DNA from: Zygnema cylindricum
Lineage: Eukaryota > Streptophyta > Zygnematophyceae > Zygnematales > Zygnemataceae
Assembly (NCBI GenBank): GCA_037447655.1
Contig: JBBHKE010000822.1
Location: forward strand, 314,272-378,271
Direction: 5' to 3'
DNA length: 64,000 nucleotides
The stretch's first letter is position 1, and the number at the start of each line of letters is the position of its first letter. The notes beneath the pieces were generated by a model that saw nothing but the letters and a program-made list of their open reading frames with translations, ran no database searches and was not told where the DNA came from. Shown here one piece after another: positions 1 to 64,000 of this stretch. Made by a program: the position numbers and the translations under genes.

Positions 1-104
1 GATTCGATTCCTTTTATGGATGACATCTTTATCTCATACCCCTACCCTCTCAATAATGATGTCTAGATCACCCTAGTGAACTGGACTTTCAGAATCACCC
101 CCCA
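1..104. other. Unrecognised edge sequence
   Basis: No family was recognised here. Similarity to the copia relatives in this window begins at about 105, where CTCAACC is shared with the matching part of E3 near 11480. These bases are therefore either the flank that truncates E1 or another insertion that continues left of the window. Confidence 0.4.
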
Positions 105-1704
105 CTCAACCTATCAAAATGCACATGCCCCAACCGCTTATGCCAAATCATCAATTTTGGGACACCAACATAGTAAGCATTCTTCTTTTCATTACTCAGG
201 TTAAGCCTAAACATTCCTTGGCTACCCTTATATGCAGTGAAGTAAACTCCATCCCTATACTTGGCTGTAAAAACTCCCTTTCCAGTAAAAGTATCAAACT
301 CTTTGTCATCTAACACAGATGTAGAAACAAGATTTTTACTCAACTGAGAAATATAAAGCACATCTGAGAAAGTGAGAATAGATGTCTTACCCCCCACTAA
401 GACTTTCAGGTCAAGTGATCCCACTAGATCTGTAGTAATAACTCTCCCATCCCCATACTCTATTTCTACAGTAGGTATTTTCCTTAGCTTAGTGAAGAGG
501 TCCTTGTCACGACACATATGCATGGATGCACCTGAGTCGATGATCCATCCTTCCTGTGGAAATTTCTGAATTGCTCCAAGGGCACACTTTTGTCTCCGAG
601 GGATCTCCTTCTCCTCCAGACTCTTGTCAAAAAAAAGCTCCCCATCCTCCTGAGAGGACTCGTCCTCGGTGTCTTCGTCACCTTTGTGACCAAAAGTACC
701 TTTTTCTTCCCTCCGGAAGAACCCCCTCCTTGGTTCTCTTTGAGCCTCAGCTCCCCCAGCTTGGCACAATCTGTAATAAAGTGCCCTGGCTTTTTGCAAA
801 AATGACATAGGCCCTTTGGGGGCCTCGGTCCTCCAGGTTGGACTCTTTCTCCTTTGTATGGTTTTTTCGGTTCCGGTCTCCACCTGTCCCCTCCGGCGGC
901 TAGAGCTTGAACGCTCTTTCCACCTCCCCTGATCTCCATGGTATTTTCCTGCACAAGTATCATCCTGACCACTGTATTCCACTTCCATGAACTATCAGTC
1001 ATTTCTTGTACTCGGTACACTAAGTTCTCATACTCGTCTGGTAACTTCATGATGAGAGTGTTTACTTTCATTTTCATTGTGCCTGTCCAACCAGCACTTT
1101 CCATCTCCATATACAAACAAGAAAGATCATTGCAATAATCTAACATCTTTCCTCCTTTTTACGTGTAACTCACTAGCTTTTGCTCAACCAACTGGAGCTC
1201 CTAAATGGTAGCAGCTCTACAGATCTCCACCAAATTTTCCCACAACTCCTCGGCCTTGTAAATATTAACGTGAGAGGTGGCCAATGCTTGAGTGAAATGC
1301 CTTAGAATGAAGTTCTTGGCAGCCATGTTTATGTCTTCCCACATTTGAACATCGTTCTCCACTGTCTTCACGGCCGCCGCTTCTGGTGCCATGACAATAG
1401 GGGTGAGGGGTGTCTCCTTCCCTTTCCCCTTTCCGGACACACTGCTGTCACCATCATCTGCCTCCTTCGCGGAAGCAGTCGCTGCTACAGAAAACCTTAC
1501 TCCTCCAAATCCTGGCGGAGTTCCCGAAGGTGGACGTTTCAATTGTCCACTGACGATACCCCAGTATCGTTTTTCACACAAAGCTCCCATCATCATGGCT
1601 TCCCAATAGATGAACCCAGATCCATTAAAAGTGGGCACCCTAGAGGGTGGGCCCATAACCTGCAATTCTGTGTCCTCTATTGAACTACAAAATACAGGAA
1701 GCAT
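105..1704 (-). pseudogene. gag-pol: E1 copia gag-protease-GAG_pre-integrase remnant
   Basis: Ty1/copia polyprotein fragment read on the minus strand. The gag start is ATG 1704-1702, inside the 5' LTR. The reading frame crosses the LTR end into a V-M-G-P-P-S-R segment encoded by the PBS. Gag carries a CCHC zinc knuckle (CHFCKKPGHFITDC, near 760-810), which binds genomic RNA in the family. The retropepsin motif (IIDSGASMHMC, near 510-545) and the WHKRLGH of the integrase zinc-binding region (near 115-150) follow. Integrase core, RT and RNase H are absent because similarity stops at about 105. Breaks seen: an in-frame TAG at 1201-1203, and a frame change near 700, where the gag frame is lost and the protease frame takes over. 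The nearest relatives in the window are E3 and E12. This is a dead copy. Confidence 0.88.
1646..1660 (-). promoter_or_regulatory. E1 primer-binding site (half initiator tRNA-Met type)
   Basis: On the element strand this reads GGTTATGGGCCCACC and directly abuts the LTR end (TTGCA). It is the complement of GGTGGGCCCATAACC, which as I recall it is nucleotides 25-39 of plant initiator tRNA-Met (anticodon arm). Drosophila copia uses the same internal, half-tRNA type of primer site. It is also coding sequence for gag. Confidence 0.8.
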
Positions 1705-2672
1705 CTAGATAGTTCTTAACTAGCCCACTTTAACCCACAACCACTACTGCCCAAAAATTTACACTGACAATTTGATTACACCCCTGTGCAGCTTGGACTC
1801 CCCTGAGTCCGTAGCAAAAAGAATCACTGAAAACGTCCAGCTAGCCGATAAGTTATGAGGCAGTAAAAATGCCAATTTGTACAAATTCTCAAAGGGAGAG
1901 GTGACTGCCTACCAAAATTTTCTAAGTCTTCATTTTCTCTAATAACTTCTATCTATTGAAGTACGGACCAATCAGATTACTGTACCGTACCAAAAAAGGT
2001 ACTACTGCCGGTGTTCTTTTTGTACGGCCTATGTACGACAGGACTATTAAGCGGACGCGTGTCTCCTTTTCACTCGTCCGTACATTCCTAGGAATTCCTA
2101 TGACCGAATGTCATCTCTCCACGTGGCTCCAGGTCTTGCCACGTCACTGAACGCCAAAGTGACTACTCCGGGATTTCGGCGATGATGTGCGCCGTTGGAT
2201 TTGCAGCAAGACGCAATCTTGGCCGTAATAAATACTTGCGCGATATTTATTTCGTTGGCGAAAAAATGCGTGGTATCCGTTTTGAATTGGTGCATTTATA
2301 AAACTGTATCCATGTACGCCGTACACATTTTTAGTTAAATGGATTTGCTCCTTCCTAAATATATATATATATATCTATCACATACTATAGCATTTAGCAT
2401 TGGTCCTAGTCTAGTAGGATAAAGCTGACCACTATCGGCCAGCTTGAGAACCGCAGGTACCGGGATCAAATCCCGGGTCCGTCAGGTATATTTTTAGTAG
2501 CCTTAAAAATATCTGCCTGTTGAACTAAGGCAGCCATGGATCAACCACTCTCTCTATCTTTCAGTGACTACAACAAGTATGGGGGCTAGAGAGAGGAGGT
2601 GTAGGCAAGCTGTCTCTCCTTTTTCTTTTTCTTTTATACTAAAATTTTAAACCTAGAAAATACTCAAGAAAT
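1661..2672 (-). repeat. E1 5' LTR, main part (D-type)
   Basis: Minus-oriented LTR. On the plus strand it begins TGCAATTCTG right after the PBS. The outer end is found beyond E2, at 9128-9142 (TTTCAACA), so its intact length was about 1027 bp with TGTTG...CA termini. E2 inserted 15 bp from its outer end. It contains the gag ATG, the tRNA T-arm-like segment at 2455-2476, several GTAC motifs (1950-2090) and a CCACGTGG G-box near 2118. Confidence 0.85.
2668..2672. other. E2 target-site duplication, left copy (GAAAT)
   Basis: GAAAT lies directly left of the E2 LTR terminus and is repeated exactly at 9123-9127, directly right of the other terminus. A 5-bp duplication is normal for copia integration. 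It proves that E2 is a single undisturbed insertion into the E1 LTR. Confidence 0.93.
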
Positions 2673-3721
2673 TGAAACTCTGAGACCTCTATAAGTCCTC
2701 AGAGTGGACAGCTTCCAAGAAGCCTCTAGGATAATCCTCACCCCTTTGTGTTTAAGAAAAAAATAACTGCCACCCTGGCAGACAAAAACACTGACCACCT
2801 TCACCCCTGTAAAGGCAAGACTCCCGTGAGTCGATAGCAAAAATAATCTTTGAATTTGCTCCCCTGAGTAGTAAGTTATAGAGGGTCAAAGTTGACCTTT
2901 TGTATAGAAGCTCTCGGGGAGAGAGGGTCCTATCTTCTAATTTTTTTAAGTCATATCTCTCTCCCTGACTCTATCTAGTGATGTACGGAACCAATCAAAT
3001 TACACTTCCGTACGCAAAAGTACAGCTGCCGGTGTACTTTATGTATAGACATTGTACGACATGGCCTAAATGTCCACACGTGGAATATCCGGATTCGCTC
3101 CTTTAATCCTCTGAGATGCCACGCTACAATGTTACATCGCCACGTGTTATCCGATGTGGCAATGCCCACAAACCGCCGAATTCTCCTTCCGCGATCTCGG
3201 CGCTAATTCCGGCCGTCCGATTAAACTCGCATTTGATCGTAGCCGTAATAAATACATGAGCGGTATTTGTTTCTCTTACGAAATCAATGCGCGGTATTGA
3301 TTTCTTATCCGTACCGCAATTCGTACTTTTACACTACCATATCTTTGTATCCCGCTAACAGTTATAGTTAAATGATTTATCCTACGTGTACATGTTTAAA
3401 TAATTATAGTACTATATACTACGTAACACTACTTCTAGACTTAACGGCTAAGGCTACCGGCTATCGACTATTTAACGGTCGGCAGGTACTAGGATCAAAT
3501 CCTGTCGCCGGCACATATCTTTTAGTATTTAATCCCTAGACTAATATAAATTTCCCGTAAACCTGAGGATAGCCTAGGTAGCCATGGCTCTAGCTTCCTC
3601 TCCAATTTCTCAGTGACTGCGACAAGTTTGAGAGTTGGAGAGAGAAGTTAGAGGTAGACTGCCTCGGCTTCTTTATTTCTATTCAGACTTAGAAAATACT
3701 TAAAAACCATTAATTTCTACA
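2673..3721 (-). repeat. E2 3' LTR
   Basis: 1049 bp, with plus-strand termini TGAAACTC and TTTCTACA (TG...CA). It matches 8074-9122 in length and sequence. It contains the U3 hairpin (about 3585-3655) and the tRNA T-arm-like segment (3484-3505). Confidence 0.95.
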
Positions 3722-3734
3722 CTCCCCTTATTTT
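3722..3734 (-). promoter_or_regulatory. E2 polypurine tract
   Basis: The minus strand reads AAAATAAGGGGAG immediately before the 3' LTR TG. The same tract precedes the 3' LTRs of E4 and E14, and a variant ending AGGGGAG precedes those of E5 and E13. It is the expected plus-strand DNA priming site. Confidence 0.85.
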
Positions 3735-3735
3735 C

Positions 3736-6700
3736 TTGTCAATCTTTAATTTCAGACCACACTTCTCCCTGCAGAAAATTAGCTTAGGGGAAGGCACAGG
3801 TTCGGTCATCATATCTGCTACAATCTCACTATCTGGTCAGTACTCTAAACTGATTATTTTATTTTCTACCTTCTTTCTAACAAAGCTGAGTCTAATGTCC
3901 ATGTGTTTAGCTTTAAAATGATGTTTAGGATTGGCAGAAATAGCAATTGCTGCCTGATTATCACAAAATATTTTCTGCACACCACTCTTAAGATGACCAA
4001 GTTCACCAAGTAAAGACTTGACCCACATCAAATCTTTTACAGCAGAGCAAGAGGCCATATACTCAGCCTCCATGGTGGACTGAGCAATAACCTTTTGCTG
4101 TTTGCTACTCCAACAGCAAGCCCCATCACCCACATATAATACATATCCAGAAGTGCATCTCCTCATCGGAGCATCACCATAACTAACATCACTCCAAGTA
4201 GTGATGTCAGTATTCTCCCCACCCAAATGCAACCATAGATCCCTAGTTCCTATCAAGTATCTAAGAACTCTCTTAGCTGCCTCCCAATCCTTCTTAGTGG
4301 GAGCATTTAGACTTCTACTCAGCACTCCTACAGCTGCAGCTAAATCCGGCGGGGTACAATTCATAAAATAGATTAGACTTCCCACTACTTGCCTGTAAGG
4401 AATAGTCTGCATGAACTTATGTTTTTCAGGAGATAATTCCTCGTCTAAGACTATGACTCCTTCTTCCTCACTCCCCTCACTTCCTTTCTTCAATTCCATT
4501 GGGGTGGTACAACTATTAGCTTTATCCATTTGAAATTTTTCAAGCATGTTCCCTATTGCTTCCTTTTGAGTCAATCTTATAATTTTTCTTTTTCGGTCTC
4601 TCTCTACTTGAATTCCCAAAATATATTTTGCTTCCCCTATATCCTTCATTTCAAATCTCCCCTTAAGATTGGTTTTCAGTTTATTAATTTTTTCCATTGA
4701 TTTACTTAAAACAAGCAAATCATCAACATAAATTGCAATAAATATAAAACCTTCCTCATCTTCGAAAACATAGATTGAGTGATCTGAGCTGATCCGGATA
4801 TATCCCAGACCGATAAGAAACTCATCAAGCTTCTTATTCCACTGTCGAGGCGCCTGTTTCAAACCATAAAGAGATTTAATCAGCCGGCATACCTTACTCT
4901 CCTCTCCTTCTTCCACAAACCCTTCGGGTTGTCGCATGAAGATCTCCTCTTCCAATTCTCCATGCAAAAAGGTTGTTTTCATGTCCATCTGCTGCACTTC
5001 CATGTCTTTCGTTGCTGCCAGGCTGAGAAGTATGCAGACGGAGGGAAATCTGACCACCGGGGCAAAGGTTTCCTCGTAGTCAATTCCCTCCTTTTGTGTA
5101 AATCCCTTTGCCACTAGTCGGGCCTTGTAGCGCTCGATTGTGTTATCTGGGTTCAGTTTTAATTTGAAAATTCACTTACAACCGATTGGTTTTCGGTTAA
5201 GTGGACAATCCACCAGCTCCCAAGTATTGGCTGCCATAATTGAGGCCATCCCATCATTGATGGCTGTCTTCCACCGATTTCTTTCTGGACAAGTCATCGT
5301 CTCTCCATAAGTTTGAGGTTCATCTTGATGAGATAGTTTTGTTACCTTGTTATTAACCTGTTTTTCTTGCAATCTTTTACAACTTCTCCTTCCCCCTTCA
5401 AAATCTGAGGCCGGAATAGATGGTTCATGTGGATTCTTTCGAACACACTCGGTTTCTCCCCTATCCCTTGATTCCGAATCAATTTCCACCACGTCTTCCG
5501 CTTCGGGTAGAGTTGTCACTAGAGTTTCCACAGCCGAGTCCTTTTTAGTCTGATTTGTACATGCAAGAATGTCATCTTCTCTAAAACGTGGATAGTTAGG
5601 AAGCTCAAAGTCATCGGAATTTTTTGACTCAAATCTGATTTTTACTGACTTTGTATACTTGAAGGGATCCACGGACTTTCTTTCATCCATAACTACTAGA
5701 TGCTTTACTAAGATTATATCTTCCCTTTTTAGATCATAAACTCTATATCATTTAACATCCTCATCATATTCTAATAAGTATCCCGGTTTTCCTTTAGGAT
5801 CTAGCTTCCAATTGGACCGATCAGTATCTAGACTCAATACTTGATTGCCGAAAACCTTCAAGTGAGATATGTTTGGTTTCAGGCCTGTCCATCTCTCATA
5901 AGGTGTTTGATCTTTTATAGCTGAAGTAATAACTCTATTTTTGAGGTAATTAGCACAGTTCATTACTTCTGCCCAAAACCTTTTTCCTATCTTCTTATCT
6001 CACAACATACTTCTGGCACTATCACTTAGTGTTCTATTAAACCTTTCAGATACCCCATTTTGTTCCGGATTTTCTGGAACTATCTTTTGGTGTTGAACCC
6101 CATCTTCCCTCAAAAAATCCTCAAACTGGTTAGAAGTATACTCTCCACCATTGTCACTCCTTACTCTCTTGATTGGAGTTTCATAGAGTTTTTCGCTCCA
6201 TGCTTTATATTGTCTAAAACAATCCTCAGCTTCTGACTTGTTTTTCAAAAAATACACCCGAGAATACCGAGACCAATCATCAGTTATAGTCATCATAAAT
6301 CTCTTCCCCCCCGGTGAGGGAACTCTAGCCGGTCCCCAAATATCTGTGTGTACTAGATCTAGAAGTTTTTCTCCCTTGTAGGTGGCTGTTTTAGGAAAGG
6401 GTAATCTGTGTGCTTTACCTTGAGCACACCCACTACAATCACTTATATCATCACTCTCACTGAACTGAATCCCTTCCACCACTCCCATCTTTTTCATCTC
6501 TCTTAACTTATCTAGATTCACATGCCCAAGCCTCTTATGCCACATCATAATATCATGAACACCAGCATAATAAAGTTTCTTCGTTTCATTACTTAAGATC
6601 AGCTTAAACATCCTATGGCTATCTTTCTAAGCAATGAAATAGACATCGTCCTCAAAACTAGCAGTAAAGACTCCTTCCCTAGTGCTAGTGAAAAAACCCT

Positions 6701-8093
6701 TAGCATCTAATACGGATGTAGAGATAAGGTTTTTGTTCAGCTCCGGAATAAACAATACATCGGAGAATGTTAATATGGATGTCTTTCCTTCTACTAACAC
6801 TTTCAGATCTACCGATCCTACAAGAGTAGTGGTGACTATCCTCCCATCCCCGTACTCTATCTCTACGGTGGGAATCTTTCTTATCTTAGTGAACAGGTGC
6901 CTATCCTTACACATGTGCATTGAGGCACCTGAATCTATAATCCAGCCTGCTTCACCTTTCAATCCACCATAAGCACATTTCTGCCTTCGTGGAATTTCAA
7001 CCTCAGTTTTCGCCTCCAACTCCTCATCCAAAAGGAGCTCATCGTCCTCGTCCTCGGATTCCGCCTCAAGTACCTGTGTGACAAGGGCCTTTTTCTTTCC
7101 TCTCGGGGTACCACCGGTCTGCCCCTCCTTTAACCGAAACTCGGTTAGCTTAGTGCACTCTGCCATATAGTGCCCAGGTTTCTTACAAAAATGACATAAA
7201 CCTTTGGGAGCCCTTGGTCCAAACTCGTCAGCTTGTTTTTTCTGCTCCCTACCCCCATAGTTTCCGACTGGTTTCCAGGAATCCTTGTTCCTCCAATCGG
7301 TCGCTGTTGCCAAAGCTTGGCCACTCTTTCCTCCCCTTCGGATCTCAATCGTATTCTCTCTAACGAGAATCATCCCTACCACTGAGTTCCACATCCACCT
7401 TGAGTCCGGCAAGTCCTGCACACGGTTGACTATGTTCTCGAACTCATCAGGTAACTTCATCAGTAAACAGTTAACCTTTTCTTTTTCACTAAAAACTTTT
7501 CCCGCACTCTCTAGCTCCATGAAGAGTGTAGCAAGCTCATTGCAAAAATCCAACATATTTCCCCATTTGTATACATACTCCTTAACTTTCTGATCAGCCA
7601 ACTGTTGTTGCTGAATCGTACCACTTCGGTACATCTCTATGAGAGCCATCCAAAGATCGGATGCCCTCTCTACTTGCAAATGAGGACATGCAATTCCTTA
7701 AGTGAGATGGCGTAGAATGAAGTGTTTTGCCGCCATATTGTTGAAGTCCCAGGTTTCAGTATCATTTTCCTCATTCCTCGGAATAGGTGATATGAATGCT
7801 AAACCACTTGCTATTGGTGTGGTCGCCTACTTCTCCTTTCCTTTGTCCACCACCTCTCCTTCCTTTGTTTCCTCTGTTGAAGGTGAATCCTCTTTCCTGG
7901 TGAATCTGCTTCCTTTAAACCTTGGAAGAATTCCAAGAATTGATGGACGCCCCAATCGTCCACTCACTATCCCCCAAAACCTTTTTTCCCATAGAGCTCT
8001 TATCATCATACTTTCCCAGTATATGAAGCCAGTTGCATTAAAGATTGGTACCCTAGACGGTGGGCCCATAACCTGAAACTCTGAGACCTCCAT
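3736..8093 (-). pseudogene. gag-pol: E2 copia gag-pol polyprotein, nonsense-only decay
   Basis: Starts at ATG 8093-8091 within the 5' LTR. All coding segments stay in one frame from 8093 down to 3837. Order: gag; knuckle CHFCKKPGHYMAEC (near 7160-7205); protease IIDSGASMHMC (near 6905-6940); integrase zinc region WHKRLGH...CSGC; integrase catalytic parts HTDIWGP, RSDNGGEY and the PEQNGVSERFNRT glutamate region; RT with YVDD (near 4720); RNase H with WSDVSYGD and CDNQAA. The frame is broken only by stops, at 7827-7829, 6627-6629, 6000-6002, 5748-5750, 5172-5174 and 3837-3839. The usual terminal TAG found in E14 has become AAG here (3736-3738). No frameshift was found, so the protein architecture is intact but cannot be translated through. 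Confidence 0.92.
8059..8073 (-). promoter_or_regulatory. E2 primer-binding site
   Basis: Element strand GGTTATGGGCCCACC with zero spacing from the LTR CA. It perfectly complements the remembered initiator tRNA-Met nucleotides 25-39, and it encodes the V-M-G-P-P of gag. Confidence 0.85.
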
Positions 8094-9122
8094 AAGTCCT
8101 CAGAGTGGACAGCTTCCAAGAAGCCTCTATGATAATCCTGACCCCTTTGTGTTTAAGCAAAAAATAACTGCCACCCTGGCAGACAAAAACATTGACCACC
8201 TTCACCCCTGTGAAGGCAAGACTCCCCTGAGTCGATAGCAAAAAGAATCTCTGAATTTGCTTCTTTGAGCAGTAAGTTATAGAGGGTCAACGTTGACCTT
8301 TTGTATAGAAGCTCTCTGGGAGAGAGGGTCCTATCTTTTAATTTTTATAAGTCCTATCTCTCTCACAGACTCTATCTACTGATGTACGCAACCAATGAGA
8401 TTACAGTTTCGTACGCAAAAGTATAGCTGCCGGTGTACTTTATGTACGGACATTGTACGACATGGCCTAAATGTCCACACGTGGAATATCCGGATTCGCT
8501 CCTTTAATCCTCGGAGATGCCGCGCTCCAATATTACATCGCCACGTGTCATCCGATGTGGCGATGCCCACAAACCGCTGAATTCTCCTTTCGCGATCTCG
8601 GCGCTAATTCCGGCTGTCCGATTAAACTCGCATTTGATCGTAGCCGAAAAATATACATGCGCGGTATTTTTTTCTCTTACGAAATCAATGTGCGGTATTG
8701 ATTTCATATCCATACCGCGATTCGTACTTTTACACTACCATATCGTTGTATCCCGTTAACAGTTATATTTAAATGATTTATCCTACGTGTACATGTTTAA
8801 ATAATTATCGTACTATATACTACGTAACACTACTTCTAGACTTAACGGCTAAGGCTACCGGCTATCGACTATCTGACGGCCGATAGGTACCAGGATCAAA
8901 TCCTGTCGCCGGCACATATCTTTTAGTAATTAATCCCTAGACTAATATAAATTTTCCCTAAACCTGAGGATAGCCTAGGTAGCCATGGCTCTAGCTTCCT
9001 CTCCAATTTCTCAGTGACTGCGACAAGTTTGAGAGTTGGAGAGAGAAGTTAGAGGTAGACTGTCTCGGCTTCTTTATTTCTATTCAGACCTAGAAAATTC
9101 TTAAAAACCATTAATTTCTACA
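8074..9122 (-). repeat. E2 5' LTR with gag start codon
   Basis: 1049 bp, the partner of 2673-3721. It holds the gag ATG at 8093-8091, 20 bases inside its inner end. A TATA-like sequence lies near 8303-8312 (CTATACAAAAGG on the element strand). A GTAC cluster lies at 8380-8462, CCACGTG near 8541, the T-arm-like segment at 8885-8906 and the long hairpin at 8989-9054. Confidence 0.95.
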
Positions 9123-9127
9123 GAAAT
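9123..9127. other. E2 target-site duplication, right copy (GAAAT)
   Basis: Exact repeat of 2668-2672. Removing E2 and one copy of this repeat rejoins the E1 LTR. Confidence 0.93.
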
Positions 9128-9142
9128 CTATTAATTTCAACA
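9128..9142 (-). repeat. E1 5' LTR, outer 15 bp
   Basis: CTATTAATTTCAACA completes the E1 LTR on the far side of E2. Its outer end CAACA is the inverse of TGTTG. It abuts E3 RNase H coding sequence, which places E1 as an insertion into E3. The E1 duplication cannot be tested because the left end of E1 is outside the window or lost. Confidence 0.75.
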
Positions 9143-12100
9143 TATAGATGCATCCCCATAACTGATATCACTCCTAGTGGTGATATCAGTGTGCTCCCCT
9201 CCTAAATGCAACCATAATTCTCTGGTTCCCACCAAATATCTCATGACTCTTTTGGCTGCCTCCCAGTCTCTCTTCCTAGGATCATTAAGACTCCTACTAA
9301 GTACTCCAACTGTTGCCGCTATATCCAGCCTGGTACAGTTCATAAAATAGATTAAACTTCCTACAACCTGTCTATAAGGGATAGACTTCATGAACTCTCT
9401 CTCCTCTGGACTTATCTTATCGTCAAAGATAATCACTCCTCCTTCTACACTCCCATCACTTACTTTTTTCAAGTCCATGGGAGTGGTACAACTGTTAGCA
9501 TTTTCCATCTGGAATTTCTCAAGCATATTACCTATTGCTTCTCTCTGAGTAAGTCTTATAATCTTCTTCCCCCTATCTCTCCCCATTTGGATCCCCAAAA
9601 TATATTTTGCCTCCCCTAAATCCTTCATATCAAATCTGCCCCTAAGATCTTTTTTTAGCCTATTCATCTTCTCCAAAGACTTACTCAACATAAGTAGATC
9701 ATCCACATAAATTGCAATAAAAATGACACCATTCTCATCTTCAAACATATAGATAGAATGGTCAAAGCTGATACGGATAAATCCCAGATCGGTGAGAAAC
9801 TCATCTAGTTTCTTATTCCACTTTTGGGGAGCCTGCTTAAGTCCATATAAGGACTTTATGAGCCTGCAGACTTTGCTCTTTTCTCTTTCTTCCATGAACC
9901 CCTCGGGTTGCCTCATGAAAATTTCTTCCTCTAACTCACCATTAAGAAAAGCAGTCTTAATGTCCATCTGGTGTATTGCCATGTCTTCCGCTACTGCCAG
10001 ACTGAAGAGAATCCTTACTGATGGGAACCGAACAACTGGAGCAAAGGTCTCCTCATAGTCAATCCCCTCTTTTTGGGTGAACCCCTTCGCTACCAATCGA
10101 GCCTTATATCTCTCAATGGTATTATCTGGGTTCAGTTTTAGTTTAAATACCCATTTACACCGAATAGGTTTTCTGTTTGGAGGACAATCCGCTAGTTCCC
10201 AAGTATTTGCTTCTATGATAGAAGCCATCTCATCATTTATGGCTCTAATTCATCTTTCTTTCTCTGGACTATTCACTGCCTCCGAATAAGACTGAGGCTC
10301 ATCTGGGTGAGATAGCTTAGTTACCTTATGAGCGACTTGTTTTTCTTGTATCCTTTTGCTGCTCCTCCTTCCTCCCTCAAACTCGAAGCTGGAATGGATG
10401 GAAGTCTTGGGTTTCTTCTTCCTGTCTCATCGGATCCCCTCTTCATGGAGGTCGGTTCTGGTCCCGCTTCTTGTATCTCCTCGAGGTTCATAGGAGTATG
10501 TGAGGTTTCCGGTGAGTCTTCTGTATCTCAGATCTCCCGTGAATCTGCAATCACGGTTTCACTCATGTCCCTTTCGGAACGACCGAGTTCTCCTCACTTT
10601 CGGACTCGAATCTGATTTTTATCTTCTTTGTATATTTGAAGGGATCAAATAACTTTCTTTCATCCATGACAACTAGGTGTTTGACCATGATGATATCGTT
10701 CTTTGCTAAGTCATAGACTCTATACCCCTTAACATCCTCATCATATCCCACAAAGTATCCATGTTTTCCCTTAGCATCTAGTTTCTAATTTTTCCTATAC
10801 GTGTCAAGACTGTAAACTTGGTTACCGAACACTTTAAGGTGTGAAATATCTAGTTTCCTTCCAACACATCTCTCATAAGGTGTCATTCCCTTTACAGCTG
10901 AGGTAAGGACTCAATTCTTAATGTAGTTGTCATAGTTCATTGCCTCTGCCCATAGTCTCTTTTCTATTTTCTTGTCGGCCAACATACTGCATGCACTATC
11001 TCCTAATGTTCGATTCAACCTCTCAGCTACCCCATTTTGTTCCCGGTTATATGGTACAGTTTTCTGGTGTTGTACTCCCTCATCTCTTAGATATTCCTCC
11101 AACTGGTTAGAGGTATATTCCCCCCCATTATCACTCCTTATCCTTTTACTGGGGGTTTCATGCAACTTCTCACTCCATGCTTTACATTCTTTGAAGTAAG
11201 TTGATGCTTCAAACTTTGTTTCTAGAAAGTATACTCTTGAGTATCTAAACCAATCATCGGTTATTGTCATCATAAACCTTTTTCCTCTAACCGAAGGTAC
11301 TTTTGCAGATCCCCAAAAATCTGTGTGGACCAAATCTAATACTTTTTCACCACTATATGTGGCGGCTTTGGGAAAGGGAAGTCTGTGAGCCATAACTTAA
11401 GCACAGCCACTACAATCATCCATCATTTTTTTATCCCCAAACTGAATGCCTTCTACAACCCCAAGCTTTTTCATTTCCCTCAACCTATCAAAATGTACAT
11501 GCCCCAACCGCTTATGCCAAATCATCAACTTAGCAACACCAACATAGTAAGCATTCTTGTTTTCATTATTCAGGTTAAGCCTAAACATTCCTTAGCTACC
11601 CTTATCTGCCGTGAAGTAAACTTCATCCCCATACTTAGCTGTAAAGACTCCCTTTCTACTGAAGGTATCAAACTCTTTGTCATCTAACACAGACGTAGAG
11701 ACAAGATTTTTACTCAGCTAAAGAATGTAGAGTACATTTGAGAATGTAAGTATATAAGTCTTACCCTCCACTAAGACTTTCAAATCTACTGATCCCACTA
11801 GATATGTAGTAAAACCACTCTCCTATCCCCATATTATATCTCTACATTAGGGACATTTCTTAGCTCAGTGAAGAGTTCCTTATCACCACACATATGCATG
11901 GATGCACCTGAGTCGATGATCCATCCTTCCTATGGAGCCTCTCGAATTGCTCCAAGGGCACATTTTTGTCTACGAGGGATCTCTTTCTCCTCTAGATTCT
12001 CGTCAACAAGAAGCTCCCCATCCTCCTCTGAAGACTCATCCTCGGTTTCTCCTGTCACTTTTGTAAGCACAAGTGCCTTTTTCTTCCCTCCGGAAGAACC

Positions 12101-12200
12101 CCCTCTACGGTTCTCTTGGAGCTTCAGTTCCTACAGCTTGATACAATCTGGGATGAAGTGTCCCGACTTTTTGCAAAAATGACAAATACCCTTTGGGGGC
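9143..12200 (-). pseudogene. pol: E3 copia gag(zinc knuckle)-pol remnant
   Basis: Minus-strand copia polyprotein from the gag knuckle (about 12150-12200, CHFCKK type) through protease, integrase and RT to the start of RNase H. The RNase H reading ends at S-Y-G-D-A-S-I, exactly where the E1 LTR begins. Integrase catalytic features are visible in 10911-11393 (HTDFWGS, RSDNGGEY, REQNGVAERLNRT). A long open RT segment spans 9143-10228, with IYVDD near 9700. Integrase and RT lie in different frames, so there is at least one frameshift between 10228 and 10563. The protease part (11590-12000) is scrambled by several small changes. The right edge is cut by the E4 LTR at 12201. It is the oldest layer of the left nest and not functional. 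Confidence 0.88.
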
Positions 12201-13384
12201 CAAAACTCTTAGACCTCCATTGGCCCTCAGAGTAAGCAGATCCAAAAAAAAGCTTATCTAGATAGTGCCAACTCCAAGTTGATATAAACCCAAATGAATG
12301 ACCTATTGACAATCAAAACCCAAATATAGATTCACCCCTGTGAAATATCACTTTCTGTGTGGTCAGTTCCACCACAGAATGCAAAGTTAGAATATGAGAT
12401 TTGGACACATTCACCCACTTTGACTTTCCCTTAGAAATATCGCCACCTTGGCAGACAAAAACTCTAACCGACTACACCCTTGTGTAGCCTGGACTCCCTT
12501 GAGTCCGCAGCAAAAAGAATCACTGAAAATGGTCAAGTAAATTGATAGTTATGGCTGGCCAAAGTTTGCCATTTATACAAGGTGCTCTTTGGGAGAGGCA
12601 GCTACTTACCCAAAATTTTCTAAGTCCTATTCCCTCTCTAAAACTCTATCTACTGAAGTACGGCACCAATCAAATTACTGTGTCGTACAGAAAAGTACAG
12701 GTGCCAGTGTACTTTCTGTACGGCCATTGTACAACATGGCCAAATTGCCGATACGTGTCATAGACGGATTCGTTCCCGCAATCTCCGGAGTCGCCGCAAT
12801 CCAACATTGTCGCGCCACGTGTCACATGAAGTGGCGATGGCTGAAAAACGCCAAAAGTACATGTTCCGTGATCGCGGCACCTATCGCTGTCGTCCGATCA
12901 AAAACCAGCTATAATCTTAGCCGCTGAAATTGGACGCGCGGTATTTGTTTCGCTATCGAAACAAATGCGCGGTACCCGTTTCGTACCGGTACTATACTCC
13001 GTACTATATTAAAACGGTATCTATGTACTAAGAATCTATTTCTCGTTAAACGATTTAGTCTACGCGTAACAATTTATATTGTAATCAAACCTAAAGTAAT
13101 GTAACACTAGTTCTAGGTTTAACGGTTAAAGGTAACGGCTACGCCAACTTGTCGGACGGCAGGTTCCAGGTTCAATACATGGGTCCGTCAAGTTTATTTT
13201 GTTAAATCTACCTAATTCACTTCCTGTCTTCTCTAGAGAGTTTAGGTAGCCATGGCTCTAGCTCCCTTTCCAACCTTCGGTGACTACATCAAGTGTGGGG
13301 GCTTGGAGAAGGGGAGTTAGAGGCAGACCGCCTCAACTTTTTTTCTATCCTAATACAGACCTAGAAAATACTCAAATATCAACA
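12201..13384 (-). repeat. E4 3' LTR (C-type)
   Basis: 1184 bp, ending CAAATATCAACA at the internal side, followed by the polypurine tract. It carries a TATA-like TTGTATAAATGG on the element strand near 12570, the T-arm-like segment at 13161-13182 (the most diverged copy) and the U3 hairpin at 13254-13322. Confidence 0.88.
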
Positions 13385-13397
13385 CTCCCCTTATTTT
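13385..13397 (-). promoter_or_regulatory. E4 polypurine tract
   Basis: AAAATAAGGGGAG on the element strand, between the ORF stop codon and the 3' LTR. It is identical to that of E2. Confidence 0.85.
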
Positions 13398-15311
13398 CTA
13401 GTCTATTTTTCTTTCAACTTCCACAAACAAGCAAACAAACACCCCCTCCCCTTTTTCCTTTTTTTTTTTTTTTTTTCTTTTTCCTTTTACTTTCATTAAA
13501 CTTAAATATTTAACACAGTGCATTAAATGAACTGAAATAAAAATTGCATCACACATTTTATTTAACATCCCACTTTTCATAAATCCGAGCAAAGATTTTA
13601 TCCACTTCATCACTCTTTCATCCACACACAAACCGATTTCCCTCTTGCGATCGAAACAGCCAGCCCCATCTCCAATCTGCAACATACACGCAGATGCTAA
13701 CCCTTTTACAGGCACGCCTTCATAAATACCATCACTCCCTTTAGCGATGTCAAACCCATTACCCGCAAAAATTGAACTTTCCTCACTCTCTCCCATGGAT
13801 TTCTTTCCACTCTCTCTTTCTAAATTTATTCCAAATAAGTATTTCTCCTCCCCTAAACCTTTCATTAAATATTCCTCTTCTCCCTTATCTTTAAAAACCC
13901 CTTCTAGTTTCACTTCTCCCCTTTCCTCGGAATCCGTTGAGGTCTCCCTTTCCGACCAGTTTTCTAATTCCAAAATACCTATAAAATTATCCTCATTAAT
14001 TTTATCTTTCCCGTTTTCACTTATGGATCCTAGATCTGACTTTCTCATTTCTAAGTCATACACTTTACACTCCTCGTCATCCTCAAGTACCTCCTCTCTT
14101 TTTACTTCCCTTATACCTCTAAAAGCACACTGTTGCCTTCGAGCAATTTCTGTGTACTTTTCTCTCTTCCCCATTCTACCGATGTGAAGAAGCTCCAATT
14201 TTTCTTCATCCTCTTTCTCCTCTTCCTCTTCGTCCTCCTCATCCACATTCCAACTTCTAAGTTTTTCCAAACAAGGGCATTCCTCCATATAATGACTCGG
14301 TTCCCTACAAAAGAAGCAAACCCCTTTTTTCAAAGCTCCCGTGTCTTTTCCTCTCCCTCTTTTTCCACCAAAGTTTCGATAAGGTTTACCTTTGTCTTTC
14401 TTCCTCTCATCACGCTTCCGCTCGTCACCACCGTTCCTGTCATCACGCTTCCGCTCGTCACCGCCGTTCCTCTCATCACGCTTCCGCCAATCACCACCAG
14501 CTAAAAATGCATTGACCCTGTCCCTTCCCCTATAAAGCTCCAAAGTGCTTTCCCTTACAAGAATTATCCCCATGGTAAAGCTCCAAGTCCATGAGGAGCC
14601 ATCCATTGCATGTATACGACAAATGATGTTTTCGTACTCATTTGGGAGTTTCATAAGTAGTGTATTAATGTTACTCTCCTCAGATTCTACATATCCCGCA
14701 CTAGCTAGCTCAACATATAACGCAGCAATATCATTGCAAAACTCTATCATGCTACCGCCTTTATAAACGTAGGCCTCTATTTCCTGTTTTACTAATTGTT
14801 GCCTCTGAATAGTCTCACTCTTATAAATCTGAATTAGTGCTTCCCATATCTTTGAAGACTTGGTTAGACTTAAAAGAGTGATAGCTATCGACTTAGACAC
14901 ATATCTAAGTATGAGATGTTTTGCTATAGTGTTTTTGTATTCCCATATTTTTCTGTCATTTTCTTCAGTTTTAATCCCTACATGTGGTACCATAGCTGAG
15001 AGCCTAGCTCCCCTCACCATAGGTGTCCCTTTTTCCTTCTCCCCTATTTCCCCATCCACGGAAAGATTTTTCCCTTCACCTTCCATTGCATCTGAACTCC
15101 GGTTGATATTCGGGGCAGCCTCAGATGAATCTCCATAGTAAGCTCTTCCAAAGCCAGGTGGCGGACATCTCACTTGTCCCGCAACAATTCCCCATAAGTG
15201 CTTCTCGAAAAGCAATCCCTCCATTGTAAACGCCCAATAAGTGAAGCCTGTTCCATCAAACATAGGCACCCTAGATGGTGGGCCCATAACCTGAAACTCT
15301 GAGACCTCCAT
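13398..15311 (-). CDS. gag: E4 intact Gag-like ORF fused in frame to collapsed pol remnants
   Basis: 637 codons, uninterrupted, from ATG 15311 inside the 5' LTR to TAG at 13398-13400, one base before the polypurine tract. Residues 1-270 are copia Gag. About 275-310 is an Arg/Asp/Glu-rich part with a 36-base tandem repeat (GGDERKRD units). A CCHC knuckle (CFFCREPSHYMEEC) follows at about residue 335. After an acidic run and an R-R-Q-Q-C-A-F-R-G segment like that before the protease in E2, the protease itself is missing. Short blocks then resemble the integrase tail (ECKVYDLEMRKSDL), RT (GLGEEKYLFGINLERES) and RNase H (QIGDGAGCF, WIKSLLGFMKSGM), in the normal order. A Lys run lies near the C-terminus. 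Catalytic motifs are gone. It may act as a Gag for particles powered by other elements; that role is inferred. Confidence 0.85.
   Translation of the reverse strand: MEVSEFQVMGPPSRVPMFDGTGFTYWAFTMEGLLFEKHLWGIVAGQVRCPPPGFGRAYYGDSSEAAPNINRSSDAMEGEGKNLSVDGEIGEKEKGTPMVRGARLSAMVPHVGIKTEENDRKIWEYKNTIAKHLILRYVSKSIAITLLSLTKSSKIWEALIQIYKSETIQRQQLVKQEIEAYVYKGGSMIEFCNDIAALYVELASAGYVESEESNINTLLMKLPNEYENIICRIHAMDGSSWTWSFTMGIILVRESTLELYRGRDRVNAFLAGGDWRKRDERNGGDERKRDDRNGGDERKRDERKKDKGKPYRNFGGKRGRGKDTGALKKGVCFFCREPSHYMEECPCLEKLRSWNVDEEDEEEEEKEDEEKLELLHIGRMGKREKYTEIARRQQCAFRGIREVKREEVLEDDEECKVYDLEMRKSDLGSISENGKDKINEDNFIGILELENWSERETSTDSEERGEVKLEGVFKDKGEEEYLMKGLGEEKYLFGINLERESGKKSMGESEESSIFAGNGFDIAKGSDGIYEGVPVKGLASACMLQIGDGAGCFDRKREIGLCVDERVMKWIKSLLGFMKSGMLNKMCDAIFISVHLMHCVKYLSLMKVKGKRKKKKKKEKGEGVFVCLFVEVERKID
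15277..15291 (-). promoter_or_regulatory. E4 primer-binding site
   Basis: Element strand GGTTATGGGCCCACC, perfect in 15 bases. The next base also matches (CCACCA), giving 16 bases of complementarity to the remembered initiator tRNA-Met. It abuts the LTR and is part of the gag frame. Confidence 0.85.
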
Positions 15312-15480
15312 TGGCCCTCAGAGTAACAGATCCAAAAAGAAGCTTATCTAGATAGTGCCAACTCCAAGTTGATATAATCCCAAATGACTGACCCCTTGAC
15401 AATCACAACCCAAATATAGATTCACCCCTGTGAAATAACACTTTCTGTGTGGTCAGTTCCACCACAGAATGCAAAGTTAG
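15292..15480 (-). repeat. E4 5' LTR, truncated
   Basis: The first 189 bp match the 3' LTR at 12201-12390 and stop after GCAAAGTTAG. In the 3' LTR the sequence continues AATATGAG, but here it changes to unrelated DNA. The gag start codon is retained. The cause of the truncation is not visible. Confidence 0.85.
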
Positions 15481-16295
15481 ATGAAGATTAGAGCCGTTTC
15501 CTCCTCTTGTAGAAGGTGCTGCTCTTAGAGGTGTGGATCCCCATCCCATTGAAAAAGTGCATACCCATAAAACTATGGTTGGAGGAAAGGTGTTCCCCTC
15601 CGATGTGGCCCTTGGCCCCTTGACCGTGGAGCGTGTCCGCGTTTGACGACATGTCCGGCCAGGTGGGATCTGTAGATTTGGTAGAGTACCACGGGAGGAC
15701 AAAAAAGTAGGAGAAGAGGAAGGCCCTCTTTGGGATACGGTGTTGTTCCTCGAGCAGTTCGTCCAGATATTGGGGAAAGTGGAGATTTTGAGCTAGAAGA
15801 AGGTGAAGGTCGGTGAGGAGAATATGCGGGAATAATGGTAGGGGTGGAAGCGATAGGTGGACTGGGCAACGACCTGGGGAGTGAGGTAGTCATGTCCTTC
15901 ACCTCACAGGTTGGTCCCGAGGACTAGGAGGAAGGAGGTGGAGGAGGAGAAGAGGGAAGAGCTAGGAAACATGGGGAGTTGGTGAAGGAGGGGTTAATAG
16001 TCTCAAGGGGATGTGAATTCTCTCGTCTGGTCGTAACTCCACCAAGGCTTTCACAGCAGAAGAGACTTCCACAGAGACAAAAATAGGCTCTTCGCGAGGA
16101 GCAGCAGCGAAATCAAGAGGTAATTTTGCACCCAAACACTTCATATTAGGTTTTGTGATTCCCCCCTCTTTCTATTGAAGAGGAGGCTCTCGACCTGTCT
16201 CTCAGGGAGGAATGTCAGGTGGAGTGCGTGCTGTATAAAAGTATCCCTGAGTTGGCGCTTCAGAATGAGGTCTTATCCCCAGCGAAGAAGGAATC
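15481..16295 (-). pseudogene. Unrecognised coding-like remnant, downstream half
   Basis: Continues the minus-strand remnant at 21872-23043 once E5 and one GAATC copy are removed. Several open stretches overlap in different frames. One Pro/Ser-rich stretch is at 15573-15902, and another open stretch is at 15962-16144. No domain was recognised. GC content is higher than in the neighbouring LTRs. It could be the gag or ORF1 of an unrelated retroelement, or a broken host gene. Confidence 0.35.
16291..16295. other. E5 target-site duplication, left copy (GAATC)
   Basis: GAATC directly precedes the 5' LTR TGTTG and recurs exactly at 21867-21871, after the 3' LTR. Confidence 0.95.
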
Positions 16296-17034
16296 TGTTG
16301 TTTTTAGAAAGCTTTAGTCCTCTTTATGCCTCAGCTGTGAGAGAGAGCTGTTCAGGACTTAAGCTATTTTTGGTTGAGTTCGGTTCAGTACTTACCGAAA
16401 TTAGTGTGACAATGAAGTTGGGAGTTCACGGTTCATTCACACTTGGGACACGTGTCGTCACTTGGGAGAATGCGTGAGTATGTCCTCCGTGGACGTACGG
16501 AAATTCGGCAAGACCACTGGACTTCGTGAAGTCAATTCTACGGTGCCAAATCCTCTAATCGGACCGCTGACAACCGCCGCCAACAAATAGTGACGAGGCG
16601 TGACTAGATCATTATCACTTTACGTTGTCTGAATTTCGGTGTAAATATTTGTGATAGAATGTTAGATGTACGGCTGGAATGCCTCCGTACAGCTTAGTGT
16701 AGTTTCGGTGTATAAAAGTAGGACTTAGTGAATTTGATTTTTAGGAACAAATGATATGAAAACTGTACACTCAATTTTATGTAATTTCATTTCTACATAT
16801 CTCACAGATTTGTCAGCGGAATTAATTGAAATTTCGTGTGTGTGTTTCTTTTGTATGTTATCTACATTGTGGCAAATTGTCAGGACGTTTGGAGCATTTT
16901 TCTGAAAGTTATAGTCTGTCAAAGTTTCTGTTCAGCCATCGGTATTTGTGGAAGCTTCCTCTCTTGATTTGTTCTACGATGACTACTGCTGCATCTTCTT
17001 CATCTTCAGTACCAGCACTTGTCTCAGAACAACA
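16296..17034 (+). repeat. E5 5' LTR
   Basis: 739 bp. TATAAAAG at 16711-16718 is the likely promoter. The gag ATG is at 16979-16981, so the LTR encodes the first 18 full codons of gag. It contains an ACACGTGT G-box core near 16448 and several GTAC motifs (16495, 16670, 16687). No T-arm-like segment was found in this LTR type. Confidence 0.95.
16711..16718 (+). promoter_or_regulatory. E5 TATA box
   Basis: TATAAAAG in the context GGTGTATAAAAGTAGGACTT. The same site occurs at 21542-21549 in the 3' LTR. A diverged equivalent (TATATATAGGACTTAG) is in the E13 LTR at 51062. Transcription probably starts about 30 bases downstream. Confidence 0.7.
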
Positions 17035-18037
17035 GGTCACTGGCCTGCCTTCACGAATTCCGGTCTTTGATGGACGTGAATATCTGTATTGGGCAGATTT
17101 GGTTAAGTCATACTTCAAGCAAGTGAAACTTATTGATGTGTTAAATGGATCATTGGCAGAATCTGATGCCAGTTTTGATCAGAAAAATGACCAGGCTTTG
17201 CATTTAGTAAAGCTTATGATATCAAAAGAATTGCATATGACATATATTAATGTTGCAAAGGCATCAGATTTGTGGGATGCATTGAAATCTTCTTATGTTA
17301 AAGCTAGTGACCAGCATAAGATTATAACTGCTGGTCAAATCTATGAGTATAAGTACACAGGTGGTAGCATGGTGGAATACACTAATCGGTTTCGAATGTT
17401 ACTGTCAGAAAATGCATGTTCTGGGGGGACTTTCTCCCCTTATCATCAGGCCATGATTCTCCTAAAAGGGCTTCCTAATGAATATAAAAGAGCCTCAGAT
17501 GAAATGAAAAAATTGTCTAAACCTCTTTGGAATTTGCAAACAGCTATAGAGTTTATCTTGGCAGAAGAGGCTACTCAGACAGTTTTAGGATTTGGAAAAC
17601 CAACTGTAGAATTTACGGCTCAGTTTCAGAGGGAAAATAGATATCAAGGGAATCAGTTTAATCCTCAGTTTGAGAAATGTGTTTATTGCTATACTGATGG
17701 TCACTCCTTCAGAGCTTGTCCTTTGTATATAAAAGCTCTTGAAACAGGTACCTTTCGGAAAGGATGGAGACACCGCGGACCTCCCATTTCCCAAAAACCT
17801 CCGAATAAAATTGTTGCATTTTCAGCGGAGGATACGGAATTGGAGAAGAAAAAGACCGAGGAAACGACACCTGATGTGGTCAGTTTTCCAAAAACTGATG
17901 ACAAAGAGTTATTTGCTCTCGCCAAACTCGACATGATGGAAGGAGAAAAGGACCTCGGATGGATAATGGATTCTGGCAGCTCTTCACACATGTGTTGGAA
18001 CAAGTCTTGGTTGAAGGAGATGTCTTCATTTCCTTAA
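16979..18037 (+). pseudogene. gag: E5 gag and protease N-part
   Basis: ATG 16979 to TAA 18035-18037, 352 codons. I chose this start because it matches the starts in E13 and because upstream reading in the same frame has no conserved sequence. The first 18 codons (Ser/Ala-rich) lie in the LTR. The V-T-G-L-P-S-R segment then covers the PBS. A copia Gag region follows (about residues 20-200, with Y-W-A-D and the LLSENACSGG stretch). A CCHC knuckle, CVYCYTDGHSFRAC, starts near residue 235. The retropepsin motif WIMDSGSSSHMC is near residue 325. The TAA is premature: the same frame continues after it with normal protease and integrase sequence. Confidence 0.9.
17035..17049 (+). promoter_or_regulatory. 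E5 primer-binding site, diverged
   Basis: GGTCACTGGCCTGCC abuts the LTR CAACA. It is a diverged form of GGTTATGGGCCCACC (five differences in 15), so either it pairs weakly with the initiator tRNA or another primer is used. The gag reading here keeps the V-x-G-x-P-S-R pattern. Confidence 0.55.
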
Positions 18038-18646
18038 TGTCAAATATTTTATGCTTGTGGCTATGCTGTTGAATCAAATGCCAAAGGAAACATATATCTT
18101 GATTGTGTGATAGATGGAAAGGTTGTTAAGAGAACTTTGTATGATGTCTTCTATGTTCCAAAGTTCAAGAAAAATATGTTTTCTACGTCTGTAGCTGAAA
18201 GCAAAGGCTTTGAGGTTCTCCAGAAAAATGGCAAGAAAATAGTGAGCAAGAATGGAAGAGTAGCTCTAGTAGGAACTAGAGGCCCAAACTTTTTGTACCG
18301 CATAGACCTGGCTAATAAAATTGATTTTGCGTACTCCAGTGTCCTATGTGATAATGTTTTGTGGCATAAAAGGCTTGGTCATGTGCACCATGAGAGACTT
18401 ACTAAGATGATAAACCATAATATGATAGAGGGAGTCAAGCTTGGTCAAAAAGAGTCCCATGTTTGTGATGGTTGTGCTCTCGGAAAGCTTCACAAGCTTC
18501 CTCTACCACAAGTTTCTGATCATCGAGCCACAGATCTCCTTGGTATTATTCACTCTGATGTCTTCGGCCCTTCCAAAGTTCCCTCTCTTGGTGGCAGCCG
18601 CTTCTTTGTCACCTTTACAGACGATTACTCCCGATATAGTCGCCTA
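18038..18646 (+). pseudogene. pol: E5 protease end, integrase zinc region and N-part of integrase core
   Basis: Continues the gag frame after the TAA at 18035. It shows Y-D-V-F-Y-V-P-K-F-K-K-N (end of protease). Next comes the integrase HHCC region (WHKRLGHVHHERL, then CDGC), followed by the first catalytic Asp in IHSDVFGPSKVP and the FTDDYSRYS stretch. The frame is lost near 18640-18650, where a small deletion relative to E13 moves pol to another frame. The residues themselves look normal. Confidence 0.88.
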
Positions 18647-21104
18647 TAACTTCATGAAGGAGAAGGGAGAAGTCTTCACTCACTTTAAGCACTACAAAAT
18701 CTGGGCGGAGAAACTTCACGACAAATCTATTCTTGCTTTGCGAACGGATAATGGTGGAGAGTATGTATCTCATGCATTTGCTGATTTTTTGAAAGAGAAT
18801 GGCATCTCTCGTGAATTTACTGCTCCGTACACACCGGAACAAAATGGTGTTGCCGAGAGACTTAATCGGACTTTGACTGAATGTGCTCGATCTATGATGG
18901 CCGATAAAGGTGTGGATCCAAAGTTTTGGGGGGAAGCTTTTCATTATGCTTCCTACATCAGAAATAGAGTGGAAACCCGGGCTGTTAGGGGTAAGACACC
19001 TTATGAAGTTTGGACAGGCAAAAAGCCAAATGTTAGTCATTTTAGAGTTTTTGGTAGCAAATGTTTTATCTTGGATAATCTTACTAATTGGAAGCTTAGT
19101 CCAAAATCTGTACCTGGCGTCTTTTTAGGCTATGATGATGAATCTGCAGGTTATAGAGTGTATAAACCTCAGAGAGGATGTCTTCAAACAGCCAGGAATA
19201 TTCAGATTAAAGAAGAAAGTCAATCTGTTGACGTTTTTAGCATAGATGCAGCTGAAAGGAAAGAGAAAATACAAGAGTATATCATTCTTGAGCAGGTACC
19301 TTTTACTCCATCCTCTTCTACTTCTTCTACCTCTCTCCCAAGTGCCTCTGGGCCGTCTAATACTCCTTCTAGAGCTGCTCCTTATGTCGATGCTCCTCCG
19401 AATACACGCCTTGTGCGGCAATCTAAGGAACCAACCGTTCCCGCGTCAGATTTTCCGGGGGGAAGAAGGCAAAGTAGCCGCCTTCGAGGCAACCGAGTTG
19501 AGAGTGCTTTTTCTGCAAGCACAGGGGAGCCGCTTACTATTCATGAAGCTTTTTCCGTTCCTGAAAAGGATCATTGGATCTCGGCTGCAAATGAAGAGAT
19601 AAAGTCAATTATGGAAGCCCAAACTTGGGAACTTGTGGAGCTCCCACCGAACAGGAAAGCTATCGGTTGTAAGTGGGTCTTCAAATTAAAATTGAATCCT
19701 GATAATACAATTGAGAGATATAAAGCTAGACTGGTTGCTAAGGGATTTAGCCAAAAGGAGGGAATTGACTTTGAAGAGACCTTCTCTCCTGTGGTTCGCT
19801 TTCCTACTGTTAGAGTTTTGCTATCTCTTGCTGCAATAGAGGATATGGAATTGCATCAGATGGATGTTAAGACAGCTTTCTTGCTTGGTGATTTGGAGGA
19901 AGTAATTTATATGAAGCAGCCAAAGATGTATGCAGAAAAAGGGAAAGAAAATCTGGTCTGTAAACTGTTGAAGTCCCTTTATGGTCTGAAACAGGCTCCG
20001 AGGCAATGGAACCTGAAATTAGATGAGTTTTTAACCAATCTTGGCTTTACCAGGATCAGTTCTGATCACTCAGTCTATGTAATGCAAGGTGATGATGGAG
20101 TGATTTATGTGGCAGTTTATGTAGATGATTTGCTCCTGATTAGCAAATCCATCAATGAGATTAATAAAATAAAATCAGCTTTGAATTCCCGGTTTGAAAT
20201 GAAAGACTTGGGTGAGGCTAAGTATATTCTAGGAATTCAAGTAGAAAGAGACAGGAAACAGAAAATTATTTATTTAACTCAAAAGGAAGCAATCAAGAAC
20301 ATGTTAGAAAAGTTTGGCATGTCGGACGCAAAGGGGAGTGCCACTCCTATGGAATTGAGGCAGAAATTGGAAGGAACGGAAACGGATGGTGGTGTTTTGG
20401 TCGATGGTTTCTTAGATTCAGGGGAGGCAGATTATATGTCCTCCATTTCTTACAGGCAGATTGTCGGAAGCCTCATTTATTTCATGAATTGTACTCGTCC
20501 CAACATCGCAGCAGCGGTTGGAGCCTTAAGCCGAAGCCTTCAGAATCCAAGGGAATCAGACTATGAGGCAGCAAAGAGAGTTCTTCGTTATCTTGCAGGA
20601 ACTCAAAATCTTAAACTCTCTCTTGGTGGAGAGGAGGTCAAAATTTATACATGGAGCGATGCGAGCTACGGAGATATGCCGAGCCGACGCTCCACCACCG
20701 GATACATTTTGAAGATCGGAAGTGGAACTTGTTGCTGGAGCAGCAAACTTCAGAAGGTAATGGCTCAGTCTACCATGGAGGCTGAGTACATGGCTGCCAG
20801 CTCAGCAGTTAAAGAGTTACTTTGGGTAAAGTCTCTTCTCCAAGAGCTTTTCTTTATGCAATCTGGACCACAGATAGTGTGGTGTGATAATCAGGCAGCA
20901 ATCGCTATTGCATCTAATCCCAGTCATCACTTTAAGAGTAAGCACATTGACATCAAGCTACACTTTGTAAGAGAAAAGGTGATGGGAAAAGTCTTGAAGT
21001 TGAGTTATTTACCGGATGAGCAAATGGTGGCTGATTTGATGACGAAACCCTTACCTGCTCCCAAATTGAAGTTCTGTAGAGAGGCATGTGGACTGAGTGA
21101 CTAG
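18646..21104 (+). pseudogene. pol: E5 pol: rest of integrase, RT, RNase H
   Basis: One open stretch of about 820 codons to TAG 21102-21104. An ORF read from 18441 would have about 65 out-of-frame residues at its front, so true pol sequence starts near 18646. Visible parts: integrase second Asp in RTDNGGEY (near 18745), Glu region PEQNGVAERLNRT (near 18835) and the C-terminal GKTPYEVWTGKKP; a Ser/Pro-rich linker (19280-19420); RT from KWVFKLKLN through KARLVAKGFSQKEG to catalytic YVDDLLLIS (near 20120); RNase H with WSDASYGD, QSTMEAEYMA and WCDNQAA. It is the best-preserved autonomous-type pol in the window. Expression is blocked by the upstream frameshift and stop. Confidence 0.92.
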
Positions 21105-21112
21105 CAGAGTCT

Positions 21113-21127
21113 AAAGCTTTAGGGGAG
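21113..21127 (+). promoter_or_regulatory. E5 polypurine tract
   Basis: AAGCTTTAGGGGAG-type tract directly before the 3' LTR TG. The AGGGGAG core is shared with all copia elements here, including E13 (62081-62087). Confidence 0.75.
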
Positions 21128-21866
21128 TGTTGTTTTTAGAAAGCTTTAGTCCTCTTTATGCCTCAGCTGTGAGAGAGAGCTGTTCAGGACTTAAGCTATT
21201 TTTGGTTGAGTTCGGTTCAGTACTTACCGAAATTAGTGTGACAGTGAAGTTGGGAGTTCACGGTTCATTCACACTTGGGACACGTGTTGTCTCTTGGGAG
21301 AATGCGTGAGTATGTCCTCCGTGGACGTACCGAAATTCGGCAGGACCACTGGACTTCGTGAAGTCAATTCTACGGTGCCGAACCCTCTAATCGGACCGCT
21401 GACAACCGCCGCCAACAAATAGTGACGAGGCGAGACTGGATCATTATCACTTTACGTTGTCTAAACTTCGGTGTAAATATTTGTGATAGAATGTTAGATG
21501 TACGGCTAGAATGCCTCCGTACAGCTTAGTGTAGTTTCGGTGTATAAAAGTAGGACTTAGTGAATTTGATTTTTAGGAACAAATGATATGAAAACTTTAC
21601 ACTCAGTTTTATGTAATTTCATTTCTACATATCTCATAGATTTGTGAGCGGAATTAATTGAAATTTCGTGTGTGTGTTCCTTTTGTATGTTATCTACATT
21701 GTGGCAAATTGTCAGGACGTTTGGAGCATTTTTCTGAAAGTTATAGTCTGTCAAAGTTTCTGTTCAGCCATCGGTATTTGTGGAAGCTTCCTCTCTTAAT
21801 TTGTTCTACGATGACTACAGCTGCATCTTCTTCATCTTCAGTAACAGCACTTGTCTCAGAACAACA
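21128..21866 (+). repeat. E5 3' LTR
   Basis: 739 bp, TGTTG...CAACA, about 3 percent different from 16296-17034. It includes a second copy of the gag start codons, which read out into flanking DNA. Confidence 0.95.
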
Positions 21867-21871
21867 GAATC
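21867..21871. other. E5 target-site duplication, right copy (GAATC)
   Basis: Exact match to 16291-16295. Confidence 0.95.
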
Positions 21872-23043
21872 TGCCCACTGAGAATCCCACCTGACCTACG
21901 CTGAGCGTCCCGAATTATCTTCAATTCCTGTTCCTATAGATCGCGCCTTTCTACCTCCAAGGCCTCCCTATCTACCGTGGCGGGTCCTGTCCCGCTCTAG
22001 CCTTGCACTGAGATTTTAGAATATTCACTTGTTCCTGAGTCTTTTCAACTACAGTAGTCAAATGCGCTATCCCCATACCCCTAATTTCTCGGTCATTAGG
22101 CTTGGTCCGCCACCATCCTTCAGATAATTTTTGGGGTCCCGTGCCCGAAACCTTTGGATCACTAGGTTCGGATCGCTAAAGCCCTCCGAAGGGCGAACAA
22201 GCAGTGTTGCTGGAGAAGGTCTCCTGGTGGAAGGTGACATTGGGGGTGGGGAGGTCTCTTCCTTGGGAAGAAGGGCGAATCTTTTCTTGTTGTCTCGATT
22301 GTCAAACCTATTCCCCTTCAGGGATCTCGCGATTCCCTACTGCCAGTCCCTTCTCCTTGACGAGAACGTGAAGTAGTTTGTCCCTTGGATGGCCTGCAAG
22401 TAAAAGTGTCTTGGGAGGAAGATGGAGGAAGACGAGGATAGAGAGCCCTCCGGGGTTGATCGTGAACCGATTGTGAAGAACTACTCTTTGAAGAATTGCT
22501 TAAAATCTCCCCCACCCCTCCTACAAGTCTAACCACCCTGGCGCGATGTGTCCGGACCACTTTCTGTATCAACTCTTTCTTCACCTTCAACTCAGGAAGG
22601 TTGTGAAGTGCAAGGAGTTCCATACGACTAGGGCGACGAGAATCTGCCAACACCGCTAGGTCAATAGGGATTTCGGCCCTAGGTATCTAAGATCGAGTAT
22701 GAAACCCGACCTCCGGAAAAGGACCCAAATTGGGCTCCCTATGGGCTAACCTCTTTGGCCGCGCCTTGGGAGATACTTTGTTCCTTTACTTGGACTGTGC
22801 CTTGGCTTTCTTCCTTTCCTCGGAAAAGGCTGTGGCGGCCTCAGCCAAGGATGGGAAATGTTCGGGAGTTAAGCTAGGAGGAGATGGGGGAGAGGGGGCG
22901 CGAAATGGTTCCTTGGCTAGAGAATCAAAGACGGACGCCATTGGAACAGATTCCTCGGACATCTGAGACCCTTCTTCCTATAAGGGCTTCTCCTCCCTTC
23001 CCTGCTCTCCAGATCCAATATCCGGAGTATCTCCTCCCCCCAT
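21872..23043 (-). pseudogene. Unrecognised coding-like remnant, upstream half
   Basis: A possible start is ATG at 23043-23041, giving M-G-G-G-D-T-P-D-I-G-S-G and soon a TAG near 22979. The same frame then continues as a Pro/Ser-rich stretch with E-H-F-P-S-L-A-E-A-A, a basic patch, and an open segment at 22318-22653 rich in Arg/Ser. Further down, near 21990-22080, a helical stretch (VVEKTQEQVNILKSQ) suggests a coiled coil. Several stops and frame changes are present. The upstream strand contains CTAGGGTTC, similar to plant telo-box 5' leaders. It could be ORF1 of a LINE, a gag, or a host gene relic. I do not recognise it. Confidence 0.35.
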
Positions 23044-23241
23044 GATGGCAGCGGCAAAGAGAAATGAAACAATAAATAGAACCCTAGCTTTTTTCTAAAA
23101 AAAAGCTTCCACTATTAAAGCTCTTATCCCCTCTAATCCGAACAGACAGGTTGCTTTTTGAGTACTCTACTTATTCCACTAGAAGTCTTTAACACTCCTT
23201 CCCTCAAACCCCAGTGTTCTGATGAAAAGGGGTTTGCAGTC
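23044..23241. other. Flank between remnant and solo LTR
   Basis: AT-richer than the remnant. It includes AACCCTAG (23082-23089, telo-box-like on the opposite strand) just upstream of the putative ATG, and no ORF of note. If the remnant was a gene, this would be its leader and promoter side. Confidence 0.35.
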
Positions 23242-24379
23242 TATAATTCTATGGGCTCCATTGCCACACAGAATTCGCAGGTCCAAAGAAGCTAATCTAG
23301 ATAGTGTCGACTCTAAGTATAAATAAACCCAAATGATTCACCCCTTGAAAATCGAAACCCCATTACAACTTCATCCCTGTGAAATAAGACTTTTTGGGTG
23401 TTTAGTTCCACCACAGAATGCAAAGTTAGAATATGATTTTTGGACACATTCACCCACTTTGACTTTCCCTTAGAAATGCAGCCACTCTGGCACGCAAAAA
23501 CTCTGACCACCTACACCCTTGTGTAGCCTGGACTCCCCTGAGACCGGAGCAAAATCAATCACTGAAAATGGTCAACTAAATGAGTTGATATTAAATGGCA
23601 AAGTTTGCCGATTTATATAGATGCTCTCTAGGAGAGAGGTGGCTACCTACCAAAATATTCTAAGTTCTAAAACCTCTCTCTAAGCCCCCTAGTATTGAGG
23701 TACGAACCAATCATGTGACTGTACCGTACAAGAAAGTACAGGTGTCGGAGTACTTTGTGTAGGGTCCTTGTACGCCATCGCCATAATGTGACATTTGTCA
23801 CATCCCGACATATCATCTCACGTTCGGAGATCCCGCAATCTTCTAGCGATTTCCACGTGTCATCTAGAGTGGTGGCGCCAGAAAACGCCAAGGCGGCCAT
23901 TCCGGAATCTCAGCTCGCACCAGGGCTATCGATTGAAATCGTCATTTTTATCTGGATCGTCGAAACAAATGTCCGTACTATTTGTTTCGTCCGGTACTTA
24001 AGGTACAACTTATTCTATGTGCTATATTCCGTTAACCTAGTTAAATGGAAATCTCTACGTGTAACTGTTTAAATATACATCAAACCCAATACATGTTAGC
24101 ACTAGTCCTAGACTTAAAGTACAAAGCTAACGGCTACGGTGACTTGACGGACAATAGGTACCTGGATCAATTCCTAGGTCCGTCAAGTACTTTTTTGGTA
24201 AATCTACCTATTATACCCACTGTCTTCTCTAGATGACCTTGGCAGCCATGGCTTTATCTCTCTATCCAACGTTTAATGACTACGATAAGTGTGGGGGCTT
24301 GGAGAAGGGAATTAGAGGCAGATTGCATCTGCCTTTTTTCTATCCTAATACAGATCTAGAAAATACACAAATCTCAACA
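23242..24379 (-). repeat. Solo C-type LTR
   Basis: 1138 bp, related to the E4 and E8 LTRs and ending CTCAACA. No PBS-containing internal sequence lies to its left and no polypurine tract to its right, so it is best read as a solo LTR left by LTR-LTR recombination. The flanks (CAGTC and CAAAC) are not a clean duplication, so a truncated origin is also possible. T-arm-like segment at 24156-24177. Confidence 0.78.
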
Positions 24380-24731
24380 CAAACCACTCCGGCAAGGTCA
24401 CGCCCAAACAAGAAGGTAACTACAAACGAAGACACAAATGAACCACCACGTTGAAATATAGAAAGGAATATGATTGGCTTTTTAAGATTTAACAAATATC
24501 ACCTTGCCCCAGAAAATAGAATAAAAGATAGAATATATGAAATATGGCGAAGCAAGCTCAACATACCTCGGAAATCAACGATGACAATGAGAAAAGGGTA
24601 CACCTTTCCCGATAGAACCGCAAATAGGTATGATCCTCCTTCACTCTTCGGTATCCGCAACTCGGGACCGACTAGACTTTTATCGGTTTCCAACAGCTAA
24701 TAAGTCCAGAAATCACCCAAAGGAAAGATAG
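24380..24731. other. Unrecognised spacer left of E6
   Basis: About 350 bp with short ORFs on both strands, at 24470-24700 (plus) and 24499-24693 (minus). They are mirror readings of each other with no recognisable domain. No repeat partner was seen in the window. Confidence 0.4.
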
Positions 24732-25491
24732 TGCCAACTACCCGCCCGGACTGTGATTTCCCACACAAGACAGATCCAAAACCGAGATGGTAATAGAGTC
24801 AAAAACAAAACAAAGGTTCTCCAAAGAAGGTTTGTTGGAATTTCTGAGGGTTTTCTCGGAGACAGTACTGAAAAAGCAACCTGTCTCCTTCGGCCCGAAG
24901 TGCCTTAGACATCAAAGTTTGTCCAATTCTTGGTCCAAAAATCAAACCTTGTTATTAACCAATGAGCGGCAAGCAAGTGTAACTGAACTCACATAAGACA
25001 AAATAATCTGTACTACACTCGAGGCAAAAAGATATGCTCCTGTCTGCGGCTAGATTCGCGGCTGGAAGGAATTATTTGTTCCACTATTATAAGACAAGGT
25101 ACTGAAAAAAAGACAAGAAAGTGCCAGACTATTACCAGAGGTAATTAATGGACCAAAAGTCAGTTGAACCTGAACTGAATCCCTACTGACAGCTAATACG
25201 AATATCTAGACGACAATCCGAAGAGTTACGTGGCAATCCACAATGTACCCCCCACGAGGGTTGGCAGAAACTAGTCCCATTTAACGGAATTGCAATCTTT
25301 GAGACGTTAGAACTTGGTCGTCTGGCCTCTGTTAGGCGCGAAATAAAGTGCCTGCTCAGTTTAGTAAATACATGGATCTTGTCCGGCTTTGTGCACTCAC
25401 TCCTCCGTACTCTGGTGACCGTACAGGTTAAAAAGAGCTCAGAAATCCTTGGTAATATAAAGGTGTGCCGGAAACGCACACGAGCTTGACA
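24732..25491 (+). repeat. Probable E6 LTR (G repeat, copy 1)
   Basis: 760 bp bounded by TGCCAACTACC and GAGCTTGACA. A second copy, with TGACAACTACC and GAGCTTGACA, lies at 28418-29185. The TG...CA ends, the TATA-like AATATAAAGG near 25454 close to the 3' side, and the position upstream of Ty3/gypsy coding remnants support an LTR on the plus strand. No standard PBS follows at 25492, which keeps the call tentative. Confidence 0.6.
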
Positions 25492-25559
25492 TAGACATAT
25501 GTTAGGACAGTTTAGTAACGAGAACACCAGACACAGTTAAGTAACAAGGAAACCAAACA

Positions 25560-28016
25560 CAGTTTGATCAAATTCGAGTCTTTAGTTGAACGAAAACCAT
25601 TAAAAATCATGGTTGATTTAGGTGCTACACAATTTTTATTTCACATACGTTTGTGGAGGATAATAAAATTCCCACTATCATAAAGGAAAAACCTTTATAT
25701 GTTGAAGTGGCAAATGGTAATGAGTCCACATTAGACTTACAAACTGACACAATAGTCCAGGGTCATAAAATGAAATTGTGTATGAAATAATGAATTTGGG
25801 ATTGATGAGCTAATACTATAAAAGCCTTTTTTAACAAAACATAATCCTCAAATTAATGGGGAGAGTAATACCTTGAAAGTGAAGTCTAAAAATGGAAGGA
25901 AGATTCTACAAGCATTACCTTCAAGGAAATTGCAAATAAATCATATAAATAACATAAACAAATTGGGAGTGAAAGGTTTAATTTCTGCTAAGCAATTTGA
26001 AAAGCATCTAAAAGATAAAACAAATCATTATTTCTTGTTATTAGTATTTGAGGCGGTTATTGATGAAGCGGGGGGGGGGAACACTAATATTGATGTCATT
26101 GCTAAATCAAACACCACTTAAAATCTTAAAAAATTAAAATTTGATTTTGTAACGAACATTAATACATCTAAAGTTGCAGTTAAAGATTTGATTTTTGAAT
26201 ATTGAGATTTTTTCCCAAGTGATTTACCCTCAAGAAAGCCACTTTCTCGAGATGTGGAACATGTTATTAACTTGGAATCTAGTTGTAATCCTTCGTCACG
26301 GGAATTTATAAGCACGACTTCTTTGAGCATAAGGAGTCAAAGAATTCTTTGAGCATAAGGAGTCAAAGAAACAGATCAAAGAGCTTTTGGAGAAGGAAAA
26401 TATTCAGCCCAACAAATCACCGTACAGTGCACCAGTCCTCTTTGTCAAAAAAAAGACGGAATGTTAAAAATGTGTGTCGACTATCGTAGTCTGAACAAGA
26501 TTACGGTATAGGAAAAGTATACGTTACCACTAATTTGTGATTTGATATATCGTTTAAAAGGTGCTAAATTATTCTTTTTAATTGATATGCGAAGTGGCTT
26601 CAATCAGGTGCCATTTAGAAATGGGAATGTTGATAAGACTGCCTTTAGAACTAGAGTCGGTCATTTTGAATGGATAGTGATGCCATTTGGCTTAACAAAT
26701 GCACCGCTTACTTACCAAAGATTAATGAACCAAAAAAATTTAGATTATATAGATGAGTTTGTTCAAGTGTTTATAAATGATATTCTGATTTACAAGAAAT
26801 CTAAAGAAACAACAGGTAACTCATTTGAAGAAAGTATTGGAAAGGTTAAGGGAAAAAAAACTATATGGAAATTTATCAAAATCCAGTTTTCTTCAATGTG
26901 AACTATTATTTTTGGGATATATAGTTAGTGAGAAAGGTGTTAAAACAGATCCATCCAAAATAACATCAATCCAAAATTGGGAGCAACCCACAAATGGCAT
27001 AGAAGTTTGATCATTTTTCGGATTAGCCACTTATTAAAGGAAATTTATCAAAAACTTCAGTATGATTGCCGCACCTTTAACGGATTTACCACGGGAGAAG
27101 CAGACGTTCGTGTGGGGAGTTGATTAGGAGAGAGCTTTTGAAGAATTAAAAGAGGAGTTAACCTTTCCCCTACACTGGTGAATCCCGATCCTTGTGGAGA
27201 GTTTGAAGATTTATTCACCACAAATGCATCAAATAAAGGTTTAGGTGCAATCATAAGTCAAAAAAATGGTAAACGCTTTCATCTTATTTCTTTTGTGTCC
27301 ATGAAACTCAATGATGCTGAAAAAAAAAATTCCAACTTAAGAAAAAGATTTACTTGGAATCTTTCATGCATTAGTGAAATGGCGTTGTTATTTGCATAAT
27401 AAAGAATTCACAGTTTATTCTGATTATAAAACACTTTCTTATCTACAAAAGTTAAGTGATGCAAAGATCATGACAAACAGACATGTTAGGTGGATGCAGA
27501 AATCGGCATATTTTGAATTTAACATCAAACATATTCCTGGAAAGATAAATGTAGTGGCAGATCCTTTAAGTAGATGTTTTGAAATAAGCGTGATGGTTCA
27601 GGATTAATTATTTTTAGATAATATTGAAAATGGTTATGATAAAGATCCTTATTTTGTTGTAACTTGGAAGAATCTTTCCAAAAGGATTTTTGACCCATTG
27701 AATGAGAGGCATGTCAAAAACTTTTAAATGGAGTATGATTTACTGTGTTTGCAAATAAGGGATAGGTTATGTATTCCGAAAATGGGATAATTAAAATATC
27801 AGCTTTTACAGGAAGCCCATGAGCATTTAGGACATCTAGATCGAGATAAAACTCTTAGTCGTTTACAAGGTAAATTCTTTTAGCCAAAGAAAGCAAAAGA
27901 GGTGTCTAAACATGTGGAAAGATGCGTTCTCTGCCAACAAAGTAAACCTACTAACCAAAAACTTAGAGGTCTCTTAAAACCTTTAGATATCTCGAAAGAT
28001 CATAGGAGTGTGTCAG
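25560..28016 (+). pseudogene. pol: E6 Ty3/gypsy protease-RT-RNase H-integrase remnant
   Basis: Heavily decayed plus-strand gypsy pol. A protease-like motif IMVDLGAT (25603-25629) is followed by about 700 bp of weak coding. RT begins near 26370 (KQIKELLEKENIQPNKSPYSAPVLFVKKK) and passes CVDYRSLNK, FFLIDMRSGFNQV and MPFGLTNAP. The catalytic box reads FINDILIY instead of F-V-D-D, losing one metal-binding Asp. RNase H pieces lie at 27178-27607 and end with HIPGKINVVADPLSR. The integrase HHCC region is at 27800-27950 (AHEHLGHLDRDKTL...CVLCQQSK). Sequence stops near 28016, before the integrase core. Many stops and shifts are present. A 26-bp tandem duplication at 26319-26370 lies just before RT. 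Confidence 0.85.
26319..26370. repeat. 26-bp tandem duplication before the E6 RT
   Basis: Two head-to-tail copies of a 26-base unit starting TTCTTTGAGCATAAGGAG, at 26319-26344 and 26345-26370, without visible differences. Because 26 is not a multiple of 3, the duplication shifts the frame. Confidence 0.85.
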
Positions 28017-28035
28017 TATAGATGTCGAGCTTGCT

Positions 28036-28307
28036 TGGCAAACATAAGAATAAGGCTCGCTGCCAGAATAGTATGCACCGCAGTCCTACAAATAACCCTA
28101 AATGCGGATGCTTCCCGTGATGGTGATATTGCCCATTTTTTGCCCCCTTCCCTCCCGTAGACATGCATGTAAATCATAAGAGATAATCGAACAGGAAATG
28201 GAAATGAATGCATGGGAAGATGAAAAAGATACCCCCTCTCCCTTCTTTTCCCCATCTGGCCAGAAAAAATGGGGTGGGGTTTGGTAATCGGGTTGAGATC
28301 CCAATTT
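28036..28307. repeat. H repeat, copy 1
   Basis: About 272 bp, directly repeated at 29202-29472 with the same order of landmarks: AACATAAGAATAA, then GCGGATGCTTCC, CATGCATG, GAAATGGAAATGAATGC and TTTTCCCCATCTGGCC. Non-coding. It follows the end of the E6 integrase fragment. Confidence 0.75.
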
Positions 28308-28321
28308 CAGTGCTTTACCAC

Positions 28322-28390
28322 TACAACGTGAATCGTTATTAGCCTTATGGACGCTATATCGGCACCCCAAAATTTTGATATTGATACCTT
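28322..28390. repeat. M motif, copy 1
   Basis: About 70 bp starting ACTACAACGTGAATCGTTATT and ending near GATACCTTAAA. A diverged copy is at 48553-48631 and a partial one at 48702-48731. No coding potential. It may be the terminal part of a DNA transposon or MITE. Confidence 0.5.
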
Positions 28391-28417
28391 AAATATAATA
28401 AATTACACTATGGATAG

Positions 28418-29185
28418 TGACAACTACCCGCCCGAACTATGATCTCCACAAAAGACAGATTCAAAACCAAGATGGCAATAGAGTCAAAACACACACAAAA
28501 CAAAGATTTTCTAAAAGAAAGTTTGTTTTGAATTTCTAGGGGTTTTATAGGAGAAAGAACTGAAAAAGCAACCTGTCTTTTTTGGACCCAAGTGCCTTAT
28601 ACATCAAGTCTGTCTTTTTTCAGGTCAAAAAGGTTAACGTTATACGACTAACGAATAAGCCGAAAACACGTGCAATTACACTGATATAAGACAAATTGAT
28701 CCGTACCACACTCAGGTCAAAAAGTTATGCTTCCAACAGCGGCTGGATCCGCAGCTGAAAGTCAATATCCATTCCACTATTATAAGACAAGGTCTTGAGA
28801 ATGACACGAAAACGCCAAACTTTGACCTAATGTAATTAATGGACCGCTCGTCAGTTGGACGTGAACTAAATTCCTATTTATATCTAACGGCATAATCTAG
28901 AAGTCAATCCAAAAAGTTACTTGGCGTTCCACAATGTACCCCCCACTAGGGTTGGTGGCAACTGGTTGCATGTAACAGAATTGTAATCTTTAAAGCGTAA
29001 TAACTTTTTCCTCTAACCTCCGTTAGGCACGAAATAAAGTGCGTCCCGCTAAGTTTAGGAAATACCAAAATCTTGTCTGGTTTGGTGTACTCCCTCCTCC
29101 GTAATCTGATGACCGTACGAGGTAGAAAGAGGCCCAAAAATCCTACGTAAATAAAGGTGTGTCCAAAACGCACACGAGCTTGACA
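28418..29185 (+). repeat. G repeat, copy 2 (probable LTR)
   Basis: 768 bp, collinear with 24732-25491. Both copies are preceded by GATAG. It could be the 3' LTR of E6 with intervening rearrangement, or a separate solo LTR. The H repeat follows 16 bp later. Confidence 0.6.
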
Positions 29186-29201
29186 GCAATTAAGCGTGTC
29201 T

Positions 29202-29472
29202 GGGAAACATAAGAATAAATCCCACCACCAGAAATAGTCTACACCGGAGTCGTGCAAATAACCCCTAATGCGGATGCTTCCTATGTTGGTGATAATGCCC
29301 ATTTTTGCCTCCCATCCTTGTCGTAGACATGCATGCAAAGCATAAGAGATACTCAGACAGGAAATGGAAATGAATGCATGGGAAGGTGAAAAAGATACTC
29401 CCTCTCCCTTCTTTTCCCCATCTGGCCGAAAAAAGGGGGTGGGTTTTGCTAATGGGGCTGAGATCCTAATTC
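29202..29472. repeat. H repeat, copy 2
   Basis: Direct repeat partner of 28036-28307. It ends at a run of nine C bases, where the E7 coding remnant begins on the other strand. Confidence 0.75.
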
Positions 29473-32400
29473 CCCCCCCCTCTTAGTCAATCGTGACTAA
29501 TATATAAAATAATTATTCGCCCAATTCGCAGCTCCCGCAGAACTAGGTGATTGAGGGTTAAGGGCGTGGCTCCCAAGAGGCGGGAAGACATGATCGATGC
29601 CGACACTGGCTCTAGTGATCGCATACCAAAACGTTTCCCAGCTAGGAGGAAAAGAAGGAGAGTCGGCAAAGTAAGGTAAATGTAAAATGGATTCATCCTC
29701 CAATCCTCGAAGATGACTAAGGGCCACATTGATTTGATTCTCTTTAATTTTTCGGCCATCCTTCCCTTCCAAGGTAAGAACTCCCTTGTTAGAAACCTCT
29801 ACCACTTTCAAGATTACGCGCTAAACGGAAATATCCAGCGTGTCCTTCTTCAGTTGCATCCTATATACAAAGTCCCCAAGCATAAATCGCCGTTGACGTG
29901 GCACATTATTTTTGCTCTGGCGTTGAGCATACCACAGCTAATCGCGGTGTTGAGGCGCTTGTAAATTCCGCATGGCGAGAGGCATCTCTCAGTGGAATAC
30001 TTTAGCTCTGTTGGCGATTAGTTTTTTGACAATCCCCTGGTCATCCATTTCTATGAGGACTAGTGCTTTAGCCGAGGCAGCTCTGGGCAAGATGGGATGT
30101 CGTCCAAATAATATGAACTAAGGGCAATACAAATGGAGGGAAGCTTGTCGGCTAAACCTGTATACCATGGCAATTTAAGGCACCTTTTGTCCCACTCCCC
30201 TAAATCTTCTTCGAATATATATTTCCGTAGTGACCGCTTCATTCTCTGTACGCACCTTTCGGCCAAACTGTCGGCTTGTGCGAGGTCGCAACTGGTCACT
30301 CGATGGTCGATGAGGCATTTCTCCAAAAGGTTGGAAAATTCTTTGGCGAATTCGGAGCCTTGGTTGATCAGAACCTTTACTGGCCCCCCAAATTGTGACA
30401 ACACCCTCTGCAAAAAAGAATATGCAAATGAGGAGGACTCCTTTCGCGAAAACTATAAACTCTATCCATTTTGAAAAATGTTCGACCATGACCACGACAA
30501 AGCGATTCTCCCGTGTGCTGGTCGAAAGAGGCCCCAAAAGATCTAGAGACCATTGATAAAACATCCCTAGATGGGAAGAGAAAGAAGCTCGGTTCCGCCC
30601 TTTTTGTCAAAAGTCGTTTTAACTTAATCGCAGGAAGAGCAAGTGTGTAGAATTCGGTTGACTTAGGTCCCCAAATCGTGCCACCAATAAGATTTTCTGA
30701 CTAGAGATGTGGTCCGATTCTATCTGAAGTGTTTGCATTGCTAATGGAGACAGGTGATCAGAGTTTCTCGATCTGCAGGGGGGGGAACCACTTTTCTTCT
30801 GTTGTTTGCCCATTTTCGGAGGAGAATACCTCAGTCTCAATCATACGCCGCCATCCGGGTCTGCATGTTGGTTAATTGAACTCTAACCAGGTGGGAAAGA
30901 GGAGATCCATGCTGGATGGATTGTATGGAATTGGGGTCGTTCCTGATATCCTTCCGTTTGGCTCTTATTAGGGCAAACCCCTCCACGTCTAACGCAAAAG
31001 TGGACAATTCCCCCACAGATCACGGAAAAAAGATTAAAGCAGAAGAGGCTGGAATATGTCCCAGATTGATCTTCGCATCCTCATCGTGCCTCGCCTTGCT
31101 AGAATCCAAAATGGAGGGATCGGGATTTCGGCTAAGTTTGTCTACATTCCCGTGGATTTCCCCTGCCCGGTGGCTAATACTGAAATCGTATTCCTACAAG
31201 ATCAAAACCCATCTAGCGAGTTTGTTGTTTAACTTACTGTTCTCTATGATCCATTTGAGAGGTTGATGGTCCGTAATGAGAGGGAAACGGATCGCGTATA
31301 AATAGGGTCCAAAATATTGAATTGCCCAAACAGCTAGAATAAGCTCTCTTTGGTAACTGTTGTAATTCCCCTCCGCTTTGTATTACTTCGGCTAGCGTAA
31401 GCCACTACATACTCTTCCCCGGCGTCATCTATTTGAGCTAAAACTGCCCCCAATCCAAACATGCTCCAATCAGTGTAAATGAGGAAAGGTTTCTAGTGAT
31501 CAGGCATCCAACACACAGGGTGTTGTTTAAACGCATCCTTCAAGAATTGGAAGGCGATCAGTTGTTCTTCGGCCCACTGCCATTTTTGTTGCTCTTCGGC
31601 CCACCGCCATTCTTGGTCCTTCCGCAGTATTTGATTCAGAGGTTGGGCGTGACTCTTGAACTCGCGAATAAACCTCCAATAATAGTTAGCAACGCCAAGA
31701 AATGTGCGAAGGGCCGAAATGTCTTGAGGTGAAGGGAGAGCAACAAAGGCTACCACCTTGACCATATGGGGGGCCACTGTTTCGTGGTCACTTCATGTCC
31801 TAGGTAAAAACTTTTTTGAATACCAAAAATTCCTTTGCCCAGGTGACATTTCAAACCCGCTGCTTCGAGGGCCCAGAGGACAATCTGGACATGCTCCAAC
31901 TGTTCCTCAAAGGTCTTGGAGAAGATGATGACATCATCAATGTAGCACCGAGCGCAATCGATTTCTTGGAGAGCTTTGTCCATCGCCCGTTGGAATTTGG
32001 CCGGTGCATTCTTCAACCCGAATGGCATATAAATCCACTCATACAACTTGGAGCCTGCCCAAAATGTCGTTCTCTCCCGTTGTAACGGTTCCATGGCAAT
32101 TTGGTGAAACCCCATCATATCAAAGGTGGAGTAGATAGTGGCCCCAGCAAGAGAGTCGAAAATCTCTTCCGAGGTTGGAATCTGATACCGGTCAGAAATA
32201 GAAGCAGTGTTGAACATGCAATCCTCCCCACACCTCCGAAAATCTATTGTTTTTTCGGACGAATCCTTCTTGGGAGGAAGAACTGTCAAAGAAGCGAACC
32301 CATCGAGTCCGGTACTCTCCTAAACCAATCCGGCTTCCACTTAGGTTCGGACTTTGGCTGTGATAAACTCTTTTTCCTTAAAGCTGAGAGGATACTGCTT

Positions 32401-32806
32401 CTGCAAAACAGTTGGCGTCTCGTTGATCTAATCAATTCGGAAAGGAGTTCCCTTTTTAGATGCCGACATCCGTTTATGACCAAGAAAACAAATGTTTGTT
32501 TCTTGCTAATAATTCTGATAGCTAGGCCTTTTGCAATGGATCCAAATGTTCCCCCAGAGTCCAATCATTTTTCCATGGCTCAACAGCCGCCCATGCTTCC
32601 GTTGGTTTGCCCTAGCGACTGATGTCAAATTCCGATCCTACCTTTAGGTCTACTTTTACCCCTGTGGCTAGAACACTACTGCTGACAACTTCAGCTAAGT
32701 TGTCCTCTTGTGAGCGGCCTCTCCCCCCCACTACAGAAACCCTCCGGAGTGGAATGTGATTTTTTCTCCTTTTTCTCCCCAATTTAAGTTGCAAACTTGC
32801 TTGCAT
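29473..32806 (-). pseudogene. pol: E7 Ty3/gypsy RT-RNase H-integrase remnant
   Basis: Minus-strand gypsy pol, unlike E6 in sequence. From high to low coordinates: an N-terminal region with D-L-K-V-G-S-E-F-D-I-S-R (about 32630-32670). RT follows (31750-32289) with DRYQIPTSEEIFDSL, MPFGLKNAPAKFQRAMD and catalytic YIDDVIIFS. The RT connection is at 31493-31777, with FLGVANYYWRFI. RNase H lies near 31000-31300, with H-Q-P-L-K-W-I. The integrase core is at 30060-30600, with SLDLLGPLS, an altered second catalytic region NQGSEF (Asp to Asn) and LAERCVQRMKR. The integrase C-terminal domain is at 29497-29900 (VVEVSNKGVLTLEGKDGRKI). Stops and frame changes separate the parts. No LTRs were identified for it. 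Confidence 0.85.
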
Positions 32807-32899
32807 TGCCTACAATTGAGGAGCTTCAAGGTAACTATCCTGAGACTTTGGGGACTAGAGACTCGAAAAAGCAAGACCATTCTTTAAAACCCATGTGAA

Positions 32900-34064
32900 T
32901 GTTGAAAATCATGTATTTTCTAAGTCTGAATAGGAAAAAGAAAAGGAAAAAGTCAGCAAAGGCAGCCTGCTTATCGCTCCACTCTCCAGTCCCCAAACTT
33001 GTTGCAATCACTGAAGATAAGAGAGAGAGCTAGAACCATGGCTGCCTATGCTGTCCAAAAGAGACAGAGAATAGGCTAGATTTAGTCTATATCAAAAAGT
33101 GGCTGCCGGCACCAGGAATTGATCTTGGTACCTAACGTCCGCCAGACTAGCCGGTAGTCAGTAGCTTTATAATATAGACTAGGACCAGTGCTAGAGTATA
33201 TAAGGTATGATAACATTGTAAACATTGTCGACGCAATATGCTCCATTCAACACATTACGAGACGGATTATACACAAAAATAAATAAGACCGCACAAATTC
33301 CAGACCACACGGAATTAACAAAACGCCATTTTATTTTGACGATCAATATTAAATGTCGATCTTCATCGACGGCCGTGGTGCGAGGCGGAATTCCGGAATG
33401 GCTGTCTTGGCGTTTTCAGACGTGGCGTGACCTGGCGACACGTGGAGAGATAACATTTGCTCGCGAGAATTTCGGGGAACATAAAGACGAATGAAATGCG
33501 GACACGCGTCTACTTAATGGCCTTGGCGTACACAAGCCGTACAAAAAGTACATCGGTCGTAGTACCTTTTTGTGCAGTACAGTCATGTGTTTGGTTCGAA
33601 CCTCAATACTTAGGGGCTTAGAGAGGGGTTTTAGGACTTAGAATATTTTGGTAGGTAGCCGCCTCTCTCCCAGAGAGCACTCTTGTATAAGAAGATAACT
33701 TTGGCTAGCCATATCTATCAACTCATTTAGTTAACCATTTTCAGTGATTCTTTTTGCTGCGGACTTACTAGAGTCTAGGCTATACAAGGGTGTAGTTGGT
33801 CAAAGTTTTTGCCTGTCACGGTGGTTGCATTTCTAAGGGAAAGTCAATGTGGGTGAATGTGTCCAAAACTCATATTCTAACTTTGAATTATGTGTTGGAA
33901 CTGAGCACACAAAAAGTCTTATTTCACATGGGTGAAGTTGTCATGGGGTTTTCATTGTTAAGGGGTCAATCATTTGGGTTTGTGTATACTTGGAGTCGGC
34001 ACTATCTAGATTAGCTTTTTTGGACATGCGAATTCTGTGTTGCTATGGAGCCCATAGAATTAAA
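32900..34064 (+). repeat. E8 5' LTR (C-type)
   Basis: 1165 bp on the plus strand, starting TGTTGAAAATC. The inner end reads ATTAAA where CA is expected, so the terminus is mutated. TATA-like TTGTATAAG at 33683-33691. The gag ATG is at 34045-34047, inside the LTR. The T-arm-complementary segment is at 33112-33133, here on the plus strand because the element is in that orientation. Confidence 0.85.
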
Positions 34065-34937
34065 GGTTATAGGCCCACCATCTAGGGTGCCTATGTTTGA
34101 TGGAACAGAGTTCACTTATTAAGAGTTTACGATAGAGAGATTGCTTTTCGAAGAGCACTTATAGGGAATTGTTTCACGACAAGTGAGGTGTCCACCACTG
34201 AGCTTTGGAGGAACTCACTATGGAGAATCATTTGGGGCTTTCCAGAAAACCAACCAGAGTAAGGATGCAACGGTAGGTGAAGGGAAAATTATTACCATGG
34301 AAGGGGGAAAAAAAGAGGAGGATAAAGGGACACCAATGGTGAGGAGAGCTAGGCTCTCGGCTACAGTTCCACCTGTGGGGATTATAATACAACCAAAAAT
34401 TGAAGAAAATGACAGAAAACTTGAGAATATAAAAACACAATAGCAAAACATCTCATACTTATAAATGTGTCTAAGTCCATAGCTATCACTATTTTATATC
34501 TAACCAAGTCTTCGAAAATCTATGAAACATTAATTCAGATTTATAAGAGTGAGACTATATAGAGGCAGCAGTTAGTAAAACAAAAAATAGAGGCCTATGT
34601 TTATAAAGGCGGTAGCATGATAGAGTTTTGCAATGATATTGTTGCGTTATATGTTGAGCTTGCTAGTGCAGGATATGTAGAATTTGAGGAGGCAAAGATT
34701 AACACACTAATCATGAAACTTCTAGAAAAGTACGAAAACATCATTAACCATATGCAGGAAATAGATGGCTCTTCATGGACTTGGAGCATTACCATGGGTA
34801 TAATTCTTCTGAAGGAAAGCAATTCGGAGCTTCGTAGGGGAAGTGACAGGGTGAATGCATTTACAGCTGGTGATCACTGGCGGAAGCGTGATGAGAAGAA
34901 CGGCGGTGATGAGCGGAAGCATGATGAGAGTAAGAAA
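34045..34937 (+). pseudogene. gag: E8 gag remnant, relative of E4
   Basis: Begins M-E-P-I-E-L-K-V-I-G-P-P-S-R, the same start as the E4 ORF, and keeps the gag order of E4 (V-R-C-P-P, then R-A-R-L-S-A, then YVELASAGYVE, SSWTWSITMGIIL and RVNAFTAGDHWRKRDEK). It has early stops (TAA near 34120 and 34168) and a frame change near 34430. The Arg/Asp/Glu repeat is shorter than in E4. It ends at 34937, where the E9 LTR begins, so the knuckle and everything downstream are missing. Confidence 0.85.
34065..34079 (+). promoter_or_regulatory. E8 primer-binding site
   Basis: GGTTATAGGCCCACC, one mismatch (G to A) from the E2 site, directly after the LTR. Confidence 0.75.
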
Positions 34938-36003
34938 TGCAACTCTGAGACCTCCAAAGGACCTCAGAGTAAGCAGCTCATACGAAGCCTCTATGATAAC
35001 CCAAACCCCTTTGTCTTTGAGCACGAATAACCGCCACCCTGGAAAACAGAAACCTGTCCAACTTCACTCCTATGAAGGCAAGACTCCCTTGAGTCGATAG
35101 CAAAAAAAATCTCTGAATTTGCTCCTCTGAGCAGTAAGTTATGGAGGGTCAAAGTTGACCTTTTGTACGAAGCTCTCTTGGAGAGAGGGTCCTATCTACC
35201 AATTTTTCTAAGTCCTATCTCTCTCACAAACTCTATCTACTGATGTACGGAACCAATCATATTACACTTTCGTACATAAAATTACAGTTGTCGTTGTACT
35301 TTCTGTACAAAAACTGTACGACATGGCCTAAAAGTCGACACATGTCATATCCAAGTTCGGTCCCGTAATCCCCACGGATGACGCGATCCAACGTAATTTT
35401 GCCACGTGTCATCGGATGTGACGATGACCACAAACATACGAGATTCTCTTTCCCAATCTCGTCTTTCTTCTCGGCCGTCCAATTGAATGCAGATTTCAAT
35501 CGTAGCCGTCATAAATACTTGCGCGGTATTTGTTTCGTTAAAAAAATAAATGCGCGGTACTAGTTTCTTACACATACTGTAATCCGTACTTTTACATAAC
35601 AAGATCTATGTATCCCGTAAAAAGTTGCAGTTAAATGAATTATCCTACGTAATAATAATTAAATAAATATCAAACCATATATCATATATCATTAGTCTTA
35701 GACTTAACGGCTAAGACTACTAGCTACAGGCTACCTATCTTTTCGCAGGTATCAAGATCAAATCCCTGTTTCGACATCTGTCCTTTTAGTAAATAAACTA
35801 ATTATCGATATATAAACTAATCCATTTCCGGTAAACCTCTGGATAGCCAAGGTAGCCATGGCTCTAGCTTGTACTCCAACTTCTTAGTGACTGCGACAAG
35901 TGTGGGAGTTTGGAGAGAAAAGTTAGTGATAGACTGCCTCGGCTTCATTCTGTATTTTAATTTAGACCCAGAAAATACTTAAAAGGAACCATCAATTTCT
36001 ACA
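34938..36003 (-). repeat. E9 left LTR
   Basis: 1066 bp, plus-strand termini TGCAACTCTG and TTTCTACA. The polypurine tract follows at 36004-36016. It interrupts E8. It contains a weakened T-arm-like segment at 35747-35768. Confidence 0.9.
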
Positions 36004-39000
36004 CTCCCTTTATTTTCTAGTTAATCTTTAATTTTAGACCACACTTCTCTCGCAGAAAAAATTAGCTTAGGGGAAGGCACATGTTTGGTCATCATATCTG
36101 CTACCATCTCGCTATGTGGTCGGTACTCTAAACAGATTATTTTGTTTTCTACTTTCTCTCTAACAAAGCTGAGTCTAATGTCCATGTGTTTAGCTTTAAA
36201 ATGATGTTTAGGATTGGCGGAAATAGCGATTGCTGCCTGATTATCACAAAAAAAAATCTGCACACCACTCTTAAGGTGACCAAGCTCACCAAACAAAGAC
36301 TTAACCCACATCAATTCTTTTACAGCAGAGCAAGAGGCCATATACTCAGCCTCATTGGTGGACTGAGCAATAACCTTTTGCTGTTTGCTACTCCAACAGC
36401 AAGCCCTATCACCCACATATAATACATATCCTGAAGTACATCTCCTCATCGGAGCATCACCATAACTAGCATCACTCCTAGTGGTGATGTCAGTATTCTC
36501 CCCACCCAAATGCAACCATAGATCCCTAGTTCTTATCAAATATCTAAGGACTCTCTTAGCGGCCTCCCAATCCCTCTTACTGGGAGCATTTAGACTTCTA
36601 CTCAGCACTCCTACAGCTGTAGCTAAATTCGGCAGGGTATAATTCATAAAATAGATTTGACTTCCCACTATTTGCCTGTAAGGAATAGTCTGCATGAACT
36701 TTTGTTCTTCACGAGATAATTTCTCAACTAAGACTATGACTCTTTCTTCCTCACTCCCCTCATTTCCCTTCTTTAACTCCATTGGAGTTGTACAACTATT
36801 AGCTTTATCAATCTGAAATTTTTCAAGCATGTTCCCTATTGCTTCATTTTGAGTCAATCATATAATCTTTCTTTTTTAGTCTCTTTCTTCTTGAATTCCC
36901 AAAATATATTTTGCTTCCCCCGTATCCTTCATTTCAAATCTCCCCTTAAGATCGGTTTTCAGTTTATTAATTTTTTCCATTGATATATTTAAAACAAGCA
37001 AATCATCAACATAAATTCCAATAAATATAACACCTTCATAATCTTCAAAAACATAGATTGAGTGATCTGAGCTGATCTGGATATATCTTAGGTTGGTAAG
37101 AAACTCATTAAGCTTCTTATTCCACTGTCAAGGCGACTGTTTCAAATCATAAAGAGATTTAATCAGCCAACATACGTTACTCTCTTCTTCTTCCTCCACA
37201 AATCCTTCGGGTTGTCTCATGAAGATCTCCTCTTCCAATTCTCCATGCAAAAAGGTTGTCTTGATGTCCATCTGGTGCACCTCTATGTCTTCCGCTGCTG
37301 CTAGACTGAGAAGTATGCGGACGGAGGGAAATGTGACGACTGTGGCAAAGGTTTCCTCGTAGTCAATTCCCTCCTTTTGTGTAAATCCCTTTGCCAATAA
37401 TCGGACCTTAAAATGCTCAATTTTGTTATCTAGGTTCGGTTTTAATTTGAAAACCCACTTAAAACCGATTGGTTTTCGAATTAGGTGGACAATCCACTAG
37501 CTCCCCAGTATGAGCTACCATAATTGAGGCCATCTCCTCATTGATGGTTGTCTTCCACCGGTTTCTTTCAGGGCAAGTCTTCGCCTCTCCATAAGTTTGA
37601 GGTTCATCTTCATGAGATAGTTTTGTTACCTTGTTATTATCCTGTTTTTCTTGCAATATTTTGCTTCTTCTCCTTCCCCCCTCAAAATCTGTGGCCGAAA
37701 TAGATGGTTCTCGTGGATTCTTTCGAACAATCTCGGCTTCTCCCCTGTCCTTTGATTCCGAATCGGTTTCCACCACGTTTTCCGCTTCGGGTTGAGTTCT
37801 CACTGGAGTTTCCGGGGCCGAGATCTTTCCGGTCTAAATTGTACCTTCAAGAATGTCATCTTCTCCAAAACGTGGATAGTTAGGAAGTTCAAAGTCATCG
37901 GAATTTTCTGACTCAAATCTGATTTTTCCTGACTTTGTATACTTGAAGGGATCCACAGACTTTCTTTCATCCATAACTACTAGATGCTTTACTAAGATTA
38001 TATCTTCCCTTTTTAGATCATTAACTCTATATCCTTTAACATCCTCATCATATCCTAATAAGTATCTAGGTTTTCCTTTAGGATCTAGCTTCTAATTAGA
38101 CCGATCTGTATCTAGACTGAATACTTGACTGCCGAAAACCTTTAAGTGAGATATGTCTGGTTTCCGGCCTGTCTATCTCTCATAAGGTGTTTGATCTTTT
38201 ATAGCTGAAGTAAGAACTCTATTTTTGAGGTAATTAGCACAATTCATTGCTTCGGCCCAAAACCTTTTTCCTATCTTCTTATCCTACAAGATACTTTAGC
38301 ACAATCACTTAGTGTCCTATTTAATCTTTTAGCTACCCCATTCTGTTCCAGATTTTTTGGAATTGTCTTTTGGTGTTGAACTCTATCTTCCTTCAAAAAA
38401 TCCTCAAACTGGTTAGAAGTATACTCTCCACCATTGTCACTCCTTACTCTCTTGATTGGAGTTTCGCGGAGTTTTTCGCTCCATGCTTTATATTGTTTAA
38501 AACAATCCTGAGCTCCTAACTTGTTTTTCAAAAAATACACCCTGGAATACCGAGACTAATCATCAGTGATAGTCATCATAAATCTCTTCCCCCCGGGTTA
38601 GGGCACTTTGGCTGGTCCCCAAATATCTGTGTGTACTAGATCTAGAATTTTTTCTCCCCTATAGGTGGTTGTTTTGGGAAAGGGCAATTTGTGTGCTTTA
38701 CCTTAAGCACATCCACTATAATCATTTAGATTCTCACTCTCACTGAATTGAATTCTTTCCACCACTCCCATCTTTTTCATCTCTCTTAGCTTATCTAGAT
38801 TCACATGCCCAAGCCTCTTATGCCACTTCAATATATCATGAACACCAGCGTAATAAAGTTTCTTCGTTTCATTAGTTAAAATCAGCCTAAACATCCCTTG
38901 GCTACCTTTTTCAGTGGTGAAATAAACTTTCTCCTCAAAACTAGAAGTAAAGACTCCTTTCCTAGTGCTAGTATCAAAACCCTTATCATCTAATACAGTC

Positions 39001-39848
39001 GTAGAGATGAGGTTTTTGTTCAGCTCCGGAATGAACAATACATCAAAGAATGTTACTATGGATGTCTTTTCTTCTATCAATACTTTCATATCTACCGATC
39101 CTTCAAGAGTAGTGGTGACTATCCTCCCATCCCCGTATTCTATCTCTACGGTGGGAATCTTTCTTATCTTAGTGAACAGGTGTTTATCCTTACACATGTG
39201 TATGGAGGCACCTGAATCTACAATCTTGCCTGCTTCACCTTTCAATCCACCGAAAGCATATTTTTGCTTTCGTGGAATTTCTACCTCGTTTGTCGCTTCC
39301 AACTCCTCATCCAATAGGAGCTCATCGTCCTCATCTTCGGATTCCACCTCATGTACCTGTGTCACAGGAGCCTTTTTCTTTCCTCTCAGGGTTCCTCCGG
39401 TCTGCCCCTCCTTTAACCGAAGCTCGGTTAGCTTAGTGCACTCTGCCATATAGTGCCTTTGTTTCTTACAGAAATGACATAAACCCTTTGGAGCCCTTGG
39501 TCCGAACTCATCGGTCTGATTTTTTTTCTCCCCCCCTCCGTAATTTCTGATCGGTCTCCAGGAATCCTTGTTCCTCCAATCGGTCCCAGCTGCCAAGGCT
39601 TGCCCACTCTTTCCTCCCCCTCAAGTCTCAATTGTATTCTCCCGAACGAGAATCATTCGTACCATTGAATTTCATATCCACCTTGAGTCCGCCAAGTCCT
39701 ACACACGGTTGACTATTATCTCGAACTCATCGGGTAACTTCATCAGTAGACAGTTAACCTTTTATTTTTCACTAAAATCTTTTCCACCACTCTTTAGCTC
39801 AATGAAAAGTGTAGCAAGCTCATTACAAAAATCCAACATCTTCCCCCA
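36004..39848 (-). pseudogene. gag-pol: E9 left element: pol, protease and C-half of gag
   Basis: Minus strand. RNase H and RT C-part are at 36021-36857 (CDNQAA, HMDIRL). RT continues through about 37060 (YVDD region near 36995) to 37397. The linker is at 37459-37803. Integrase is at 38200-38690, with RSDNGGEY and LEQNGVAKRLNRT. An open segment at 38703-39596 holds the knuckle (CHFCKKQRHYMAEC), protease (VDSGASIHMC) and WHKRLGHVNL. Gag then continues to 39848 (MLDFCNELATLFIEL), where it is cut inside the sequence that normally follows Y-K-G-G. Stops and at least one frame change (the linker is in another frame) make it non-coding as a whole. Confidence 0.87.
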
Positions 39849-41498
39849 ACATCCACTACAATCACTTATATTATCATTCTCACTGAACTTAATCCCTTCC
39901 ACCACTCCTATCTTTTTCATCTCTCTTAACTTGTCTAGATTCACATGCCCAAGCCTCTTATGCCACATCATAATATCATGAACACCAGCATAATAAAGGT
40001 TTTTTTTATTTCATTACGTGAAACCAGGCTAAATATCCCATGGCTACCTTTCTCAGCAATGAAATAGACATCCTCTTCAAAACTAGCAGTAAAGACTCCT
40101 TCCCTAGTGCTAGTAAAAAAACCTTTATCATCTAATACGGATGTAGAGATGAGGTTTTTGTTCAGCTCCGGAATAAACAATACATCGGAGAATGTTACTA
40201 TGGATGTCTTTCCTTCTATTAACACTTTCAGATCTACCGATCCTACAAGAGTAGTGGTGATTATCCTCCTATCCCTGTACTCTATCTTTACGGTGGGAAT
40301 CATTCTTGTCTTAGTGAACAGGTGCCTATCCTTACACATGTGCATCGAGGCACCTGAATCTACAATCCAGCCTGCTTCACCTTTGAATCCACCGTAAGCA
40401 CATTTCTGCCTTCGTGGTATTTCGACCTTGATTTTCCCCTCCAACTCCTCATCCAAAAGGAGCTCATCGTCCTCGTCCTCGGATTCCGCCTCATGTACCT
40501 GTGTCACAAAGGCCTTTTTCTTTCCTCTCGTGGTACCACCGGTCTGCCCCTCTTTTAACTGAAGCTCGGTTAGCTTAGTGCACTCTGCCATATAATGCCC
40601 AGGTTTCTTACAAAAATGACATAAACCTTTGGGAACCCTTGGTCCAAACTCGTCGGTTTGATTTTTCTGCTCCCTCCCCCCATAGTTTCCGACCGGTTTC
40701 CGTGTATCCTTGTTCCTCCAATCGGTCGCAGTTGCCAAGGCTAGGCCACTTTTTCCTCCCATTCGGATCTTAATTGTATTCTCCTGAACAAGAATCATCC
40801 CTACCACTGAGTTCCATATCCACCTTGAGTCCGGCAAGTCCTGCACAGGGTTGACTATGTTCTCGAACTCATCGGGTAACTTCATCAGTAAACAGTTAAC
40901 CTTTTCTTTTTCACTAAAATCTTTTCCCGCACTCTCTAGCTCCATGAAGAGTATAGCAAGCTCATTGCAAAAATCCAACATCCCTCCCCCTTTGTATACA
41001 TACTCATTCACTTTCTGATCAGCCAACTGTTGTTGCTGAATCGTACAACTTCGCTACATCTCTATGAGAGCCATCCAAAGATCGGATGCCCTTTCTACCT
41101 GCAAATGAGGACATGCAAGTCCTTGAGTGAGATGGCGTAGGATGAAGTGCTTTGCCGCCATATTTTTGAAGTCCCAGGTTTAAGTATCATTCTCCTCGTT
41201 CCTCGGAATAGGTGACATGAATGCCAAACCAGTTGCTATTGGTGTGGTCACCTACTTCTCCTTTCCTTTGTCCACCACTTCTCCTTCCTTTGTTTCCTCC
41301 ATTAAAGGTGGATCCTCTTTCCGCGTGAATTTGCTTCTTCCAAACCCTGGAGGGATTCCAAGACTTGAGTGACGCCCCAACCGTCCACTCACTATCCCCC
41401 AAAACCTTTTTTCGCATAGAGCTCCTATCATCATACTTTCCTAGTATATGAAGCCTGTTCCATTAAAGATTGATACCCTAAAGGGTGGGCCCATAACC
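39849..41498 (-). pseudogene. gag-pol: E9 right element: gag, protease and GAG_pre-integrase
   Basis: Minus strand. Gag N-part is at about 41180-41498. The ATG seen in E2 is AGG here, so the start is lost. An open segment at 39968-41026 holds gag, knuckle CHFCKKPGHYMAEC, protease WIVDSGASMHMC and the following DVLFIPELNKNL. WHKRLGHVNLDKL and CSGC follow in another frame (39850-39971) and stop at the junction with the left element. It duplicates regions already present at 38703-39848. Confidence 0.87.
41484..41498 (-). promoter_or_regulatory. E9 right primer-binding site
   Basis: Element strand GGTTATGGGCCCACC, perfect in 15 bases, next to the LTR end TTACA. Confidence 0.83.
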
Positions 41499-42537
41499 TG
41501 TAACTCTGAGACCTCCCTAAGTCCTCAGAGTGGACAGCTTCCAAGAAGCCTCTAGGATAACTCTGACCCCTTTGTGTTTCAGCAAAAACAACTGCCACCC
41601 TGGCAGACAAAAACTCTGAACACTTGGCCCCTTGTGAAGGGAAGACTCCCCTAAGTCGATAGCAAAAAAAATCTCTGAATTTTCTCCCTTGAGCAGTAAG
41701 TTATGGAGGGTCAAATTTGACCTTTTGTACAGAAGCTCTCTGGGAGAGAGGGTCCTTTCTCCTAATTTTTTTAAGTCCTATCTCTCTCACAAACTATATC
41801 TACTCATCTACAAAACCAATCAGATTACAGTTCCGTACGCAAAAGTACAGCTGCCAGTGTACTTTATGTACGGATATTGTACGACATGGCCTAAATGTCG
41901 ACACATGTCATATCCGAATTCGGTGCCATAATCTCCAGAGATACCACGATCCAATGTAATTTCGCCACGTGTCATGCGATGTGGCGATGGCCACAAACCG
42001 CCGAAATCTTCTTCCGCGATCTCGGCGCTAATTACAGCCGTCCGATTAAATTTGATTTTAATCTTAGCCGTAATAAATACATGCGCGGTATTCCTTTCAC
42101 TAAAGAAATAAATGTGCGGTATTGATTTCTTGTCTATACCGTAATCCGTACACTTATACATTATCGGATCTATGTATCCCGTAAACAATTACAACTAAAA
42201 GATTTATACTATGTATTCATGTTTAAATAAATATCAAACCATATACTACGTAACATTAAGGCTACCGACTAACTGCTGTCTGCTGGCCGGTAGGTACCAG
42301 GATCAAATCCTGTGGCCGGCACATACCCTTTTAGTAAATAAACCCCTAACTAATATAAATTTCCTGTAAACCTCTGGATAGCCTAGGTAGCCATGGCTCT
42401 AGCTCCCTCTCCAATTTCTCAGTGACTGCGACAAGTTTGAGAGTTGGAGAAAGAAGTTAGAGGTAGACTGCCTCGGCTTCTTTCTATATTTCTATTTAGA
42501 CCTAGAAAATACTTAAAATGGACCATTAATTTCTACA
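41499..42537 (-). repeat. E9 right LTR
   Basis: 1039 bp, plus-strand termini TGTAACTCTG and TTTCTACA. T-arm-like segment at 42292-42313 and U3 hairpin near 42400-42465. Directly followed by the E10 protease coding sequence. Confidence 0.9.
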
Positions 42538-43247
42538 AATGGGGTTGCCCGGCATTACCTCTAATGGACACAGGCGCGAAACCGATTATCCTTGGGTCAG
42601 ATATTGCAATCAGAATAGGTCTGGCGTCAGAAAAATTACAACCTACAACCACACGCCTGTTGACTTCTGCAGGCACCACAGAACCGGTCCTCGGAATTAC
42701 AAAAAAACCAGTTTGTTTCCAGTTCCAGAGTCATTCGGAGACGGATTTCGCGAAGATATGTGCTTATGCCTTGGTCACAAAGTGTGGTGATTATGAGCCC
42801 CGTTGGCAAGAAATGATTTTTCCGCGTAGGGTTGATATGCATGATCAAACATTTTCTTACAGACCGAACAACTTTCCGGAGCGCAAAATATGCTTACCTC
42901 TCATATCGGCTCGGCAACCCATGCCTACTACGGCTCATTCTGCGCTGACTTTACACGCTTATGCCGCAATTGGCATAGGGGCGGATATATTTAAATCTTT
43001 AACAGCGGAAGTAATCTCGTTAGATCCTCCGAGAATACCAGAATTATTTAGCGCACCTGGATTTACTATTAATTCTTTAGATTTTGACCGACTTTATAAG
43101 TTCACTAAAGCAGTTCCTTTATCGCGCATCCCAGATCCACCCTCCATTACGATGGATCCGTCCGGGTTCTTGCCCATTAATTGGAAACCTATCAGTTTGC
43201 AACCTCACCAAAACGGTCTCGTTATCTTAGACCTTTTTGCGAAATAG
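42538..43247 (+). pseudogene. E10 retropepsin-like region and first DNMT motif
   Basis: Open from the left edge. The ORF formally starts inside the E9 LTR, but true sequence begins at 42538. A retroviral-type aspartic protease motif, P-L-M-D-T-G-A-K-P-I-I-L-G (42564-42602), is truncated on its N-side by E9. About 130 residues of connecting sequence follow, including a YRPNN segment. The segment ends with G-L-V-I-L-D-L-F-A-K (43216-43245), which matches the start of motif I of C5 cytosine methyltransferases, and then a TAG. The rest of motif I continues in another frame, so one base has been lost or gained near 43243. DTGA followed by this spacing is typical of Ty3/gypsy proteases. Confidence 0.8.
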
Positions 43248-44230
43248 GAACTTCACTTCTCTCTTCTCTTCGGAACGCTCTTCTTATAAAGCATTACTAT
43301 TCCGTTGATTTTGACCCCTTGGCTAGACGCGCCCAATTACACCACTCTCAAATCTTGCACGAACAATATCCTCACCTCTTACCACAGTCCACTTTTAATG
43401 ACATGCATTCGGCTTTACCACAGGATATCCGTCTAATAGGAAACCACCATTTGTTGGAATTGGAACCGATAGATCTTCTCTTCGCCGGATGGGAATGTCA
43501 AGGGATGTCTTGGGCCGGAAAAGGTTTAGGTCTCGCAGATCCGCGTACTAAGTTGTTCTTCGAGGTGGTGCGCCTTATCCATTTCTTCCAAACACTGAAC
43601 CGTCTTTTTGGGTACATTTTAGAAAATATCGCAGCTTATAATGATCCCCGACCCACGGTCCTCGCAGATTACAGACGCATTGAATCACTGATTGGACCAC
43701 TATTAATTATCGATGTCGCATGCCACGGTTCGCTGGCTCACAGGGTTCATTCCAAGTGGACTAACCTGGTAGACATGGGTCGGCTCCAAAAAGCTAACCT
43801 TGTTTTCCGTCCACCTAATCGTTCCATTCAGGATGCACTACTCCCATTTCATAAAGTCAAAACCAGCATTCAGACAAACTATCCTCCTGCTTTCTGTCTC
43901 AACATTCCTAGCCAACCACTACGTGCACTTCCTACACTAGTCTCATATCCACATTCTCACGCATATTCACACAACGGACCAGGCACGCTTCAAAATACTC
44001 ATACAGGCAGCTTAGAAGAACCCACTGCTGCAGAACGAGAACACCTCTTACATTTTATCTTGGGCACCACTGCCGCTCCGGGACTCACCGAGCGGCAGCG
44101 CTGTACCTTACTCGGTCGGGTCATGGATCCCCAGTCACTTTCATTTGTCTTGGGAATGGGATTTACAGCTGGTCGATACTCACAGAACAATCCGTCTCAA
44201 TCAGCTGGGGGGGGGGCATACACCATTTAA
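43210..44230 (+). pseudogene. DNMT3-like C5 cytosine DNA methyltransferase in a Ty3/gypsy element
   Basis: C5-MTases transfer a methyl group from SAM to cytosine. After the frame change near 43243 the frame is open to TAA 44228-44230. Motif I: D-L-F-A then I-G-T-S-L-L. Motif II: YYSVDFDP (43298-43321). Motif IV: FAGWECQGMSWAGKG (43482-43526), with the catalytic Cys present but Glu in place of the usual Pro before it. Motif VI: LENIAAYN (ENV-type). Motif VIII: IDVACHGSLAHRVHSKWTNL, close to the A-A-H-R-A-R-Y-F-W-G-N-L pattern of animal DNMT3. A short target-recognition part has P-T-L-V-S and NGPG. Motif IX/X-like: EREHLLHF, then LTERQRCTLLGRVMDPQSL. It lies between retropepsin and integrase, so it belonged to the element's pol. 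The subfamily call is inferred by eye. Confidence 0.82.
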
Positions 44231-44801
44231 ACATACGACATCTAAGCCCTTACCCTCTCTCCGGGGTACAACTTTTCAGCTCTCTCTCTTTCCTCCGTCT
44301 GCTAAGTCTGATACAGCGCACACTATTTATGATTTTTTGGTTCCCAGTCACATGAGTTGGTCGCTCCCAGCATACACGTTTGAAGTTGTATACGCATACC
44401 AACCGAGAGAAGCATTAGACTTAATAACACGGGTCACTAAAAAGAATAGGGGTCTTGGAACAGAATTTTGGGAATACATTCAAATGGTTTGGAAAACAGT
44501 CCGAGATGCATTGGTGGAGGCACAAAGAAGGCAAGAACTAAATGCTAACCGCAAACAGGGTAATAGGGTGGTAAGCACAGGTGACAAGAATTGGCTTTTA
44601 ACAACTCATTACAGATGCAAGATTGAGGCACAATGGGATCCTATGGGGAAATTTTCTCCTAAGTACATCGGACCATTTACTGTTATCGAGATGATATCAT
44701 CAGCTGCTATCAAATTGGACTTTGCGCCTTCAACAAAAAATAATCCAGTGATACACATCAGCCAGTTGAAACCAGCAAATCTTCGACCAACTGAAGGATA
44801 A
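44231..44801 (+). pseudogene. pol: E10 integrase C-terminal part
   Basis: Enters from another frame after a run of ten G (44207-44216), which probably gained or lost a base. From about 44375 the sequence is Ty3/gypsy integrase tail: YTFEVVYAYQPREALDL, GTEFWEYIQMVWKTVRDALVEAQRRQ, then a GPF/Y-type module KFSPKYIGPFTVIE and VIHISQLKP, ending at TAA 44799-44801. RT, RNase H and the integrase zinc finger and catalytic core, about 2.5 kb in intact gypsy elements, are missing between the methyltransferase and this tail. There is therefore an internal deletion with its joint near 44350-44375. Confidence 0.8.
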
Positions 44802-45057
44802 TTAGAATTGGACCCCTCAAGAATTATAGAACTTGAGGTTCACATATGGGTAATAGATTTGGTTGGTCAACGGTTTAAGGTCGGCAATATTATATATTAT
44901 GGCAAGTGCATTATCTAGGAAGGCTAGAACATGAGTTAACTTTAGAAGATAAAAAATTTTGAGTTTTTACAAAGGAATTGGAGGGATAATAATATAGAAG
45001 TCCCGTCTTGAGAAAGAAATGTGTTTTAACTGAGGTCGGTTAAATATAAGAAAGGGA
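44802..45057 (+). other. E10 3' region, possible chromodomain relic
   Basis: Downstream of the integrase, one can read D-P-S-R-I-I-E-L-E-V and later, in another frame, LEHELTLEDKKF. This is reminiscent of the chromodomain tail of chromoviruses but too broken to call. A purine-rich AAGAAAGGGA (45048-45057) could be the polypurine tract. Confidence 0.35.
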
Positions 45058-45566
45058 TGATCTAACACTAATAGTGGATCGAACTTGTTCGTTAATAAGT
45101 ATTTATGTGTTAAGAAAATATGAATTTGATAGACGTCCGCGAAAGAATCGCACGATTTGGGGTTGTATTTTAAAAGATATAGTGATTGGTGTATTAAGGC
45201 GACAGCACGATGTCAAAATAACGATTGGGTGTTCATTGTTACGGTTTAAGGGTTAGACTATCCGCGGAATTTAAGACGTACGTTTATAAAGTAATAAATG
45301 AAATGAAAATTTCTTTCGGTACGCATGATGGTTCGTTTCGTACAATTTTTAGCACGAAACGTCACTTTCAGTTTATGGAATTTCGTAGGAAGTTTCGCGT
45401 GCGAAATTTGCGACGCACGTTCGTGCAAAGTCGCGTTTTGTTTGGCGCGCACTTTTGCACGTAAATGTTACGTAGTGAAACGTAGCGTTTGATTGGTAAG
45501 AAATGCTACGTAGTTAGTAAGAGATTTCACACATTTTTGCATTGGTCAGTCTGAGTCCTAGCTGAT
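45058..45566 (+). repeat. Candidate E10 3' LTR
   Basis: Begins TGATC after a purine tract. GATCA at 45562-45566 would be the matching inverted end. The stretch contains the CpG-dense tract 45241-45510. No second copy is present in the window, so the assignment is unproven. Confidence 0.3.
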
Positions 45567-46210
45567 CAATGATTAGCCCGAGTAAAACCTGTTCAACGGA
45601 GCGTTGACTCTGGCTTGGCGAGTCTAGGGCGATGATAGATAAATAGTGAAGTCTAAGAGAAGAGTAGACATCTTTTCCTTTCGAAAAGTTGGTGGAAATT
45701 CTGACTGATCTTGGTCTTGAGCGATTAAAACCAAATTGAACCATTGGCATTTTGGCACTGAAATCTCCTGCAAACTAAGTATTGTTTTAGTAGTTAAGAG
45801 ATATAATTATTAAGAGTGGAGAGTAGTGGAAAACGCTTTAAAAAGAAAGGTTGAGCCACGAGGGCAAGAGACCAAGCAAATGTTATGTGGACAAAAGCTT
45901 CTTATAATTTAAAGTTTATCCTTAAGTGAGTGTTTTCCAATGTGGATGTGTATTTTTCCAATGTGTGGAATATGTGGTTGAAATTGGTTGTAATAATGAG
46001 ATTTTCTAAGAGGTAGGAGATCCTATTGCAGCAAATGTCAAGTTAAACTTGTTTTGATTATAAATTTATATATTTGACCTTAGTTTGTCATTATATTGTT
46101 TTTCATTTATCTTTCCATAAAAAAAAATCATTTCGGTATAAACCTTGTTTATTAATCATGGTTAGTAATTATATGATATTTTCTTATTGATTTTTTTGTT
46201 TTCTTCCCCA
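45567..46210. other. Unrecognised spacer upstream of the hAT remnant
   Basis: AT-rich, with no domain-bearing ORF. Bases 46190-46212 (TTTTTTTGTTTTCTTCCCCAG and following) look like a polypyrimidine tract with a 3' splice acceptor just before hAT coding similarity begins. The spacer may therefore include an intron or the 5' part of the hAT element. Confidence 0.4.
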
Positions 46211-47770
46211 GGTTTTCAAGCTTTTTGTCAAACATTAGTTGATGTTGGTGTTTCGTCCATCAAAAGTGTCAACATCAACCAACTACTCCCGTCCATCAAT
46301 GGTGTAAAAAACTACATTATATCTTATGCGAAAGATTGATCATCCCAAAACTTAGAGAAAATATTGATAACAATTTTTTTGTCGCATTCACGACCGATCT
46401 CTGGAACGAGACAATAAAAGAACCTCATTAAGTCAGTAACCGCTCATTTTATTGGCAAAAAATTTAAACTTCATGCACGGACGCTTCAAGTCGATCATTT
46501 TCCGGAGGAAAAACACAATGCGGAAATTTTTTTAATGGTTTTCAAAAAGTGTTTGACAAATTTCGAAATGTCCAATTTTGATCGCTGCGTTGTCGTGACT
46601 GATAGTGGCTCTAACATGTGTGCGATTAAAGGTCTACCGAGTATGTTTACTTGGATACCTTGCGCGGACCATAAAATTGCAACAATTGTGACAACGGTCT
46701 TGAATAAAAGCGGAACTTCCAAAAAAGGCAAATACGGTGTGGAAGTTCCTAATTTTTTTGATCTTATTGACGCGTGTAAATCATTGGTCAAGTTTTTCAA
46801 ATAGAGTAATTTACAAAATCTTTTGAAAAACACTTTAAAAGAAGAAAACGCAACGCGGTGGAATTCTTTGCTCCGAATGCTTAAGAGTATTTACAATGCA
46901 TTCAATGAGATAGGACCAATCGCTCAAGCAAAAAATTAATTGATATTTTTTGCTTGTATCGATAAGACCCTTCTTATCGAACTTATACGATTTTTAGAAA
47001 GGTTTCAAGAAGCGACCCTAAAGTTGGAAAAAATCAAATAACCAACTTTACATTTGATTTTGTTTGAACTATCGTCTCCCCATAACCATTGTAAGATAAG
47101 AAAAGCATCTTACAATGATGGTGAAAAGAAATGCCCCGCCGATTACACAAACTTGCAAAAATTAAAACAACTTTTTGGGAAATTTGCACTACTAAAGTGG
47201 GGCCTTCATGAGTATCATATTGTCGCGGCTCTCTTAGATCCCCGACAAAATCAAAAGCTTGAAATTATTGGGGTATTGTAAACCGAAATTGAAAGCTTAA
47301 AGGTAAAACTTTGAGAACTTGCAAACGACCTCAGTGATGACGTTGATTTTGGTAGTCCCCAACGTATCACAAAAAAATGAAAAACATCGCAAAGTAAAGA
47401 CGATTTCCACAATTTTTTTGGTGAGAGCGATGACAAAAAAAAGGTTCTTATTACCACCGACAAGAAAATGCTCGTTAACGACGAAATGAAACGTTATTTT
47501 GATTTAAAATTAACCAACGACGAAAGATTGAACTTTAACATACTTGAATGGTGGAAAAAAAAATCAAATGTACGTGCGAAAGATGGAGGATTTCCTATTC
47601 TAGCCGGTGTTGCTAGATCTATTCTAGCTATTACGGCTTCTAGCTCCATGTTCGAATGCAATTTTTCGGATGCCGGGAATATGATAACAAAAAAGAGGAG
47701 CTCACTAGTTGCTTCGATTGTTAATGATCTTTTGTGTGTTAGATCTAACCGAGATCTTTTACATGCATAG
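46211..47770 (+). pseudogene. hAT-family transposase pseudogene (E11)
   Basis: Plus strand, mostly in one frame. hAT transposases cut and paste DNA transposons. Visible parts: F-T-T-D-L-W (near 46395, in a shifted frame); an RNase-H-like segment VVVTDSGSNMCAIKG (46589-46633), with the conserved Asp and Asn; P-C-A-D-H-K-I (46659-46679); and ATRWNSLLRMLK (near 46850-46886). The C-terminal dimerisation region at 47540-47760 has L-E-W-W, F-P-I-L-A-G-V-A-R-S-I-L-A-I and SSSMFECNFSDAGN, ending KKRSSLVASIVNDLLCVRSN. Stops interrupt it near 46804, 46938, 47040 and 47281. The BED zinc finger and N-terminus are not found. Terminal inverted repeats were not located. Confidence 0.85.
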
Positions 47771-48552
47771 TTTTTTATTTTGTTTTGTTTTCTAATTATT
47801 GTTATTTTTTTCGTATTAGTTATCATGTTTTTTTTCCTTTGAAATTTTTGTTGTATTTCACAATTTTTCTAGTGTTATTTTGTTTTTTTTTTTTTAACCG
47901 GAGTGCTTATATTTATCAAATTACCAAAATTTATAAGTTTTTGTGTAGTTTTAAGTTTGAGGTTGAGAATTTGTATAATAGAGTCAAAAATAGAACGAGG
48001 TTGTTATTTGTTTATTTCTATATTTGATACTACAAAAATATTTTTTGTTTTTTTTGCTCATCACAATGTGTTTTTTGTCAATTGATTTTCTATGTGAAAA
48101 CTATGATTTTTTTTTAAACATACATAATTGAAAATTTACATTTTTTGCATAATTCATAACATAGTATCGTAGTCGAAAGAAAAACCATCTGAAAATTGTA
48201 GCGGAAAAATTAGATTTGCGAGAGAATAAACATTAATATAACGGTTTAAGCACTAATCTAAGAGTTACACGCAAAATTAGGAACAAATCCCTTGAAGGAG
48301 GTGACTGTCGAGGAAAAAAATTATTTGTAAAGGGAGATTGCAAAAAGACAAAATAGTAAAAAGAAGAGGTACACGAGCTGTTTTTTTGCAAAGGGAGATG
48401 TACCATTACACCACTCATTGTTATAAGTATTAATAAGTCGCTACTACTTATAGCCGAAAATCTAAAAATATAGTTAACAACATCATTTAAATATGTGGGT
48501 TATAACCTGCCACGTCTCCTTGCATAAAATAGTATTATTAATGATAATTTTC
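47771..48552. other. AT-rich spacer 3' of hAT
   Basis: Very T-rich in the first 350 bp, with runs of T up to 14. Short ORFs here are low-complexity Phe-rich readings and not genes. It may include the 3' end of the hAT element. Confidence 0.5.
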
Positions 48553-48631
48553 CATTTACACTACACCGCGAACCGTAATTAACGTTATTAACGCTAAATC
48601 CGTCACCACGAATTTTGACCCAAAAACCTTA
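48553..48631. repeat. M motif, copy 2
   Basis: Begins ACTACACCGCGAACCGTAAT and ends near AAAAACCTTAAAAA. It is collinear with 28322-28390, with shared ACGCTAAAT/ACGCTATAT and ATTTTGA landmarks. A third, partial copy (CTACAACGCGAATCGTTATT) starts at 48704. Confidence 0.5.
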
Positions 48632-48936
48632 AAAAGAGTAAATAACTCTAAATTTTTCTTTACATTATTCAAGGTACTCTTTGAATCACCGTTAACAACT
48701 CTACAACGCGAATCGTTATTAGTGTCAAAGTTTAAATAGTGTTGAAGAAAATTTACCGTTATTGATGCTAATTAAGAATTTGAAAATTTTCAAACTTAAG
48801 GTGTATTCTTATTTCGACGTTTATACTAATTTGGGAACAACAAAAATGGAATATTTGTCGTACGATTATAAACATTAAAATATGTATTCGTACAAAATAT
48901 TTGAAATTGTACGCCTTCGCGAATTTAAAATATCCG

Positions 48937-49746
48937 NNNNNNNNNNNNNNNNNNNNNNNNNNNNNNNNNNNNNNNNNNNNNNNNNNNNNNNNNNNNNNNN
49001 NNNNNNNNNNNNNNNNNNNNNNNNNNNNNNNNNNNNNNNNNNNNNNNNNNNNNNNNNNNNNNNNNNNNNNNNNNNNNNNNNNNNNNNNNNNNNNNNNNNN
49101 NNNNNNNNNNNNNNNNNNNNNNNNNNNNNNNNNNNNNNNNNNNNNNNNNNNNNNNNNNNNNNNNNNNNNNNNNNNNNNNNNNNNNNNNNNNNNNNNNNNN
49201 NNNNNNNNNNNNNNNNNNNNNNNNNNNNNNNNNNNNNNNNNNNNNNNNNNNNNNNNNNNNNNNNNNNNNNNNNNNNNNNNNNNNNNNNNNNNNNNNNNNN
49301 NNNNNNNNNNNNNNNNNNNNNNNNNNNNNNNNNNNNNNNNNNNNNNNNNNNNNNNNNNNNNNNNNNNNNNNNNNNNNNNNNNNNNNNNNNNNNNNNNNNN
49401 NNNNNNNNNNNNNNNNNNNNNNNNNNNNNNNNNNNNNNNNNNNNNNNNNNNNNNNNNNNNNNNNNNNNNNNNNNNNNNNNNNNNNNNNNNNNNNNNNNNN
49501 NNNNNNNNNNNNNNNNNNNNNNNNNNNNNNNNNNNNNNNNNNNNNNNNNNNNNNNNNNNNNNNNNNNNNNNNNNNNNNNNNNNNNNNNNNNNNNNNNNNN
49601 NNNNNNNNNNNNNNNNNNNNNNNNNNNNNNNNNNNNNNNNNNNNNNNNNNNNNNNNNNNNNNNNNNNNNNNNNNNNNNNNNNNNNNNNNNNNNNNNNNNN
49701 NNNNNNNNNNNNNNNNNNNNNNNNNNNNNNNNNNNNNNNNNNNNNN
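48937..49746. other. Assembly gap (810 N)
   Basis: Unsequenced. Left of it is AT-rich unique-looking DNA; right of it is copia pol sequence. At least one element boundary is therefore hidden in the gap. ORFs that appear to span it have no meaning. Confidence 1.
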
Positions 49747-50461
49747 TGTGTCTATCCTTTTTGACCTTCGATCTACGATTCCCTTTTGGATCTATGAGAC
49801 ATCCTTTACTACTCTCTGGGATCTCCCTTGAATTCGCAATCCCTGTTTCACTCATGTCCCTTTCACGAAAGATAGAGTCCTCCTCACCTTTGGACTCGAA
49901 TTTGATTCTTATCTTCTTGGTATATTAAAAAAGGTCAAATGACTTCCCTTCTTCCATGACAACTAGGTGCTTGACCAAAATGATATCTCTCTTTGCTAAG
50001 TTATAGACTCTATACCCCTTGACATCCTCATCATTTCCTACAGAGTATCTAGGTTTTCCCTTAGCATCTAGCTTCCAGTTTTTCCTATCTGTGTCAACAG
50101 TGTAAACTTGGCTACCGAATACTTTAAGGTGAGAGATATCTGGTTTCCTTCCAATCCATCTCTCATAAGGTGTTTTTCCTTTTATAGCTGAGGCAAGGAC
50201 TCTATTTTTAATGTTGATGGCACAATACATGGCTTCTACCCAAAATCACTTACCTATTTTCTTGGCGGCCAACAAACTGCATGCACTATCTCCTAGTGTT
50301 AAGTTCAACCTCTCACCTACCCCATTTTTGTTCTGCGTTATACGGTACAATTTTCTGGTGTTGAACTCCCTCATCTCTCAAGTATTCCTCAAACTGGTTA
50401 GAGGTATATACTCCCCCATTATCACTCGTGATCCTCTTAACGGGGGTTCCATGCAACTTCT
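49747..50461 (-). pseudogene. pol: E12 copia integrase fragment (D-type)
   Basis: Minus strand. From high to low coordinates it holds the integrase segment around the second catalytic Asp (SDNGG region near 50425), the N-G-V-x-E-R-L-N region and the C-terminal KGKTPYERWIGRKPDISHLKVFGSQV with EDVKGYRVYNLAKRDIILVKHL (49925-50230), then the start of the linker up to the gap. It is closest to E3. The higher-coordinate side is cut by the E13 LTR. Small indels near 50260 and 50330 break the frame. Confidence 0.82.
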
Positions 50462-51386
50462 TGTTGTTCTTCGAAACCTTTGGTCCTCTCTATACCACGT
50501 TGCTGTATTGCCATGTTGCGCTAGTCCGACATCGCAGCTGTGCTGCTCTAATATTGCAGCTGCGTTGGCCGATCAGAGCAGCCATAGCAGCCATATTAGT
50601 GTGTGTAAAGAAGATGTTCTGGACTTAGTCATTTTGTGTGCAGGATGAATTGTCGAAGACAAGATTTAGTGTTGTATGAACTCCAAAGGGAGCACACAGA
50701 TTTGGTGCACTTAAGGCATACGTGTCGGTCCATGAAGAACTCAAGGTTGGTTGTGTTGGACGAAGAAGTACAGTTTCATTTGGGGACTGGATTTACACGT
50801 GGAGGTTCATCTTTGGTGATGAAAGATTGCGCGAACGGCTGACAGAGTCCGCCGTCATTTTTGAAGAGAAATAGTGACTGCGCCGTCATTTCAGCAGACA
50901 AACTTTGACCGCGTACTATTTTCATTTTAGCGGCTGTTTGGTCTTAAGTTAATGTAAATATTTGTGTACGGTTGACGACAGGGTTTTTGTTTTGATGAAG
51001 ATTAGTGTACCAATTAGCCACAGTAATTGTGGTATGGCGTGATCTGCTGTAGGCTCACTTGTATATATAGGACTTAGATTATTTTGTAGAGAAGGATTTT
51101 CATTGTATGCAAAATTGCAAAGCAGCTTTTGGGTGTCTTTCAATTACAAGATCATTGTGATATTTGGGAAGAACATTGTGAAATTCTGCATGTGGCTTTT
51201 TTGTTATATATTTTATATTGTGGCAAATTTGCAGACCTAGGGTGTGTTTGGTTTGCTTGGGGCTTCATTGAGAAATTGGTCTTTTGTGGGATTTCGTGAG
51301 AGTTTCCTCTTTGTGTAATTGATTATTATGGCAACTGCCGCTGCTTTATCTTCTTCTTCCGGGGCACCAGCTGCCTCAAATCAAAA
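50462..51386 (+). repeat. E13 5' LTR
   Basis: 925 bp, starting TGTTGTTCTT. The inner end is CAAAA, where the 3' LTR has CAACA. TATA-like TATATATAG at 51062-51070 is followed by GACTTAG, as in E5. Gag ATG at 51328-51330. An alternating GCAGCTG-rich part near 50515-50590 is shared with the 3' LTR. Confidence 0.9.
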
Positions 51387-52440
51387 GGTCACGGGCCCTC
51401 CCTCACGGTTCCCGGTGTTTAATGGACAAAAGTATTTGTATTGGGTGGATTTAACTAAGTCTTACCTTAAGCAAGTGAAATTATATGATGTGGTTTCCGG
51501 TGTTCTTTCGGATACGGATCCGTATTTTGATAAGAAAAATGAGGATGCATTACATGTTTTGAAATTACTCTTGTCAAAAGATCTGAACATGACATATATC
51601 AATATCTATACGGCATCTGAAATATGGAAAGCTTTGAAGAAATCTTATGTGCTACCTAGTGAGCAGAATGAGGTTATAACTGCTGGAAAAATTTGGGATT
51701 ATAAATATACCGGGGGGGATATGAACTCATATTGTAATGGCTTGAAACTTCTTTTGTCAGAAAATGCATGTTCCGGGGGGAATTTTCCTCCCTATCATCA
51801 AGCTATGATTCTAATGAGAGGGCTTCCTACTGAATATAAAGGAGCCGCGGAATAGTTAAAGAGGTTAGAAAATAGTAAATGGAATATAGCTATAGCTCAA
51901 GCTTATATCTTAGAGGAAGAGGCAACTCTGATAGCATTAAATGGTGGACAGTCAGCCGTAGCTTACAATGCTCACACATATAAGTCAGTTGGATTTTTTG
52001 GAAATATGAACTTTACCCCTAATCCGAATTATAGGCAATACGATAGGTGTGTCTATTGCTTTGGTCAAGGTCATATTTTTCGGCTGTGTCCGACATTTAT
52101 ATAAGCGTGTGAAACAGGAATTTATCGTGCGGGATGGAGGGTGCAGTCGGAGGATTCATCATCCAAAGCGGCGGCATCAAAACTACTAGTTAAAAATGCG
52201 ACATTTTTTGCAACCGATAAGACGCCACAAGACGAACCGGTGGAGGAAAAGGACGACGTGGTCAGATTTTTCCGCAATCGGATGACGATGAGTTCTTTGC
52301 TCCCAGGAAGGATCTCATGGAAGGACCTCGAGAAAACGGGTGGATTATGGACTCTGGATGCTCCTCCCACATGTGCAGCAACCGGGCGTACTTCAAGACC
52401 TTACTCCAATCCCCACTCGTCGGATTTATTACGCGGATGA
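51328..52440 (+). pseudogene. gag: E13 gag and protease remnant
   Basis: Starts at an ATG inside the LTR (M-A-T-A-A-A-L-S-S-S-S-G). After the PBS-encoded V-T-G-P-P-S-R it follows E5 gag closely (Y-L-Y-W-V-D-L, LLSENACSGG). TAG at 51853-51855 interrupts it, but the frame continues to a CCHC knuckle CVYCFGQGHIFRLC (about 52049-52090). A second stop lies at 52102-52104. Near 52255 the frame changes; the protease motif WIMDSGCSSHMC (52342-52377) is read in another frame. Not functional. Confidence 0.86.
51387..51401 (+). promoter_or_regulatory. E13 primer-binding site, diverged
   Basis: GGTCACGGGCCCTCC, three differences from the E2 site. It sits directly after the LTR and encodes V-T-G-P-P of gag. 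It is closer to the initiator tRNA complement than the E5 site. Confidence 0.6.
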
Positions 52441-53575
52441 CAACGTTGTGAAGCCTACGGCAAAGGGAAGCGTGGAGTTATCTTGTGACATCAATGGTCA
52501 AGTTGTTAAAAGGACCTTGCATGATGTTCTCTATATCCCAAAGTTTAAGAAAAATTTGTTTTCCACTTCGGTGGCCGAAATGAAAGGTTTTGAAATTTTA
52601 CAAAAAAATGGGAAAAAGGTAGTAAGCAAAGATGGGAGAGTAGCTTTGGTAGGAACTAGAGGCCCAAACTTGTTGTACCCGATGGACTTGGCTAATGAAA
52701 TTGACTTTGCATACTCCAGTGTCCTTCCGGAAAATGTTTTGTGGCATAAAAGGCTCGGTCATGTTCATCATGAAAGGCTTGATAAATGATAAAACAAAAT
52801 ATTATAGATAGAATTAAATTAGGACAAACACATTCTCATGTATGTGATGGATGTGCTTTGGGAAAGCTTCCTAAGCCGCCCTTACCTCAGACCGCGGATA
52901 ACCGAGCCACGGATTTGCTGCAAATTATTCATTCGAATGTGTGGGGACCGTCAAAAGTTCCTTCCCTTAGTGGCAGCCGGTTTTTGGTCAGTTTTACGGA
53001 TGATTTCTCAAGATACAGCACGGTTTACTTTATGAAAGAAAAGAGTGAAGTGCTCACTCACTTCAAACATTTTCGGGTGTGGACGGAAAATCTTCATGGG
53101 AAACCGATCCTTTCCATTCGGTCCAACAACGGAGGAGAATATATCTCTCATGCATTCTCAAACTATTTGAAAAAAAACCTACAGTTCCCTATACTCCATA
53201 ACAAAATGGGGTATCAGATAGACTAAACCGAACTCTAACGGAGAGTGCAAAATCTATGATGCTAGAATAAGGAATAAATTTTAAATTTTGGAGTGAGGCT
53301 TTCTCTTGTGCTTCGTATATTAGGAATAGAATAGAAACTAGAGCATTGAAAGGGAAAACTCCATATGAAGTGTGGACCGGAAGAAGACCAAATGTTAGTC
53401 ACTTTCGGGTGTTTGGTAGTAAGTGTTTTATTTTGGATAATCTCCCTATTTCAAAGCTTAGTCCGAAATCGGTTCCCAGGATTTTTATGGGATATGATGA
53501 TGAGTCGGTAGGATATAGAGTAAATAATACAAATAGGAATATTCTTCAGACTGCTATAAATATTTAGGTTAATGA
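52441..53575 (+). pseudogene. pol: E13 integrase remnant
   Basis: End of protease (VLYIPKFKKNLFSTS), HHCC region (WHKRLGHVHHERL, CDGC) and integrase core. Two catalytic Asp positions read as Asn (HSNVWGP near 52935 and RSNNGGEY near 53120); in E5 both are Asp. A frameshift lies at about 52786 and others at 53170-53340. The C-terminal part (KTPYEVWTGRRPNVSHFRVFGSKC) is readable at 53346-53567. Confidence 0.85.
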
Positions 53576-53848
53576 AGAGAGTCAATCAGTAGATGTTTTT
53601 GTCATGACAAACTTTGAGAAAATTTCCAAAATGCAAAAATATGTAATTTTTGAAAGTGTTCCTTTTACCTCTTCCACCACCTCTCGTTTATCTGTCAGTA
53701 GCATAACATCCCCTACTCCCACTTTGGACACTACGGTTGGTCCACACGTGGAGGATACTCCTCCTCCTCCTCCTCCTCGGTGACAACTTACGAATCCAAC
53801 AATTCCAGCCTCTGATTTTCCGAGGGGAAGTAGGCAAAGCAGCAGGCT

Positions 53849-53975
53849 TCGAGGCTGCGAGGCTGCTCTACTTTCAGCGAGTACGTTGGCACAGGGAGAA
53901 GGCTACGAGGCTGCGAGGCTGGGATGTTGCGAAGCTGCGAGGCTGTAGAGCTACGAAGCTGTGGGGCTGCTCTAT
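53849..53975 (+). repeat. GCGAGGCTG minisatellite in the E13 linker
   Basis: An irregular array of GCTGCGAGGCTG-like units in the integrase-RT linker, bracketed by GGCTGCTCTACTTTC (53861) and GGCTGCTCTATTTTC (53965). It is absent from the collinear E5 linker, so it is an expansion specific to this copy. Confidence 0.8.
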
Positions 53976-53999
53976 TTTCTTCCAGCACGTCGGAACCGG

Positions 54000-54744
54000 T
54001 CACAATACAAGAAGTTTTTTCAGCTTCGGAAAAAGATCAATGGATCTCAGTGGTTAACGATGAAATGCAATCGATAATGGAGGCTCAAACTTGGGAGTTT
54101 GTGGAGCTTCCAGCCGCATCGAAAGGCCATTGGCTGTAAGTGGGTCTTTAAAGTTAAGTTGAATCCAGATAATTCTATTGAAAGATATAAGGCTAGACTT
54201 GTTGCTAAGGCTATAGTCAGAAGTAGGGAATTGACTATAAAGAGACTTTCTCTTCGGTTGTCCGGTTTCCAAATGTTACATTTATGTTGTCTTTAGCGGC
54301 CATTGAAAATATGGAATTATATCAAATGGATGTTAAGACCGCTTTCTTGCATAGAGATTTAGAGGAAGTAATTTATATGAAGCAGCCTGAAATGTATAAA
54401 GAGACGAAAAAGAAAATCTGGTATGTAAGTTGTTGAAATCCTTGTACAGTCTCAAAAAAAGGCTCCACGTCAGTGGAATCTGAAACTAGATGAGTTTCTA
54501 ACCGGTCTTGGATTTTTGAGGATTAGCTTAGACCACTCAGTCTATGTTATGGAACGGGAATATGGGATTATTTACATTGCGGTGTATGTAGATGATTTGC
54601 TGCTACTAAGCAAGTCATTAAATGAGATTAACAAAATAAAGGTAGCCTTGAATTCAAGATTTGAGATGAAGGATTTAGGGGAGGCAAAGTATTTTCTTGG
54701 AATTCAAGTGAAAAGAGATAGAGATAGGAGAACAATCTATCTAA
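54000..54744 (+). pseudogene. pol: E13 RT, part before E14
   Basis: RT starts near 54060 (IMEAQTWE) with KWVFKVKLNPDNSIERYKARLVAK. It shows frame changes around 54120, 54225 and 54410. YVDDLLLLSKS (54585-54617) and FEMKDLGEAKYFLGIQ follow. It stops at ATCTATCTAA, where E14 inserted, and resumes at 61259. Confidence 0.86.
54740..54744. other. E14 target-site duplication, left copy (TCTAA)
   Basis: TCTAA is repeated exactly at 61254-61258. Deleting E14 and one copy rejoins E13 RT sequence. Confidence 0.95.
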
Positions 54745-55810
54745 TGAAACTCTAAGACCTCCATAAGTCCTCAGAGTGGACAGCTTCTAAGAAGCCTCTA
54801 GGATAACCCTGACCCCTTTATGTTTCAGCAAGAACAACTGCCACCCTAGCAGACAAAAACTCTGACCAACTTCACCCCTGTGAAGGCAAGACTCCCCTGA
54901 GTCAATAGCAAAAAGAATCTCTGAATTTTCTCCCCTGAGCAGTAAGTTATGGAGGGTCAAAGTTGACCTTTTGTACAGAAGCTCTCTGGGAGAGAGGGTC
55001 CTATCTCCTAATTTTTCTAAGTCCTATCTCTCTCACAAACTCTATCTACTAATGTACGGAGCCAATCAGAGTACACTTCCGTACAAAAAAGTACAGCTGC
55101 CGGTGTACTTTCTGTACGGATATTGTACGACATGGCCTAAATGTCGACACATGTCATATCCGGATTCAGTGCAATAATCTCCAGGGATACCACGATCCAA
55201 TGTAATTTCGCCACGTGTCATCCGATGTGGTGATGACCACAAACCGCTGTAATTCTCTTCCACGATCTCGGCGTTAATTCGGCGTCAGATTAAATTCACA
55301 TTAAATCATAGCCGTGATAAATACATGCGCGATATTTGTTTTGCTAAAGAAATAAATTTGCGGTATTCGTTTCTTATCCGTACTGTAATCCGTACTTTTA
55401 CATTACTCGATCGATGTCTCCCGTAAAACTGTTTCAGTTAAATGAACTATTCTACGTATTAATGTTTAAGTAATTATCAAACCCTATAATACGTAACACT
55501 ATGTCTAGACTTAACGGTTAAGGCTACCGGCTACCGACAGCTTACCATCCGGCAGGTACCAAGATCAAATCCTGGGGTAAACACATACTCTTTTAGTAAA
55601 TAACCCAACGGTAAATAAACTAATATATATATTTCCCGTAAACCACTGGATAGCTTAGGTAGCCATGGCTCTAGCTTCCTCTCCAATTTCTCAGTGACTG
55701 CGACAAGTTTGAGAGTGGGAGAGAGAAGTTAGAGATAGGCTGCCTCGGTATCTTTCTATATTTCTATTTAGACCTAGAAAATACTTAAAAACGGACCATT
55801 AATTTCTACA
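54745..55810 (-). repeat. E14 3' LTR
   Basis: 1066 bp, TGAAACTC...TTTCTACA on the plus strand, followed by the polypurine tract at 55811-55823. T-arm-like segment at 55554-55575. Confidence 0.94.
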
Positions 55811-55823
55811 CTCCCCTTATTTT
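55811..55823 (-). promoter_or_regulatory. E14 polypurine tract
   Basis: AAAATAAGGGGAG on the element strand, between the pol stop (TAG in ATTGACTAG) and the 3' LTR. Confidence 0.85.
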
Positions 55824-57894
55824 CTAGTCAATCTTTAATTTCAGACCACATTTCTCCCTACAGAAAATTAGCTTACGGGGAGGCACACGTTTGGTCATCA
55901 TATCTAATACCATCTCGGTATCTGGTCGATACTCTAAACTGATTATTTTGTTATCTACTTTCTCTCTAACAAAGCATAGTCTAATGTCCATGTGTTTGAC
56001 TTTAAAATGATGTTTAGGATTGGCAGAAATAGTGATTGCTGCCTGATTATCACAAAATATTTTCTGCACACCTGTCTTAAGGTGACCAAGCTCACCTAGC
56101 AAAGACTTGACCCACATCAATTCTTTTACAACAGAGCAAGAGGCCATATACTCAGCCTCCATGGTGGACTGAGCAATAACTTTTTGTTGTTTGCTTCTCC
56201 AACAGCAAGCCCCATCACCCACATATAATACATATGTAGAAGTGCATCTTCTCATCGGAGCATCATCATAACTAACATCACTCCAAATAGTGATGCCAGT
56301 ATTCTCCCCACCCAAATGCAACCATAGATCTCCCCACCCAAATGCAACCATAGATCCCTAGTTTCTATCAAAAATCTAAAGACTCTCTTAGCTGCCTCCC
56401 AATCCCTCTTAGTGGGAGCATTTAGACTTCTACTCAACACTCGTACAGCTGCAGCTAAATCCGGCCGGGTACAATTCATAAAATAGATTAGACTTCCCAC
56501 TACTTGCCTGTAAAGAATAGTCTGCATGAACTTATGTTCTTTAGGAGATAATCCCTCGTCTAAGACTATGACTCCATCTTCCTCACTCCCCTCACTTCCC
56601 TTCTTCAACTCCATTGGAGTTGTACAACTATTAACTTTATCCATCTGAAATTTTTCAAGCATGTTCCTTATTGCTTCCTTTTGAGTCAATCTTATAATCT
56701 TTCTTTTTTGGTCTCTTTGTATTTGAATTCCCAAAATATATTTTGCTTCCCCCATATCCTACATTTCAAATCTCCCCTTAAGATCGGTTTTCAGTTTATT
56801 AATTTTTTCCATTGATTTACTTAAAACAAGCAAATCATCAACATAAATTGCAATAAATATAAAACCTTCCTCATTTTCGAAAACATAAATTGAGTGGTCT
56901 GAGCAGATACGGATATATCCCAGACCGGGAAGAAACTCATCAAGTTTTTATTCCACTGTCGAGGGGCCTGTTTCAAACCATAAAGATATTTAATCAGCCG
57001 GCGTACCTTACTCTCCTCTCCTTCCTCCACAAATCCTTCGCGTTGTCGCATGAAGATCTCCTCTTCCAATTCTCCATGCAAAAAGGCTATCTTGATGTCC
57101 ATTTGGTGCACTTCCATGTTTTTCGCTGCTTCCAGACTGAAAAGTATGCGGACGGAGGGAAATTTGACGACCGAGGCAAAGGTTTCCTCGTAGTCAATTC
57201 CCTCCTTTTGTGTAAATCCCTTTGCCACTAATTGGGCCTTCTAACGCTCGATTGTGTTATCTGGATTCAGTTTTAATTTGAAAACCCACTTACAACCGAT
57301 TGGTTTTCGGTTAGGTGGACAATCCACCAGCTCCCAAGTATCGGCTGCCATAATTGAGGCCATCTCCTCATTGATGGTTGTCTTCCATCGGTTTCTTTCG
57401 GGACAAGTCATCGCCTCTCCATAAGTTTGAGTTTCATCTTAATGAGATAGTTTTGTTACCTTGTTATTAACCTGTTTTTCTTGCAATCTTTTGCTACTTC
57501 TCCTTCCTACCTCAAAATCCGAGGCTGGAATAGATGGTTCTCGTGGATTCTTTCGAACAATCTCGGCTTCTCCTTTATCCCTTGATTCCGAATCACTTTC
57601 CACCACGTCTTCCGCTTCGGGTAGAGTTGTCACTAGAGTTTCCGCAGCCGAGTCTTTTTCGGTCTGATTTGTACCTGGAAAAATATCATCTTTTCTAAAA
57701 CCTGGATAGTTAGGAAGCTCAAAGTCATCGGAATTTTCTGACTCAAATCTGATTTTTACTAACTTTGTATACTTGAAGGGATCCACAGACTATCCTTCAT
57801 CCATAACTACTAGATGCTTTACTAAGATTATATCTTCCATTTGTAGATGATAAACTCTATATCCTTTAACATCCTCATCATATCCTAATAAGTA
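55824..57894 (-). pseudogene. pol: E14 integrase tail, linker, RT and RNase H
   Basis: Continues the frame below the stop at 57895. The acidic linker (57439-57786) and RT N-part (to about 56950) stay in frame. A base is lost near 56945, and the catalytic YVDD part and FEMKD region lie in the new frame. RT C-part is at 56252-56755. A 26-bp tandem duplication at 56304-56355 then shifts the frame again before RNase H (55824-56351: CDNQAAITISANP, then HMDIRLCFVREKV). The natural stop TAG is retained just before the polypurine tract. Confidence 0.88.
56304..56355. repeat. 26-bp tandem duplication in E14 RNase H
   Basis: Unit CTCCCCACCCAAATGCAACC plus ATAGAT, at 56304-56329 and 56330-56355. E2 and E9 have one copy of the segment at this position. 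It causes a frameshift. Confidence 0.88.
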
Positions 57895-60207
57895 TCAGGG
57901 TTTTCCTTTAGGATCTAGCTTCCAATTAGATCGATCTGTATCTAGAATGAATACTTGACTACCGAAAACCTTTAAGTGAGATATGTCTGGTTTCCGGCCT
58001 GTCCATCTCTCATAAGGTGTTTGATCTTTTATAGCTGAAGTAAGAACTCTATTTTTGAGGTAATTAGCACAGTTCATTGCTTCTGCCCAAAACCTTTTTC
58101 CTATCTTTTTATCTGACAACATACTTCTAGCACTATCACTTAGTGTTCTATTTAACCTTTCAGCTACCCCATTCTGTTCCGGGTTTTCTGGAACTGTCTT
58201 TTGGTGTTGGACTCCATCTTCCCTCAAAAAATCCTCAAACTGGTTAGAAGTATACTCCCCATCATTGTCACTCCTTACTCTCTTGATTGGAGTTTCATGT
58301 AGTTTTTCACTCCATGCTTTATATTGTCTAAAAGAATCATGAGCTTCTAACTTGTTTTTCCAAAAAAACACCCGGGAATACCGAGACCAATCATCAGTGA
58401 TAGTCATCATAAATCTCTTCCCCCACGGTGAGGGCAGTTTAGCCGGTCCCCAAATATTTGTGTGTACTAGATCTATAATATTTTCTCCCTTATAGGTGGC
58501 TGTTTTAGGAAAGGGTAATATGTGTGCTTTACCTTGAGCAACTCCACTACAATCACTTATGTTATCACTCTCATTGAACTTAATCCCTTCCACCACTCCC
58601 ATCTTTTTCATCTCTCTTAACTTATCTAGATTCACATGCCTAAGCCTCTTATGCCACATCATAATATCATGAACACCAGCATAATAAAGTTTCTTCGTTT
58701 CATTACTTAAAATCAGCCTAAACATCCCATGGCTACCTTTCTCAACAATGAAATAGACATCCTCCTCAAAACTAGCAGTAAAGACTCCTTCCCTAGTGCT
58801 AGTAAAAAAACCCTTATCATCTAATACAGATGTAGAGATGAGGTTTTTGTTCAGCTCCGGAATAAACAATACATCGGAGAATGTTACTATGGATGTCTTT
58901 CCTTCTACTAACACTTTCACATCTACCGATCGTACGAGAGTAGTGGTGACTATCCTCCCATCCTCGTATTCTATCTCTACGGTGGGAATCTTTCTTATCT
59001 TAGTGAACAGGTGCCTATCCTTACACATGTGCATGAAGGCACCTGAATCTATAATCCAGCTTGCTTCACCTTTGAATCCACAGTAAGCACATTTCTGCCT
59101 TCGTGGAATTTTGACCTCGTTATTCGCCTCCAACTCCTCATCCAAAAGGAGCTCATCGTCCTCGTTCTCGGATTCTGCCTCATGAACCTGTGTCATAAGG
59201 GCCTTTTTCTTTCTTCTCGTGGTACCACCGGTCTGCCCCTCCTTTAACCGAAGCTCGGTTAGCTTAGTGCACTCTCCCATATAGTGCCCCGGTTTCTTAC
59301 AAAAATGACATAAACCTTTGGGAGCTCTTAGTCCGAACTCGTCGACCTGATTTTTCTGCTCCCTTCCCCCATAGCTTCCGACCGGTTTCCGAGAATCCTT
59401 GTTCCTCCAATAGGTCGAAGTTGCCAAGGCTTGGCCACTCTTTCCTCCCCTTCGGAACTCAATCGTATTCTCCCGAACGAGAATCATCCCTACCACTGAG
59501 TTCCATATCCACCTTGAGTCTGGTAAAACCTGCACACGGTTGACTATGTTCTCGAACTCATCGGGTAACTTCATCAGTAAACAGTTAACCTTTTCTTTTT
59601 CCCTAAAATGTTTTCCTGCACTCTCTTGCTCCATGAAGAGTGTAGCAAGCTCATTGCAAAAATCCAACATTTTCCCCACTTTGTATACATATTCTTTAAC
59701 TTTCAAATCAGCCAACTCTGGTTGCTGAATCGTACCACTTCGGTACATCTCTATGAGAGCCATCCACAGATCAGATGCCCTTTCTACCTGCAAATGAAGA
59801 CATGTAAGTCCTTGAGTAAGATGGCGTACGATAAAGTGCTTTGCCGCCATATTGTTGAAATCCCAGGTTTGAGTATCATTCTCCTCGTTCCTCCGAATAG
59901 GTGACATGAATGCTAAACCGGTTGCTATTAGTGTGGTCGTCTCCTTCTCTACTTCTTTTTCCACCACCTCTCCTTCCTTTATCTCCTCCGTTGAATATGG
60001 ACCTCCTTTCTTTGTGAATCTGCTTCCTTCAAACCCTGGAGGAATTCCAAGACTTGATGGACGCCCTAATCAACCACTCACTATCCCCCAAAACCTTTTT
60101 TCGCATAGAGCTCCTATCATCATACTTTCCCAGTATATAAAGCTAGTTCCATTAAAGATTAGTACCTTAGAGGGAGGGCGCATAACCTGAAACTTTAAGA
60201 CCTCCAT
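57895..60207 (-). pseudogene. gag-pol: E14 gag-protease-integrase polyprotein
   Basis: ATG 60207-60205 lies inside the 5' LTR. One in-frame TGA at codon 46 (60070-60072) interrupts it, then it is open to TGA 57895-57897. The reading that begins at 59967 uses GTG and is not the real start. Contents: gag; knuckle CHFCKKPGHYMGEC (near 59270-59315); protease WIIDSGAFMHMC (near 59030); WHKRLRHVNL; a CSGVA where relatives have CSGCA (a zinc Cys lost); integrase HTNIWGP (first catalytic Asp changed to Asn); RSDNDGEY; and PENPEQNGVAERLNRT. The protein is long but carries active-site damage. Confidence 0.9.
60173..60187 (-). promoter_or_regulatory. E14 primer-binding site
   Basis: Element strand GGTTATGCGCCCTCC, two differences from the E2 site, abutting the LTR. 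Confidence 0.75.
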
Positions 60208-61253
60208 AAGTCCTTAGAGTGGACAGCTTCTAAGAAGCCTCTAGGATAACCCTGACCCCTTTATGTTTGAGCAAAAACAACTGCCACCCTTGCAGACAAA
60301 AACTCTGACCAACTTCACCCCTCTAAAGGCAAGACTCCCTTGAGTCGATAGCAAAAAGAATCTCTGAATTTGCTCCCCTGAGCAGTAAGTTATGGAGGGT
60401 CAAAGTTGACCTTTTGTACAGAAGCTCTCTGGGAGAGAGGGTTCTATCTCCTAATTTTTCTTAGTCCCATCTCTCTCACAAACTCTATCTACTAATATAC
60501 GGAGCCAATCAGAGTACACTTCCGTACACAAAAGTACAGCTGCCGGTGTACTTTTTGTACGGATATTGTACGACATGGCTTAAATGTCGACACATGTCAT
60601 ATCCGGATTCGGTGTAGTAATCTCTTGAGATACCATGATCCAATGTAATTTTGCCACGTGTCATCCGATTTGGCGATGACCACAAATCGCCGAAATTCTC
60701 TTCTGCGATCTCGGCGTTAATTCGGCTGTCGGATTAAATTCACATTAAATCGTAGCCGTAATAAATACATGCGCGGTATATGTTTCGCTAAAGAAATAAA
60801 TGTGCGGTATTCGTTTTTTATCCGTACCGTAATCCGTACTTTTACATTACTGGATCTATGTCTACCGTAAAATTGTTTAAGTTAAATGAACTATCCTACG
60901 TATTAATGTTTAACTAATTATCAAACCCTGTAATACGTAACACTATGTCTAGACTTAACGGTTAAGGCTACCTGCTACCGGCAGCTTACCCTCCGGCAGG
61001 TACCAGGATCAAATCCTTGGGTAAACACATACTCTTTTAGTAAATAACCGAACGGTAAATAAACTAATATATATATTTCGCGTAAACCTCTGGATAGCCT
61101 AGGTAGCCATGGCTCTAGCTTCCTCTCTTACTTCTCAGTGACTGCGACAAGTTTGAGAGTTGAAGAGAGAAGTTAGAGGTAGACAGCCTCGGCTTCTTTC
61201 TATATTTCTATTTAGATCTAGAAAATACTTTAAACAGACCATTAATTTCTACA
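60188..61253 (-). repeat. E14 5' LTR
   Basis: 1066 bp, with the gag ATG at 60207-60205, a GTAC cluster at 60500-60572, CCACGTG near 60655, the T-arm-like segment at 60998-61019 and the U3 hairpin near 61110-61185. Confidence 0.94.
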
Positions 61254-61258
61254 TCTAA
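61254..61258. other. E14 target-site duplication, right copy (TCTAA)
   Basis: Exact repeat of 54740-54744. Confidence 0.95.
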
Positions 61259-62040
61259 GGCAGCAGGAAGCAATAGGGAATGTACTTGAAAAATTTGGCA
61301 TGGCAATGCAAAGGGAAGTGCCACTCCCATGGAATTTATGCAGAAAGTGGAAGGCATGGAGACCGATAAGGGATTCATTTTTGACGACACCTTGGTGTTA
61401 CAGGAGGCAGATTTTATGGCCACCATTCCATACCGGCTACTTCATGAACTGCACCAGGCCGGACATTGCGGTAGCAGTAGGTGCTTTGAGCCGGAGTTTG
61501 CAAAATCCGAGGATAACGGATTGGGAGGCAGCAAAGAGGGTTTTTCGGTACTTTGCAGGGACACAGAATCTTTGACTTGCTCTCGGTGGAGACGAAGTAA
61601 AAATTCAGACTTGAAGCGATGCTAGCTAGGGAGAAACGCTAAGCCGCCGTTTTACCACCGGATTCATTCTGAAGATTGGAAGTGGAACATGCTGTTGGAG
61701 CAGCAAGCTTAAAAATGTAACAGCTCAATCTACAATGGAGGTTGAATATATGGCAACGAGCTTAGCTGTCAAGGAGTTACTCTGGGTAAAGTCTCTCCTT
61801 GAAAAACTTCACTTTATACAATCTGGACCAGAAGTAGTGTGGTGTGATAACCAGGCAGCTATTGCAATTGCATCTAACCCGAGTCATCACTTCAAAAGCA
61901 AACACATTGATATCAAGCTGCATTTTGTAAGAGAGAAGGTGATGAACAGAATAGTGAAACTTAGTTATCTGCCTGATGATAAGATGGTAGTAGATATGAT
62001 GACTAAGCCTTTACTTGCACCTAAATTGAAGCTTTGTTGA
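61259..62040 (+). pseudogene. pol: E13 RT end and RNase H, part after E14
   Basis: Resumes with Q-E-A-I-G-N-V-L-E-K-F-G, matching E5. It includes a frame change near 61435 (GYFMNCTRPDIAVAVGALSRSLQNP) and another near 61575-61640 around the S-Y-G-D segment. RNase H is open at 61735-62038, with MEVEYMATSLAVKELLWVKSLL and WCDNQAAIAIASNPSHHF, ending KLKLC and TGA 62038-62040. Confidence 0.86.
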
Positions 62041-62080
62041 GAAGAATGTGGACTCAGTGGCTGAGAGAGTCTAAAGGTTT

Positions 62081-62087
62081 AGGGGAG
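62081..62087 (+). promoter_or_regulatory. E13 polypurine tract
   Basis: AGGGGAG preceded by AAAGGTTT, directly before TGTTG of the 3' LTR. Same core as in E5. Confidence 0.75.
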
Positions 62088-63003
62088 TGTTGTTCTTGGA
62101 AACCTTTAGTCCTCTCTATACCACGTTGCTATGTTGTAACGCTGCGCTAGTCTGACATCGCAGCTGTGCTGCTCTAATATTGCAGCTGCGCTGATCGATC
62201 AGAGCAGCCATAGCAGTGTGTGAAAAAAAGAAGTTTTGGACTTAGTCATTTTGTGTACAAGATGAATTGTCGAAGACAAGATTTAGTGTTGTATGTAACT
62301 CCAAAGGGTGTACACAGATTTGGTGCACTTTAGGTATACGTGTCGGTCCATGAGGAAGTAAAGATTGGTTGTGTCAGACGAAGAAGTACACTTTCATTAG
62401 AGGATCGAATTTACACGTGGCGGTTCATCTTCGGTGATGAAAGAATGCGCGAACAGCGGACGGAGTCCGCCGTCATTTTGGAAGAGAAATATTGACTCCG
62501 CCGTCATTTCAGCAGACGAACTTTGACCGCGTACTATTTTCACTTTAGCGGTTGTCTTTTCTTAGGTTAATGTAAATATTTGTGAACGGTAGACGACGGG
62601 GTTTTTTGTTTGAAGAAGATTAGCGTTCGAATTGGCCACAGTAAATGTGGTACGGCTTGACCAGCTGTAGGCTCACTTGTATATGTAGGACTTAGATTAT
62701 TTTGTAGTGTAGGATTCTTTGTATGAAAAATTGTAAAGCACTTTTTGGGTTTCATTAGAATTACAAGATCATTGTGATCTTTAGGCAAAACCTTGTGAAA
62801 TTCTGCATGTGATTTCCTTGTTGTATATTCTATATTGTGGCAAATTTGCAAACCTAGGGAGCTTCTCGTTTTTTTGGGGCTTCATTGTGAAGTTGGTTGT
62901 CTGTGGGATTTCGTGAGAGTTTTCTCATTGTGTAATTGATTATTATGGCAACTGCTGGTGCTTCATCTTCTTCTTCCGGGGCACCAACTGCCTCAAATCA
63001 ACA
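62088..63003 (+). repeat. E13 3' LTR
   Basis: 916 bp, TGTTG...CAACA. It includes the second copy of the gag start (ATG 62945-62947), which reads into flanking pol sequence. Confidence 0.92.
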
Positions 63004-64000
63004 TACTCTAAACCGATTATTTTGTCTTCTACCTTCTCCCTAACGAAGCAAAGTCTAATGTCCATATGTTTGGCTTTAAAGTGGTGTTGAGGATTGGCTG
63101 AAATCGGAATGGCTGCCTGATTATCACAAAACACTTTATGGACACCACTCTTAAGATGACCAAGCTCACCAAGCAAGGACTTGATTCACATTATTTCTTT
63201 TACAGCAGAGCAAAAGGCCATGTACTCGGCCTCCATGGTGGATTGAGCAATGACCTTTTACTACTTGCAGCTCCAATAGCAAGCCCCATCACCCACATAC
63301 AATACATACCCAGGCGTGCATCTCCTCATAGGAGCATTCCCCTAGCTAGCATCACTCTAAGTGGTGATGTCAGTATTGTTCCCACCCAAATGCAGCAATA
63401 GATCTCTGGTCCCTATGAGATATCTAAAGACTCTCTTAGCTTCCTCTTAATCTTTTTTAGTGGGAGGATTCAGACTCCTATTTAGTACTCCTACAGCTGC
63501 AGCTATGTCTGGCCGTGTACAATTCATAAAATATATTAGGTTGCCCACTACTTGCCTATAAGGAATGTTATGCATAAATCTTTTCTCTTCAGGGCATAAC
63601 TCATCATCCAAGATTATAACCCCCTCTTCCACACTCCCCTCACTTCCCTTCTTTAGTCTTATTGGAGTGGTACAACTATTACCCTTGTCTATTTCGAATC
63701 TTTCTAACATGTTTCCAATGGCCTCCTTCTGAGTTAATCTGATTATCTATCTATCTCTGTCTCTCTCTACGTGAATTCCTAAAATGAACCTTGCTTCGCT
63801 CATATCTTTCATCTCGAATCAACCTTTTAGATATGTTTTCAACTTATTAATTTTATCCATCGATTTACTGAAAACAAGTAAATCATCAACATAAATTGCA
63901 ATAAATATAAATTCTTCCTCATATTCAAACAAATATATTCAGTGATCTGAGCTGATCCTAATATATCCCAAATTTGTAAGAAATTCATCGAGCTTCTTAT
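63004..64000 (-). pseudogene. pol: E15 copia RNase H and RT fragment, runs off the window
   Basis: Minus-strand B-like pol. RNase H at 63004-63260 has FCDNQAAIPISANPQHHFKAKHMDIRLCFVREKV. The RT C-part is at 63447-63710, with IPYRQVVGNLIYFMNCTRPDIAAAVG. The YVDD region lies near 63885, and further RT continues beyond 64000. Stops near 63185, 63260 and 63450 and a frame change break it. The lower edge is the E13 LTR. Confidence 0.85.

Follow-up and report, generated by a model that had tools for sequence, protein, structure and literature searches.

A dead fragment of a multicopy Ty3/gypsy-type retrotransposon with a DNMT3-type methyltransferase in Zygnema cylindricum

Retrotransposons that carry their own cytosine methyltransferase, described in the first-pass annotation of the DNA considered here as known from dinoflagellates and a charophyte alga, are on record from both. 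In the charophyte Klebsormidium nitens, KnitGypsy-Dnmt3 has an unrearranged Dnmt3 in its gypsy pol frame, a methyltransferase under purifying selection (Ka/Ks < 0.2) and, despite its gypsy domains, a DIRS-like repeat arrangement, given in the legend of Fig. 4 as A-coding-B-A-B (de Mendoza et al. 2018, PMC5890265). The text of the same paper describes SymbioDIRS-Dnmt3 and SymbioLINE-Dnmt of dinoflagellates, in which a DNMT likewise lies within a retrotransposon polyprotein; SymbioDIRS-Dnmt3 has split repeats, and SymbioDIRS itself occurs in two domain orders (PMC5890265). The passages on DNMT3 in a further source speak of some members embedded in streptophyte and dinoflagellate retrotransposons and name the Copia and DIRS families (PMC12344493), a naming that differs from the Gypsy of PMC5890265. 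The host DNMT3 genes of plants also possess an unrearranged DNMT3 methyltransferase domain and, as described in PMC6453930, a C-terminal DUF3444.

Here, we report a gypsy family with such a methyltransferase from Zygnema cylindricum. The general kind is already known; this is a new member of it in another genome, with a complete layout in an open frame, a PHD reader, an active-site loop whose change is fixed in the family, and evidence of recent mobility. The family resembles KnitGypsy-Dnmt3 in its Dnmt3-type methyltransferase in the pol frame, gypsy domains, DIRS-like repeats and purifying selection, whereas a C-terminal PHD finger and a Glu-Cys pair in the methyltransferase may set it apart; the word PHD is absent from the main text of that paper (PMC5890265). 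Split repeats are shared with SymbioDIRS-Dnmt3, but SymbioDIRS relies on a tyrosine recombinase and SymbioLINE is a LINE, whereas the Zygnema element has a DDE integrase (PMC5890265). Unlike the plant host DNMT3 (PMC6453930), its methyltransferase is part of a polyprotein, and Pfam detects no DUF3444, ADD or PWWP domain in the pieces scanned of an open copy, C1344. We found no description of a gypsy element combining a DNMT with a PHD finger in the literature searched, which took in few subscription papers and no preprints.

In the window (the whole stretch of 64,000 nucleotides that was analysed), a dead internal fragment of this multicopy Ty3/gypsy-type retrotransposon, its reading frame shifted twice, occupies positions 42538-44378 on the plus strand (1841 bp; 83.6% to L009 and 88.7% to L025 over the entire length). 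Against C1344 it aligns over almost its whole length, split into three reading segments by the two frame changes that had been noted from the letters. The first segment (42546-43241, plus strand) comprises a protease remnant with a DTGA motif and a linker; the protease proposed from that motif is backed by 80% identity to the C1344 polyprotein, but its profile match is weak (PF13650, E 0.022, under its cut-off). The second (43235-44215, plus strand) holds the DNMT3-type methyltransferase domain, 88% identical to that of C1344. The frame around it (43181-44230) bears out the C5-methyltransferase that had been read from its motifs, with a profile match to PF00145 (C5 DNA methylase) at E 5.3e-9 and DNMT3A as the best solved structure (E 5.4e-6). 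The third (44208-44378, plus strand), the linker between DNMT and RT, is 81% identical to the C1344 copy and stops at a junction. Protease remnant and methyltransferase are parts of one retrotransposon.

On the left, the fragment is cut off at 42538, where a copia LTR (41499-42537, minus strand) has its outer edge; this is not an end of the DNMT element. The partner LTR lies at 34938-36003; the pair is 79% identical, no target duplication is seen around it, and more copies of the same LTR occur within the window. Given this low identity and the lack of a target duplication, the copia element at 34938-42537 may be recombinant; together with the related elements at 2673-9122 and 54745-61253 (minus strand), which have similar LTRs, it takes up much of the window. 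On the right, homology to the DNMT element ends at 44377/44378, where another gypsy element starts: the DNA at 44377-46030 (plus strand), consisting of an integrase C-terminus with an SH3 module, in a frame open to 44801, and a 3' flank, matches gypsy DNA outside the C1344 DNMT element (L010:3702-5357) at 87% over 1663 bp. This SH3 module is of the Tf2 type (PF24626, E 2.4e-11), whereas the DNMT element's own integrase terminates in a PHD finger. The homology break and the match outside the C1344 element assign the tail to a different element; therefore, the earlier reading of this stretch as a single element running from protease through DNMT to integrase was chimeric, and the window copy alone shows no such order. 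The window also contains a second gypsy fragment (29701-32436, minus strand), whose RT and integrase are 40-58% and 35-36% identical to those of the DNMT element and which has no match to the DNMT or PHD queries, as well as frames that by eye resemble a hAT-type transposase (46418-47770, plus strand) and a run of N (48937-49746), which is either an assembly gap or withheld sequence.

What fails for the window copy does hold for the family. A search of the assembly (352.8 Mb in 2689 contigs, the window included) with the DNMT as query yielded at least 117 matches, a lower bound because scoring covered 116 of 1848 first-look candidates. The assembly also has five PHY-domain matches; together with the reading of two exons, which resemble those of plant phytochromes, they suggest a streptophyte host, although the domain is found in bacteria too and one control matched as well, and they do not establish the land-plant-like case of which the first-pass annotation spoke. 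A MatK search drew a blank in this genome and in every control genome alike, and carries no weight. Where the first-pass annotation implied an active relative elsewhere, copies with open frames are among the DNMT matches, the longest open frame among the DNMT copies being the 2395 aa of C1344. This single frame runs gag-protease-DNMT3-RT-RNaseH-integrase-PHD between A repeats that are 100% identical, and it contains the protease-DNMT-RT-integrase order for which a search of the same genome had been suggested. By Pfam, the DNMT (E 2.8e-12) is placed between the protease (E 0.0027, still under the curated cut-off) and the RT, the CCHC knuckle falls just under its cut-off (E 0.00078), the PHD finger is clear (E 2.1e-10), and RVT, RNase H, Integrase_H2C2 and rve are also matched. 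The pol of C1344 thus has the protease-RT-RNase H-integrase (DDE) order of Ty3/gypsy elements, and a phage-integrase domain, the mark of a tyrosine recombinase, is not among the matches of the four C1344 pieces scanned, even with hits admitted to E 0.1. In all ten copies fetched at length the DNMT lies immediately upstream of the RT, with one open frame spanning both in C1344, and nine of them, the exception being C1112, have the PHD finger. We regard the identity and architecture of the element, a gypsy retrotransposon with a DNMT3 in pol, a PHD finger and split repeats, as practically certain.

The repeats could be delimited in six of the ten copies (the other four being C1407, C1112, C783 and C605), and in all six they follow the scheme A-coding-B-A-B. 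In C1344, the A repeats (931 bp) are 100% and the B repeats (243 bp) 99.6% identical; the corresponding values for A and B are 99.5% and 99.5% in C1915, 99.1% and 99.0% in C2573, 96.3% and 100% in C2602, 96.6% (over 620 bp) and 96.8% in C232, and 80.3% and 95.7% in C449. The outer repeat ends are TGTC and GACA, and in each of the six the sequence at the internal B1-A2 junction is GACA-GC-TGTC. These are not the plain long terminal repeats of Ty3/gypsy elements, as an extra B precedes the right A; they are the split direct repeats of DIRS elements, though combined with rve and Integrase_H2C2 instead of the DIRS tyrosine recombinase. Exact 4-bp target duplications flank three of the six (C1344, C2602 and C1915), while the flanks of C2573 and C449 match at three of four bases and C232 is without a clear 5' end. 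Recent transposition is shown by the 100% identical A repeats together with the 4-bp target duplications.

The C5-methyltransferase motifs of the DNMT are unrearranged, and both profile and predicted fold place it in the DNMT3 class. An origin from DRM was rejected on a profile comparison with solved chains (31-34.5 bits as against 65-77 for DNMT3), and one from MET1/DNMT1 or CMT on there being no chain so named among the 58 listed; the match lists for the predicted structure also hold no DRM or DNMT1 rows, an absence that rules nothing out. Across 75 DNMT copies, only 19 of them stop-free, the catalytic Cys is retained in 70, the Glu of ENV/ENI in 72 and the His of AHR in 72; with decayed copies counted, the Arg of motif VIII is kept in 57 and the Gln after the Cys in 59. 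However, the Pro-Cys of motif IV that is canonical for DNMT3 is replaced by Glu-Cys, the Glu being found in 73/75 copies. The median dN/dS of the DNMT is 0.118 over the 61 usable of 171 pairs (the remaining 110 were dropped as saturated, too close or too short), and 0.311 among the 24 closest pairs (dS 0.05-0.2). The DNMT is under purifying selection and is probably catalytically active.

Comparable fusions occur beyond Zygnema. A database search with DNMT plus RT as query returned, among the best 120 of 351 matches, fused DNMT-pol proteins from Closterium and from other ENA and JGI sources. Among the matches listed, the DNMT precedes the RT in P0031, P0032, P0033, P0037, P0079 and the Closterium rows, and DNMT, pol and PHD finger occur together in P0037 and P0043, and also in P0031 if its partial DNMT, matched by the family query only, is counted. 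The Closterium proteins (P0002, P0005-P0018, P0040, P0073 and others) share with the Zygnema element the position of the DNMT and, in most rows, the Glu-Cys pair, but are only about 29-35% identical to it over the DNMT, and no PHD finger was found in them, many being partial. In a tree of RT sequences (76 rows; quick method, SH-aLRT only, midpoint root; rows with <331 aligned residues or ids above P0115 dropped), all rows tagged with DNMT or PHD fall in one branch of 51 rows with support 100. The same branch includes the Closterium rows, the liverwort Calypogeia fissa with two rows, and P0066 of K. nitens, in whose partial sequence no DNMT is seen. When 36 relatives, most of them previously without a DNMT, were rechecked with the DNMT profile, P0069 (a Closterium pol) and P0030 (distant and DNMT-bearing) matched; the Klebsormidium and Calypogeia rows gave no match, their proteins being partial or beginning near the RT. 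As many database proteins are partial, a missing DNMT or PHD finger in these relatives is no evidence of loss. A second domain order, with the DNMT after RNase H, is seen in P0039, P0043 and P0044 of the same RT branch. These three also group, at 97/96, in a DNMT tree of 26 rows (those under 280 residues dropped), whose long branches do not warrant firm claims.

The best solved matches of the PHD finger include PHF12, the KDM5-type Lid, BAZ2B, WSTF, PHF21A and ATXR5. Unmodified H3K4 is the ligand of several of these fingers and also of the DNMT3 ADD domain, and by analogy we infer that the element's finger might have the same preference. In another direction, methylation may have left traces in the copies themselves. 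In 28 of the 75 copies, those at least 84% identical to the reference C1344, C-to-T change relative to C1344 amounts to 0.112 at CG, 0.111 at CHG and 0.058 at CHH, as against 0.062, 0.042 and 0.048 in the reverse comparison. This pattern suggests that the copies were once methylated at CG and CHG, a plant-type trace that host enzymes would explain; the CHG excess equals the CG excess and therefore fits host enzymes rather than a self-writer confined to CG. An increase of CpG decay with the number of stops was considered and rejected, since CpG observed/expected does not fall as stops increase.

How might these components work together? Copying across an internal repeat junction has been proposed for DIRS elements, and the split repeats of the Zygnema element could likewise let it be copied across the internal B-A junction in DIRS fashion before it inserts by standard DDE integration at its TG/CA ends. 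The DNMT would be carried alongside the integrase, in the particle or the pre-integration complex, and would add de novo methylation, chiefly at CG like DNMT3, to the new cDNA or to the chromatin where the element lands; the PHD finger may guide the complex through recognition of the H3 tail. Because it would be methylated on arrival, a new copy would enter silent and tolerated. Self-methylation by the element is plausible, and that the DNMT serves mainly to methylate the element's own cDNA or its target site has, in our estimate, a little less than an even chance. The explanation as a whole, namely a dead fragment of a family that has a DNMT and a PHD finger on its integration machinery and methylates itself, is the one towards which we moderately lean. 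Weighing against it are the Glu-Cys pair of the active site, the losses of the motif VIII Arg and of the Gln after the Cys, the small share of stop-free copies, a CHG excess as high as that at CG, the lack of any fall in CpG observed/expected as stops increase and, with the reserve noted below, the yeast result for KnitGypsy-Dnmt3. The fullest form of the explanation adds that the element is recently mobile, that it pairs a writer with a Glu-Cys loop and a PHD reader, that it couples DIRS-like copying to DDE integration and that the writer was captured or moved more than once, the last point because it occupies two pol positions within one RT branch; in this full form it is a tentative and rather doubtful proposition.

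The change of the Pro-Cys loop to Glu-Cys raises a different prospect, that the DNMT is retained for some other task, changed or no longer catalytic, such as nucleic-acid binding, a scaffold for cDNA or integrase, or a decoy for host silencing. Its near-fixation in the family would suit such a job, and Glu-Cys recurs in P0001, P0020, P0032, P0039 and, as noted above, most Closterium rows, other relatives retaining Pro-Cys; moreover, the KnitGypsy-Dnmt3 domain produced no methylation when expressed in yeast, a result that its authors call inconclusive (PMC5890265). Yet the catalytic Cys, Glu and His are all retained and the predicted fold matches DNMT3, so a purely structural domain is hardly to be expected, and we consider this alternative unlikely.

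It is less likely still that the DNMT mainly alters the methylome of the host, the many copies amounting to an extra de novo methylase with self-effects secondary. The abundance of the family and the constraint on the DNMT would permit this, and copies do show a C-to-T excess at CG; against it stand the equal excess at CHG, the methylome of K. nitens, land-plant-like despite KnitGypsy-Dnmt3 (section 9 of PMC5890265), and the consideration that selection on a transposon acts on whatever aids its own spread. Finally, the window copy alone, with both neighbours derived from other elements, would allow the DNMT stretch to be a host gene, or a pseudogene, with pieces of unrelated transposons next to it, close to the case of a host gene with a gypsy insertion that the first-pass annotation had itself raised. 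For the family this is refuted by the number of genomic matches, by the adjacency of DNMT and RT in all ten copies fetched at length and by the fused DNMT-pol proteins in other sources, leaving it a negligible probability.

The Zygnema family shows that gypsy elements with their own DNMT3 are not confined to Klebsormidium. Such a family can reach high copy numbers, stay under constraint and have moved recently, and a single transposon polyprotein can accommodate both a methylation writer and a PHD reader. Its near-identical recent insertions make self-marking by a transposon directly testable in this genome.
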